A stretch of DNA of 64,000 nucleotides from Basidiobolus meristosporus CBS 931.73 (Eukaryota; Basidiobolomycota; Basidiobolomycetes; Basidiobolales; Basidiobolaceae). Every line of letters starts with the position of its first letter. Positions within the stretch are counted from its first letter, which is position 1. Positions 1-64,000 of this stretch are shown here, in pieces. The DNA is taken from assembly GCA_002104905.1 (NCBI GenBank), contig MCFE01000344.1, forward strand, positions 26,565-90,564. Reading direction: 5' to 3'. The notes below the pieces were generated by a model that did no database searches, had not been told where the DNA came from, and saw only the letters and a list, made by a program, of their open reading frames with translations. Position numbers and translations under genes: made by a program.

Positions 1-890
1 AGGAACTCACTGACTTCCATTTTACTATGCAAGACAAAGCTGTCGCGGTTAAAATACCTTGAATTTAAGAAAGTACGTCAGTACGCCTGGGGTGAGGGGC
101 GACCATTGGGTGGAACATACAAGAGATAGGATAGAAGTATGTACTAAGTGTGAAGAAAACCAGGAACCAAGAAGAGTAGTCTTTCCTAGAATGTGACAGG
201 TATTCCTTATCGTGTCGAGGAGAAAAACTACGCGGAAAACACGAGCTAAACCAAATAATAATAGGGAAGCTGTCGAGTAAGTGGGAAATCAAGTGTTATC
301 TGGGATTTCCAAAAGGCTGACAGTCAGGGGATATGCCGGCTAATTTCATGACTACGTTTAATAAAATTACCCGCGATCTTGTTTATCCGGAAGTTCATCC
401 TTGCCAATCCACTGTAAAACAATCAAAATTGTGGATGGATCATAAGATGGGGATATGGGATCCCCATCATAAAAAATCGAGATTCTCAATTTGAGGAAAA
501 TGGTTTTGCAGCCAGCCAAGTTCTTGATACAATGAGTGAATGGGTAGGGGGCGCTCTTTAAGCATAAGGTTAGAAGCGCTCCATGCGTAGTGATTTAACT
601 ATTTCCATCTGTTCTCATCGTATATGGTAACTAGTGTTGAGCGGAGGCTTGGGATCACTTTGCCAATTTAACTGTAGATTATCCGATTGCCGCATCGTGT
701 CCAGTGTCAGCACCCATGTCTCATGGATTCGTTAAACCATCTACTAATCATGCTGGTTAAGTACACAAGGATGTAATGATGAATTATCGATATTTAGTAG
801 TGGGTTTTATATGACGGTAGTAAAAGAACAGAGAAAGTACATGTCAAGAATGTGATTCATATATATTAGTAGCTAAATTCAAGAATCTCC
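1..890. other. Intergenic, no gene recognised
   Basis: Only short open frames without recognisable motifs are visible here. The region is AT-rich and lies downstream of the proteasome gene on the opposite strand. I see no repeat related to the copia or telomeric elements found elsewhere in the window. Confidence 0.5.
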
Positions 891-2108
<1,218 letters not shown>

Positions 2109-2574
2109 GGTAGCAGTTTTCTATTCGCAAAAATGCCAAAGAACCAAGGGGATGCACGTTAAAAAGATGAGCAAGATTCTCCCAAGCAAGTGAATAATCT
2201 ACCTCTTGAGCCAGTGACGTTAAAGAAAACAACTGATAGCAAGGGCCGGGCTTTAGAAAATCGGGCAGGTTAGATTACGTAGAATACAAATACCTGCGTC
2301 ATGACCAAGATTGATTGCGTATACCCTTTTTATTCACCGTGTAGCATGTGGTTAATTCATGCCGTTGATTTAATCAACATTTGCTTATTCTCCTCAAATC
2401 TGATTTAGTTCACTGAAAGGGGCGGAGATTAGATCGCCAAAAATTGTAGTTGCATGTAGCCTACTGTTCCCGAGTAGCTATTTGAATTTCCCTGGGAGGT
2501 GGCCTACCGCTATAACTCTAATCCTTTTGTATCGATTCCCCTGATAACTCAAGCGGTCGGTTTACGAAGACAAA
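2109..2574. promoter_or_regulatory. Divergent promoter region, proteasome beta-5 / ubiquitin E2
   Basis: These 466 bp separate the start codons of two oppositely transcribed genes, so both promoters must lie here. No convincing TATA box or canonical proteasome-associated control element was recognised. That the two genes are coregulated is an inference from position. Confidence 0.5.
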
Positions 2575-3442
2575 ATGGCCCAGGAACAATCTGCCCTGTT
2601 GCTCAGAAAACAACTCAGAGGTAAATCCTTCTCAAGGCTTAACGATCTGCTTTTGTAGCATACACTGATCCACCTCTTGCTCTACAGAGTTGACCAAACA
2701 TCCCGTGGAGGGCTTCTCCGCCGGGTTGGTTAGCGATGACAACATTTACGAGGTATGCATTTTCTTATACTCCTTATTATGCTTCAGAGATGCTGATATA
2801 ACCCTTGATTCACCTTAGTGGGAAATAATGATCCTTGGCCCCCCTGATACCCTTTAGTAAGACAATTGTTAAGGAATCGCAAGGCCATTCTTATTTAATA
2901 TTCTTCTATAGCGAGGGTGGCTTCTTCACTGCCAGAATGACCTTTCCTACGGTTTGTTAACGGTATTCGGCATCTCTAGCACTCATATCTAAACCTCTTG
3001 GCGTGTATAGGATTATCCATTGATGCCACCAAAATTAAGATTTATCACTGAACTGTGGCACCCTAACGGTAACCATTGTTGATTGGCCCAGAGTTTGAAT
3101 AGTTTCCTCAACGTGCATTGTTTGATAGTGTATCCTGATGGTGAAGTGTGCATCTCTATTCTGGTAAGGATCGGGTCGATTGTGTTCTTGGACTATGGCG
3201 TCTTATTTAGCATTCCATAGCATCCCCCTGGCGAAGACAAATACGGATACGAGCAGGCAAGCGAGCGCTGGCTTCCAGTCCATACAGTAGAGACCATTTT
3301 GATCAGTGTGATCTCGATGCTCTCCAGCCCCAACGATGAATCCCCAGCAAACATCGAAGCAGCCAAGGAATGGCGTGAAGATTACCCTACATTCAAAAAG
3401 AAAGTCCAACGTATTGTCAGAAAATCCGCGGACTATCTGTAG
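2575..3442 (+). CDS. Ubiquitin-conjugating enzyme E2, UBE2G1/Ubc15 type
   Basis: This is an E2 that accepts ubiquitin from E1 on a cysteine thioester and passes it to substrates with an E3. Joining the exons gives a 167-residue protein, close to the usual family length. The N terminus (QSALLLRKQL, then KHPVEGFSAGL) is typical of UBE2G1. The HPN motif is at about residues 80-82 and the catalytic cysteine is Cys90 in GEVCISIL. The acidic loop HPPGEDKYGYE (about 95-105) is the insertion that marks the G class. The C-terminal half includes SERWLPVHTVETI and SPNDESPAN. Several short introns interrupt the gene; the last acceptor (ending ...CCATAG) was chosen because it restores the HPPGEDKYGYE reading. 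The usual Lys of the FPKDYP block appears as Thr. Confidence 0.93.
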
Positions 3443-5700
<2,258 letters not shown>

Positions 5701-6112
5701 ACTATTCATCGAACCTTTTCCTTAGAGTGAATAAATAAAACGATTGTTAGACATTGCACATAAGGGTTAGGGCAAGCTCCACATAATCTAAAAGACAGGT
5801 CAATAAGGGGAATGCTGTTCGATAACAACATCACGACCAAAAGGGGATATCAGATGTATGATATCAGCATATCAAGATAATAGTTATCTTCCTGAAAACC
5901 AGTTTACATCATCATTGAGAAATGAAGAGCTGGTTCGAGATTTCCCATCAAACTGCCAGTCATGTCGTCACACCTATCAATCTCAGCCACCAAGTGCACC
6001 CATCTCAAATAGCCTACGTCGATTCTTAGGTGGCATCATTCTTTACCTTGGGAGAAAGTCATTTGGTTCCACTTAACCGTAATCATCCCCTATTTCCCAG
6101 TCGTTCGTAAAT
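5701..6112. other. Intergenic spacer
   Basis: This is 412 bp between two genes on the plus strand. An AATAAA-like signal lies shortly after the RBBP4 stop (about 5734). Nothing else is recognised. Confidence 0.45.
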
Positions 6113-8565
6113 ATGTCTGGTAACCGAGACGTACAGAACCCAGTTCTCTTTGAGATAGCTTGGGAGGTGGCCAACAAGGGTATGCTTCTAACAACTTCCC
6201 ACACTCTCCGCTGCGTAGTAACCTTCTTTAGTTGGCGGTATATACACTGTTATCAAAACCAAGGTCCCAGTAACCGTGCAGGAATTCGGAGGCCGCTACA
6301 CGCTAATCGGCCCATTGTCATACAAATCTGCACATATGGAGGTGGAATCTCTGGAACCTGAAGATCCCTACATTAAACAGACTCTGGAAATCATGAGAGA
6401 CCACGGAGTCAAGTATCTTTATGGCCGTTGGCTGGTGGAGGGCGCACCAAATGTGATTTTATTCGACTGCGGTGCTGTCAGTCACAAGCTCGATGAATGG
6501 AAAGGGGACCTGTGGAAAACAGCAGGAATCCCATCTCCGCCTAATGATACCGAGACAAATGATGCCATTCTTTTGGGGTACCAAGTGGCCTGGTTTCTAG
6601 GAGAGGTACGAAGCGGGTGAGATAATGTTGTACGATCTTGACCTGGATTAACCATTTCTAGTATGTATCGCGTCAAACACAAACCGCAGTGGTGGCCCAC
6701 TTCCACGAGTGGTTGGCTGGGGTTGGGCTCATATTGTGCAGCAAACGCCAAATCGATGTGTCTACCATCTTCACCACCCACGCCACTCTGCTTGGGCGTT
6801 ACTTGTGTGCCGGGAATGCCGATTTCTACAATCACCTACGCTTCTTTGATGTTGATCACGAGGCTGGCAAGCGAAACATCTACCATCGTTATTGTTTGGA
6901 AAGGGCGGCCTCCCATTGCGCGGATGTTCTCACAACGGTCAGCCATATCACGGCCTACGAGGCTGAACACCTGCTCAAGAGAAAGCCTGGTCCGTCTCCC
7001 ATCTACCTTCACCCCCCACAGATACATTAACCCCGTTCTCCGTCTAGATGGGGTCCTTCCGAATGGCCTCAACGTCAAGAAATTCAGGTTCGTAGAGAAA
7101 ACAACGCTAGCCCGACCAAGTGTATTCATAACCTGTATGATTTTCAAGTGCCATCCACGAGTTCCAGAACATGCATGCCATTTCGAAAGAGAAGATTCAC
7201 AACTTCGTGCGGGGTCATTTCTACGGGTCAGTATCATGAAGCGGTAGAGTGCTGGGCGGCTTCTGATCTGCGCAAATCACCTAGGCATTACGACTTCGAC
7301 CTGAACAATACCCTGTATTTTTTCACCGCCGGCCGCTACGAATTCCGCAACAAAGGAGTTGACATGTTCCTAGAAGGATTGGCTCGTAAGCGGTCTTCCA
7401 CATATTGGCTTCTTGAGGCTGAGAAGCTTTTGTTAACCTCAAAGTTCAGGCTTAAATCACAGACTTAGATCCTCCAACTCTTCAATAACCGTGGTTGCTT
7501 TCGTTGTGATGCCTGCTGCCACTCATTCTTATACTGTAGAGACCCTCAAGGGACAAGCGTTGATTAAGCAACTCAACGATACCGTTGATGACATTCAGCA
7601 AAGGATTGGCAAGCGGCTGTTTGAGCAGGCAGCAAGGTAGGGATGTCTTGAATTTCTGGCTATTGTGCAAGGCTGATGCAGCATACATCTCAACAGAGGC
7701 CATGAGCCAAATGGGAATGACTTGCTTACGGATGAAGAGAGGGTAGTCCTGAAGCACCGCGTACTTACACTCAAAAGAAACACCTTGCCGCCGATTGTTA
7801 CCCACAACATGGCGGACGACTCGCAGGACCCCATCCTGAATACACTGCGAAAGCTCCATCTATTCAATCATCCAGCAGACAGAGTGAAAGTGGTATTCCA
7901 TCCGGAATTCCTCAATTCGAACAACCCGGTGCTCGGCCTGGACTACGAGGAGTTTGTGCGCGGCTGCCACTTGGGAGTGTTTCCTAGTTACTATGAGCCA
8001 TGGTAGAGTGTTTTACGTACAAGCCACCTGGAATCATTGAATTGAGTTGAGGTATTTTAGGGGATACACTCCTGCCGAATGCACGGTGATGGGTGTTCCA
8101 TCCATCACAACCAATCTCTCCGGCTTTGGGTGCTTTATGGACGATGGAATCGAGAACCCATCGGATTATGGCATCTACATCGTTGACCGTCGAATGAAGT
8201 CGGTTGAAGAGTCGGTCCAACAGCTCGCCGATCAAATGTTCGAGTTCTGTCAAAAGTCCCGAAGACAACGAATCAATCAGCGGAACCGAACGGAGCGTCT
8301 GTCGGAGCTATTGGACTGGAAGCGCATGGGCATCGAATATATGAAAGCCAGACAATTGGCACTTCGGCGTCGCTATCCCAACTCCTTTTCTCAATTTGAC
8401 CGTGAGTTTGAGAGTTTTGACAAGATGCCATCCCCACTCTCTGCGCCTGGATCTCCAGGTATACATGCCTACGTCAACGGAAGCGAGTTCCCGCTTCATG
8501 TGAACGGCCATGACGAAGACGATGACCGCCCCGCTATCAACTTCAAAGCCAAGCACTCACCATAA
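6113..8565 (+). CDS. GSY1: Glycogen synthase (GT3 family)
   Basis: The enzyme transfers glucose from UDP-glucose to growing glycogen chains in the cytosol. It begins [14 protein letters not shown], then an intron and [11 protein letters not shown], the donor-binding N terminus of GT3 synthases. The exons continue with the [33 protein letters not shown] and [14 protein letters not shown] blocks. Further on come FQNMHA (across a splice), [42 protein letters not shown] and, after an intron, [11 protein letters not shown]. That last pair holds the two conserved glutamates of the retaining E-x7-E motif. A serine-rich C-terminal tail (around [12 protein letters not shown]) is the usual site of regulatory phosphorylation in this family. 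The gene ends at 8565 and carries many short introns, with acceptors mostly TAG. Identification is firm; some internal splice sites were not resolved. Confidence 0.94.
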
Positions 8566-9173
8566 TTACTCATCATGTAAAGCTAATCTAAAAGATACAT
8601 AATCTTCCATTCAAAAATGGAGATACCTGATCAACTAGTAAATTATACTTTGCCATTTTGAACATGTTGGAATACTCTGAGTTTGCGGAAATACAAGAAG
8701 TAACCCAAGACAAGCAAATATCCTACAAGACTAATTTTATGTCGAACCAGCAGTCCCTATGGAAAATATCCTACCAAACACCAGCAGAATGCCTGCATTA
8801 TACCACAGATATCCTAATTTACTCGAAGTTAGAACTTTCAATATCTGAAGTCCGGGACCTCTTGGGTATAAGTAGACATATGTCTTGGAAGGTGCTACAT
8901 TTGGCCAATCCTCATGCAAAATATAGCAACAGTTAGCTTACAGACTCCAGAGATATTTACACTTGAAAATTTAACCGAAAAATACCAATAGAACACTAGA
9001 ATACCACAGCAAAATCCAAGTTTAATATTTCTCATATGGACTAACTTAAGAAGTAAGTATATAAAATAATTCAATAGCCAAGTGCTAAACTCATCATTTA
9101 CTTCTTTGGCTGGCAATGAAGTATCTATGATGTCATAAGTAATTGTTTACAAAGAATTTGATAAATTTCTTAT
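8566..9173. other. AT-rich intergenic region
   Basis: No recognisable gene is present. Short open frames here lack motifs. The region forms the boundary between the gene block and the copia-rich zone. Confidence 0.45.
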
Positions 9174-9414
9174 TGTAGTAAAAACTCTGGTAAGCTCTGT
9201 ATTTGCACTTAAATATTTAAACAACTTGGCTGCTTGGAGCACAGCTTATGAATAGCATCATCTCTTGTCCAAATTCACTGTTAGAACTTATAATATTCTC
9301 ACCAAAATGTCAAGCACTCAGGGCACAAGAACTTGATAAGTTAATCAAAGCCCATATACTCTGCACACACTCTTGGGACCTTTGTAGAATTTTCTACATG
9401 TTTGTTATGCCAAG
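9174..9414 (+). repeat. Decayed copia LTR fragment, interrupted by element 1
   Basis: Blocks can be aligned by eye to the middle of the 350-bp copia LTR, including a TTCTCACCAAAATG-like stretch, CTCTTGGGACCTTTGTAG and TTTGTTATGCCAAG. The copy is diverged and its right edge is the target site where the intact copia element inserted. Its left edge is approximate. Confidence 0.55.
9410..9414. repeat. Target site duplication CCAAG (left) of copia element 1
   Basis: CCAAG immediately precedes the 5' LTR and recurs at 14102-14106 directly after the 3' LTR. A 5-bp duplication is typical of Ty1/copia integrases. Confidence 0.9.
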
Positions 9415-9764
9415 TGTTGTAAAAATTCGTGTTTTCCACCTAAATATTCACCTAACTTAGTCACTTAGATCATCACCTTCAAATCCTAGAGAATACTGAC
9501 CAAATTCCTTGTCGGGATTTACTTAGAATATTTTCACCAAAATACCAGGTACCCAGAACATGAAAATTCTCAAAGTTGTCCAAACAGCCCCAAACTTTGC
9601 ACACATGTTCTTGGGACCTTCCTTAACCTATTCTACGTGTTTGTAATGCCAAGACCATGTAAAAGTATAAATACTACTTTTACATTCAATAAATCATTAA
9701 GTGAAAACCACATAATCTACTTGTTCTCCAAATCACTTCCAATATCTCCAAGACTCTTACAACA
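9415..9764 (+). repeat. 5' LTR of copia element 1
   Basis: The LTR starts TGTTGTAA and ends TTACAACA, an 8-bp terminal inverted repeat. Inside are a TATA-like AGTATAAATACTA (about 9664) and an AATAAA (about 9688), consistent with promoter and polyadenylation functions close together. It is 350 bp, the same as the 3' LTR. Confidence 0.95.
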
Positions 9765-9776
9765 GGTTATGAGCCC
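9765..9776 (+). promoter_or_regulatory. Primer-binding site matching initiator tRNA-Met anticodon stem-loop
   Basis: GGTTATGAGCCC directly follows the 5' LTR. It is the reverse complement of GGGCUCAUAACC, the anticodon stem-loop of eukaryotic initiator tRNA-Met. Drosophila copia and yeast Ty5 are known to prime from this internal tRNA region rather than the 3' CCA end. The gag ATG (9769-9771) lies inside the site. The same 12 bases are present in element 2 and are altered in the decayed copies at 56087 and 56599. Confidence 0.8.
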
Positions 9777-12700
9777 CAAGCTGTCACTCTCTGCAATGTC
9801 TACTACTGCTATTACTGGAATTTTTCCCTCTGCTGAAAAGTTGGATGGATCTAACTACCAAGTGTGGAAGGTGAAGATGAAGATGCTGCTGCAAGAAAGA
9901 GGCCTTTGGGATATTGTCATGGGAGAAGAATGCCCTCCTAAAAACGTGGGAGAGGAAGCCTTAAAGTACCAGAAGAAAGAACAAAGTGCCTTTAATTGCA
10001 TTTGCCTTAATGTCAAGGACAAATTGCTAATTCAATGCTCAAGAGCAAAAACGGCAAAGAATGCCTGGAAGGTATTAGAAGACACCTACCAGTCATGTTC
10101 AGCTGCCAAGAAAATGTATCTGAGAAGAAAATTCTTTACTACAAAGATGCTGCCAGGAGAAGAAATGAAAAATCTAATTAACAGAATTACCCTGCTGGTA
10201 GATGAGATGGAATCTGTGGGCGTACCAACTACTGATGAGGATGTGATAGTTACCATCCTGAATAGCCTGACAGACGAGTTTCAGGGCCTTGTATCAGCCC
10301 TAGAGTCCAGAACTGAAGATTTGACCTTAAATTACGTATATGGAAGGCTCCTGGATGAAGAATTAAGAAAATCAAGCGCCAATAAGAAGGAAGAAGAAAA
10401 TGCTTTAATAAGCAATGATAACCAACAAAGGAGGTACCCAAGACCCTACAAAGGCAACAGCAACCTATTTTGCAACTACTGCAAAAGGAAAGGACACACA
10501 TCAGACCGGTGTTTCAAAAAGAGAGATTATCAGCAAAAGAAGCCTGAATATGGAAATGCTGCAACAACTGAAGATAGACTATTCATATCTGCACTAAATA
10601 TGACCACAAACAAGGATTCTCAGACGTGGTATATTGACTCTGGAGCTTCTCAACACTTTACACACCAAAAAGAACTTTTTACCCAATATCAAGAAATTCC
10701 AATTAAGAAGGTTTTCATGGGTGACGATAGAACACTTGATGCAGTGGGAGAAGGAACTATCCAAGTAAACCTTAGAAGCAGTGAAGGAAGCCATACACTG
10801 ACCTTTACAGAAGTACTCTATGTACCAGAAATAGCCAAGAACCTACTCTCTGTAAGCAAGGCCACAGCAGAAGGACTCAGTTTCAGTTTTGACAATTCTG
10901 GATGCAGGATCACTGATCAAAATGGTGCTCATATTGCTTCGGGCATCAGAGATCAGAACCTATACAAGTTGACTTATATTCCATCATATCTGGAAGCCAA
11001 TATAAGTAACTTAAATGAAGAAACACCAATGCTTTGGCACAGGAGTTTTGGACACATCAATTTTGATTATTTGCGCAAAATGATCAAAGATCAGCTAATT
11101 TCTGGAGTGAAAATTGATCCCCCAGCTAATTTGGAGCACTGTGAAGCCTGCATATATGGGAAACAAGCCAGACAACTGTTCAAGAGCTCTGGGTTAATCA
11201 AAACTAAGAAAAAATTAGATCTAATTCACTCAGATCTGTGTGGACCTATGCAAAATTTATCCTTAGGCGGGATGAAGTATTTAATCACTTTTATTGATGA
11301 TTATACAAGATACACATGGGTCTACTTCATGGAGAGAAAGGAAGAAGCTCTGTCTAAGCTCAGGGAGTTTAAAGCCATGGTGGAGAGAGAAACTGGTGAA
11401 AAAATCAAGAAAATATGCTCTGACAATGGTGGAGAATATACCTCAAAACTCTTCATCCACTTCTGCAAAATTCATGGGATAAAGCAAGAGACTACTGTAC
11501 CATACTCCCCACAGCAAAATGGAGTAGCAGAACGAGCTAACAGATCAATAATTGATATGGCAAGATCTATGATCCATGATCAAAAATTATCCTATGATTT
11601 TTGGGCGGAATCAGTTGCCACTGCTGTATACCTTAAAAATAGGAGTTATAACAGAATACTTCGTGATTCTACTCCATTTGAAGCATGGTATGGATACAGA
11701 CCAAGTGCAGAACATCTAAGAATATTTGGGTGCACAGCATATGCCAAAAAACTGGCCGGAAATCAGTCAAAATTTGAGCCAAAAAGTGTAAAATGCATAT
11801 TTTTGGGCTACTGCAATGAGAGTAAGGCATACAGACTCTACAATACCGAAGCAAAGAAGCTTATCAAGTCCAGGGATGTGTTGTTTGATGAAAATTCAAA
11901 ATTTTCACAAAAAATGACATCAGATGATGACAAAAATTTGATCTCAAGTCCACCAATTGTCAGGATTGAAACAGAGCAAAACAATGAAAATTTTTTCACT
12001 CCAGAGGACTCTACAACCGTGGTTCAGCCAGAATCAGTGCCCAGGAATATCCCAGAAGTGATCATTCCAGTATCAAATGCCCGGAGATCCAATTGGACAA
12101 GAAATAGCCCAAATTACTATATCAATGAGGGTACAAACTTAGCCTATGCCTATTCAGTCCATATTGATGAACCCCAGACTGTAAAAGAGGCCCTAAATAG
12201 CCCTCAGACAAAGTTTTGGAGATCTGCAATGACTGAGGAATATCAGGCCCTGATGGAAAATCAAACTTGGGACTTAGTCAAATTACCAATCAACCAAAAA
12301 TCAATTGGATGCAGATGGGTCTTCAAGACAAAATACAAGGCTGATGGTACAATTGAAAGATACAAAGCAAGACTTGTAGCCAAAGGATACTCTCAAACAA
12401 AAGGACTTGACTATACTGAGACCTTTGCACCGGTAGCCAAGTTTAATTCCATCAGATTAATATTGGCTATTGCAGCCAAATATAAGTTTTTTATTCATCA
12501 AATGGATGTAAAAACTGCATTTTTGAATGGAGAACTTGATGAGGACGTGTATATGGACCAGCCTGATGGGTTTGCTGACCAAGATAACCCCCATTTGGTC
12601 TGCAAGCTTAAAAAGTCACTATATGGTCTCAAACAATCACCGAGAGCCTGGAATTGCAAGATAGATTCTTATTTGGAATCTTTGAGTTTCAATAGGAGTA

Positions 12701-13740
12701 ATGCTGACTATAGTATATACTATAAGCCAGATAGAGCAAATCCAGTTCTATTAGCTCTATATGTGGATGATCTTATTATAGCCGCCAATAACCTAGAAAC
12801 ATTGGAAGAGACTAAATCCAGCCTATCTAAGGAGTTCAAGATGTCCGATCTAGGAGAACTTAGTTACTACTTAGGGATTAAGTTCTCCATAGACAGAAGT
12901 ACCCAGACTATTACCCTAAGCCAATCCAAGTATATTCAAGATATACTAAAGAAGTACAAAATGGAAGACTGTAAACCGGCAGCTACCCCAATGGAGACAA
13001 ACCTTAACTTGGTCAAAACTCAACCAAATCAAGAGAGCTTGGTGCCATCTGAAAGCCCTGACTTTCCTTATCAATCTATGGTCGGCAGTCTGATGTATAT
13101 CATGCTTGGAACACGTCCAGATATCTCATATTCAGTGGGAGTTGTCAGCCAACATAATCAGAGCTATGGATCTGATCATATTGCAGCAGTTAAGCGGATT
13201 TTTAGATACCTAAAAGGAACTGCTGATATCTGCTTAAGATACACTTATAAGGATTCAGAACAGGATCTTGTGGGATACTCTGATGCTGATTGGGGACGAA
13301 ATTTAGAAGACAGAAGATCCACCACAGGATACACCTTTCTTTACTGTAAAGGAGCCATTTCATGGAATTCAAGAAAGCAACCAACCGTAGCACTTTCTAC
13401 TACAGAGGCAGAGTATATGGCAGCCTGTGAAGCTACAAAAGAAGCAATGTGGTTAAGAAAGCTCTTTACAGATTTAGGCCTATGTCAAAAAATGCCTATT
13501 ACTTTATTTCAAGATAATCAAGGATGTATACAATTAGGTAGAAATTCAACTTTTCATGCTAGAACCAAGCACATAGATATTAGACATCATTTCATACGTG
13601 AAGCTATAGAGAATAACTTAGTTAGCTTAGTTTACTGTCCTACAGATGAAATGATTGCAGACATATTTACCAAACCATTAGCTAGAGACAAGTTTGAATA
13701 TTTTAGGTCAAAATTAGGACTAGTCAGTATGAACATTTAG
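9769..13740 (+). CDS. Copia gag-pol polyprotein, element 1
   Basis: One open frame of 1323 residues from the ATG at 9769. The frame is open further upstream into the LTR but without an ATG in a sensible position. N-terminal gag (UBN2-like) is followed by a CCHC knuckle (C235, C238, H243, C248) and an aspartic protease with the WYIDSGAS motif (Asp290). The integrase has an H424/H429/C458/C461 zinc site and a DD(35)E core (Asp489, Asp552, Glu588). The RT has YVDD at 998-1001, and the RNase H region includes the typical KHIDIRHHFIRE ending. Compared with element 2, several integrase residues differ: Cys550 replaces the Arg normally preceding the SDNGG motif, Leu replaces Pro in the RQPFKSS segment, and Ser replaces Arg in HRRFGH. 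The frame is complete, but these changes may reduce activity. Confidence 0.95.
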   Translation: MSPKLSLSAMSTTAITGIFPSAEKLDGSNYQVWKVKMKMLLQERGLWDIVMGEECPPKNVGEEALKYQKKEQSAFNCICLNVKDKLLIQCSRAKTAKNAWKVLEDTYQSCSAAKKMYLRRKFFTTKMLPGEEMKNLINRITLLVDEMESVGVPTTDEDVIVTILNSLTDEFQGLVSALESRTEDLTLNYVYGRLLDEELRKSSANKKEEENALISNDNQQRRYPRPYKGNSNLFCNYCKRKGHTSDRCFKKRDYQQKKPEYGNAATTEDRLFISALNMTTNKDSQTWYIDSGASQHFTHQKELFTQYQEIPIKKVFMGDDRTLDAVGEGTIQVNLRSSEGSHTLTFTEVLYVPEIAKNLLSVSKATAEGLSFSFDNSGCRITDQNGAHIASGIRDQNLYKLTYIPSYLEANISNLNEETPMLWHRSFGHINFDYLRKMIKDQLISGVKIDPPANLEHCEACIYGKQARQLFKSSGLIKTKKKLDLIHSDLCGPMQNLSLGGMKYLITFIDDYTRYTWVYFMERKEEALSKLREFKAMVERETGEKIKKICSDNGGEYTSKLFIHFCKIHGIKQETTVPYSPQQNGVAERANRSIIDMARSMIHDQKLSYDFWAESVATAVYLKNRSYNRILRDSTPFEAWYGYRPSAEHLRIFGCTAYAKKLAGNQSKFEPKSVKCIFLGYCNESKAYRLYNTEAKKLIKSRDVLFDENSKFSQKMTSDDDKNLISSPPIVRIETEQNNENFFTPEDSTTVVQPESVPRNIPEVIIPVSNARRSNWTRNSPNYYINEGTNLAYAYSVHIDEPQTVKEALNSPQTKFWRSAMTEEYQALMENQTWDLVKLPINQKSIGCRWVFKTKYKADGTIERYKARLVAKGYSQTKGLDYTETFAPVAKFNSIRLILAIAAKYKFFIHQMDVKTAFLNGELDEDVYMDQPDGFADQDNPHLVCKLKKSLYGLKQSPRAWNCKIDSYLESLSFNRSNADYSIYYKPDRANPVLLALYVDDLIIAANNLETLEETKSSLSKEFKMSDLGELSYYLGIKFSIDRSTQTITLSQSKYIQDILKKYKMEDCKPAATPMETNLNLVKTQPNQESLVPSESPDFPYQSMVGSLMYIMLGTRPDISYSVGVVSQHNQSYGSDHIAAVKRIFRYLKGTADICLRYTYKDSEQDLVGYSDADWGRNLEDRRSTTGYTFLYCKGAISWNSRKQPTVALSTTEAEYMAACEATKEAMWLRKLFTDLGLCQKMPITLFQDNQGCIQLGRNSTFHARTKHIDIRHHFIREAIENNLVSLVYCPTDEMIADIFTKPLARDKFEYFRSKLGLVSMNI

Positions 13741-13751
13741 CTGAGTGGGAG

Positions 13752-14101
13752 TGTTGTAAAAATTCGTGTTTTCCACCTAAATATTCACCTAACTTAGTCA
13801 CTTAGATCATCACCTTCAAATCCTAGAGAATACTGACCAAATTCCTTGTCGGGATTTACTTAGAATATTTTCACCAAAATACCAGGTACCCAGAACATGA
13901 AAATTCTCAAAGTTGTCCAAACAGCCCCAAACTTTGCACACATGTTCTTGGGACCTTCCTTAACCTATTCTACGTGTTTGTAATGCCAAGACCATGTAAA
14001 AGTATAAATACTACTTTTACATTCAATAAATCATTAAGTGAAAACCACATAATCTACTTGTTCTCCAAATCACTTCCAATATCTCCAAGACTCTTACAAC
14101 A
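13752..14101 (+). repeat. 3' LTR of copia element 1
   Basis: 350 bp, read as identical to the 5' LTR. It is preceded by a short purine-rich tract (GAGTGGGAG) that would serve as the polypurine primer, and followed by the CCAAG duplication. Confidence 0.95.
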
Positions 14102-14283
14102 CCAAGACCATGTGTGCAAAGTTTAGGGCTGTTCAGACAACTCAAAGTACTTTCACCAAAATATCAGGTACCCAGAACATGAAATATCTCAGTATATCCC
14201 GACAAGGGATTTGGTCAGAATTCTCCAAGATTTGTAGGTAATGATCTAGGTAACTAAGTTGGGTGAATATTTAGGTACAATTA
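14102..14283 (-). repeat. Decayed copia LTR fragment, inverted
   Basis: Sequence from CCAAGACCATGTGTGCAAAG to GGGTGAATATTTAGG matches the reverse complement of the internal LTR (the TTTGCACACATG and CCTAAATATTCACC blocks). The fragment left of element 1 is in the opposite orientation, so the insertion sits at or near a junction of inverted LTR remnants. Confidence 0.7.
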
Positions 14284-14311
14284 CGAAGCCTACCACATAA
14301 AAGAGGTGCTA

Positions 14312-14519
14312 ATACTTCTCCACAGTGTTGGCATGTGTGCAAGGTTTGGGTGCTTCTGGATAACTTAGAGTGGTTTGCCTAAGTTCCTTGTTGGAGTTAA
14401 ATGAGAATATTGTACTAAAATATTAAGTACTCAAGACATGAAAAATCTAAAAAACACTGGTAGACTATAATCCCAGTGACTAAGTAGAAATATAGGTGCA
14501 ATGACAAATTTTACAACAA
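14312..14519 (-). repeat. Older decayed copia LTR, inverted
   Basis: It runs from a GTGTGCAAGGTTTGGG block to TTTTACAACA, which is the reverse complement of the TGTTGTAAAA LTR start. It is strongly diverged and partly deleted. Confidence 0.6.
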
Positions 14520-15040
14520 CTGTAAGCCATCTAGGAGACTCTGCACCTTGCACACAAGCTCATGAGATCTTTGTGAGCATTGACTGTGTTGTATTCTTGC
14601 CATGGTTGTTTCAAAGTAAAAGTAATAACTTTGCAACTAAGTTGTTGAGTGAAAGGTACAGAAGCAACTAGAGCCTAGAGTTGCTTCCATTATCTTGATG
14701 ACATTATAAATACCCAGGTAAAACCTAAGCCACTCATACACCTTGAGATTTTATATTGCCTTTTTTTATACTATAGAACATTTATTTAAGATTTGGCTTG
14801 TGAGATATTTGCCAATTCTCAGAATCAGTGAAAGTCTAGAAGTTAATAGGCTTCTCAAACTTGACCAAAAGCCCTCAATTCTTGTATGCCGCCTTCTAGA
14901 ACTTTACTTAAATATTACCATCATTAGTCTCACAGAGCTCACACAAAAGCATTGATGCTTTATTCGAGCTCAATACAACCACCAGTAAGCACCATGCTAT
15001 TCTTCTTGTTCTCCAAGTCACTTCCAATACAAGGCCTGGG
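14520..15040 (+). repeat. Very diverged LTR-like remnants
   Basis: Two stretches keep the order of LTR blocks: CCTTGCACACAAGCTCATGAGATC with AAAGTAAAAGTAATAAC and GAGTGAAAGG, then TGTTCTCCAAGTCACTTCC near 15008. They look like old copies in direct orientation. Borders are uncertain. Confidence 0.4.
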
Positions 15041-17435
15041 CACAAGGAATCTTGGTAAATATACCCAACTAAAATCTTCATACCGATTAGGGTCAAGCAA
15101 TAATAAAACGAATATACTATGATCCAAGTTACAAAGTATTCCACAAGATCCTCCACACCACTGTTGAAGTCAAAGTCAAGTGCCATGAAGTTTATATTGA
15201 GGTATATACAGTATCTCGGCATACATTATGACTATGATAACCTGACGTACATATACACATATAGACATTATTGGGTAATTCCCTCTTCAGAGCATTCTTG
15301 AGAGTTTAGAATACTTTGACTTACGGCTAATGTTGTATGGTATGCGCAGATTCTTTCAAGCTGGGGTGATACTGAAGCTTACCATAAGGCCTGACTTGAT
15401 AAATCGGGAAGTTCAACCACAACTTCTGAAAGCCCCAAATCACTTCCAGGCCACTTTCAACACACTATACCATTGTTGAAACCTTTTCGCATTAAATAGA
15501 CGCTACAATTGATAAGAGTGTATCAAGGCTTGTTGTTACGACCCGAGTATAAGATTAAGCACAAAAATCGGCCATTCCTGCATTATCTAGTAAGCCTCAG
15601 CAACTCCGACTAGATTCAATAATTCCACATCCCTTCCCACCCGTGTGATATAGTGAATTATGTAAGGGATTACTTTTGTAACATAATAATGACGGAAAGT
15701 GGCTTAAACACTTCAAGCATAGTGCGAGATATGACAAATCATGATCACAATAGGAGTTGGAGAATGGTTGGGATACACTGTTCATGTTTCGGGGTATGTC
15801 ACATCACAGAATCCAAATTATCGTGTTCCATGGAGATAAGTTGATGCGGCAAGGTTGCACAAACAGGAATACATCTCAGATGTTGATGAAGAAATTCCAT
15901 TCATGTTTTAGCTCAGATATAGCATGAAAGCCTGGAATACACATCCACGGATCAACCAATGACCAAGTTATGAAATACGTTTACCCATCAAATGGCAATT
16001 AGTGAAAGTGCAAACAAAGTGACCGATTTTGGTAGAAGTTGACATTTCCACTATATGAGCCTTTAACCCAGCGCCTAACTTAGCACGTAATAAAGGAATA
16101 TCTTCTGAAGAGTCGATGATGTCAAAGAAACTCCTTATGCTGGTTTAGGTTGACAGTGTAGTGTACAAATCGCGATGTGGGATCGATTAAATCAGGATTA
16201 ATGATTCGGGAATCATGATTGGGGTGTGTAACATCCGCCATATAAGACATATGACATGCAATGAAAATCGCAAGGTTTCCCTGATGATGGCAGCAATCCA
16301 CCAAGTTGGAGTGACACCACTTCTATTCCATTCCATCCGGGTAACACCACTTCTATTCCACTCCCTTTTATAATGTAACAGCTTATTTCGTATATGTTTG
16401 TTAAGCAAATTTAGCCATAATTGTCGCCGTAACTTGCCCCCCAGTCTAACTAGCCATCCGAGCAGGTTTTGACATCCTGAATCAAGGCAACGCCATGGTT
16501 TTAGAGTGGTACCTGGTATGATCGCCCAGTTTCCAGAATTTCAATTGTAGAGCACGATATTATCGAATTTGGTATCCTACTTCCACATCTCCTATTATGG
16601 ATTATTTGCGTACATGTTTATATCGACATGGCAAGAACATGAATGGATGATACGATTTTCCTATTTGCGAATTCCAATCTGCTTTGGTGATTCTCTTCCT
16701 GCTTGCTTTGATATCATCCCACCTGTCATTATACAACCATGCCTTCAATGCCCGTTCACTTACCTGCTGCTGCATTGCTTGAGCTCGATAATTGCTTTTT
16801 CACCAGGATTTCCTCGATTTTCCCTGGTTGTTGGTGCTTTGGCTGGTGCTTTGGCTGGTGCTTTAGTGATTTCAACACCGTATCCAAACATCTTGGTGAA
16901 ATTCTACTGGGTAGTCACTGCTGGCCAATCAGTGCCTGCTATCCCACTCAAACTACCTCCATTGAGGAGACCCTTCCATCAACCACTCAAATCGAATGGA
17001 ATTTAATTAGAGCCAATAAATAAGGATTCCCAATAGACGCCCTCAAATTAGCATATAAATTGGGTCGAGGGCAAGGCGATATTTCGTTCATCTCATCTTC
17101 TTATACTCATCAGCCTCCTTCATCTCAACAGAAGCTTTTGTGGTAGCACAACACAGTTCCTGGAACAGACATCTAGCAAGCTCAACCGAAATAGGCTTTC
17201 AAAGGAATCCAATTCCTCCACCTACGGTTTTATCTCCACTCTGATCGCATAGAGGTGTCCATTGCCCCGCTCCAATTTTACTTCTTTCAAACATACCACT
17301 GATCCAGCCCGAAATGAACGTCACCAAGGCTAGCGCTCACCCATTGCCCGCCGTCCAAGCATGCTCCCAGAGAAATCCTGCAGCGGGCGCCAGCTTCACC
17401 TTCCAGATTTCTTCCAGTAAGTTGAGGCTGTTTTC
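15041..17435. other. Gene-poor region upstream of bHLH gene
   Basis: No recognisable gene. Small direct repeats occur, including ACACCACTTCTATTCCA twice (about 16311-16361) and three copies of a GGCTGGTGCTTT unit around 16838-16865. The last ~400 bp carry promoter-like elements of the bHLH gene: CCAATA motifs near 17012 and 17032 and a TATA box GCATATAAAT at 17051-17060. An open stretch beginning with ATG at 17315 could be an upstream exon, but its apparent GTAAGT donor at about 17417 does not keep phase with the downstream frame. Confidence 0.5.
17051..17060 (+). promoter_or_regulatory. TATA box upstream of bHLH gene
   Basis: GCATATAAAT lies about 260 bp before the first upstream ATG and 385 bp before the chosen start, with two CCAATA motifs 20-40 bp upstream. 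A long leader follows, and a GTAAGT...CCACAG pair within it may mark a leader intron. Confidence 0.5.
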
Positions 17436-18380
17436 ATGTGGACTTTACCCCACAGCTCTGACCCTTTGGTGATTGATTTAGATAGCAGCTCGAAGAAGTG
17501 TGTCAACTCCGCCCAGAAGCGTGCCAACCACAATGCAGTGGAGCGCGCTCGCCGTGAGTGTTTGAACAACAAGTTCCAAGAGCTTGCATGGGCCATCCCT
17601 TCCCTCCACTATGTTCGCAAGCCTTCGAAATCGATCATCGTTCAGAAGTCCCTGGATTTTGTCCAGAGAGCGAAGACGTATGCCCAGGTGTATGTCAAGG
17701 AGGTCGACACCCTCCGGGAAGAGAACAAAACCCTCCGTGAGGAGCTCAACGAGCTAAGACACCAGATGGGGCTTCCCTTGTTGCCTATGAAGGCTGAGCC
17801 TACCCCTCTTCCCCCTATTGTGGACATGATCGATGACTGCTGCACTGATGCCACCGGGTCGAATCCAAAGATCCATGACGAGGACTGCAAGTCCAAAATG
17901 GAACTTAGATCGGACGATGATCCGGAGACGATCAGTACCGATGACGATTGCGAGCATGAGTCCTCTCCCTCCAGTCAGCAAACCACCCCGAGCAGCAACA
18001 ACTCTACTTGTTTCGACTTCAACCTGAACTCTGAGCTTGGGTCCGACATCAACTGCATGAACCAGGGATCTTTGGAACCATACGTGATCAACAACAACTG
18101 CTACAATTTGCAAGGCGAAACCTACCAACCCGGAGACCTGGACATTTTGAATCAGCCCATGTACCTGAGTGACGACGCAAGTAACTGTTTCTTGGCCCCT
18201 GATATGAGTGGGTTTTTTTCGTCTTCCTTGACCACTACCATGACCATCCCAAGCACCAACATTCTGGAAGACGCTTCCGTCCCTAGTAGCTCCGTCTACC
18301 TTGGCCTCGACCCTTCCCTCACAAGCATGCCGTGCATGACGTTGGGCGGTAACTACGTACCCAAGTCGAGTCTAGCTTAG
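17436..18380 (+). CDS. bHLH transcription factor with leucine-zipper-like helix
   Basis: A 314-residue protein. The basic region at about 28-41 (KRANHNAVERARR) carries the His-x3-Glu-x3-Arg signature (H32, E36, R40) that contacts CANNTG E-boxes. The HLH follows to about 88, then a leucine/glutamate-rich coiled coil (about 89-110), so dimeric DNA binding is expected. The remainder is acidic and Ser/Thr/Asn-rich (including DDDPETISTDDDCEHESS and poly-Asn patches), typical of a fungal activation or regulatory region. It sits alone in a gene-poor zone between two copia insertions. An alternative N terminus starting at 17315 is possible if an unrecognised splice is used. Targets cannot be inferred. 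Confidence 0.85.
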   Translation: MWTLPHSSDPLVIDLDSSSKKCVNSAQKRANHNAVERARRECLNNKFQELAWAIPSLHYVRKPSKSIIVQKSLDFVQRAKTYAQVYVKEVDTLREENKTLREELNELRHQMGLPLLPMKAEPTPLPPIVDMIDDCCTDATGSNPKIHDEDCKSKMELRSDDDPETISTDDDCEHESSPSSQQTTPSSNNSTCFDFNLNSELGSDINCMNQGSLEPYVINNNCYNLQGETYQPGDLDILNQPMYLSDDASNCFLAPDMSGFFSSSLTTTMTIPSTNILEDASVPSSSVYLGLDPSLTSMPCMTLGGNYVPKSSLA

Positions 18381-21300
18381 CCAGGGATGCCTCGCCGAAA
18401 CATACACCCACTGTAATTATTGTTAATTTCATCTTTATTCTTCGCTCGGTGTTCCGCTGTTCGAACACATCGGATTGGATACAACGCGTAGTGTTGATTA
18501 GACCATCACTGCCACCATTCATCAGATCGCCACTGTATATTACTTGGGAACCCCACCCACCTAATAAACCTATGAGATATAGATCTTACATATATGGCGC
18601 GTGCCATCAAATCTGCCTCAAATTAGGCGAAGCGTGTCGCGTTCGTGAGGGTGGCTTTCAAATCGGGGTCGAAGTATTCACAGATCATGAGGAAAACTGG
18701 CCAGCTGGCAAACCAGACCTGGATCCAAGAACCCAAGCACCTCTTTGGAAAATCCATTCCAAACTTTAAACCGCTCTAGTCACTTGAGCGTTGCCATCTT
18801 GGTAATGAAAAGAAGTAACACGGAAGGTACATATTCGGAGGCTCTACCGTGCAGGCGAAATTTTTTTCGATTCATGCCAATCAAAGGGGCGACGAGACGC
18901 ATAATTGTTGCTCCACCTCTTGCTAGGCCAGATGTCCATTTTCGCCAATCATGCGTAATTTCTCGATTGGTTCCCACTGCTCCAAAAGTCCCCCATCGGA
19001 TTGGTGGATATGGGCGGATATGGGCGGATACATGGTAAATGCGATGTTTTGAATGGGGTCCACTCGAATATTATGGCTCTTCTAGTCTAGGCTGACGAGG
19101 AAACCATAATAATGCCTGCTGGAACCAAATATCAAACGATTGCAAACTAGGAAATTGTATACTACGGGTGTATACCATGGGTGCCAACTGGGAATTTGTG
19201 ATATGAGGGGGTTCGGGTCAAGATAAAACCATGTGTTGTGCATGCAGAGTCTCACCCCATACGTGTTAATGAACAATGGCGAACCAAACAGCGATGGCAC
19301 TGGGTGATATCATCGATTTCCCCAGTATATGCACTTGCCTGAGGCTGATACATCATTGTGCTAACACCAAGAGATGAAGGTATATTATAGGAGAGGCCCC
19401 CTTCAATCAGGAGTTGGATTCAAACTAGAATAGGTAGGACGACTTAATCGATGACCAGCACTGTATCCCATCGCCCACCCATCACTAGCCCACCTTGTAC
19501 CCTGCCAATTTTCCAATCCCCTGCCTGTGTCATTGCTACCTGGACAGGGTCCCATGCGGCTTGAAATTATCCTTGTATTGTGGATGCAAATGATCGATAG
19601 AGTTTTACTGACTTGCTTCGATATCTGGTGAGTAAATTGGCCTGTGTCACTCAACATCGATAAAGTCAGTGGAAGCGCACAAGGAATGGTTGTGAACTGT
19701 TGTGAATTGTTGGCCAAGCAAGCGATCACCGGTTTTGCTTGGTCGAAAGAAATTGTTCGGGAGCCATGACCAGATTAACATGGTTTTACACCAATATTGG
19801 TGGGGAGAAATCGGGGCGATTGACGAGGTCTCACAAATGAGTGAATCGGGAAAGAATCACCGATGCAGCATTGTCAATGGCATGGAACACATTATCGGAC
19901 ATGGCGCCCGTCAATTCCTGTTTGCTGACCCCGAGCCTTTGATCTCTAGCGGGCTTTATTGCCACAATATTTACGCTGGTCTAAGGTCCATTCCTAACTT
20001 GTAACATCGCCAGTAAGTTCAACCGGCCAAAGGTTTCAGTAAGTGATCATCGAACATGCCAAGAAATTTAATGCCAATTCGGTGTGGTCATCGGAGTTTT
20101 AAGTGGGATAATCGGTTGCTCCTCATAAAGAAAGATGATCTACTAAAGAGTTGTCGAATGTAACGCACGTATGCTACCAGCTAAATCATCAATAAAATCT
20201 CGCTTGTTTGGTTACGCAGGGAGGAGAAAGGAAATGGATCGTTTGTATTGGCGTGCGTAACCAGAGAATAGATGGATTTAGAGCGAGGTGCCACTCGGCT
20301 AGACTTCTTAGCAACACACCTGACATCGAATATGGAGGCAGATTGCACTATCTCTCACACCATTTCCAAACCCTAAAAATCGCTCCCCATTACATCAGTT
20401 GCACGTGCTTTCCTTCATATTGGTTTAGCGGGAAAAATCTCATCCCAGGATTTCATTGGCCATAGGAAGCGAGTAAAGTCAAGGGGAGATCCGAAGAACT
20501 CTGAATTGACACTGCTTGTACCCACAATTTCGATTGACCATTCAGAGCTCTGTACTCATCGAGAATCATGGGAATTTGATGATTCCGATAATATCGAGAC
20601 ATCCAAACCATTCGGACACCAGATTACTTGAGCATGGGGAGGCATGGGAAAGCGTATGTGTTCAGGTGCGTCAGTAAACAAGCCTGCTTAAGGCAGGGTG
20701 CTATTGATAGTGATTGAAGTTAAATTATGCATAACACATAGATTCCATGTTGATTTTCATTCCCTGATTTCGCATTATATTTTCCTCAATCCTTTCTTCT
20801 ACAATGTATCAACTTGGAATTGTTGATTTGTCCATATATTATTGATGGATATACCGCGCCTGCTGCTTGATTGTGGTTGTTCTCGAGGTTAAGCGCAAGT
20901 TTAATTGCGATTTATGTCTTTTGTTTAGGCTCCTTTGGTGTGCACACCATATATGCTGTCTGTATTGATATCTGTCTTTACGAGCTACCAAGCGTAGGTC
21001 TAATTCCTGGTGATAATAGCTGTCAATTCATACGAATGTATTTTTATGCGCAGTGTGCGGTATTTACACCGACGTATACCCATTTAATGTGCAGGTGCTC
21101 CTCATATTCCTAGTTTTGTTTCTTTCAGCATGAATACTTCTCTTATAAATATATGGTTGCCATAGAGAGGCATTGCAAGAGAGTGTCCGAGTTATCATAT
21201 CTCTATACCTGATCAGTTCTGGGCCGTTGCAAGTTCGGTTCTTCTAGATTGTGCATGGTACGAAATATATACGCTTTCAAGTTCTCATTACTGCATGAAT

Positions 21301-22046
21301 CTGTACGAATCTGTATGAATCTGCCCACATTCCTTAATAGTTGATTACAATTTCTTTTAATAAATCCAATCTTCTCAACTCTACCAGCGGATGTCTTAGA
21401 ATGTTATCTCATGAATCAACGTAACTTGCATATCTATGGTTCCTTATGATGTAATATGAGTATTGGGGTTTTGCTGTAAAAGATTTTTGAAAGTGCGTAT
21501 TTGGGGTTACTAAAGCATCCAGTATATCCTTGACAATTAGCTCATAAAGCATTGGACTCGATCCTGATTTTTGGAATTCCCCTGCGTGAAGTGGTTATAT
21601 TCCTGCTCAACTTGAAAATATCATTAAAGAACCCTGATAACTAAAGTTATGTCAAAATCTCTTGTGCCTCTGAAAATATATAGTGCTAGAGAAGTTGTAC
21701 TAGTGTCATCATATACTGGGGATTATATTTTAGCGGTTCACTGCTGTAAGCAATTAGCTTATACCCAAATTGCTAATATGCTTAAGGATTCCAGTACCTT
21801 TTGCTAAGTTTTTTATTTACTTGCAGCTTGCTTGAAAATCCTAGCTAATTGATAAATCAGTGAAGGTCTGGAAGATATCATAACCTCAAATATATCCAAA
21901 AGACTTCAGACTTTGCACACTACTCTTGAATCTACTGCAGCGCATCAATAATATTGGCTCTTCAGAACTTCTCCAAAAGTATGAATACTATGCTTAAGCA
22001 AACAACAAAAGTGGTGTTAATCATATAAATGCTATGTAGTTGTATT
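18381..22046. other. Long gene-poor region
   Basis: Over 3.6 kb without a recognisable gene. Short open frames have no family motifs and overlap on both strands. Tiny tandem repeats occur, such as GGATATGGGC repeated at about 19007-19030 and GAATCTGTACGAATCTGTATGAATCTG near 21296. The last 200 bp (about 21830-22020) contain very diverged LTR-like words such as GACTTTGCACACTACTCTTG. Confidence 0.5.
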
Positions 22047-22395
22047 TGTTGTAAAAATTCGTAATTACACCTAAATATTCACCTAATTTAGTCATTAAGA
22101 TCATTACCTACAAATCTTCAAGAATTCTGACAAAACTCCTTGTCAAGATTTACTTTGAGAACTTTCATGTTCTGGTTACCTATTATATAAGTGAAAATAT
22201 TCCAAGTTGCCCATACAGCCCCAAACCTTGCACATATGTTCTTAGGACCTTCTTGACCATATTTTATGTGGTTATTTTGCCAAGAATATGTAAAAGCATA
22301 AACACTACCTTTACATTCAATAAATCACTAAGTGAAAGCCACATAATCTACTTGTTCTCTCAATCACTTCCAATATCTCCTAGACTCTTGCAACA
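22047..22395 (+). repeat. Solo copia LTR (older copy)
   Basis: A 349-bp full-length LTR from TGTTGTAAAAATTCG to CTTGCAACA with no internal region. It differs from the young LTRs at many positions and keeps the TATA-like and AATAAA blocks. Flanks (GTATT and GATAT) are not a clean duplication. Solo LTRs arise by LTR-LTR recombination. Confidence 0.85.
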
Positions 22396-22715
22396 GATAT
22401 AACCTGAAGAGCTAGAAGAGTTGCATGCTGCTCATACAGTATATCAAGCTCAAGTATAGGGTCACAATTTAAAAAAGATCCTGGGATATGTTGTGGATGA
22501 ATCACGGGCATTGCATTAGATTAAAGAATCCCAATAACTTGTAAGCCTTCATTATTTCTAAGGATTGGTAAATATCTTACAAGCTAGTTCTCGAGTAACT
22601 GCTGAGTTGATAGTAAGCGGATTAGAATCATCAACTATATAATGGGTTAAGGTGTATGCTAAATATCTATAATAGCTCTTACTCAGTGGCTTATTCAACG
22701 TATTCTCCAAGTGTA
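22396..22715. other. Spacer between solo LTR and element 2
   Basis: No gene or repeat is recognised; the sequence is AT-rich. Confidence 0.4.
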
Positions 22716-22720
22716 AATAC
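22716..22720. repeat. Target site duplication AATAC (left) of copia element 2
   Basis: AATAC precedes the 5' LTR and recurs at 27409-27413 after the 3' LTR. Confidence 0.9.
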
Positions 22721-23070
22721 TGTTGTAAAAATTCGTATTTTCCACCTAAATATTCACCTAACTTAGTCACTTAGATCATCACCTTCAAATCCTAGAGAAT
22801 ACTGACCAAATTCCTTGTCGGGATTTACTTAGAATATTTTCACCAAAATACCAGGTACCCAGAACATGAAAATTCTCAAAGTTGTCCAAACAGCCCCAAA
22901 CTTTGCACACATGTTCTTGGGACCTTCCTTAACCTATTCTACGTGTTTGTAATGCCAAGACCATGTAAAAGTATAAATACTACTTTTACATTCAATAAAT
23001 CATTAAGTGAAAACCACATAATCTACTTGTTCTCCAAATTACTTCCAATATCTCCAAGACTCTTACAACA
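22721..23070 (+). repeat. 5' LTR of copia element 2
   Basis: 350 bp with TGTTGTAA/TTACAACA ends. It carries TTCGTATTTTCC where element 1 has TTCGTGTTTTCC. Confidence 0.94.
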
Positions 23071-23074
23071 GGTT

Positions 23075-26000
23075 ATGAGCCCCGAGCTGTCACTCTCTGC
23101 AATGTCTACTACTGCTATTACTGGAATTTTTCCCTCTGCTGAAAAGTTGGATGGATCTAACTACCAAGTGTGGAAGGTGAAGATGAAGATGCTGCTACAA
23201 GAAAGAGGCCTTTGGGATATTGTCATGGGAGAAGAATGCCCTCCTAAAAACGTGGGAGAGGAAGCCTTAAAGTACCAGAAGAAAGAACAAAGTGCCTTTA
23301 ACTGCATTTGCCTTAATGTCAAGGACAAATTGCTAATTCAATGCTCAAGAGCAAAAACGGCAAAGAATGCCTGGAAGGCATTAGAAGACACCTACCAGTC
23401 ATGTTCAGCTGCCAAGAAAATGTATCTGAGAAGAAAATTCTTTACTACAAAGATGCTGCCAGGAGAAGAAATGAAAAATCTAATTAACAGAATTACCCTG
23501 CTGGTAGATGAGATGGAATCTGTGGGCGTACCAACTACTGATGAGGATGTGATAGTTACCATCCTGAATAGCCTGACAGACGAGTTTCAGGGCCTTGTAT
23601 CAGCCCTAGAGTCCAGAACTGAAGATTTGACCTTAAATTACGTATATGGAAGGCTCCTGGATGAAGAATTAAGAAAATCAAGCGCCAATAAGAAGGAAGA
23701 AGAAAATGCATTAATAAGCAATGATAACCAACAAAGGAGGTACCCAAGACCCTACAAAGGCAACAGCAACCTATTTTGCAACTACTGCAAAAGGAAAGGA
23801 CACACATCAGACCGGTGTTTCAAAAAGAGAGATTATCAGCAAAAGAAGCCTGAATATGGAAATGCTGCAACAACTGAAGATAGACTATTCATATCTGCAC
23901 TAAATATGACCACAAACAAGGATTCTCAGACGTGGTATATTGACTCTGGAGCTTCTCAACACTTTACACACCAAAAAGAACTTTTTACCCAATATCAAGA
24001 AATTCCAATTAAGAAGGTTTTCATGGGTGACGATAGAACACTTGATGCAGTGGGAGAAGGAACTATCCAAGTAAACCTTAGAAGCAGTGAAGGAAGCCAT
24101 ACACTGACCTTTAAAGAAGTACTCTATGTACCAGAAATAGCCAAGAACCTACTCTCTGTAAGCAAGGCCACAGCAGAAGGACTCAGTTTCAGTTTTGACA
24201 ATTCTGGATGCAGGATCACTGATCAAAATGGTGCTCATATTGCTTCGGGCATCAGAGATCAGAACCTATACAAGTTGACTTATATTCCATCATATCTGGA
24301 AGCCAATATAAGTAACTTAAATGAAGAAACACCAATGCTTTGGCACAGGAGATTTGGACACATCAATTTTGATTATTTGCGCAAAATGATCAAAGATCAG
24401 CTAATTTCTGGAGTGAAAATTGATCCCCCAGCTAATTTGGAGCACTGTGAAGCCTGCATATATGGGAAACAAGCCAGACAACCGTTCAAGAGCTCTGGGT
24501 TAATCAAAACTAAGAAAAAATTAGATCTAATTCACTCAGATCTGTGTGGACCTATGCAAAATTTATCCTTAGGCGGGATGAAGTATTTAATCACTTTTAT
24601 TGATGATTATACAAGATACACATGGGTCTACTTCATGGAGAGAAAGGAAGAAGCTCTGTCTAAGCTCAGGGAGTTTAAAGCTATGGTGGAGAGAGAAACT
24701 GGTGAAAAAATCAAGAAAATACGCTCTGACAATGGTGGAGAATATACCTCAAAACTCTTCATCCACTTCTGCAAAATTCATGGGATAAAGCAAGAGACTA
24801 CTGTACCATACTCCCCACAGCAAAATGGAGTAGCAGAACGAGCTAACAGATCAATAATTGATATGGCAAGATCTATGATCCATGATCAAAAATTATCCTA
24901 TGATTTTTGGGCGGAATCAGTTGCCACTGCTGTATACCTTAAAAATAGGAGTTATAACAGAATACTTCGTGATTCTACTCCATTTGAAGCATGGTATGGA
25001 TACAGACCAAGTGCAGAACATCTAAGAATATTTGGGTGCACAGCATATGCCAAAAAACTGGCCGGAAATCAGTCAAAATTTGAGCCAAAAAGTGTAAAAT
25101 GCATATTTTTGGGCTACTGCAATGAGAGTAAGGCATACAGACTCTACAATACCGAAGCAAAGAAGCTTATCAAGTCCAGGGATGTGTTGTTTGATGAAAA
25201 TTCAAAATTTTCACAAAAAATGACATCAGATGATGACGAAAATTTGATCTCAAGTCCACCAATTGTCAGGATTGAATCAGAGCAAAACAATGAAAATTTT
25301 TTCACTCCAGAGGACTCTACAACCGTGGTTCAGCCAGAATCAGTGCCCAGGAATATCCCAGAAGTGATCATTCCAGTATCAAATGCCCGGAGATCCAATC
25401 GGACAAGAAATAGCCCAAATTACTATATCAATGAGGGTACAAACTTAGCCTATGCCTATTCAGTCCATGTTGATGAACCCCAGACTGTAAAAGAGGCCCT
25501 AAATAGCCCTCAGACGAAGTTTTGGAGATCTGCAATGACTGAGGAATATCAGGCACTGATGGAAAATCAAACTTGGGACTTAGTCAAATTACCAATCAAC
25601 CGAAAATCAATTGGATGCAGATGGGTCTTCAAGACAAAATACAAGGCTGATGGTACAATTGAAAGATACAAAGCAAGACTTGTAGCCAAAGGATACTCTC
25701 AAACAAAAGGACTTGACTATACTGAGACCTTTGCACCGGTAGCCAAGTTTAATTCCATCAGATTAATATTGGCTATTGCAGCCAAATATAAGTTTTTTAT
25801 TCATCAAATGGATGTAAAAACTGCATTTTTGAATGGAGAACTTGATGAGGACGTGTATATGGACCAGCCTGATGGGATATGTTGACCAAGATAACCCCCA
25901 TTTGGTCTGCAAGCTTAAAAAGTCACTATATGGTCTCAAACAATCACCGAGAGCCTGGAATTGCAAGATAGATTCTTATTTGGAATCTTTGAGTTTCAAA

Positions 26001-27047
26001 AGGAGTAATGCTGACTATAGTATATACTATAAGCCAGATAGAGCAAATCCAGTTCTATTAGCTCTATATGTGGATGATCTTATTATAGCCGCCAATAACC
26101 TAGAAACATTGGAAGAGACTAAATCCAGCCTATCTAAGGAGTTCAAGATGTCTGATCTAGGAGAACTTAGTTACTACTTAGGGATTAAGTTCTCCATAGA
26201 CAGAAGTACCCAGACTATTACCCTAAGCCAATCCAAGTATATTCAAGATATACTAAAGAAGTACAAAATGGAAGACTGTAAACCGGCAGCTACCCCAATG
26301 GAGACAAACCTTAACTTGGTCAAAACTCAACCAAATCAAGAGAGCTTGGTGCCATCTGAAAGCCCTGACTTTCCTTATCAATCTATGGTCGGCAGTCTGA
26401 TGTATATCATGCTTGGAACACGTCCAGATATCTCATATTCAGTGGGAGTTGTCAGCCAACATAATCAGAGCTATGGATCTGATCATATTGCAGCAGTTAA
26501 GCGGATTTTTAGATACCTAAAAGGAACTGCTGATATCTGCCTAAGATACACTTATAAGGACTCAGAACAAGATCTTGTGGGATACTCTGATGCAGATTGG
26601 GGACGAAATTTAGAAGACAGAAGATCCACCACAGGATACACCTTTCTTTACTGTCAAGGAGCAATTTCATGGAATTCAAGAAAGCAACCAACCGTAGCAC
26701 TTTCTACTACAGAGGCAGAGTATATGGCAGCCTGTGAAGCTACAAAAGAAGCAATGTGGTTAAGAAAGCTCTTTACAGATTTAGGCCTATGTCAAAAAAC
26801 GCCTATTACTTTATTTCAAGATAATCAAGGATGTATACAATTAGGTAGAAATCCAACTTTTCATGCTAGAACCAAGCACATAGATATTAGACATCATTTC
26901 ATACGTGAAGCTATAGAGAACAACTTAGTTAGCTTAGTTTACTGTCCTACAGATGAAATGATTGCAGACATATTTACCAAACCATTAGCTAGAGACAAGT
27001 TTGAATATCTTAGGTCAAAATTGGGACTAGTTAGTATGAACATTTAG
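23075..27047 (+). pseudogene. Copia gag-pol polyprotein, element 2, broken in RT
   Basis: The frame starts at the ATG inside the primer-binding site (23075) and is open to a TGA at 25883-25885, about residue 937. It covers gag, CCHC knuckle, protease, integrase and the first part of RT. At about 25874-25882 a small change relative to element 1 (one extra base plus substitutions) shifts the frame. The remainder, with YVDD and RNase H, is open in another frame to 27047. The integrase residues here look more like the copia consensus than those of element 1. No slippery heptamer typical of programmed shifting is visible at the break, so a disabling mutation is the simplest reading. Confidence 0.92.
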
Positions 27048-27058
27048 CTGAGTGGGAG

Positions 27059-27408
27059 TGTTGTAAAAATTCGTATTTTCCACCTAAATATTCACCTAAC
27101 TTAGTCACTTAGATCATCACCTTCAAATCCTAGAGAATACTGACCAAATTCCTTGTCGGGATTTACTTAGAATATTTTCACCAAAATACCAGGTACCCAG
27201 AACATGAAAATTCTCAAAGTTGTCCAAACAGCCCCAAACTTTGCACACATGTTCTTGGGACCTTCCTTAACCTATTCTACGTGTTTGTAATGCCAAGACC
27301 ATGTAAAAGTATAAATACTACTTTTACATTCAATAAATCATTAAGTGAAAACCACATAATCTACTTGTTCTCCAAATCACTTCCAATATCTCCAAGACTC
27401 TTACAACA
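27059..27408 (+). repeat. 3' LTR of copia element 2
   Basis: 350 bp, preceded by the same GAGTGGGAG tract as in element 1 and followed by AATAC. Confidence 0.94.
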
Positions 27409-27413
27409 AATAC

Positions 27414-28758
27414 TTCAAGAATCAGTAAGTTGAGTGTTACGCTTTCTGGTATGGGAGTTGCTCAGGCACAGTCCTCTCTAGGGCATATGTATACTTCTCC
27501 TCAAGAAGGCCAGAGCCTCTAATATTGAAAGCTGTTAGTTGAAGGAAACCTTGATATCAGCACAGATTTTGCTAGTCTATAGTGATATTTTTGGTTCAGA
27601 ATATGTAAGTATGAATGGCATCATCAAAGAAGCACCACAACTAACGTAGCAATATTAACTAGGTGCTAAGCTAAAGCCCACAAGTGTCAACATCAATGTA
27701 ATTTCCAAATCTTTGGTGGCTGTGATTTTGGAGAGAGTTGGATTTCATTGAGTCAGATACCAAGTACCTAGATTATGTAAGATAGGAGTTTGAGCTTAAC
27801 TGACATTAAAGAGAAATACACAATGGGTGTACATTTCTATGCAGCCATTGGTAAAGCAAACATATATCAAGTGTCAAAAACATCCATGTCCAGTAACATT
27901 AAAATGGCTGAAGAGATTCATTGGTCAAGGTGCTTGTTGTGTAAGTAATCACCAGGTACACATTCAATTTGCTTGGTTTTGGGGTAATATGTACAAGGTT
28001 GAGGCCAGTAAGTCACCAAAGAATTTGGTCATTTTAAGATTCCTACTACATTAACCCAAAGCATTTGACAGAATCATCAGAACACCAAAGTAAGATCAGG
28101 GCCAGGGGCTATACTGATGTGGTATGGAACATGCAAAACATGTGGGCCCTCTTATATCATACCCTGTGCAAATTATAAAGCCTAGCACCTGCTTTGTCAA
28201 AAACCATGAGCAGTACAAAATGTCTGGTAGTAAGCATTATGAGCCTTGAACAAACAAGTAGAAACACAAACAGAACCAAGATCGTTATCCTCCAGTAGTC
28301 TCTCCATTGACAGTCAGGGAACAATATCTTTTCAGTGCCTCCACCGGACTGGAGAGTGGGTTTCAAGGCTGACTGCACAACACGGGTGAACTTGATGCAA
28401 AAAAAGTCCACCCCATTCAATGGAACTCCCACCTCTGAGCCCATCAAGGCCCCCCCCCAAGTAAATCATATTCCGATTGATATCACAAAATTGGTAAGCA
28501 ACACTGCCATCGTAAGTAGGTCATTGAACATGAACAGAAACGCAAACAACTGAACACTTGGAGGTAAATGGTTATTTAACATCGATCGAAAACGGGCCAA
28601 CAAACGGTGTGGTGATACTCTATGTCCAATGGAGGCCTTTTCTCGGCTGGTTTGGGGTGGGTGAATATGGAGGGGTTCACGCGTAGTATACACCATGACA
28701 CCACACCAAGTGAAAGGTTGGTTAAAGATTGGATTAAGATTCGGATTACAAGGTGGGC
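27414..28758. other. Intergenic; weak minus-strand open frames
   Basis: No recognised gene. On the minus strand two short frames (28762-28466 and 28447-28157) contain hydrophobic stretches (for example ITILVLFVFLLVC) separated by a run of nine G/C at about 28450-28458. They could be remnants of a small membrane-protein gene or chance. No family motif supports them. Confidence 0.35.
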
Positions 28759-31006
<2,248 letters not shown>

Positions 31007-31659
31007 TTTCAGTTAGATGAACAAGCAGATGGTATGATGGTAGGGTTGAGTTAAGCTCGCTTCAAGCCAAAGTGAGTAATAAACTCAGGGGAATGGTATT
31101 TACTCAAAGATACTGGCGTAGTACCCAGTGCACTACCTATAATCTACCACGTTATACGGTAGGTATCTCCGAGCCACTTTAGGAAATTTCATGATATCCA
31201 CCAACACAAATACTGATCAGTCACATATTGACCACATTTACGATGCAGAATGGCAACTAGGGTTTGTATTTGGCTGCCTGATGACTGCTGAAAGTTCTGG
31301 GGCCTAATGCATATTTATGCCAATATCTAGTTCTCAATGTCCTTTGTATGCGATTCCGGCTAATCTGGCCAATAGGTGCCATCTCTGATATAACTGTCGT
31401 CTCCTGATTGGCGGCTTGTTTTAGCACTAATGTGTAGCAATATGCCATGAAACTTCCCCACTTTCCAGCGTTTGTTCGTTCATTAACTAATCAACCTTTA
31501 AGCACCGATTTGGAATTGGGAATTTCTATTCTTAGCAGGCTGGTATTTTGTTTTCTTAAATCCGCATATAGCAATGGTGAACATATTACATTTAATGATT
31601 GTTTCTTTTCCTTGGTTGTGGTTTGCCCGTATCTGTAAAAGCCCCTACCTGACTTCTAG
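31007..31659. promoter_or_regulatory. Divergent promoter region, GCK-III kinase / Cdc42 effector
   Basis: These 653 bp lie between oppositely oriented start codons. No specific motif is recognised. Both neighbours belong to Cdc42/STE20 polarity signalling, so joint control is a reasonable inference. Confidence 0.45.
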
Positions 31660-32090
31660 ATGAGCTTCTTGAAACGATGCAGTTGCTTTGGCAACAATGA
31701 CGACGTGCTCCTATCAGAATTACCAAACCGATATGGCCAAGCACACAAACCTAATAACAACAGGAATAAGCGCAAAATAGACAAGAGTGCGATAGGAAAG
31801 CCGTCGAATTTCCAAGTAATGTTGACTCATTCCCCAAGTGTTGCGTACTGATTTGACTGATTTTCCTTCTACTTTGCCCACATATAGCATACTGGGCATA
31901 TTGGTAATTATTGAGAAGACCTCGGTATATACTAGTCTTTTCCCTAACACATTCACTTTAAGGCATCTCCGAACTGCAAAGTGGAGTGGTTGACCGGGTC
32001 GACGTAAGTGCCTTAGCAACTCCACTTTATTTCTGCTATCTTACTTTGTAGACTTGTGTAGCCCGAGAAAATCAAGAAACAAATGGCTGA
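31660..32090 (+). CDS. Small CRIB-motif Cdc42 effector, SPEC/CDC42SE-like
   Basis: An 83-residue protein from four exons (31660-31815, 31888-31903, 31963-32003, 32052-32090; 252 nt, in frame). A cysteine-containing N terminus (MSFLKRCSCFG) resembles the lipid-anchored start of animal SPEC proteins. A basic stretch (NKRKIDKSAIG) leads into the CRIB core KPSNF, completed across two splices as QHTGHIG. That pattern is ISxPxx(F)xHxxHxG, the Cdc42/Rac-GTP binding motif. Order and spacing match CDC42SE1/2 (RRRRIDRSMIGEPTNF then HTAHVG). It has no kinase or other domain, so it would act as a membrane-anchored Cdc42 adaptor. One coding exon is only 16 nt. The C terminus after the CRIB has no recognisable domain. 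The family assignment is by eye. Confidence 0.82.
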
Positions 32091-32349
32091 AATTGCTGCA
32101 GTCTTGAACTTTGATGATTTAATAACCCCAGAGCTTGAGTCTATCCAGCGAGACAATCCAACCAAGGAGGCACCTACTCACAAAGCTGAAGTGTCGAGAA
32201 AAGAAACCGATACCAACGCGGTAACACACTCCAGTTCAGTCCACCCTCCTACAAACCGACCACTAATTTCGTCTGTTTTAGACAGTAAATTAACAATACG
32301 TTGTTCCAGCCAGAGAAGAAGAAAAATATTCCTTCGATGCCATCACTAA
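32083..32349 (+). CDS. Possible small ORF overlapping the Cdc42-effector stop
   Basis: An open frame of 88 codons starts with ATG at 32083, overlapping the upstream gene's last codons (ATGGCTGA shared). Its first ~60 residues are acidic and Ser/Thr/Pro-rich and look protein-like (NFDDLITPELESIQ). No family is recognised. It could be an alternative 3' exon of the effector gene in another frame, a separate gene, or chance. Confidence 0.25.
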   Translation: MAEIAAVLNFDDLITPELESIQRDNPTKEAPTHKAEVSRKETDTNAVTHSSSVHPPTNRPLISSVLDSKLTIRCSSQRRRKIFLRCHH

Positions 32350-32830
32350 ATACTGATAATCGCTCCACGCTTGTCCTGACCCCTTCCAGCCATATCCCAC
32401 TATCTAGGTATAATTTCTTGAATGAGCAATCCACTGTATTCTCCCACCTTTTTATCCACAACCATGTATTCTCTTTATAACTCAAGTATTGTAATCCACT
32501 AAAACTGAAATTTTGCGAGATTCTCCCCTACGGACCACTGCTTGCGACGGCCCTTGTTTGCGTAGCGCATTCTTGGCAACATGTAATCTAGCCCTGTTCC
32601 CAGTAAAGCAAAGCTGAAATGCGCAATTGTGCCAAACCACGGATTGATTAGTAATTTATGGCCACCGCCCTTATAGGATGACGCAAACTAGGGAACTGGG
32701 TGATTTTGGTTTAACTGACAAATTTTCGGATGATACGAATGTTTACCATCTAGTACACTCCAGGTTATATCGTGACTTAGGCCGCCCTCGTAAACCTTTC
32801 CCTCAGCTGAAACCCCCCGATTCAACTTCA
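32350..32830. other. Intergenic spacer before TXNL1
   Basis: No gene is recognised. An open frame begins upstream at 32678 in the TXNL1 phase, but the family's N terminus fits the ATG at 32831. Confidence 0.45.
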
Positions 32831-34224
32831 ATGAGCTTTGTTAAAGTCATCCATTCCCAGCCGGAGTACCAGACACTTCTCAACTCCGCACCCGCCACCA
32901 AACTGGTACCTTTCGCCGTTGACCGCGTTCTTATTGTAGCCTCGACTAAAACACTGCTTTCCCCCCTTTCTGAACCAGGTTGTGGTAGACTTCACCGCCA
33001 AATGTAAGCCCCCTTGAAGTCGTTGTGTTAGTTCGTCTAGATTAAACTCTGAACAATAGGGTGTCAGCCATGTCAGATCATCGGACCCATCTTCAACAAC
33101 CTTAGCTCGAAATATAGAAATGTCACTTTTGCCAAGGTCGACGTTGACGATGTGCAGGTATTTACGGACTTTTGGATTGAGGTGAACGGTTGATCAGAAG
33201 GCACTCAACCAGTCTTACTTAATAGGAGGTTGCCCAGGCCGCAGGTGTTAGCTCCATGTATGCATTCCATCCCTTTAAACCATACTGTACAGTCGTACTA
33301 AATCTCTGCATTCGGTTGTTGCTCCGCCGACTTCCAGGCCTACTTTCCAAGTAACCAGATTCTCCGCATTTGGACGTTGGATTTTCTCGTACTGATCATT
33401 CGCTCTTCACAGTTTTTCAAGAACAAGGCGAAGATTGCCGAGCTAAAGGGAGCCAACCCCCAGCAGCTCGAGGCCCTGATTGTTCAGCACCAGGGCGACG
33501 TTGAGGATGAATCTAGCAGCTTCAATATTCCCGGCCATGTATGTTCCACTGTCACCTATGCACAGACCAACCGACGCACCTCTTACGAAATGCACCTTTT
33601 CTAGTCCGACATCACGGAGTTCGTCACAGTCAACCAGCTGGAGTGCCTCAACCAAAAATCCAACCACACCATTCGCAACATCTTCAAAAAAGATGCCAGC
33701 TACTTAGAAAGTGATGTAGACGAGCAGCTGATCATTTCAGTTCCCTTCAACCAAGCGGTCAAGGTCCATTCCATCAAGCTAGTCGCATCCAAAGGTAAAT
33801 ACACCCTCGTACTCGATTAGGGGGACCGGCAGAGCGACAACTAAGGGCATCTTATCGATTTTAGTTCAATCCGCCCCCAAGACCATCAAGCTCTTCTGCA
33901 ACCGTTTAACCCTCGGCTTTGATGAGGTGGATGATATTCAGGAGACACAGACCTTGGAGCTGACCGAGGCGGATTACGAGGAGAATGCCGTGATCCCCTT
34001 GCGCTTCGTAAAATTCCAAAATGTGTCTAGCATCATTGTAAGTGCTTCACAGTCGGGAGTTTTGGGCGAATGCGAACTAACCTTGCCTCCTTCTCTCAAC
34101 GCAGCTCTTTGTGGAGGATAATCTTGGCGACGAGGAGACCACGCAGCTCCAGCAAGTGGTGTTCATCGGCTCACCCATTGAGACCACCAAGATGAGTGAT
34201 TTAAAGAGCCAGAGCGCTCACTAA
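32831..34224 (+). CDS. Thioredoxin-like protein 1 (TXNL1) with PITH domain
   Basis: A thioredoxin fused to a proteasome-interacting PITH domain; TXNL1 binds the 26S proteasome in other eukaryotes. The start gives MSFVKVIHSQPEYQTLL, then VVVDFTAKW with active site WCQPC across an intron (Gln where classical thioredoxin has Gly), and FAKVDVDDVQ. After further introns come SSMPTFQFFKNKAKIAELKGAN. The second half is PITH: TVNQLECLNQKSNHTI, LESDVDEQLIISVPFNQ, VKVHSIKL, APKTIKLFCNRLTLGFDEVDD, PLRFVKFQNVSSIILFVEDN and ETTKMSDLK near the C terminus, which is the canonical ending of the family. About seven introns interrupt it. Its role as a proteasome-linked redox protein complements the proteasome beta-5 gene in this window, though they are 30 kb apart. 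Confidence 0.92.
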
Positions 34225-34458
34225 GTAATACTTAATCCTACTATTCACAATAAAAAGAATCGAACCATGATTGGGCCTGCATATATTATCAGAGAAGTCG
34301 AAAACCATCCCTTTTTTTCTCGAAATGGTCGATCCGCTCACCAGATAGGGAATTCCCACAGAGGCAACCAATCTGCCAGCGTGCTAGATACCAGGAAACT
34401 TTGTGTCCCTTGCCAGCTATTTTCCCACTTTAGTTTCTTTCCAACCCAAACCACGAAG

Positions 34459-36472
34459 ATGAGACACCGATCGAACCTGTTGGAGAATTTAAGAGCTCGC
34501 GAGAACGGCGAGTATTTTGGGCGAGAGAGCCCACTTCTGGCTGGTATGACCCCGTTGTTTCCTTCTCTCCCACGATCACCTCAAGGAGCTTTCTAATTCA
34601 CTCCCACTTTGTTCTTTACAGAGCGGCGGCTATACTCCAATCCGACATACCTGACCGAGAGGCTCACATTGACGAACATCCTTTCGGAGCACACCGGCTG
34701 CGTAAACACCGTCAACTGGAATGAGACGGGGGAATTGCTGGTCTCCGGTTCGGACGATACTAAGCTTTGCATTTGGAAGTATCCGGAAGGTAGTTTACTT
34801 AGTAGCATCGAGACCGATCACGAAGCAAACATATTCTGCACGAAATTCATGCCTTCTACCAATAGCCAAGTGGTGATTTCGTGTGCTGGCGACAATGTGG
34901 TGAAGGTGTGGGATGTGTGGAAAGACGAAGGTGCGTGTCGACACACATACAAATGCAACTTGGCCAGCACCAAACGCATCGTCACCGAGCCAGGAAATCC
35001 CTACGTATTTCTTACGTGCAGCGAAGACGGTAAGTGCATGGCTTCTACCAGTCGTCCGAGCCCCCAACTAACCCAGCCTCCGATGATGCCTTAGGCACCG
35101 TCCGGAACTTCGATCTCAGGGAGTCCCACCAGTGCCAGAGCGTATGTCGCACAAATCTGGTGGTCAACTTCCGACCCTACTTGATCGAGCTGAACTCAAT
35201 CACCTTGAACCCCATTCACCCCCAATACATCGCCATCGGCGGAGGGGATCCATATGTGTATCTATGGGACAGGAGAATGGTCAGTGCGAAAACTGCCCTG
35301 GATCCTCGGCACCAGATGGAGTACTGTGTCAAGAAGTTCAAGCCGAACAAAAGCAAATCCGACCACGTCACGGCGGTGAAGTTCAGCGAAAGCAACGGCC
35401 GGGAGTTGCTCGGCAGCTGGTCCAATGACTTTGTGCATCTTTTCGACATCCACGAAAGCAAGGAGAAGGTGGGCACTGAGAAGCCCCCCACCAAGGTCAG
35501 GAGAAACTCGTGCACGTACCTTGATAGCAAACGAAAGAAATCAAGGTATGCCGAGGACTCCGAGAGCGACGACTGCGAGTTGCACACTTCCGAGCCCAGC
35601 CTGGACCAGACGGAGGACCCAAGCTCGGAGGAAGACATCGATTTCAACCAACTCACTGAGCTGATTCAGAATGACTGGGAGGATCAAGAGTTGCTTTCCG
35701 AGTCGGAGGGTGCCCAGAGCGAGGTCGGTTCTGAGGTAGAGCAGGGGCTGGATCTTATCACAAGCCGGATAATGGAGGCGAACAGCGACATCGATAGCTC
35801 CGATGTCATGGAGGCCATCGAGAGCTTTTTAGACGGGGATTCTGGAGACGAGTCCAGCGACGAGGACTTCACCTCGGAATACAAGAACATACAGACGATC
35901 TTCAACTCGGTGATCGAGGAAGTGAGGGAATCGACCACGTACAAGGGACACTGCAACGTCCAAACGATCAAGGATGTGAACTTCTATGGACCGAACGACG
36001 AATACGTCATATCGGGCAGCGACGACGGGAACTTCTTTATCTGGGACAAGAAGTCGCGGAGGATTGTTCAAATCCTGAAAGGCGATGAGGATGTAGTCAA
36101 CTGTATTCAGGTAAGTTCTGCAACTTCAATATCAACAGCCGATCCTAACGACAGCCCCATCAGGGACATCCATTCGAACCGGCCATTGCCGTCTCCGGCA
36201 TCGATTCCACAATCAAGATCTTCACACCACAAGTACAGGGGCCACATGAGGAATTTGAGCCCACGGTCAACGGCGCCCCAGCCACCAGTCCGAATCACGT
36301 ATGGAGCAGCAAGTCCTTGTTGGCCAGGGAAGAGGAAATCGTCATGTCCAACGAGAACAGACGACAAGAAGGAATCTGGGGTGCCCCCATCACCGGATCC
36401 TTTTTAAGATTCCTCCTTACCAGAGCAGGAGCTATTGATTCTAGTTCCGATGACATGGACCAGAATAGCTAG
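34459..36472 (+). CDS. WD40 protein of the DCAF6/DCAF8 family (CUL4-DDB1 receptor)
   Basis: A putative substrate receptor of CUL4-DDB1 ubiquitin ligase. The first exon starts at 34459 (MRHRSNLLENLRARENGEYF) and splices to ERRLYSNPTYLTERLTL. Early blades read HTGCVNTVNWNETGELLVSGSDDTKLCIW and HEANIFCTKFMP, then CSEDGTVRNFDLRE. LWDRRM is a WDxR-type motif that contacts DDB1. The C-terminal blades are NDEYVISGSDDGNFFIWDKKSRRIVQILKGDEDVVNCIQ and, after an intron, GHPFEPAIAVSGIDSTIKIFTP, a signature of DCAF6/8. A long acidic Ser/Glu/Asp-rich insert (about genomic 35480-35930) lies between blade groups, as in DCAF6. At least three introns are present. Family assignment is good; the choice between DCAF6 and DCAF8 is not. 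Confidence 0.88.
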
Positions 36473-36649
36473 AGAGTTTGTGAATATTTGATGTTGTAAA
36501 TTTGCTCCTGTTTCCTGTTTTATTACCAAGCAAAATTAAACCCGATGTGACTGATCAATCGTCCCGGGAAAAATGGTCCTAATTTCATGACCCTATCCTG
36601 CACGTATACTTGGACTGATACGGGCTTGTATTTCTTTACTATCACGAAT

Positions 36650-36999
36650 ATGGAACCATCTCACGAAAAATCCCCCTCTGACTTTCTCAAGCACATCATC
36701 GGACATCCAGTCCAAGTAAAGCTGAACTCCGGCGTTGACTACAGAGGTAAGGGCATCCTTTGGCTGCTGTGATCTATCAGCCTAACTCAACAAACCTAGG
36801 GATTCTCGCGTGCCTGGACGGTTACATGAACATTGCCCTCGAACAGACCGAAGAATATGTCAACGGGCAGCTGAAGAATAAATACGGAGATGCTTTCATC
36901 AGAGGGAATAACGGTATGTCTCCTTCGATTTTGCTCCCACTCTCGGTAGAGATGCTGACTTCCCCTCTAGTACTTTACATCAGCTCCTTGAAACAGTAG
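36650..36999 (+). CDS. LSM6: U6 snRNA-associated Sm-like protein LSm6
   Basis: A subunit of the LSm1-7 (mRNA decay) and LSm2-8 (U6 snRNA) rings. Two introns are removed (donors GGTAAGG at about 36748 and GTATGT at about 36914) to give 79 residues, the usual length. Sm1 reads FLKHIIGHPVQVKLNSGVDYRG and continues LACLDGYMNIALEQTEEY. Sm2 contains DAFIRGNNVLYIS, where the RG pair contacts RNA. It is followed by a (GT)n microsatellite and BolA3. Confidence 0.94.
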
Positions 37000-37071
37000 C
37001 AGATATATGAATCTCCATGTTGGTGGCAAATGTAATAGATAAAATCTTCCTCGTCTTCCCCATTTAACAGC

Positions 37072-37074
<3 letters not shown>

Positions 37075-37120
<46 letters not shown>
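37075..37120. repeat. (GT)23 microsatellite
   Basis: An uninterrupted run of 46 bp of GT lies 75 bp after the LSm6 stop, between it and the BolA3 gene. Confidence 0.98.
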
Positions 37121-37122
<2 letters not shown>

Positions 37123-37316
37123 ATAAATCTACATATAAAGGTCGAATGGATTTTCTTAACGTAAAGATACACGCTTCCAAACGAATTGCAAAGATCCATC
37201 TAAATGAAACATGATGGACATTGGATAAATCTATGACTAATTGATGGTGAAAATTTTCTCATGATATCTGGTGCATGGACGTTGCCACCGTATCTCACAC
37301 CCTCCCTCAGTTTACC

Positions 37317-37695
37317 ATGTTTGCTCAGCTACGACAGATCGCCAGAACTTCCGTGCCACGCGCCTCAGCCCAGAAGCTCTTCTACTCCACCGAGTCCATG
37401 AACGCTGGGGAGAAGTTGCTTTTCAACAAACTCAAAGAACAATTCACCCCCTCGAGCCTCCATGTTCACGACATCTCCGGTATGTAAAGCACTGTGGTAA
37501 ACTGGCCCTCCTTCAACAACACACCTAATAACCTTGTCCTTCTAAGGTGGTTGCGGCTCCATGTATGCTATCGAGATAGTGTCCAAGAACTTTGAGGGAC
37601 TCTCGCTGGTCAAGCAACATCGCTTGGTTACCGAGTTCCTTGCCGAAGACATCAAGCAGATGCATGGTATCCAATTGAAGACCTCTGCCAAATGA
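37317..37695 (+). CDS. BolA-like protein 3, mitochondrial
   Basis: A mitochondrial iron-sulfur cluster factor that works with glutaredoxin/Nfu to load [4Fe-4S] targets. One intron (about 37480-37546) is removed to give 103 residues. The N terminus MFAQLRQIARTSVPRASAQK is a classical matrix targeting sequence, which is why I chose this ATG over the in-frame one at 37275. The BolA domain contains FTPSSLHVHDISGGCGSMYAIEI, with the conserved Cys at about 57. It ends with KQHRLVTEFLAEDIKQMHG, whose His (about 94) is a known cluster ligand. The GGCGxMY motif is characteristic of BolA3/Aim1. Confidence 0.9.
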
Positions 37696-37954
37696 GCCAA
37701 GCCTCTGGGGTAGCATGTATCTCCCATCCCCACATAAATATTGCATAAATTAATTTCAACCATTTTACTTTGAAATACATCTACGTATTAAGAGGCGGGG
37801 GAGTTGAAAAGTATAAAATGCTAAGTTGAAAGTGGCTTCAATGTACAGAAGAAAACAAACCAATAATGAAGAATATCTACGACATTAGAATAGAAGATCA
37901 TGTAGCGTATGTATATGTATGTGTATCGTCAAGCAAAAATTAACCACATCATCC

Positions 37955-40119
37955 TCACTCGATTACCTCGAGCTTGGGTCGCTTTCGACGATCATCCTCG
38001 TCGTATGAATAATCTGCAGGCCGCGTGTTGGAATTCGTGGCAAACATGATTGAGGGAATAATGGTGGCTCCGTGTTGCCCTGATCCGTCATTGGGGATGG
38101 CAATCCCCGCCATCATCGAGAGATTGTATCCATTGTTCTGCGCCATGTTCATCACTGGAATGCTAGAAAATGTAGATCCCATCGACATGGCAGTTGAGGT
38201 GGAAGGGTTGGACGAGCTACCCTCCTCGTTATTTCCGTTCAGGAAATTTCCTGACATCAGCGTGCTTGCAAGAGCAGGGAAGGGGTTGGGATTACGTCCA
38301 ATGTGATTCATGTCTCGCATAGAATGAAGGTGCATGCAATACTTCTCTAGCATACCGTAGAGGCCAGCTTTGGAAAAGGGTTTGGCAAGGATATCGTTCA
38401 TACCGTTTGCAAGATAGGTCATACAGTCGTTTTCGGTTGTATTCGAGGTCATCGAGATGATGGGTGTGATTGCATCAAATTGTCGAATCCTTGTCGTAGC
38501 CGATACTCCATCCAAGTTGGGCATTACAATATCCTGTGGAGTAATTATTTGTTAGTAAAAATACGGATTGAGCAACACCATGGGTAGGGCTTACCATAAG
38601 AACTATGTCGTATTTTTCTAGATTCATCCTGTTGACTGCCGCTACTCCATCTGTAGCAACATCAAACGAGCAGCCAAATATTTCCAGAAGTTTGGTACTA
38701 AGTCTTCTGCAAACTGCATCATCTTCCACCAATAGAACTTTTGGAGGAGTTGCCCAGTTGGTAATGAATGATCCTTTGCGAAGCTGTCTGTTCTCTGTGT
38801 TGGCTTTGCTTTCATTATTGCTATCGCCTAATGTGCTTCCCATACCTCCGGTATGTATATCTCCGTTGTTCATCGAGGGAACAGAAAAGTTGAATGGCTT
38901 TTCATTTATGTTTTCACGACTCTCGAGCTGGTTTAAGGAGATCTCCAGGTTTTCTATGTTGTGTTGATTAAACGTACCGTCGGTATTTCCGTACCCACCC
39001 ATAGGAACACCAGTATTGCTCATGCCATTTGAATTGCTGTTGTACATCCCTCCCGGCATTGGAACGGTGAACTGGGATAGGGTGGTATTGGCAAACTCCT
39101 GCAGGGACTGTGCCCTCTTGGAGAAGTCATCAACCTGGTTGAGTGACACCTTGGATAGCTCGTTGTAAGAGTTGAGCAGCTTCATCGTGTCAGCAGAAGT
39201 GTTTGTGCTCGAGAACGATGGCACGTAGCCAGAGTTCTCGGCCGAGCTCTTTTGCTCTCGGTTGCGATCTAGAAATAAAGCCGGTAAATTATATGGCTCT
39301 AGAGAAAGGCTGCTCTAGAATACCTACTGGAATCTTGATTCAGAATATACTGAACTATGTTCTGAAGCATTTGATCCTGGGCGACCATGTTTTTTCGGAA
39401 GCTAATGATCTCGTCTACCATCACTTGGTAATTTTTACTCAGCATTTGTAGATAGTTTCCCATATCGCTCTGCATCTTTGAGACGGAGTAAACCTGCCCT
39501 TGAAGATCGTCAGCAACTACCCGGACCTCTTCGGGTAACAAACTGGTTCCAATGCCACCCATGCCGGGCTTATTCTTATTCGGAATTTTTCTCTGGATTC
39601 GTGGTGCGCGGTTAGAGACGCGTACATACAAGACACGCTTTAGAGAAATATATGGTACCTTGATAGATTCTAGCAAATCACATTTGTTGTACTGGAAACT
39701 TGGATGTTGGAATTCCCAAGCCTGGAAATAAGGAATAGGTTAGATCAACACCAGCTCAGCCTGCTAAGAGGAAAACAAGCAAAAAACGCGTACGTTTTCG
39801 CCGTAGGGCTTGTTGGAATCGTCGGTATTCTTGACCTTGTGGAAATCGTACTTATTCAGCTGACGAACAAAACTGGCGAAATTACTATGTTTGAAGTGTT
39901 TGGGGAGGATAGATTTGGCGAATTCGTTTTGTTCCTTCACTACAAAGGTATCTCCGTTCATCCCCCACGATACGATGTGGCCGTATGTGGTATCTTCGAG
40001 CATTCTAGGAGAGGGATACAGGACCCATGAATACAAGGAAACAAGACTTGGAAAAGAAAATGAGGGGGGTACCTATACAACTTCTTCACGAAGTCGGGAA
40101 CGCCTGGAGCGGTGGACAT
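37955..40119 (-). CDS. SKN7: Skn7/Prr1-type response regulator with HSF DNA-binding domain
   Basis: A fungal two-component output factor controlling oxidative-stress and cell-wall genes. The N-terminal HSF-type domain is built from exons reading STAPGVPDFVKKLYR, then YGHIVSWGMNGDTFVV, FAKSILPKHFKHSNFASFVR, QLNKYDFHKV and, after another intron, WEFQHPSFQ. A coiled-coil region follows (about genomic 39550-39350), then a Gln/Asn/Gly-rich linker. The receiver domain reads PKVLLVEDDAVCRRLSTKLLE and LEKYDIVLM. An intron falls just before the phospho-acceptor Asp (DIVMPNLDG), and the domain closes with ITPIISMTSN and DILAKPFSK, with conserved Thr/Ser and Lys. Four introns are evident. The stop at 37955 makes it convergent with BolA3. 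An upstream sensor kinase and Ypd1-type phosphotransfer protein are not in this window. Confidence 0.95.
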
Positions 40120-41357
40120 AATGAATTCAAAAGAGCTTTTCTAAGCTAACTTAAACTTTAAAAGACCCAGCGAAAACAGGGTTGATAAACTCGAAACTGG
40201 CGGTCGAACTAGTGACAGGGAGAAAAGAAGAAAGCACCCAACGTGGGGAACAGATGGATTTTAGGAATTTATGACAGTTTGAAGTGCGATTGAATCATGA
40301 TTGGTGAGTAGGGCTCCACATAAAGGAATCAAATCATCTCATGCAAATCATGGGTTGGGATTGGAAAAATCTTTCGAATCGAAATGATAGCACCTCTTCT
40401 CGGTACAAATCAAGTCGGCTCTTTCCGGACTGGATATTTTCCATAGGCTTCCTTTGACTAATCAAGAATTGTCATACGATGGTGCCCTTCAGGTAGGCGA
40501 AGTTGACAGGGTCATTGCAACGGCAGTCACTCTCCGCAATCCAGACTCGCCCATGGCACCACAAACCTGAATTCATGGTTGAAACGTAGGACAATCTTGA
40601 GGACATCTGGTGTGAGGAGATAGCAACTCGCAAAGTACAGTAGTAATTTCATGCATACTGCTCTCTCCACTTCATGCATATTCAGAGAACCGCTCTCTCC
40701 GCTTCATGCGGGGAAATCGCGTACGCCATTGGGTATATATGTAGATACTGACCATATATATATGTATATATATATGTTGCCTATAAATCATTTGGAGCCT
40801 TCCTGAATAGAGATTCCCTTAATCTGATGAGAGTGGTGTAGTGAAATGAGAGTGGGGCAGTGAGATGAGATTCCCTAAAACCGATGAAAATGATGCTCTC
40901 TTGGTGGCTAAAAGCTTATCATCAGCAAGATTATTGCTGTAATGTGAGACGAGGAAATGAGTAACGCAGCCCACGTTCATTTGCATCAATGCTCGCCTCC
41001 AAAACATCGCCGTATCAAGCCTATCGTGGGCCTAGAGCCGGCCTATCTCCCCCAAATTGAAGTAGCGTTGTTATTAGTTCAACAGCCATGCATCTCTCCT
41101 TCATTACTCCTTCTATATTATTATACTATCATCCTTCTATACTAATCGTTTAACCATATGCGACAGTTCCCTACGATCTGAGCCGATACACGTTACACGA
41201 CACACGTTGCTTTCCCTACACTAGCAATCTTCAAGTCGCCACTCCCTTTTCACGGTATCCAGCAGTCGTTAGGCCGGATGATGTCATTCATATTCGTTTA
41301 TTGCTTGTTCGAATATCAAGACACTGCAAGTCACGAAGGATCTTCATAGTTGGATGG
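40120..41357. other. Intergenic region with simple repeats
   Basis: No gene is recognised. It contains imperfect short repeats of CTCTCTCCRCTTCATGC (about 40660-40710), an AT-rich TATATATG tract (about 40735-40785) and GAGAGTGGYGYAGTGARATGAGA repeats (about 40827-40870). The left part must include the SKN7 promoter. Confidence 0.5.
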
Positions 41358-44300
41358 TTATGGATGTTGCCCTTTGGATAGCCAAAGTTGGATGGATTGT
41401 GAATCGGGTGATGGCTCGTACGTATCAGGTGACCGGAAGGTTTCCTCTGAATTGTGATAGTGGGTTAGGTCAGTACACGTCTCGTGGTCCAATTTGGACT
41501 TGATGAGGTTATGCATCATGGCCAATAATGGCTCCGAACTCTCATCATTAGCCATGTTCCTTATACGAGCCAGCATATTTCTATTCAAATGGTGGACAGC
41601 AATCCAATAAAGAAATGGCGTATGCTTCCTAGTCACTTTACGCATCAATAGGGCTTTTGCGTAAAGTTGCAATAAGGTGAAGTTCCGCTCGATCGGATAA
41701 AAATAAACCGATAGGCCATTGGGAGCTGGCGTATCCTCGATGGAATTGCGGAAAGTTGACAGCATCTCGAAATATTCACTCCAAAGAGCTAGTCTATACT
41801 CGGATGGATATGTCATTGCCAATGGAGGTAAAACCATTCGTGCAAAAACCTGATTTCCAAATGAAACAGACACATAGAGGTTAATGAAATCTTGGTAGAA
41901 TTGGTAGAATGGTACGTTCGAGTCGTTCGCCTCTTCCAGGTCAAATGCTGTCTTATCCCCGAGCTTGACAAATTCCTCGACGTAATAGTTGTACAGGGAG
42001 TTCAGTGCTGCCTCCACTGAATCCATAAGGAATAGATCTTCTCCATTTACTCGGTAGTTGATGCCAAACACCTTCATGATTTTTCTCACTCCAGTTAGAC
42101 AGTTGACACGATTATTGAACCCGCTACGTGCGGCGACGTGATTGACTAATTTGGCGTATTTGAGAGTGTTGGTGATGATATCAAACACTGAAAATCCACA
42201 AATTTCCTCAACTTCCTCAGTTTCCTTGGTGATTTTCACTACGTCATCGATGGGGGAGAGCGCCCATTGTGAGAAACTGGCTCGATTTAGTTGTGGCGCC
42301 CTCTTGAAGAACAGTGATCTTGTTTGCTTCAGGAGGTGGTATGACACAGCTCTGGATTGACCAATGTCCTCCTCCTTGCCCAGATGAGAGTTCAGGAACG
42401 GCTCCAAAATCTCTCTCAAATCGTCCGGAAGACTTAGTGCAGGGTCGTCAATGTCTCTCAAGAGCTTATGAATGTTGCGCGGTCGTAGTGCAGTGAAAAT
42501 CATGGATTCCGCAATGGCTTCCTCGCCAGCTAGTGGTCGGGTGGCCAAAACAATGGTCGCCGCATAGTATGATACGAAAGCGGGATCGAGTCCGTTTGGG
42601 ACTTCTTCTTTGGGTTTGCATGTGTCGCAGATCTTGTTGAATAAGTTGACCCATGAGTATATGGCCAAGTAGTGGCCCCGAGCGATTTGTGACATCCACT
42701 CAGTTTCTGGCTGGAAATTGATGCAGAGGTAATCAACAAGACTCAGTAGGCTGGGAGAAGTTAGCAAAGCTTGGCCTAACTCATAGAAATCAGAGACGAA
42801 TTTCTTCATCTTTGCCACCAGGTCCAGATAGGCTGATACGTAGTTACAGGCCGCTGATAGTTCGAACATTAGCTCGGCAGTCTTCATTCTACTCGTGAGA
42901 TAAAGTCCAGGTATGCCATGGGATTCTTTTGTCTTGTCTACTTTGGATATTTCGCCGATGAGTGATGTAATTCGCGTAATTGATGTCTCCAATGTTTTTG
43001 AGGTGATCCAAGAATCAAGTTTTAGTTGATTCCGAAGCTCTAAAGCTTGAGGAAGATCGGTTGCATTATTGTTGTCAACGTATCTCAGCCATCCGGAAAG
43101 ATACTGACCGATGCTGGATATAGTAAGCTCACATAAGGTTCTATCTCCTTTGAAGGAGCTTTGATCATCCAGTGCTTGGCTAACCTGAGTGAAAATGAGA
43201 ACAGCGTATGATGAGAACAAGGAGATATGAGGCCAGCAAACGGCATGCTCAGGCTCTGTACTATGCGTATCCACTGCAGCATATGTTAAGTTTTCCAGAA
43301 GTCGGAAAAAGAGAACAACCTTTTTACTGCGTAGTCGACTGATGATATCAGTCTGTGACCAAGGCTGCAACTGGCTGATGCTGGATACATATTTGACAAA
43401 TTCTTGATGGAAATCGCCGAGGATGTGGCAGTAAAATCCATATGTTGACAAGATATTCCATAGCTTAAGTGTTTCGAGTTGAAGTTGATAGCCCAGCACT
43501 TGGTCTTCTTTTGGTAAGATGTCTGGGTCAACTGCCATAAACCGCAACAATGAATTAACCAGCTCCTTGTCGATCAATTCCTTAGCGATGGATCGATTTG
43601 ATTGTGCCCAGATGCGCATGAGCTTCACTGCTAAGGCGTTTGGCAATTGGTTGTAACGCTCGTTAGTATTCGTGGGAGATGGGGGCCATTGTCGAGATAT
43701 GTATCCCCTAATGCAATCCACCATGTCGGGGCAGTCGAATACAGCGCGTGAAGATTCCACCGAGTGTTGGGAGATTTGAATCAGAATTCTAAAGATTTGG
43801 CTGATGGAAGGTTGTGGAAGGCGCGAGTAGTCAAGAAGATAGCGAAGTCTAGGAAGAAGGTTCATAGCCAACAGGCCTTTGATAATATCCTTGGATGCAA
43901 GTTTGGCGTGTCCTTGGATTGTATTCTCGTTCTCGGCATCATTATCCTCTCCGTCCTCGTCAACATCGAATCCCAGCCTATTCTTACGAGGAGTAGCAAT
44001 GGAGGGTGAGTCAGTTCTTGGGACGAAGATCGTGCCTTTGGGCAAAAGAATAACATCGTCCCAAATAGTCTCTTCAGTTACATTGCCAATCCATACCGAC
44101 ATTGTGTTCAGGGCGGCTATCATTGCTGTCTCATTGACATCATCTATGGCGGCCCTGATGTATACGGCAGCGCTTTCCTTCATAAGGTAATCGAGTACTA
44201 GTTTTTGTATGTCACTACCAAACTGGCCGTCTTTGAGATTTCCTATAATTTTCCCAAGTATGTTTAAGCTGATGATTCGCTGCGAGGATACTGCACTTCG

Positions 44301-45446
44301 CATCAAGTGAAGTAGTTCGCCCAAGGTGTAGCCAGGTCTATCGGGCTCATCGCCATGATGATGAAGGCCCATGTAAGTCGGGATGTTCTCGTTTTCTTCC
44401 AACTGGTTGCCACGAAAGTCAAACCTGACCTTATTTGCCGGATGGTCGACCTTGGTGGTGCTGGGTGCCGTCGTTGAGCTTAAGGTGGCTTCATCCAGCA
44501 TCCATTTCAACTTTTCTGGCTCTGCCTGAACATTCGGAAAGTACTTTTCCTTCATCTGCACAATATCCATTTCATCGGGAAGTGAGGTCTGATGCTCCTT
44601 TTCTGCAGCAAGTGGGTCTGCCTTTTCTTTAACGGCGCTCTCATTGATTGGGTCTACTTCTCGCTGTGAAAGAGGTTGTCTATTTCTAAGTTTCTTGATA
44701 AGCTCCGGATCTAACTGTCTCATAAGCTCAGCTTGTGCTTCCAGGATCTCATCTTCGGTCATTTTCGAAAGCGTATCAACGTTCTCTTCGTGAATTTGAC
44801 GGAACAGGACATTACTTATTTCAGGCTCTATTGGGTTTCTACTAACTTCAACATTCTTCTTGACCGTTCTCTTAAACTGGCTTCGATGGACTGGCTGTGG
44901 AAACCCGGTAGGAAATGCCGGAGTAGCATTCACCTTTTCAAAAGTGGTGCTTTCCTTCTCTTTTACCTCTCCTAGTAAGCCTACTCCAAAGCTGAAATTA
45001 TTTTTGACCGAAGGTGGTTGCAGAGAGGCAGAGGAGGAAGGCGAGGATCTATTTAATCGGGAGGCGAAAAGGGACTTCTTTTTGGTTTGTTCCGCGGGAT
45101 TTTTTACAGGGGGTGGTAGATTAGAGCTGTCCAAAGCGATTCTATCTGGCTTGATTGCTGCTTGCTGCGATTCGGGTTCTACAACCAGATCTGAAGGCCG
45201 TTCTCTAGGCAATGGAGCTTTACTTTCTTTTTCAATTAACGGCGGGGGTAAATCCGAATCACTTAATTCTTCTTCTTCCACAGGTTCTATTGCTTCCTGC
45301 TTCACCTTGCTTGATCCAATACTTGGTGGCTTGCTCACTCGCTTTACGGTAGCAGCAGGAGGATGAGCACCAAACAGGAAGTCTTCTTGCAATTGTAGCA
45401 GATCTTCCTCACCCTCCTCTACACATTTCGAGCGTATATGTTGCAT
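41358..45446 (-). CDS. RNA polymerase II-associated protein 1 (RPAP1/Rba50)
   Basis: An assembly and nuclear-import factor for RNA polymerase II. The ATG at 45446 gives 1362 residues, similar in length to animal RPAP1. The N terminus has EEDLLQLQEDFLFG, as in relatives. RPAP1_N lies at about 205-255 (VLFRQIHEENVDTLSKM, then EDEILEAQAELMRQLDPELI). RPAP1_C follows at about 335-410 (KVRFDFRGNQLEEN, THMGLHHHG-like YMGLHHHGDEPDRPGYTL, LLHLMRSAVSSQR). The C-terminal ~900 residues form a long helical-repeat region. The frame is open upstream of the chosen ATG without another ATG, so a small 5' exon is possible. It is striking as a 4.1-kb gene without a visible intron in an intron-rich neighbourhood. 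Confidence 0.92.
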   Translation of the reverse strand: MQHIRSKCVEEGEEDLLQLQEDFLFGAHPPAATVKRVSKPPSIGSSKVKQEAIEPVEEEELSDSDLPPPLIEKESKAPLPRERPSDLVVEPESQQAAIKPDRIALDSSNLPPPVKNPAEQTKKKSLFASRLNRSSPSSSASLQPPSVKNNFSFGVGLLGEVKEKESTTFEKVNATPAFPTGFPQPVHRSQFKRTVKKNVEVSRNPIEPEISNVLFRQIHEENVDTLSKMTEDEILEAQAELMRQLDPELIKKLRNRQPLSQREVDPINESAVKEKADPLAAEKEHQTSLPDEMDIVQMKEKYFPNVQAEPEKLKWMLDEATLSSTTAPSTTKVDHPANKVRFDFRGNQLEENENIPTYMGLHHHGDEPDRPGYTLGELLHLMRSAVSSQRIISLNILGKIIGNLKDGQFGSDIQKLVLDYLMKESAAVYIRAAIDDVNETAMIAALNTMSVWIGNVTEETIWDDVILLPKGTIFVPRTDSPSIATPRKNRLGFDVDEDGEDNDAENENTIQGHAKLASKDIIKGLLAMNLLPRLRYLLDYSRLPQPSISQIFRILIQISQHSVESSRAVFDCPDMVDCIRGYISRQWPPSPTNTNERYNQLPNALAVKLMRIWAQSNRSIAKELIDKELVNSLLRFMAVDPDILPKEDQVLGYQLQLETLKLWNILSTYGFYCHILGDFHQEFVKYVSSISQLQPWSQTDIISRLRSKKVVLFFRLLENLTYAAVDTHSTEPEHAVCWPHISLFSSYAVLIFTQVSQALDDQSSFKGDRTLCELTISSIGQYLSGWLRYVDNNNATDLPQALELRNQLKLDSWITSKTLETSITRITSLIGEISKVDKTKESHGIPGLYLTSRMKTAELMFELSAACNYVSAYLDLVAKMKKFVSDFYELGQALLTSPSLLSLVDYLCINFQPETEWMSQIARGHYLAIYSWVNLFNKICDTCKPKEEVPNGLDPAFVSYYAATIVLATRPLAGEEAIAESMIFTALRPRNIHKLLRDIDDPALSLPDDLREILEPFLNSHLGKEEDIGQSRAVSYHLLKQTRSLFFKRAPQLNRASFSQWALSPIDDVVKITKETEEVEEICGFSVFDIITNTLKYAKLVNHVAARSGFNNRVNCLTGVRKIMKVFGINYRVNGEDLFLMDSVEAALNSLYNYYVEEFVKLGDKTAFDLEEANDSNVPFYQFYQDFINLYVSVSFGNQVFARMVLPPLAMTYPSEYRLALWSEYFEMLSTFRNSIEDTPAPNGLSVYFYPIERNFTLLQLYAKALLMRKVTRKHTPFLYWIAVHHLNRNMLARIRNMANDESSEPLLAMMHNLIKSKLDHETCTDLTHYHNSEETFRSPDTYEPSPDSQSIQLWLSKGQHP

Positions 45447-45765
45447 GTGGTCAGTTGATATAGTGGTTACAAGTACAACTGTCCAGGACCTAAGGCACAA
45501 GCACCACTTTATTTTTTTTTACTTAGTTCGCCCTTCAAATGATTAGCCAAGATGATTAGTAATGATTTCACTTCAAATGATCGCAGATATTCCAAGATAT
45601 ACACGCATATTAACAGTCATTTCTAACAATTTTATAAATACCAACATGCTCTTATACAGAAACCTAATGAGGCGAACTCGCATATAGCCTTCCAAACAAC
45701 AAGGAAAGATTCGACAATTATGATACGGTGAAAATGAGAAATTAATTCGATATATAAATGTGGTG
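45447..45765. other. Short spacer between RPAP1 and MADS genes
   Basis: AT-rich, 319 bp, with no feature recognised beyond the 3' flank of the MADS gene and the RPAP1 5' flank. Confidence 0.4.
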
Positions 45766-46863
45766 CTACTTCGATACTCCATTGTGTGGCGAAGTGTATT
45801 GAGAAACTTTAGGAACTCCGCCAGCATTATCCCCGTTGCCAGCCCAATAGTTGGATTGAGACATGTACTGATTGTTGGGTGAGACGTAGGATCCCATCGA
45901 CGACTGGTTGTACTGCGAATACTGTTGATTATTCATGTAGTTTCCAACTCCTCCCATCGGGATTGAACTTGGTATTTGATTGGGAAGAACATTGTATTGC
46001 TGCCCATAATTCATATTTGCCAATGGTGGGTATGCTGAAGGCTGTTGCTGTGGCTGTGACTGTTGCAAACTACGTATATTCTTTGTGGGATTCGTTAGTA
46101 CGAATCTTCTAATCATACAGAACTTGAGTAATACCTGTCGATCTCCGTATACATTGTCAGAAACAGGATCAACTGTGGATGCATCACCACCATACTGGTC
46201 GCTCTGACCTTGCGAGGTTAACGTTGATGGTAATTGTTGACGCTGTGCGCTTAGCGACGGTGAAGGGATTTGTTTCGAAGGCTGGGAAGCTTCCGGAGTT
46301 GATTGGGTAAGTTGAGCCTATTGTCGAATAATGATCCAGCAAATTAGCGCATTTCAACATGGTAGAAATCAAGCGCTCTTATGGCTTACACTAGACCCAG
46401 AGTTTTCTTTCACTGAAGTAGAATCTGGAGCATTTAAACAGGATTGGATCAGATTTTTCCCCTCGGGCTGTGTCACTAAAGGCTGTAGCTTTGGTGTGGT
46501 AAATGTGTATACAAGTCCAGTCTCTGACACCACCAGTAGTAAAACCTGCGTTCCGGTAAGAGTACTAAGCTCGTAGGCCTATGACAACATGTATAGGTTT
46601 GATAAAGGCTCTATTACGCGGTCCTGGGTGCAGGGACTTACCTTCTTCATGATACCAGCCTTTCGTTTACTGAATGTAATATGCCTACGGTTTTTGTCAT
46701 CGATATATTCAATTTTGATCTTGCGGCGCCCAGAGCGTTTCTCATTCTTGGGACTGCTATCATCAGAGTCAACATCCTCCTCTTCGAATTCGCGCTTTGT
46801 TCCACGAGTTTCCTCCTTTGAGGCAAAGCCCTGGGAATATGCTGGGGACTCGTTCCGACTCAT
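45766..46863 (-). CDS. MCM1: MADS-box transcription factor, SRF/Mcm1 type
   Basis: A homodimeric DNA-binding factor for CC(A/T)6GG-like sites, acting with cofactors in cell-type, cell-cycle and morphogenesis control. The first exon (46863 inward) has an acidic leader and then the MADS core from about residue 45: GRRKIKIEYIDDKNRRHITF, then SKRKAGIMKK. It splices to AYELSTLTGTQVLLLVVSETG and VYTFTTPKLQPLV, the Mcm1/SRF-type second half. After two more introns the tail is Gln/Ser/Asn/Tyr-rich, ending at 45766. Fungal Mcm1 proteins normally have a short acidic or Gln-rich tail of this kind. SRF-type rather than MEF2-type is supported by the KRKAGIMKKAYELS and TLTGTQVLLLV wording. Confidence 0.93.
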
Positions 46864-47982
46864 CGCTAAGAAAGCAACAAAGTTAACAAAAGGTATGTGA
46901 AAATTGCTGGAGTATATACAAACTCTGACTGACTTCAAAAACTATTGTTTGTGAAGGAAAATAACACTACGTGACTAGCAACCAAAATCGACCTCAATAT
47001 TGTGTAGCTAACTTGGAAATAGTCGTAAAGGACCAAGAAGGCAACTGCAAAGAAACCCAAGTATAAAGGGAAAATAATTGGAATAGGAAGGAGCACGAAG
47101 GAGAGAACAAATTGGGAACGCGGGGAAAGGATTCACCGGACAAACGATATAAATAAGGTAAATCGGAAACGAGTTGGGGAGAATATTAACTATTTAAGAT
47201 TCGTAATATTTCTAAAAAGGCAATAGATTGTTATTATGCGATTTGAGAACACATAAAATGGCAAAGGAGCAATTTGACTTGAACACCCTCCAAGGTAAGG
47301 GTGAGCGAATCGTAGATATTATGCAGTTCATGATTTCTATTCAAACCTTATACACTTGCCTCTGCAGTTCATGATTTCTATTTAGACCTTATACACTTGC
47401 CTCTTGATATTTTCCAGGATGGTGAGGAGGATTCGTGCAGTACTACCTTCGCCTCGCTGAAATGAGACATGCAAAACCAATCTCCCCTTTTACAAACTAG
47501 TTGTGCTAGGATAGCGAGGGTGCATAGGCTCTAGGATACGTCATCAGTATGATTGCTCTATTTCTAGCTAATCGCAGCCTTGTATATGCACACCAGTTGC
47601 TTGTCCAGAAAGTAATCCTTTGCACAGGTATTACTCTATGTACAAGCTCCACTACATGAAAGGAGTAACAGAACCCTGGTTTGAGCAATATAACTGGTCC
47701 GTGATATGAAAACTCCTTAAAAAAGCCAACCTACATTAGACTGAGAAGTGGATTTCCTTTAGGGGAGAGTGTTTGGTCTTTCCAATTGCAAATAGTGGAA
47801 TGTAAACCCAAGACTGATAAGGAGACTAACCGTTTATTTACTAATTAAATCTGTACAAATTAAATGATTATGGTAAACTGGTAAGCGGTTTCTTGCCTAA
47901 GTCTACCTGATCAGAATGTTCGGAGATTGCTCAATATACACATGGAGGTTACAATATTCAACGCGGTATTTACAAAGTAGTC
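46864..47982. other. Intergenic region with a 41-bp tandem duplication
   Basis: The MADS promoter lies on the left. A direct tandem repeat of two 41-bp units with two mismatches is at 47322-47403. No gene is recognised. Confidence 0.5.
47322..47403. repeat. Tandem duplication, 2 x 41 bp
   Basis: Copies at 47322-47362 and 47363-47403 both start TGCAGTTCATGATTTCTATT and end ACTTGCCTC. They differ at two positions near the middle. Confidence 0.93.
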
Positions 47983-48255
47983 CTAGATGACAACCGATGT
48001 GTACGTTAAAATGACCTTGTAGCGAAGGGCTAGGTCTCGATGATATTGGGCTTGCTGATGGGTAAGTGGCTCCCCGCGCAGAAACCACCGGGCGCGTGTA
48101 GTTTGAGCTGGCGTCTTCGGGTCATTTAAGGTGTTGATTGAGGGTTGACAGGCGCTGGTTACCATGAAATACTCGTATTCCTCGCTGTCTGACTGGATGT
48201 ATGGAGAATAAGGTGCGTATGATTCTTCATCGCGCTCCGGATACAAGGCGTTCAT
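47983..48255 (-). CDS. Hypothetical 90-residue protein
   Basis: An open frame from ATG at 48255 to 47983. The N-terminal part is acidic and tyrosine-rich (YPERDEESYAPYSPYIQ, DSEEYEYF), and the C-terminal part is basic/aromatic (RARWFLRGEP, HRDLALRYK). No family is recognised. Its composition is unlike the surrounding AT-rich spacer, which supports a real gene or the terminal exon of one. Confidence 0.4.
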   Translation of the reverse strand: MNALYPERDEESYAPYSPYIQSDSEEYEYFMVTSACQPSINTLNDPKTPAQTTRARWFLRGEPLTHQQAQYHRDLALRYKVILTYTSVVI

Positions 48256-48922
48256 GTCTAAAACGGAGTAGAATCGGATAAACTGAATCTATCGCGTTGA
48301 AGAGGGGGCTGTCGCTTAAATACAAAAGGCCGTAATGCACCCAATCATTTCAAAAACCATCAATGGCGTAGTTCTGACGTTGGATAGTAATATATATAGG
48401 GCCATTGTGATATGAATTAATATTGATTGATAGAATCTCAGCTCATTGAGCTTTGATGACGTTGTGTGGTAATATGAATGGATTGTATCGTCACCAGGTG
48501 ACCACAAAGTTGTTGAGAAATCAAAACTTCACAGTCTAAGAGTGACGACCATTGATTTAAGTGAAGTTTCATGAGACCCCGCTATGGAGACCTTGAGCGG
48601 GAAACAATGAGATACTTCACTACTAGGTTATTTGTTAAAAGATACTCAGCATTATGCAATGAGTCTCTTTTTATCCAATAACATATATCATGGGATTTAA
48701 TTTAATTTCAATCTTGTTCGATATTCATTGGTTCCCATTGCACGTGATTTCATGCATCGCGGTCGCCTGGATCTTAGATTTACTCAAAAAGCCATGCTCG
48801 CTTCCCCTAATCAGAAGTTTCTATCAATGCACTTCAATCCCTGATATCGATCAGAAATATATTCCTAGACTGATTAAAATGCTGCCTCTATCCCCCTTGT
48901 GATTTTAAGAGGACTTGGCGAC
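48256..48922. other. Intergenic region upstream of EHD gene
   Basis: AT-rich, with no feature recognised. It must contain the EHD promoter. Confidence 0.4.
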
Positions 48923-50928
48923 ATGAATAAACTAAAGAAAGCAGCAAGAACAGAAACCAAAAGCTCAAATGGAAGTTTTGACTATCAGCCTATAATAGAT
49001 ACCCTTAAAAAAGTTTACCAACAGAAAGTTAAACCTATAGAAACCACTTACAACTTCGAAGGCTTTCATTCAGCTCCTCTCACTGATAGAGATATCGATG
49101 CAAAGCCAATTGTTCTTCTTATTGGGCAGTATTCAACTGGAAAGACGAGCTTCATCAAATACCTTTTACAGAAAAATTACCCGGGTGCCCACATAGGCGT
49201 CGAGCCGGTACCTATCTATATTTCCACTATAAGCTCAGCACTACATCCATTCCAAAGATGACAGCTAACCAGCACGCTATCACCTAGACTACTGATAGAT
49301 TCGTGGCCGTCATGAACGGAGCTGAGGAGAAGGTAAGAGTGCGGGTGCTTAACTGTTCATCTCACAAACTTATACCCCTTTAATTTTTGCCTTGAAGGTG
49401 ATTCCAGGAAATGCTGCAGCCGTATCAGGAGATTTGCCTTTTGGTGGCCTCCAAAAGTTCGGTACAGCTTTCCTTTCGCGATTCCAGGTAGGATGATGCA
49501 ATAGCCGACAAAGTCGAAGCAATGTTTAAGCTATCAATCGAATTATAGGTGTCTCAATCGAACTCACCCTTGCTTGAGGATATGACTATTATTGACACGC
49601 CGGGAATTTTATCGGGAGAGAAACAACGCTTAGATCGCGGTTATGATTTTAGTGCAATCATCAGATGGTTTGCGGAGCGGGCGGACATCATATTGTTGCT
49701 GTTTGATGGACATAAGTTGGATATTTCTGACGAGTTCAAGACCGCGATCCAAGTGTTGCGAGGACAAGAAGAAAAGATTAGAGTTGTGTTGAACAAGTGT
49801 GATCAAGTGTCTAATCAACAGTTAATGAGAGTGTAAGCCCGTAGCATTGCATATCCTTCACATCATGAAGGTTCTAATATTGTATGGCGATGTTGGCGTT
49901 AGATACGGGGCTCTGATGTGGTCTCTGGGCAAAGTTATCCAATCGCCAGAAGTGACACGAGTTTATTTGGGTTCTTTCTGGTTAGAAAAGCCCCCGAACG
50001 TTTTTGAGGATAGTCGAGAGTTGTTGTTAGCTGAACAATCCGACCTTTTGCAGGATTTGGATGATCTACCTAAGAATGCTGCTGTGCGCAAAGTAAACGA
50101 AATCGTGAAACGAGCAAGAATTGCAAAGGTAAGCTACCAGCTGTCCATCATGTATCCCCTCAAAATCTCATGCTCGAAAGGTCCATGCCTACATCATCAG
50201 TCATTTGAAGAAGGAGATGCCTGCAATGTTTGGTAAAGACTCTAAACAATCAGAGTTGATTGCCAATCTCGACAAGGAGTTTGTGAAAATCCAGCAAAAG
50301 CATAATCTATCTCCAGGGGATTTCCCCAACGTCGAAATCTTCAAGGAGGGTCTGAAGAGGTATAAATTTGCCGACTTCAGCAAGTTCAATCAACGAATTC
50401 TGGACAATGTCGATGAGGTAAGTGATAATCTTTCGAAGCTTCGCACAGTTTATGCTAACTAGGAAACCAGGCTCTTTCCAAAGATTTCCCTAGATTAATG
50501 GACCAGCTTCCTCAGAGTAGGCAGAGATATATCTCGACGTTTGTATTTCTTGCGTGTTGATATCGGTTCTATTTGTAGCCACTACCAACGAGAGCTCTGG
50601 TGTTCCCATGACTCCTGCCAATCCATTCGAGACTGATTCGACCTCACAGTGGCACTTCCAAGCCATCGAAAAAGAGCCTTATCTAATCCAATTCCGTTCC
50701 TGTCGTCCAGTACACGGTAAAGTTTCTGGAGTTGACGCGAAGCCAGCAATGATGAATACCAGACTCGGAAATGATATACTGGCCAAGATTTGGAGAATCG
50801 CTGACTGGGATGGTGATGGCTATCTTGACGCAGATCAGTTTGTAGTTGCAATGCATCTTTGTAATCTAGCCAGGTCTGGGGCTGAAATACCCGACGAGTT
50901 GCCTGCAACATTGAAGCCATTTGCTTAA
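48923..50928 (+). CDS. EHD/RME-1 family dynamin-like ATPase with C-terminal EH domain
   Basis: A membrane-remodelling ATPase of endocytic recycling. The ATG at 48923 opens the helical N terminus ([20 protein letters not shown]). The P-loop is [10 protein letters not shown] (about 68-77), then HIGVEP|TTDRF across an intron, matching the EHD signature. Later exons read [68 protein letters not shown] and [19 protein letters not shown] (spliced). The end is an EH domain: [41 protein letters not shown] with one EF-hand-like DGDGYLD loop, then [12 protein letters not shown]. About seven introns are needed; the link between the helical domain and the EH domain (about 50460-50600) is not fully resolved. 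Many sequenced ascomycetes lack this family, so it is informative about lineage. Confidence 0.92.
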
Positions 50929-51109
50929 AGTATATATATATATATATATATCTATATATACCTAAGTTATACTTGAGCTGTAGTAAATTCAATGGAGTTA
51001 CTTCTGTTAAACCCATTACTATGTTTGTTATTCTTAATCTTCTCCAAGTGACTCATTGTTAATTGGAAATGTCACAGCGCTTGTATTGACCACGTAGAAT
51101 ACCTTTGGT
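50929..51109. other. Spacer with AT dinucleotide tract
   Basis: A TATATA run (about 50932-50958) immediately follows the EHD stop. Nothing else is recognised. Confidence 0.5.
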
Positions 51110-51347
51110 TCTTGGCAAAACAAGCACATGGAATATGTTTAGGAAGGTTGCATGAACATGTATCCAAAGTGCGAGGCTGTTTAGACAACTTATCAATTTT
51201 TCATGTTCTAGATATCTGATATTTTTGTGAAAATATTCTGAGTAAATCCCAAGAAGAAATTTGGGCAGAATTCTCTGAGGTTTGTAGGTGATGATCTACA
51301 TGACTAAGCTAGGTGAAAACTTAGATGTAATTACAAAACTTACAACA
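51110..51347 (-). repeat. Decayed copia LTR, inverted
   Basis: LTR blocks appear in reverse order: AACATGTATCCAAAG, GGCTGTTTAGACAAC, TTTTGTGAAAATATTC, TGGGCAGAATTCTC and GACTAAGCTAGGTGAAAAC, ending CTTACAACA. Confidence 0.75.
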
Positions 51348-51591
51348 TTTGAGACCATAACTAGTATTAAGAATTAGCCAAAATAATCTAAGCTGAGCTG
51401 AGAGTGAACAGTATAATCTGGCTAAAAGCTAGGTAGAATCTTGAGGCTTATTTGGTCAGCTGAGGTATATCTCAGAAGCGGTCAGTCTACTATCATAGTG
51501 TAGAGCTCAAACTCAATCAAATATGGTCCAAGTCATTTGTTAATGATGTCATAAACTCAGCCTATGCTAGTTTAGTCCATTTGATGCCCTT
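51348..51591. other. Spacer between LTR remnants
   Basis: No gene or repeat is recognised. Confidence 0.35.
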
Positions 51592-51808
51592 CATAGAGTA
51601 GAGGAGGCGCTTGGAGATATTGGAAGAGATTGAGAGAGCAGGTAGTTTATGTGGTTTTCACTTGATGATAAATTGAATTTAAAACTGGTATTTATACCTT
51701 ACATGGTCTTGGCAAAGTAAGCACAAATAATATGTTTAGTGAGGTCCCAAGTACATGTGTGCAAAGTTTTGGGCTGCTTGAGCAACTTGAGACAAATGAT
51801 GTACTGGG
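51592..51808 (-). repeat. Partial copia LTR, inverted
   Basis: It begins GGAGATATTGGAAG, the reverse of the LTR 3' end, and includes GTGGTTTTCACTTGATGA, TATTTATACC, ACATGGTCTTGGCAAAG and GTGTGCAAAGTTTTGGGCTG. It is cut off at the next LTR. Confidence 0.7.
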
Positions 51809-52159
51809 TGTTGTAAGAGTTTTGGAGATATTGACAGTGATTGGGAGAACAAGTAGATTATGTGGCTTTTACTGAATGTTTTACTGAATGTAACAGTAGT
51901 ATATGTACTTTTACATGATCTTGGCAAAAAAACATGTAAAATATGCTTAGGAAGGCCTCAAGTACATATTTACAAAGTTTGGGGCTGCTTGAACAGCTTT
52001 TACAAATATCATGCTCTGGGCAACTGATATTTTGGTGAAAATATTGAAGGTAAATCCCAAAAAGGAATCTGGTCAGGTCAGAATGCTAATTACGGAGTTA
52101 GATCTATATGACTAAGTTATGATGAATATTTAGGTGACAACCTAATAATTACAATAACA
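51809..52159 (-). repeat. Solo copia LTR, inverted
   Basis: A full-length 351-bp copy running TGTTGTAAGAG...ACAATAACA on the plus strand, interrupting or abutting the preceding partial LTR. Block order matches the reverse complement of the young LTRs. A short duplication of TTTTACTGAATG lies at about 51869-51893. Confidence 0.8.
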
Positions 52160-53136
52160 TAGACAGCTTGTTGCCAGGGTAGATGAAGTAAATGGTTAAG
52201 GCTTTGACAACACATCACAAAGTATGAGTAGGTGAGATGAAGCTGATGTACCATATCAAGAAGCAGCTAATGAAAGTAACTTGTTAGAAAAGTAGGGATT
52301 AAGAAAATGCAACAGTGGGATATAGTAGTAAATGTTCATACCTTAACAGCAGTAACCATAGAATAATGGTCAATTAAGAGGGTTTTTTAATCTTGGATAT
52401 GTTGGGCAAATTATTACATCTAAGAGTTGCCAGGGATTATTTCCCAGGACTATGGATGGTGTAGCGGTAGCAGATTCAGTGCTCAATTTACACAAGGCAA
52501 AAAAACAGATGTCAAAGAAGGGCCTTATCTGATGTATTTGTTGAACAGAGACCTGGTTCTTTTATTATTGCTGTGCTCAAAGACTTTCAAGGAGTACAGT
52601 TCTCAATTATGTAATTATTGCATTGGTTCTAAAAGATGGTTATACATATGAATGCCCAGCATCAGGTATTATTTGATTATTATATTCATCAATAATATGA
52701 TAATATAGACTAACAAACGCCTAGAACTCATATTGCATTTTGTCCTCTACTGTATTATTTAAATCTGGGAAACGGCAGATCATTGTTGACAGATATTCTT
52801 CAACTATAAAATATATTGGTCATATAATGATCTACATTCACAAAGAACAAATTGAATCAATGCTTTATATACGCCAAGCTTCTCCCAAAAGGAGATTGGT
52901 ACTATATCTCAATCACGACCACTTCATCGCATATGCGGCCAATCCAGAGCACATCTATTCCAGTATAATCGCGAATTGATGCTCCATCCAACAATAGCGG
53001 CTTCATGATGGTTTCATTACTAACATCACTAATGGTCAGTGAATGGCGTGCTGGGAGTGATTCGTCATCAGACCCACAGACCATCTCAATATAAAGAGTC
53101 GTGCGAATGCCTTGCACAGACATAGCATATTCCATC
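52160..53136. other. AT-rich subtelomeric region
   Basis: No gene is recognised. The last ~150 bp before 53137 presumably contain the promoter of the epimerase gene. Confidence 0.4.
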
Positions 53137-54121
53137 ATGGCTCCCACCAAGGTCTTCATCACTGGTGCTACTGGATACATCGGAGGAAGCGTATTGACAG
53201 AGCTGCTGAAATCTCCCGGGAAGTACACTATCTCAGCACTTGTAAGAAAGAAGGAGCAGGGTGAAAAGCTTCAGAAATTGGGTGTCACTCCCATCTATGG
53301 TAGTCTACAGGACTTGGATGTTCTCTTTGAGGCTTCGAAAGCCGCTGATGCGGTGGTCCACACCGCCAACGCGGACGACTTGCCATCCGCTCAAGCAATT
53401 GTCAAAGGTCTCAAGGCAAAGAATGATAAGAAAGCTGTCCTGGTCCACACATCCGGAACGGGAGTGCTGACTTGGGATCACGACAACATGGATCCTTACG
53501 ATGATGAGGACATGGCCAGAATTCATTCGATCCCATTGCAGGCCTTGCATAAGGATGTTGACGCGTGGATCTATGACAATGTGGATGACATTACTGCAGC
53601 CATCATTGCCTCCCATTGGAACCGGCCCGTTCAAAAAATCATCCCAACAAGTCATCAACCTGGCCAAGGCTTCGGTGAAAAGAGGAGAGGTTGGTTACGT
53701 TGGGAAGCGTAAAGATGTGATCTGGGGGGATGTAAACATCAACGATCTGGGCGACTTCTATATTCTTGTTCTGGATGGTCTCTTGGCTGGAAAAATCGAG
53801 TCTGGTAAAGAGGGCGGCTGGTACTTTTGTACCAACAGTGAGCACACATGGTACAAGATCTCAGAAATTCTTGCGTCTGTATTATACAAGCTTGGGCTCG
53901 TTAAGAACACGAATATCACCGAGTTTGAGCAAGAATACCTGGATGAGTTCCTGGGGGGTAAATACTCAACCTTTGCATACGGAAGTAATAGCAGAGCAGT
54001 GGCTAACCGATCCAGAAAAATTGGATGGAAACCGCATGGGCCTAATGCCTACGAGACTTTGGAGGAGGAGATCAAATACATCGTAGAGTCTGGCGAGGTC
54101 CATTCCAAAAGCAACGTTTAG
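53137..54121 (+). pseudogene. NAD-dependent epimerase/dehydratase (extended SDR), frameshifted
   Basis: The N-terminal half is a Rossmann fold of the atypical/extended SDR type: VFITGATGYIGGSVLTELL with GxxGxxG at about 10-16, then ISALVRKKEQGEKL, YGSLQDLDVLFEAS, ADAVVHTANADD and KKAVLVHTSGTGVL. This frame runs to about 53640. The C-terminal half is in another frame, from about IGTGPFKKSSQQV through KRGEVGYVGK, DVNINDLGDFYILVLDGL, GWYFCTNSEHTWYKI and YGSNSRAVANRSRKIGW to the stop at 54121. Between them, at about 53607-53625, the ATIYG-type segment that normally follows ITAAIIA is missing and the frame changes, with no GT-AG pair to explain it. This looks like a deletion with frameshift, or a sequencing error. 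There are no other introns, unlike neighbouring genes. Substrate unknown. Confidence 0.75.
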
Positions 54122-55499
54122 TGGGCCATCGTGCACTTATTTTGCAATAAATATCATTGGAGAGTAGAACCCTATTCATTGATCCGGATCTGGTCTCACC
54201 ACGTTAACAAAATCTCGACTGGAGATGAGGGAAATTTATGATGTTTGTCAATCCATCCTTCTGGGTTGGCTACCATCAAAGGTTGTTTACGTTTCTAACC
54301 CTATCACAGGTTGATTGATACTTGTAAGAAAGATCTTTCATAACTACCCTTGGTCCACTGGCTGTATGAACAACATTCTGGAGCTTGCATCAGATTCCGC
54401 TGGTTGATCATATTCTATATTTGTGGTAGAACCAAGACTTAGTTAATACCGTTTATTTGAATAAATTCATCAACATGTGGTACACTTGAAGTGAAAGTGT
54501 GCAGGGGGAGAGATCAGCTCTATCCATAGCTTGGCAGAAATCATGGCTTTACTCACTGTGGTTGTTGTTGTCCTTGGTGTACCAATGCCAGAGATTTCCC
54601 AACAAAGGGAATGCTCAACTTCACCTCATCAGTCAACATCACTCTAGTGGATCAACTGTCGAAGTCAAGGATGGACCAGTGCAACCGCAGTCCCAGTGGA
54701 AACAACGCGCCGAAGAATAAGATTAAGGGGAAGCTCTCATTTGCCAACTTCAGAGTCTGCGCTGGGTGGCTCAGTACATCACTGGTGCGCAATCTCAAGG
54801 CCGAGGGATGTTGAACACGTGGAGGCTGAGCCAATCATCCATACCCCCACAAGCTTCATTGGAAGTGCAGGCCAGGATGATCACAATGTCTCACCAACAG
54901 GAGCATTCACTATTGTAGATGCTGCTCCCAACTATCGCCAACATGACCAATCCGCAGGTTGCAAAAGTCGTAGCACCCTACCTATTCCAAGGAGGCCTAG
55001 ACTCACCACGGCCGGTGTACAATGCACTCTCAGCATTGATCTGTACAGTGACACATACTAACCTCTTGGCCCAACACTCCAATCAGTCGATGAAGAGGGA
55101 ATAAAATTGCCTTTTTATGTTGCATTTTGCTTAATATTTTCAGTGAGTTAATGCTGAAACAATTTGATTTATACAACCTGGTTGCCATCATGACATACCA
55201 GAAACACGCCGAATGCTCTAATTACACACGTGTCCCATTTACCAGAAGTCCAATTGGTACAATCTACCCTGTCTATCATATTATCCAGATATGGGTGGGA
55301 TACGTACGGTTCACGTTGATCACCTGAAGCATTTGACTTAATACACTATCTGATTGTTGATATCAATTTTATTATAACGTTAATTGGGCTCCCACAGTGA
55401 AAAGCCTTACACAAAGTACTAATTTCAAGTTATTTTGCTTCAATTTGCTTTGTGTTCCTAATATTAAATACGTAGAATTGACATGTACTGTTTGCATTG
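54122..55499. other. Subtelomeric region with fragmentary open frames
   Basis: Several 60-120-codon open frames in different phases (about 54499-55104) look protein-like in composition, including a hydrophobic start (MALLTVVVVVLGVPM) at about 54543. They do not join through clear splice sites. They may be a decayed gene for a secreted or membrane protein, but no family is recognised. Confidence 0.3.
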
Positions 55500-55740
55500 C
55501 AAACTTTGTAATTACACCTATATGCTCACCTAAATTAGTCACTAGGATCATTGTCTACAAATGTTGGAGAATTCTGGCCAAATTCCTTGTTGGGATTTAC
55601 TTGATATTTTCACCATAATATCAAGGCACCCAGACCATGAACTTTCTCAAAGTATAACAGACAGCTACATACTTAGCACACATGCACTTGGGAACTTCCC
55701 AAGCTTATTATAAGTGTGTGTTTTGCTAAGACCATGTATA
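55500..55740 (+). repeat. Partial copia LTR
   Basis: LTR blocks in direct order: TTTGTAATTACACCTATATGCTC, CACCTAAATTAGTCAC, TTGGGATTTACTTG, ACCCAGACCATGAACTTTC, TTTTGCTAAGACCATGTA. It ends exactly where the next LTR starts. Confidence 0.75.
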
Positions 55741-56086
55741 TGTTGTAAAAATTCATAATTCCACCTAAATATTCACCTAACCTGTCACTTGGATCAATAC
55801 CTACAAATCCTAGAGAATACTGACCAAATTTCTTTTTTGGTTTACTTGAATATTTTCACCAAAATATCAGGTACCTAGAGCATGAAAATTAGAAAGGTTG
55901 TCCAAACAGCCCCAAACTTTGCACACATGCTATTGGGACCTTTCTAAGCCCATTCTATGCATTTGTTTTGCCAAGACTATGTAAAAGTATAAATACCCCT
56001 TTTACATTTAATCAATCATTAAGTGAAAATCAAACAAACCACTCATTCTTCAAATCACTTCCAATATCTCCAAGACTCTTACAACA
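55741..56086 (+). repeat. Copia LTR of a partial element
   Basis: A near-full-length LTR (TGTTGTAAAAATTCATAAT...TTACAACA), followed directly by gag-start sequence. Confidence 0.88.
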
Positions 56087-56301
56087 GACTATGAGTCCCA
56101 AGCTGTCACTCTCTGCCTTGTCTACTACTGCTATTTCTGGAATTTTCCCCACTGCCAAAAAGTTGGATGGATCTAACTGCCAAGTATGGAAGGTGAAGAT
56201 GAAGATGCTGACACATGAAAGAGGCCTTTGAGATATTGTCATGGGAGAAGAATGCCCTCCTAAAAGTGTGGAAGAGGAAACCTTAAAGTACCAGAAGAAA
56301 G
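56087..56301 (+). pseudogene. Copia gag fragment (N-terminal), internal remnant
   Basis: It matches the first ~70 codons of element 1 gag, beginning with a degenerate primer site GACTATGAGTCCC. An in-frame TGA occurs where element 1 has a TGG (about 56229). It stops abruptly at an LTR start, giving an LTR - 215 bp - LTR unit. Confidence 0.85.
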
Positions 56302-56598
56302 TGTTGTAAAAATTTGTAATTCCACCTAAATGTACACCTAGCTTAGTCACTTAGATCATTACATTCAAGTCCTAGAGAATACTGACCAAAATCCTTGTTG
56401 GGATTCACTTTTCCAAACAGCCCCAAGCTTTGCACACATGCTCTTGGAACCTTCCTAAATCTAGCCTTTGTGTTTGTTATGTCAAGACTATGTAAAAGTA
56501 TAAATACTCCTTTTACATTCAATAAATCATCAAGTGAAAACCACATAATCTATTTGTTCTCTTAAATTACTTCCAATATCTCCAGGACTCTTACAACA
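56302..56598 (+). repeat. Copia LTR with internal deletion
   Basis: 297 bp; it lacks about 55 bp between GGGATTCACTT and CCAAACAGCCCC compared with the 350-bp LTR. Confidence 0.85.
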
Positions 56599-56713
56599 GG
56601 TTATGATCCCCAAGCTGTCACTCTCTGCAATGTCCACTACTGCTATTACTGGAATTTTTCCCTCTGCTGAAAAGTTGGATGGATCTAACTACCAAGTATG
56701 GAAGGTGAAGATG
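56599..56713 (+). pseudogene. Copia gag fragment (short)
   Basis: It starts GGTTATGATCCCC (primer site with one change) and matches gag up to AAGGTGAAGATG, then switches to unrelated sequence. Confidence 0.85.
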
Positions 56714-57412
56714 TCCTATGAAAAATAATTTGGTCCTGTGGGTGGATCCAATCCAGATCAAATGCCAGGATCCCATTTAGAGACCATCATGATACCAGCA
56801 GCTTGGAATTAGTGACCCTCCTAATGATCTTATGACAGGATCACAATGGTGTTTTGCTAATTTTACAACCAAATAAAGGGATAAAACTTGACAAGATATA
56901 ATTGGTGCTGTGACAATATTTGCATGGTATTGTTTTGGTCTTTTAGTGCTCTATAACTATTTTAAGTGGATCCAATTGGCCAGGACATCCAATTGCTTTA
57001 TATGGCAAGAAACTTGAAGGTATTATGATGGCCTCACAGCAAGACTCTGATGGCATTATATTGGTAGTATGACAGCCTACAGCTGGTTCTGTATAAAGCT
57101 ACCGTACCAATTTACCAAATGGTGTTTCCTTTCTCTACCTCCCCTTATGCAATTCATATATTCCACTGTAGAATCACCCCTCTTTATTTGCCTACCCACT
57201 ACTACCTTTGGTATTCCACATATAGTTCAGATAAAAAAAAACTATGGCCTCCTGCTTACCAACCTCTATAAAGAAGCACACCTGCCACAAGTGACATACT
57301 TCTATCACCTCAACTTTACGGCTTTTAGTGTGATACTTGCAAAGATGCCATATACCTTGTACTGCTGATAACATATACATCTTGCAAACATATGCTTGGT
57401 TGTTGCCACTTC
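56714..57412. other. Unrecognised 0.7-kb block between copia fragments
   Basis: This sequence has no match to the LTR or gag and no coding motif. It separates two LTR-gag fragments and may be another repeat or captured DNA. Confidence 0.4.
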
Positions 57413-57761
57413 TGTTGTAAAAATTTGTATTCCCACCTAAATATTCACCTAACTTAGTCACTTAGATCATCACCTTCAAATCCTAGAGAATACTGACCAA
57501 ATTCCTTGTCAGGATTTACTTAAAACATTTTCACCAAAATACCAGGTACCCAGAACATGAAAATTCTCAAAGTTGTCCAAACAGCCCCAAACTTTGCACA
57601 CATGCTCTTGGGACCTTCCTTAACCTATTCTACATGTTTGTAATGCCAAGACCAGGTAAAAGTATAAATACTACTTTTACATTCAATAATTCATTAAGTG
57701 AAAACCTCATAATCTACTTGTTCTCCCAATCACTTCCAATATCTCCAAGACTCTTACAACA
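57413..57761 (+). repeat. Copia LTR (young) of truncated element
   Basis: 349 bp, close to the LTRs of elements 1 and 2, followed by an intact primer site and gag start. Confidence 0.93.
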
Positions 57762-57941
57762 GGTTATGAGCCCCAAGCTGTCACTCTCTGCAATGTCTAC
57801 TACAGCTATTACTGGAATTTTTCCCTCTGCTGAAAAGTTGGATGGATCTAACTACCAAGTGTGGAAGGTGAAGATGAAGATGCTGCTACAAGAAAGAGGC
57901 CTTTGGGATATTGTCATGGGAGAAGAATGCCCTCCTAAAAA
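57762..57941 (+). pseudogene. Copia gag fragment cut at telomeric-repeat seam
   Basis: It has the intact GGTTATGAGCCC site and ATG, and matches the first ~58 codons of gag through CCTCCTAAAAAC. The sequence then becomes ATAGGGTTTTTAGGGGGG, a degenerate telomeric repeat running into the 3' end of retroelement A. Confidence 0.92.
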
Positions 57942-57957
57942 CATAGGGTTTTTAGGG
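57942..57957 (+). repeat. Interstitial degenerate telomeric repeat at copia/element A seam
   Basis: ATAGGGTTTTTAGGG resembles TTAGGG units with small changes. It separates the broken copia copy from non-LTR element A. Confidence 0.7.
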
Positions 57958-58896
57958 GGGAGACAGTCACCAACAGGTGAAATCTTTATTTCAGTTGAAA
58001 CAAAGAAGCCAGCACTACTGTTGTAGCTTTGATACAAGAGTGTGTAGCTGAGGGGAATTTGTAGGTAAGTTAATAAGAAGTGATGATAGTTCTTCAGTGC
58101 TCAAGACACTGTTCAGTGGGAAGGGGGGTAGCAAGAGAGGTAAGAATGACTTGTGAACAACATTAATGAGGGGAATGTGATAAGGATTGATATTCATCAT
58201 AAAGGGAGTGTGCTGCTGCAGATACTGCTGCCAAAGGTCTGTCAAGTACCTCAGGTAGGCCAGCTTGGGTTTTTCTGACTGCAGAATATAGTGAGCAAAC
58301 TTCTTGATTTCAGGATCTCCAAGTATAGTTCTCCAGCAGGAGTCAGGTGTAGTGTGGTGTGTTCTCTTCCAGGCCTTAATCAGTGGGTTGTTGCAGTTGT
58401 GAAGTCTGAGGTATAATTTGGTTCTAAGGTAGAGAAGTCTGATCTTATAGGGCATAAACCCAAAAGCACCAAGAATAGCATGTCTGTAGGGGCATTCAGG
58501 CAAATGAGGCACCAAGGAGGTAATGCACCATACTGCAAACTTGTCAAGCTTAGTGCAGTCTCTAGAAGTAAGAGAGAGAAGTGGTAAGCCAAATTCCAGG
58601 ACAGGGAAGACAAACTGCTCGAGTAGAAGGAGGCAGCTGGGAGCTGAAGTTGTAGGAGGAGTAACAGCCAGTAGCTTGTGGAGTGCCTGTCTTGCAAGGA
58701 TAATTCTCTTCTTCAGGTGTGCTCCAGAGTCTAGTCCAGTAGGAAGGAAAGGAAAGCCAAGATATGTAGCAGAAACCTGAGCAGGTAGAGTGGAGTTCTG
58801 CAAGTTGATGGGAGAGCCCAAAGGTACTGTCTTTGCAATGGAAAGCTGGAGATTATTCTTCTGCAGATACTGGTGGATGGTCTGGGAGTCTTGTTG
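57955..58896 (-). mobile_element. Telomere-associated non-LTR retrotransposon copy A, 5'-truncated
   Basis: About 0.94 kb, nearly identical to the 3' end of element C. On its sense (minus) strand it keeps the RT C-terminal and terminal regions of ORF2 (a 303-codon frame at 58926-58015), the stop, a ~65-bp 3' UTR with AATAAA, a small hairpin (57967-57980) and a terminal C-run. The 5' end is cut at CAACAAGACTCCC (58896) and abuts telomeric repeats, as expected for incomplete reverse transcription. Confidence 0.9.
58015..58896 (-). pseudogene. ORF2 C-terminal fragment of element A
   Basis: The frame is intact from the truncation point to the stop and matches element C ORF2 from the end of the RT domain to the C terminus, with a few substitutions. 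It lacks the endonuclease and the RT catalytic motif. Confidence 0.9.
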
Positions 58897-58910
58897 GGTT
58901 AGGGTTAGGG
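58897..58910 (+). repeat. Interstitial telomeric repeats between elements A and B
   Basis: GGTTAGGGTTAGGG lies between the truncated 5' end of A and the 3' end of B. Confidence 0.9.
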
Positions 58911-59250
58911 GGAGGAAAGTCACCAAGTGGTGAAATCTTTATTTACTTATGACAAGTATTTAAAGAAGCCATGTTAATCTTAAGTTATTCCTAGAAAGCT
59001 AGGTCTGAGAGATATCTTCCTGGTAAGCCAGGTCTGAAAGCTGAGAAGCTGAGTGGTACTATATTTCCTAGTTAGCTAGGTCTGAGAGAGGTTTCCTGGA
59101 AAGCCAGGCCTGAGAAGTGAGAATCTGATTATATCTGAGCTAAGTTATATTGGTTTGCGGTAACTGAATTGTGGCCGGAATGGCCAGTAGACTGGGGGAA
59201 CTGAGAGGAATTTCTGGGCGATCACTGGCCAAATTTACTAGGCAAATCTG
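58911..59250 (-). mobile_element. Non-coding telomeric retroelement B (tail-sharing)
   Basis: A ~340-bp unit between telomeric repeats. Its sense (minus-strand) 3' end shares with A and C a GAAGCC block, an AATAAA-containing AAATAAAGATT, the UCACC-loop-GGUGA hairpin (58920-58933) and a pyrimidine/C-run. The rest does not match C and has no open frame. Four 5-bp-stem hairpins occur at 58990-59003, 59019-59032, 59067-59080 and 59095-59108. It is either the 5'-truncated 3' UTR of a related family or a non-autonomous element using the same tail. Confidence 0.7.
58990..59108. repeat. Four-hairpin repeat array in element B
   Basis: The stems are CCTAG/CTAGG, CCTGG/CCAGG, CCTAG/CTAGG, CCTGG/CCAGG with four-base loops AAAG, TAAG, TTAG, AAAG. 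Each is followed by a TCTGA-like word (CCTGA after the fourth). The pair of hairpins seems to be duplicated, and within each pair one stem position changes A:T to G:C on both sides. Confidence 0.9.
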
Positions 59251-59280
59251 GGTTAGGGTTAGGGTTGAGGCGAAGGGTTA
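59251..59280 (+). repeat. Interstitial telomeric repeats between elements B and C
   Basis: GGTTAGGGTTAGGGTT, followed by a degenerate GAGGCGAAGGGTTA, then the G-run of element C. Confidence 0.88.
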
Positions 59281-59293
59281 GGGGGGGAGACAG

Positions 59294-59307
59294 TCACCAA
59301 CAGGTGA
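59294..59307 (-). promoter_or_regulatory. 3'-terminal hairpin of element C
   Basis: TCACC-AACA-GGTGA on the plus strand, 7 bases from the terminal G-run. It is present with the same stem in A (57967-57980) and with loop AAGT in B (58920-58933). It is probably a recognition structure for the reverse transcriptase. Confidence 0.65.
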
Positions 59308-59341
59308 AATCTTTATTTCAGTTGAAACAAAGAAGCCAGCG

Positions 59342-62110
59342 CTACTGTTGTAGCTTTGATACAAGAGTGTGTAGCTGAGGGGAATTAGTAGGTAAGTTAA
59401 TAAGAAGTGATGATAGTTCTTCAGTGCTCAAGACACTGTTCAGTGGGAAGGGGGGTAGCAAGAGAGGTAAGAATGACTTGTGAACAACATTAATGAGGGG
59501 AATGTGATAAGGATTGATATTCATCATAAAGGGAGTGTGCTGCTGCAGATATTGCTGCCAAAGGTCTGTCAAGTACTTCAGGTAGGCCAGCTTGGGTCTT
59601 TCTGACTGCAGAATAAATTCAGCAAACATCTTGACTTCAGGATCTCCAAGTATAGTTCTCCAGCAGGAGCCAGGTGTTGTGTGGTGTGTTCTCTTCCAGG
59701 CCTTAATCAGTGGGTTGTTGCAGTTGTGAAGTCTGAGGTATAATCTGGTTCTTAGGTAGAGAAGTCTGATCTTATAGGGCATAAACCCAAAAGCACCAAG
59801 AATAGCATGTCTGTAGGGGCATTCAGGCAAATGAGGCACCAAGGAGGTAATGCACCATACTGCAAACTTGTCAAGCTTAGTGCAGTCTCTAGAAGTAAGA
59901 GAGAGAAGTGGTAAGCCAAATTCCAGGACAGGAAAGACAAACTGCTTGAGTAGAAGGAGGCAGCTGGGAGCTGAAGTTGTAGGAGGAGTAACAGCCAGTA
60001 GCTTGTGGAGTGCCTGTCTTGCCAGGATAATTCTCTTCTTCAGGTGTGCTCCAGAGTCTAGTCCAGTAGGAAGGAAAGGAAAGCCAAGATATGTAGCAGA
60101 AACCTGAGCAGGTAGAGTGGAGTTCTCCAAGTTGATGGGAGTGCCCAAAGGTACTGTCTTTGCAATGGAAAGCTGGAGATTATTCTTCTGCAGATACTGG
60201 TGGATGGTCTGGGAGTCTTGTTGCACATTGGAGGATGATATTCTGATGTCATCAGCAAAGAGAGTAACCAGGCAGTCAGCTGAGAGTCTTGGGAAATCAT
60301 TCAGGAAGATGGCAAACAGTAAAGGACCAAGCACAGAGCCTTGAACCACTCCATTAGGAACTGAGAACACAGCTGATTGCTCACTTGGGTGCAGAATTCT
60401 TGCTTGTGGATCCAGAAACAGAGATCTGACAAGGAGGGTGAGAGAGGTACTGGAGAAGCATTGCAACTTGGACCAAAGCAGATTTCTGTCAACTGAATCA
60501 AAGGCCTTAGTAATATCAAACAGAACAGAGGGATACTTGCTCTGGAGAGAGTGATCTTGGCTAAGTATGACTGCATATTCCAAGGAGAGGCCAGGAACAA
60601 AGCCAAACTGCGCAGGATGAAACATGAGGGAGTCAGAGTAGAGCTCCTGAGCAAGCAGAAGCTCAAACACCTTTCTGCAGGTGGGCAGCAGAGATATTGG
60701 TCTGTAGGAGCTAGGATCCAGGTGCTTTCCTTTACCCTTGTACAGTGGCAGAACATTTGCAAAGGACCATTCCTCAGGAGTAGAAAGCTGGGCTGAGCAT
60801 TGCTGAAACAGTGGAAGCAGAAGTGCAGACATGGCCTTGGTACTAGTCTTCAGAAGCTCATAGGAGATTGTGTCCACACCTGGAGCAGTAGAGTTGGGAA
60901 GCCTCTTGAGCACATTATGGATTCTCCTTTGATCAAGTGCAAGTGGGATGGGCAGAGTCTTGAAGTCAGGATGAAAGCCAGGAGTTGAGTACTGCTTTGT
61001 AGAGAAGAAGATGTTAGCCAGCTGTTCTGTTGAAGGTAACTTCCTGGAAGAGGGCCTCATTGCCCTGTAGAGTCTTGATACTGTTCTTGTTATAGAGTTG
61101 GAAGATTGCAAAGGCAAGGAACTCATAATATGATCCCAGAGCTGAGTATGCAGAGTGTGGTGAATTGCCTTGGAGTGGTGTATTGCTGTCAGGAGGAGTT
61201 TCTCTGTTTTTGGGTTAGGGAAACTCAGGTAGCTTTGTTGCAGGGCTGAAACAATGGATTCCCATTTTCTTGAGGTAACAGCAGTAGTCTTGCATGGCAG
61301 TGAGAGGGAGGCAGACACCAGAATCAGATGCTTCACAAAGAGCCAGGCATAGTTGAGATCATCTGGCAGAGAAAGTAGCAAACTGGCAAGCTTCAAGTAG
61401 TTCCCAAAGTCTTTCTTCTGATTCTTGGTAGCTTTGTGGGTGAGCACAGTAAGTTTTGGCAGCTTCTTCTTCACAACTGGTTGCATAGAAAGGGACCAGG
61501 CTGGGTGGTCAGAGGCTCTCAGGGATCCTAGCTCAGCTGCAGAGAATTGCTTAACTTCATTCACAAAGTAGAGGGCAGCAGCAGAAGGGCAGATCCAGTC
61601 AACACATCTTTTCTCAGATTGAGCACCTAGTGCTAGCAGATGGCTTTCTCTCAGGAAGTTCAGTAGGAATGTAGACCTTGGCTTCATTCTTGCAGTCAGA
61701 GTAGTCTTGTTCTCAGGATGGGGAATGTTGAGATCTCCAAGCAAGATAATAGGTGTTGATATAGATTGCTGGTATTGCTGAACTTTCTGGCATATAACTT
61801 GCACTTCCTGAAGGGCAAGACTTGGAGGCAGATAGCAGAGCACCAGACTGATAGTTGGCAACTGGAGAGCAGCACAGTAAGGGGAGTAAAGAGGAACACA
61901 GAGCTGAGGAGTATTGATGGTAGAAGAGATGAAGCAGATAGAGGAGGTATTCTTTGTTCTAGGAGTAGAAAAGCAATATAGATTAGTCAAAAGTATAGAG
62001 GGTAGCTGGACATCAATCAAACACAGGAGGGAAAATCTTGAAAGAAGTCTCTCTAGAGTTGGTCTTGATGGCTGTATGCTGTTGCAGTTAAGCAACAGAA
62101 CTTCAGGTAG
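59342..62110 (-). CDS. ORF2: endonuclease-reverse transcriptase of element C
   Basis: About 920 codons, in the same frame as ORF1 and directly after its stop. The N terminus LPEVLLLNCNSIQPSRPTL is the first strand of an APE (EEP) endonuclease. Later motifs are LVLCYLPPS, LLGDLNIPHPE (Asp/Asn pair), RCVDWI and RASDHPAWSL (catalytic His). The expected QET-type glutamate is replaced by LIDVQLPS. The RT follows in the middle: SYRPISLLPTCRKVFELL, HPAQFGFVPG, SVLFDITKAFDSVDR, NGVVQGSVLGPLLFAIFLND and the catalytic FADD. The C terminus is a ~280-residue domain without RNase H or a CCHC knuckle. There is no ATG between the ORF1 stop and the endonuclease start; the first in-frame Met lies deep inside the domain (near TARMKPRS). 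Confidence 0.92.
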   Translation of the reverse strand, partial: LPEVLLLNCNSIQPSRPTLERLLSRFSLLCLIDVQLPSILLTNLYCFSTPRTKNTSSICFISSTINTPQLCVPLYSPYCAALQLPTISLVLCYLPPSLALQEVQVICQKVQQYQQSISTPIILLGDLNIPHPENKTTLTARMKPRSTFLLNFLRESHLLALGAQSEKRCVDWICPSAAALYFVNEVKQFSAAELGSLRASDHPAWSLSMQPVVKKKLPKLTVLTHKATKNQKKDFGNYLKLASLLLSLPDDLNYAWLFVKHLILVSASLSLPCKTTAVTSRKWESIVSALQQSYLSFPNPKTEKLLLTAIHHSKAIHHTLHTQLWDHIMSSLPLQSSNSITRTVSRLYRAMRPSSRKLPSTEQLANIFFSTKQYSTPGFHPDFKTLPIPLALDQRRIHNVLKRLPNSTAPGVDTISYELLKTSTKAMSALLLPLFQQCSAQLSTPEEWSFANVLPLYKGKGKHLDPSSYRPISLLPTCRKVFELLLAQELYSDSLMFHPAQFGFVPGLSLEYAVILSQDHSLQSKYPSVLFDITKAFDSVDRNLLWSKLQCFSSTSLTLLVRSLFLDPQARILHPSEQSAVFSVPNGVVQGSVLGPLLFAIFLNDFPRLSADCLVTLFADDIRISSSNVQQDSQTIHQYLQKNNLQLSIAKTVPLGTPINLENSTLPAQVSATYLGFPFLPTGLDSGAHLKKRIILARQALHKLLAVTPPTTSAPSCLLLLKQFVFPVLEFGLPLLSLTSRDCTKLDKFAVWCITSLVPHLPECPYRHAILGAFGFMPYKIRLLYLRTRLYLRLHNCNNPLIKAWKRTHHTTPGSCWRTILGDPEVKMFAEFILQSERPKLAYLKYLTDLWQQYLQQHTPFMMNINPYHIPLINVVHKSFLPLLLPPFPLNSVLSTEELSSLLINLPTNSPQLHTLVSKLQQ

Positions 62111-62113
62111 TCA
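62108..62113 (-). promoter_or_regulatory. Candidate readthrough site UGA CUA between ORF1 and ORF2
   Basis: On the sense strand the ORF1 terminator TGA is followed by CTA, and ORF2 continues in the same frame. UGA CUA is a well-known leaky stop context in viral and cellular genes. ORF2 has no start codon at its N terminus. Confidence 0.6.
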
Positions 62114-63619
62114 GGCAGAGGTTGTAGCTTCTTCAGAGGCAGCATTGACAATGTGACCTGCAGAGTCCCAGAGCTCTTCAAATGGTGCATCACTTAAGTC
62201 AGCAAGGAGGGAAATGGCATGATTCTTGAGGAAGTATGCCACATCATAGGAGGGGGCTTGTCTCTTGATGGCAGCAAAGAAAGACAGAATGGCAACATGG
62301 GCTGGAGGCTTGTTGAACAGTAGAGAGTCAGAGGATTCAGATTCTTCAGGCACTATCTTGAAGTCAGTTTTCAGCCAGTTAAGGTTCTTTGCCACAAAGG
62401 CAACAAATGGGTCAGCAATGTTTTGGTCTAGGATAACCTCCAGAATCTTCCCTTTTCTCCAGGCCAGGTTGACAATTCTTGAGAGCTGAATATTGCATGC
62501 CTTGAGTGCTTTCCTGATGTTGGAGATGGGAGTCCAGGGAACTTGCTTCAAGTACACCACAGTCCAGGTAGAAGCTGGTGGTAGGTTTGCTGGGGGCTTG
62601 TAAGTCCTTCTGTGTGGCAATGGAGCTGCAGTAGTCAGATTGGAGTCCACATTCTCAGTAGAGGGTTTTCTTGATGTGTCTTGCTGTATGGTACTGGAGC
62701 TGGATGTGCTGATAATTCTTGCTAGAACCTTGCCTGCATAAGTCTGAGGAATAGCTGAGGTAACTGTAGAGGTGGTGGCAGCTGGTGCAGGTGGAGAGGC
62801 AGAAACTGAAGCAGGAACTGAGGTCACCTGGGAGAAGGCAGTAGCAGCAGGTTTTCTGGGAGGAACAGAGTTCACTATCCAGTTGTTCTGTAAAACACTG
62901 GAGTAGCTTTTCTGTGGAACAGGATCTTGCTCTTGAACAGGAACAGAAGCAGGAGGCTGGGGCTGAGCAGTAGTGGTAAGGCAGTGGCACTCCAAGGAAG
63001 CTTTTTGCAAGGCATCTCTAGCAGTTTTCAGGGCAGTATTGGCTTCATTCTTGAGCTTCTTGCATTGGGCATCCAGTCTCTTGTTTTCAATAGCCAGGGC
63101 AGTATTGGCAACCTCTAAATCAGCAATTCTCTTCTCAATTGCAAGGAATCTCTGAAGAAATGCATCAGTAGAAGTGCTGGCATCTGGGAGAGCAGTGGCA
63201 GGAATAGACTCCATTGACAGTGGGCTTCTTGGAGGCAAGGAAAGTGGACTGGCAGATTCAGGCACAAAAGGAGATATCCTGGCAGGAGGAGAAGGAGTAT
63301 CCAAGGCAGTAACAGAGGCAATTCTTGTTGGTGAAGCAGCAGCAGGGGAGGCAAGCCTGTTCAGAAACTGGGCAGGAGAGAGTGCTTGAGGAGAGGGAGT
63401 CTTCAGCTTGCCAAGCATGTCTTCCATCAGAGTGATACCAATATTCCTGGTGCATTTGCAGAGAAAAGTAAGCTTCCTGAGTCTGCCAGCTCTTCCATTC
63501 CTTCTGATAGTTCCTTTGTTTCCACAGTTGGGGCAAGAAATCTTCTTGACAGACTTGTCAAAGCAATCAAGAACCTTCCTTTCAGGTGTAGTGGGCTCCT
63601 GTTGAGGTTTTGGTGGCAT
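62111..63619 (-). CDS. ORF1 protein of element C
   Basis: 502 residues from the ATG at 63619 to a TGA at 62113-62111. A zinc-ribbon-like motif near the N terminus reads SCPNCGNKGTIRRNG followed by FLCKC. Then come a Ser/Pro/Ala-rich stretch, a coiled coil (around RIADLEVANTALAIENKRLD), another low-complexity Pro/Ala/Thr-rich stretch and a folded C-terminal part (WTVVYLKQVPWTPISNIRKA onward) that may be an RRM-like nucleic-acid-binding domain. By analogy with L1/Tad ORF1 it should package the element RNA. The stop is followed by CTA, and the frame continues into ORF2. Confidence 0.88.
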   Translation of the reverse strand: MPPKPQQEPTTPERKVLDCFDKSVKKISCPNCGNKGTIRRNGRAGRLRKLTFLCKCTRNIGITLMEDMLGKLKTPSPQALSPAQFLNRLASPAAASPTRIASVTALDTPSPPARISPFVPESASPLSLPPRSPLSMESIPATALPDASTSTDAFLQRFLAIEKRIADLEVANTALAIENKRLDAQCKKLKNEANTALKTARDALQKASLECHCLTTTAQPQPPASVPVQEQDPVPQKSYSSVLQNNWIVNSVPPRKPAATAFSQVTSVPASVSASPPAPAATTSTVTSAIPQTYAGKVLARIISTSSSSTIQQDTSRKPSTENVDSNLTTAAPLPHRRTYKPPANLPPASTWTVVYLKQVPWTPISNIRKALKACNIQLSRIVNLAWRKGKILEVILDQNIADPFVAFVAKNLNWLKTDFKIVPEESESSDSLLFNKPPAHVAILSFFAAIKRQAPSYDVAYFLKNHAISLLADLSDAPFEELWDSAGHIVNAASEEATTSA

Positions 63620-63688
63620 ATCCAGAGTTTCAGCTTCAAATTTCAATTTTTGAGATTTTTGGGTGATTTTTGATGGGCGGGATCAAAA

Positions 63689-63702
63689 TTAGGGTTAGGG
63701 TT
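63689..63702 (+). repeat. Telomeric repeats at the 5' side of element C
   Basis: TTAGGGTTAGGGTT lies about 70 bp upstream (sense) of the ORF1 ATG. Confidence 0.9.
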
Positions 63703-63846
63703 GCGCGCTGTGACTGCTTTTTACGATCGCAAGGTCAGAACCTAGGAAAAAATAAAAATAGTTAGTAAAGGTGATTTAATGGATGGATGGATGGATTCGG
63801 AGTCAGATTCAATCAAAAAATCAAATCGTTGACTAATTTAAAGAGG
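63703..63846. other. Unique 144-bp segment between element C and terminal telomere
   Basis: Non-telomeric sequence with four GGAT repeats (about 63781-63796). It may be the true 5' UTR of element C, with the telomeric repeat at 63689 internal to it, or a remnant of another terminal element. No open frame is present. Confidence 0.5.
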
Positions 63847-64000
63847 TTAGGGTTAGGGTTAGGGTTAGGGTTAGGGTTAGGGTTAGGGTTAGGGTTAGGG
63901 TTAGGGTTAGGGTTAGGTTAGGGTTAGGGTTAGGGTTAGGGTTAGGGTTAGGGTTAGGGTTAGGGTTAGGGTTAGGGTTAGGGTTAGGTTAGGGTTAGGG
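63847..64000 (+). repeat. Terminal telomere, (TTAGGG)n
   Basis: About 154 bp of TTAGGG repeats in the G-rich orientation expected for a right-hand chromosome end, reaching the last base. Two units are shortened to TTAGG (near 63913-63917 and 63984-63988). Confidence 0.95.

Follow-up and report, generated by a model that had tools for sequence, protein, structure and literature searches.

Retroelement telomeres are a textbook feature of Drosophila, where they go with the loss of telomerase. TRAS and SART are APE-type elements with an ORF1 and have poly(A) junctions; for Zepp and Tx1-1_ACar, we know of no ORF1-only or SINE partners. The Drosophila elements HeT-A, TART and TAHRE (Jockey clade) are described as head-to-tail arrays with their 3' ends inward, TRAS and SART of Bombyx (R1 clade) as telomere-specific LINEs alongside telomerase-type repeats, and Zepp of Chlorella and Tx1-1_ACar of the anole likewise as telomere-associated LINEs alongside telomerase repeats (PMC10088271). 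HeT-A is reported to encode Gag alone (PMC5009743). In fungi, MoTeR (Magnaporthe) and FoTeR (Fusarium) turn their 5' ends to the terminus and are accompanied by short interstitial tracts (PMC7367193, PMC12857005). The fungal telomere LINEs in the limited literature that we consulted are of the restriction type, with no APE-type element among them.

The window, i.e. the whole stretch of 64,000 nucleotides analyzed here, comes from Basidiobolus meristosporus CBS 931.73, and its position 64000 is the end of contig MCFE01000344.1 (contig position 90564). Three elements (A, B and C) lie head to tail within positions 57959-63846, all on the minus strand, with their 3' ends pointing inward against short TTAGGG tracts and their 5' ends facing outward; 154 bp of TTAGGG outside element C cap the contig end (Table 1). 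We regard it as probable (roughly 0.85) that this chromosome end was built by a community of telomere-end retrotransposons, primed by TTAGGG-3' ends and working beside telomerase repeats.

Table 1. Features of the telomeric array, in window coordinates
Feature	Position	Strand	Description
Element A	57959..58896	-	5'-truncated copy of LINE family C, 938 of 4561 bp
Interstitial TTAGGG tract, A/B	58899..58912	+	overlaps G-run of B 3' end
Element B	58910..59251	-	5'-truncated SINE-like element, 342 of 522 bp
Interstitial telomere-like tract, B/C	59253..59287	+	ends in G-run of C 3' end
Element C	59286..63846	-	full-length APE-type LINE, 4561 bp
3'-terminal hairpin of C, 5-bp stem	59294..59307	-	C-rich tail next in sense RNA
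ORF2 of C	59342..62110	-	APE-like endonuclease and reverse transcriptase, 922 codons
UGA stop of ORF1, then CUA	62111..62113	-	same reading frame as ORF2; putative readthrough site
ORF1 of C, from first ATG	62111..63619	-	502 codons plus stop
TTAGGGTTAGGG	63689..63700	+	within 5' UTR of C
5'-terminal ~100-bp monomer of C	63744..63846	-	tandem in some other C copies
Terminal TTAGGG array	63847..64000	+	at contig end

The common orientation of the three elements, the 5' truncation of A and the outermost, full-length position of C are as the first-pass annotation had described them. Its description of B as short holds for the length; B does not derive from the LINE, however, but is a truncated copy of a different element. 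Likewise, the TTAGGG blocks it had placed between the elements are present, but their clean stretches are each shorter than 20 bp, unlike the terminal array, and the telomere junction at element A is degenerate (TAGGGTTTTTAGGGGGG). Element A is 98% identical to positions 1-938 of C, and the window copy of B is 95% identical to the full-length B of locus L046. The window copy of C carries a single ~100-bp monomer at its 5' end, where some other copies carry several.

Genome-wide, the shared 3' tail pattern has 1522 matches, of which 1191 have TTAGG within 2-12 nt upstream and 331 do not; both searches return zero in the backward-read control, which rules out a chance association with TTAGGG. 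Among the 100 of 1522 matches listed, all 37 tails on long contigs (>160 kb considered; 11 contigs of 168-345 kb) lie at most 22.2 kb from a contig end with the 5' side outward, and contigs with at least two copies show a single orientation in 25 of 25 cases. Scattered internal copies in both orientations were looked for and did not occur among these 37. In the listed long-contig sample, the elements are telomere-specific retrotransposons, with end-confined copies of one polarity, in support of the earlier proposal of a retroelement family that extends or decorates telomeres. It is scarcely credible that elements and telomeres were merely misjoined at contig ends during assembly: the array structure is repeated across many contigs, dozens of contigs have these kinds of junction next to differing neighbours, and the 3' register and the 5' ends are largely precise. 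The assembly does have an unexplained orientation bias, telomere arrays being mostly on the plus strand (8002 versus 103 matches); yet the polarity is unchanged in contigs C735 and C679, which run the other way. The observation is confirmed as real and genome-wide. A Telomerase_RBD match above cut-off at C880 (0 of 14 control genomes) indicates that a TERT is present as well.

One retroelement family at telomeres had been proposed; the location stands, but several unlike bodies share the tail. Five element types have a common 3' hairpin followed by a C-rich tail: two APE-type LINEs (C and E), two ORF1-only elements (D and F) and the SINE-like B, with D, E and F lying outside the window. This variety of bodies, the ORF1-only members and the UGA-CUA described below had been missed by the first-pass annotation. 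Because the hairpin stem, which the pattern search itself used, is invariant among copies, it yields no compensatory (covariation) evidence. The ORFs of D (35% identity, 4e-21) and F (28%, 3e-13; F is known from partial sequence) are homologs of ORF1, with which these elements share the C-terminal domain. D is an ORF1-only element sharing its 3' end with a partner that bears a reverse transcriptase (RT), without any claim of membership in the Jockey HeT-A family; by analogy, D and F beside RT-bearing LINEs form a HeT-A-like arrangement. The ORF2 proteins of C and E are 36-51% identical, depending on the piece. None of the E copies read is intact: L076 is broken across several frames and L077 by a frame change in ORF1, and hence E may be dead. 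B, with a full length of 522 bp and 12 distinct full-length copies in the fetched loci, contains no long ORF and is taken for a non-coding SINE-like element. Its head has an exact B box and an A box with two mismatches, 43 nt apart, a combination equalled in 5 of 2000 shuffles. ARAGORN, run on three B loci, and Rfam, run on two, detect no tRNA and lend no support to a tRNA origin; the evidence kept for such an origin is the pair of boxes.

Both ORF1 and the start of ORF2 of C, as well as the D ORF, are under purifying selection. In 31 distinct copies of C (from 36 rows), the ratio of nonsynonymous to synonymous change is 0.35 of neutral for ORF1 and 0.28 for the first 120 codons of ORF2; in 8 of the 31, indels or truncation disrupt the frames, and these copies were kept in the column-by-column count. 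For D, the ratio is ~0.26 of neutral in seven distinct copies without a premature stop in the reference frame, two of which have a one-base insertion of unlocated position, while two end ~20 bases early.

The RT of the window ORF2 matches Pfam RVT_1 (1.4e-25). Its best PDB relative, with a profile, is LINE-1 ORF2p (1.7e-21; R2, 3.3e-8), so that the enzyme is of the non-LTR type and nearer to LINE-1 than to R2. Upstream of it, an APE-like endonuclease is predicted at the N-terminus: Exo_endo_phos_2 is found in five of six sequence pieces (best 2e-7; E contributes two of the six), the window copy scores 1.9e-4, short of the curated cut-off, and the motifs LLNCNS, GDLN and SDH are visible by eye. 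The catalytic residue of APE enzymes is Glu; at the position read by eye as this residue, C, E, P0001 and P0002 have Asp (LCLID/LLLID). The endonuclease profile has no PDB relatives at E values up to 1. The restriction-like motif C-C-H-C plus RHD/N, as defined in PMC12857005, is absent from all six ORF2 sequences, of which P0004 and others are incomplete at the N-terminus only. Membership in the CRE/REL clade (MoTeR, FoTeR, Cnl1) is thus not indicated, and a Penelope-like element is rejected on the RT and APE domains. These results bear out the proposed architecture of ORF1 plus APE endonuclease, distinct from both MoTeR and Penelope-type elements. ORF1 has an N-terminal zinc-ribbon-like stretch (CPNCG..CKC, by eye); its C-terminal domain has no meaningful relatives among solved structures (best 0.64). 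In a phylogenetic tree of 77 rows, few of them named (78 were prepared, and one with <150 residues in the cut was dropped), the seven telomeric RTs fall into a single group (100/100) whose branch is long (1.66); this tree, which contains no labelled TRAS, SART or Tad sequences, shows the grouping of these seven only. The telomeric RTs of Basidiobolus group with five relatives as a separate long-branched clade, and no relatives were found in viral_contigs or genome_contigs.

The 3' ends are joined directly to the telomere repeat. Among 82 distinct 3' junctions in the fetched loci, (T)TA directly precedes the G-run in 77, and no TTA stands ahead of it in five. According to the mechanism we favour, the ORF1 and ORF2 proteins would bind each of the five RNAs at the common 3' hairpin. 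Through its 3'-terminal C-run, the RNA would then pair with the TTAGGG at the 3' end of a G-strand, the RT would copy the element RNA onto this end, and telomerase would cap the new cDNA 3' end, making it ready for the next round. In our opinion, the usual substrate would be an end that is short or has just been healed and carries hardly any repeats. The 5'-truncated ends overlap the telomere repeat by 1.85 nt, against 0.78 in simulations (P = 0.006; 13 of 29 ends usable, 16 having no telomere run of at least 9 nt within reach), an excess such as telomerase healing would give.

What is more challenging is the distinction from a TRAS/SART-like mode, in which the APE nicks TTAGGG inside an intact telomere and short tracts remain after longer ones broke. 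A nick made inside the array would yield identical junctions, and the TTA-G-run register of most junctions is what a fixed cut would give. The APE-like domain is kept in most pieces, and the purifying selection on the first 120 ORF2 codons fits its use. In MoTeR arrays, an interstitial tract is reported to be fragile once it exceeds two repeats, those of three or more breaking (PMC7367193), and the short tracts may therefore be survivors. Against internal insertion, the interstitial tracts of the 82 junctions comprise 0-4 units (median 10 bp, maximum 26 bp), compared with 119-245 bp in 16 recognised terminal arrays (the same 16 with a floor of 60 bp or 18 bp), whose lengths are lower bounds because the arrays reach contig ends. 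Furthermore, in none of 66 element-to-element junctions does an element resume beyond a telomeric element, the sole interruption in this survey being a non-telomeric insert; the loci were picked for element content and are mostly ~3 kb, so that the other part of a split element could lie beyond the fetched sequence, and orientation within them is not independent evidence because they were chosen for containing elements. The Asp in place of the presumed catalytic Glu would also speak against nicking. Overall, we consider internal insertion possible, at somewhat below even odds.

Amplification of the arrays mainly by recombination (break-induced replication or unequal exchange), with retrotransposition rare, seems unlikely to us. 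The best-scored copies are ~98-100% identical, tandem duplications sharing a truncation point occur (two adjacent C copies in L038 both end at 489), and in contig C853 a satellite-like array separates the element from the telomere. On the other hand, truncation points, neighbour types and tract lengths vary widely among the 66 junctions, the elements begin at the same 3' end, and the selection on the C and D ORFs suggests that copying depends on expression. We return to priming by telomeric 3' ends as the preferred reading, and count against it the weak endonuclease match of the window copy, the lack of a PDB relative and the Asp for Glu, as well as the broken E copies, the eight broken C frames, the partial sequence of F, the five junctions without TTA and the 331 tails without TTAGG 2-12 nt upstream.

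In both LINEs, an in-frame UGA-CUA separates ORF1 from ORF2, with exact frame continuity. TGACTA is found in 31 of 31 distinct C copies, at all 100 C places listed of 151, and at 31 of 33 E places in a search allowing up to three mismatches; the surrounding bases are also nearly invariant within each family. In 23 C copies, the 624 codons examined contain no stop other than this UGA. The first ATG of ORF2 in C comes no earlier than codon 142, beyond the GDLN motif. From this context, we infer that ORF2 would be produced by UGA-CUA readthrough as an ORF1-ORF2 fusion; a UGA CUA motif is reported to be sufficient for readthrough in Ustilago maydis (PMC4207609). The alternative of reinitiation, or of a non-AUG start after the ORF1 stop, has a precedent in the stop-start coupling described for SART1 (PMC5972666), and the relative P0001 has a recorded protein start immediately ahead of LLLLNCNS. 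The late ATG, the frame continuity and the conservation of TGA CTA in both families make it rather improbable. If readthrough is true, it would be a retroelement case of UGA-CUA readthrough, for which the limited literature that we consulted on non-LTR readthrough and fungal UGA CUA offers no example. Bearing on a possible sense-codon use of UGA in this fungus, the window has six long ORFs, and TGA terminates one of them.

More tentatively, one may picture a two-enzyme telomere, in which telomerase and a self-sustaining set of five co-evolved retroelement types, including ORF1-only suppliers of an end-seeking coat protein in the manner of HeT-A, a tail-parasite SINE and a readthrough-only polymerase, would add up to kilobases to short or broken ends; the fly system would then have arisen twice, the second time in a fungus with no loss of telomerase. 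If the main reading is true, a telomere community of autonomous, ORF1-only and SINE-like elements can form without loss of telomerase, and from APE-type LINEs, in a kingdom whose telomere LINEs are, in the limited literature, of the restriction type. Basidiobolus would then be an organism for asking whether such elements help or merely ride chromosome ends.

Compared with the fungal elements, the tandem monomers recall the variable repeats near the 5' end of FoTeR (MoTeR has TTTGGG repeats), and MoTeR2 is likewise a non-autonomous partner, sharing both ends with MoTeR1; intact copies of these fungal elements lie at telomeres (PMC7367193, PMC12857005). The MoTeR and FoTeR systems, however, have a CRE-type RT with a restriction-like endonuclease, whereas the LINEs here have both ORF1 and ORF2, an APE-like endonuclease preceding the RT, and no restriction-like motif. 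In contrast to TRAS and SART, the junctions lack poly(A), and UGA-CUA takes the place of SART1's stop-start reinitiation. B resembles the SINEs of LINE/SINE pairs in sharing the LINE hairpin tail below an A/B-box-like head; unlike in ordinary pairs, this tail also goes with a telomeric site, and the tRNA origin lacks ARAGORN or Rfam support. As in Drosophila, an ORF1/gag-only element (HeT-A; here D and F) stands beside RT-bearing ones, while a telomerase domain with TTAGGG, G/C-run junctions without poly(A), a SINE-like partner and UGA-CUA between the ORFs set Basidiobolus apart. The retroelement telomere community thus appears to resemble the fruit-fly system, in a fungus whose genome retains a telomerase gene.

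A contig of 90,564 bases, in an assembly of 89.0 Mb and 1311 contigs, ends with the 64-kb stretch analyzed here. Its three outermost elements, A, B and C, run in a single direction, and the 3' end of each adjoins TTAGGG on the inner side. Less than 20 bp of clean telomere repeat separates them, while 154 bp of TTAGGG lie outside C at the contig end. Features of the window and of loci fetched from elsewhere in the genome are collected in the table.

Positions of genes, elements and side features in the window and in fetched loci
Feature	Sequence	Position	Strand	Length	Remark
RNA polymerase II-associated protein 1 gene	window	41361-45500			nearest named relative in Basidiobolus ranarum, 78% identity
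Copia-like polyprotein ORFs and gag-like fragments (named by eye)	window	9637-13740, 22943-27047, 55968-58026			last stretch directly inside of element A
Elements A, B and C together	window	57959-63846	minus		
Element A	window		minus	938 bp	5'-truncated copy of C, 98% identity
Element B	window		minus	342 bp in window	element type different from C
Element C	window		minus	4561 bp	complete
Insert in a C copy	L069	1586-2279		693 bp	TGTTGTATCC...; resembles a solo LTR
Array of an 11-bp telomere-like motif	L071 (contig C853)	9037-9999			10 motifs at 86-bp spacing, satellite-like; between last annotated element and terminal telomere
E copies without TGACTA (TGAGTA, CAACTA)	C102, C830	168063, 45757			

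The loci examined besides the window amount to 262,487 letters, partly overlapping and chosen for carrying elements. They contain five element types, namely C, B, D (loop AAGGTA and variants), E (loop AAGTT) and F, all of which retain AATAAAGATTTCACC-loop-GGTGA on the sense strand, followed by a C-rich end. Folding of one tail per type gives a common 5-bp stem (6 bp in E), with z-scores of -3.9 for C, -1.8 for B, -2.5 for D, -1.8 for E and -2.5 for F; among the five types there is no covariation in this stem, because it is invariant. The two LINEs, C and E, share by piece 36-51% identity in ORF2 and 45-60% in ORF1, and the frames are broken in the E copies read. At its 5' end, type D carries its own tandem monomers. 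Its ORF, 242 codons long, is a homologue of the ORF1 C-terminal part (35%, 4e-21); seven distinct copies are free of premature stops in the reference frame, with a nonsynonymous-to-synonymous ratio 0.26 of neutral. F, an element seen in part, has a similar ORF, also homologous to ORF1 (28%, 3e-13). Thirty B copies with a 3' end occur in the fetched loci (overlapping loci included), and 12 distinct ones are full-length (522 bp). The 5' end of 11 of these 12 runs straight into TTAG, and the other one reads TGGGTTAGGG. In the 5' head of B, a perfectly matching B box lies 43 nt from an A box that has 2 mismatches, an arrangement equaled in 5 of 2000 shuffles; ARAGORN in three loci and Rfam in two recognized no tRNA.

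Across the genome, the 3' tail pattern GTCACC-loop-GGTGAAATCTTTATTT has 1522 matches (1399 plus, 123 minus) and its backward control none; TTAGG precedes the tail by 2-12 nt in 1191 of the 1522 (control 0). Positions were assessed for 100 listed matches, spread over 29 contigs. Among these, all 25 contigs with at least two tails show a single copy orientation. Eleven contigs of 168-345 kb hold 37 of the 100 tails. All 37 lie at most 22.2 kb from the end of their contig and point their 5' side outward; this holds also for the two on C80, a contig in the reverse orientation. The remaining 63 tails are on 18 contigs, eight of which have known lengths of at most about 20 kb, too short for position to say much. 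Subtracting (TTAGGG)11 from (TTAGGG)10 matches (5200 - 4878; in the backward control 7 and 6) yields 322 perfect telomere runs of at least 60 bp. Because one telomere may contain more than one run, the figure can indicate only roughly that telomeric ends number some hundreds. For an 89-Mb assembly, it suggests a great many chromosome ends or else numerous alternative ones. The strand bias of tails recurs in (TTAGGG)3, with 8002 plus-strand matches vs 103, and looks as if contigs were turned towards telomeres.

The junctions bear on how such arrays arise. In 77 of 82 distinct 3' junctions, (T)TA stands immediately before the G-run, whose length is variable (5-9 in C, mode 6). Five junctions contain no repeat unit, 48 contain one, 23 two, three have three and three have four; the longest interstitial tract is 26 bp, and terminal arrays measure 119-245 bp (n=16). 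We consider end-primed addition by an RNP, combined with telomerase capping, the most likely mechanism. The RNP would bind the hairpin tail of the element RNA, the C-run of the RNA would pair with a G-strand 3' end terminating in TTAGGG, reverse transcription would add the element onto that end, and telomerase would cap the new cDNA end. The TTA-G register and the variable G-run are consistent with such pairing. Because the interstitial tracts are so short, we prefer natural short ends as the usual substrate. A nick within a longer array, followed by loss of the tract, is a serious rival, since MoTeR tracts of three or more repeats break (PMC7367193).

At element-to-element junctions, 26 upstream C or B elements are 5'-truncated, and 23 upstream C, B or D elements are complete by the chosen cut-offs. 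Element and repeat overlap at truncated C ends by a mean of 1.85 nt vs 0.78 in simulated joins (P = 0.006; a small, selected sample of 13 of 29 ends, with readable telomere start), as expected were telomerase healing the cDNA end. At 66 element-to-element junctions, no element resumes past the next telomeric element, in loci mostly of about 3 kb where a far half could be missed. The sole interrupted element in the junction set is split by the 693-bp non-telomeric insert in L069; a similar sequence adjoins an E copy in L076.

ORF1 of C comprises 502 codons from the first ATG and stops at UGA, followed by the codon CUA; past this stop the frame is open for the 922 codons of ORF2, whose earliest ATG is codon 142, past the GDLN motif. 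All 31 distinct C copies carry TGACTA, as do 100 of 100 C places among the matches listed (of 151). The E family has the same UGA-CUA arrangement (loci L077 and L078), with TGACTA at 31 of 33 places when at most 3 mismatches are allowed, TGAGTA at one and CAACTA at one. C and E use the same codon at only 68 of 155 identical residues (31/73, 19/36, 18/46); TCT GCC TGA CTA is identical between them. The nonsynonymous-to-synonymous ratio among the 31 distinct C copies, relative to neutral, is 0.35 for ORF1 and 0.28 for the first 120 codons of ORF2. A CUA triplet after UGA is enough for readthrough in Ustilago maydis (PMC4207609). We infer that ORF2 would be produced as an ORF1-ORF2 readthrough fusion.

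The RT of ORF2 matches Pfam RVT_1 (1.4e-25), and a six-sequence RT profile matches LINE-1 ORF2p at 1.7e-21 vs R2 at 3.3e-8. Exo_endo_phos_2 matches five of six endonuclease pieces (best 2e-7), the window copy falling under the curated cut-off. By motif reading, an Asp (LCLID/LLLID) is conserved where the catalytic Glu of APE endonucleases is read (window 59342-62110, P0001, P0002, L077). No restriction-like endonuclease motif was found in ORF2 of C or in its relatives P0001-P0005. Five close RT relatives (48-80% identity in one search, 45-83% in another) come from ena or lgn contigs of 3.9-5.7 kb, and we therefore take them for environmental assemblies; among the best 8000 candidates scored, 68 other RT matches reach 21-38% identity, 64 of them with coverage below one half of the query. 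A 77-RT tree unites the seven telomeric sequences in a single group (100/100), within which E pairs with P0005 (100/99) and C with P0004 (100/98). If P0004 and P0005 are from other species, both LINE lineages would predate the Basidiobolus species studied. Telomerase_RBD is found over cut-off in two adjoining pieces of contig C880, one carrying an in-frame TAG such as an intron could give, and in 0 of 14 control genomes.

In literature on Basidiobolus telomeres, non-LTR readthrough, telomeric SINEs and APE-type fungal telomere elements, no comparable system was found at the level of titles and abstract openings, with subscription journals mostly uncovered. A 2023 paper names SART/TRAS, GilM/GilT, Zepp1, MoTeR1, Tx1-1_ACar, Athena and the Drosophila set as telomere LINEs and relatives (PMC10088271). 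The ORFs of SART1 are coupled through stop-start reinitiation (PMC5972666), and the fungal telomere elements MoTeR, FoTeR and Cnl1 are of the restriction type (PMC12857005, PMC7367193).
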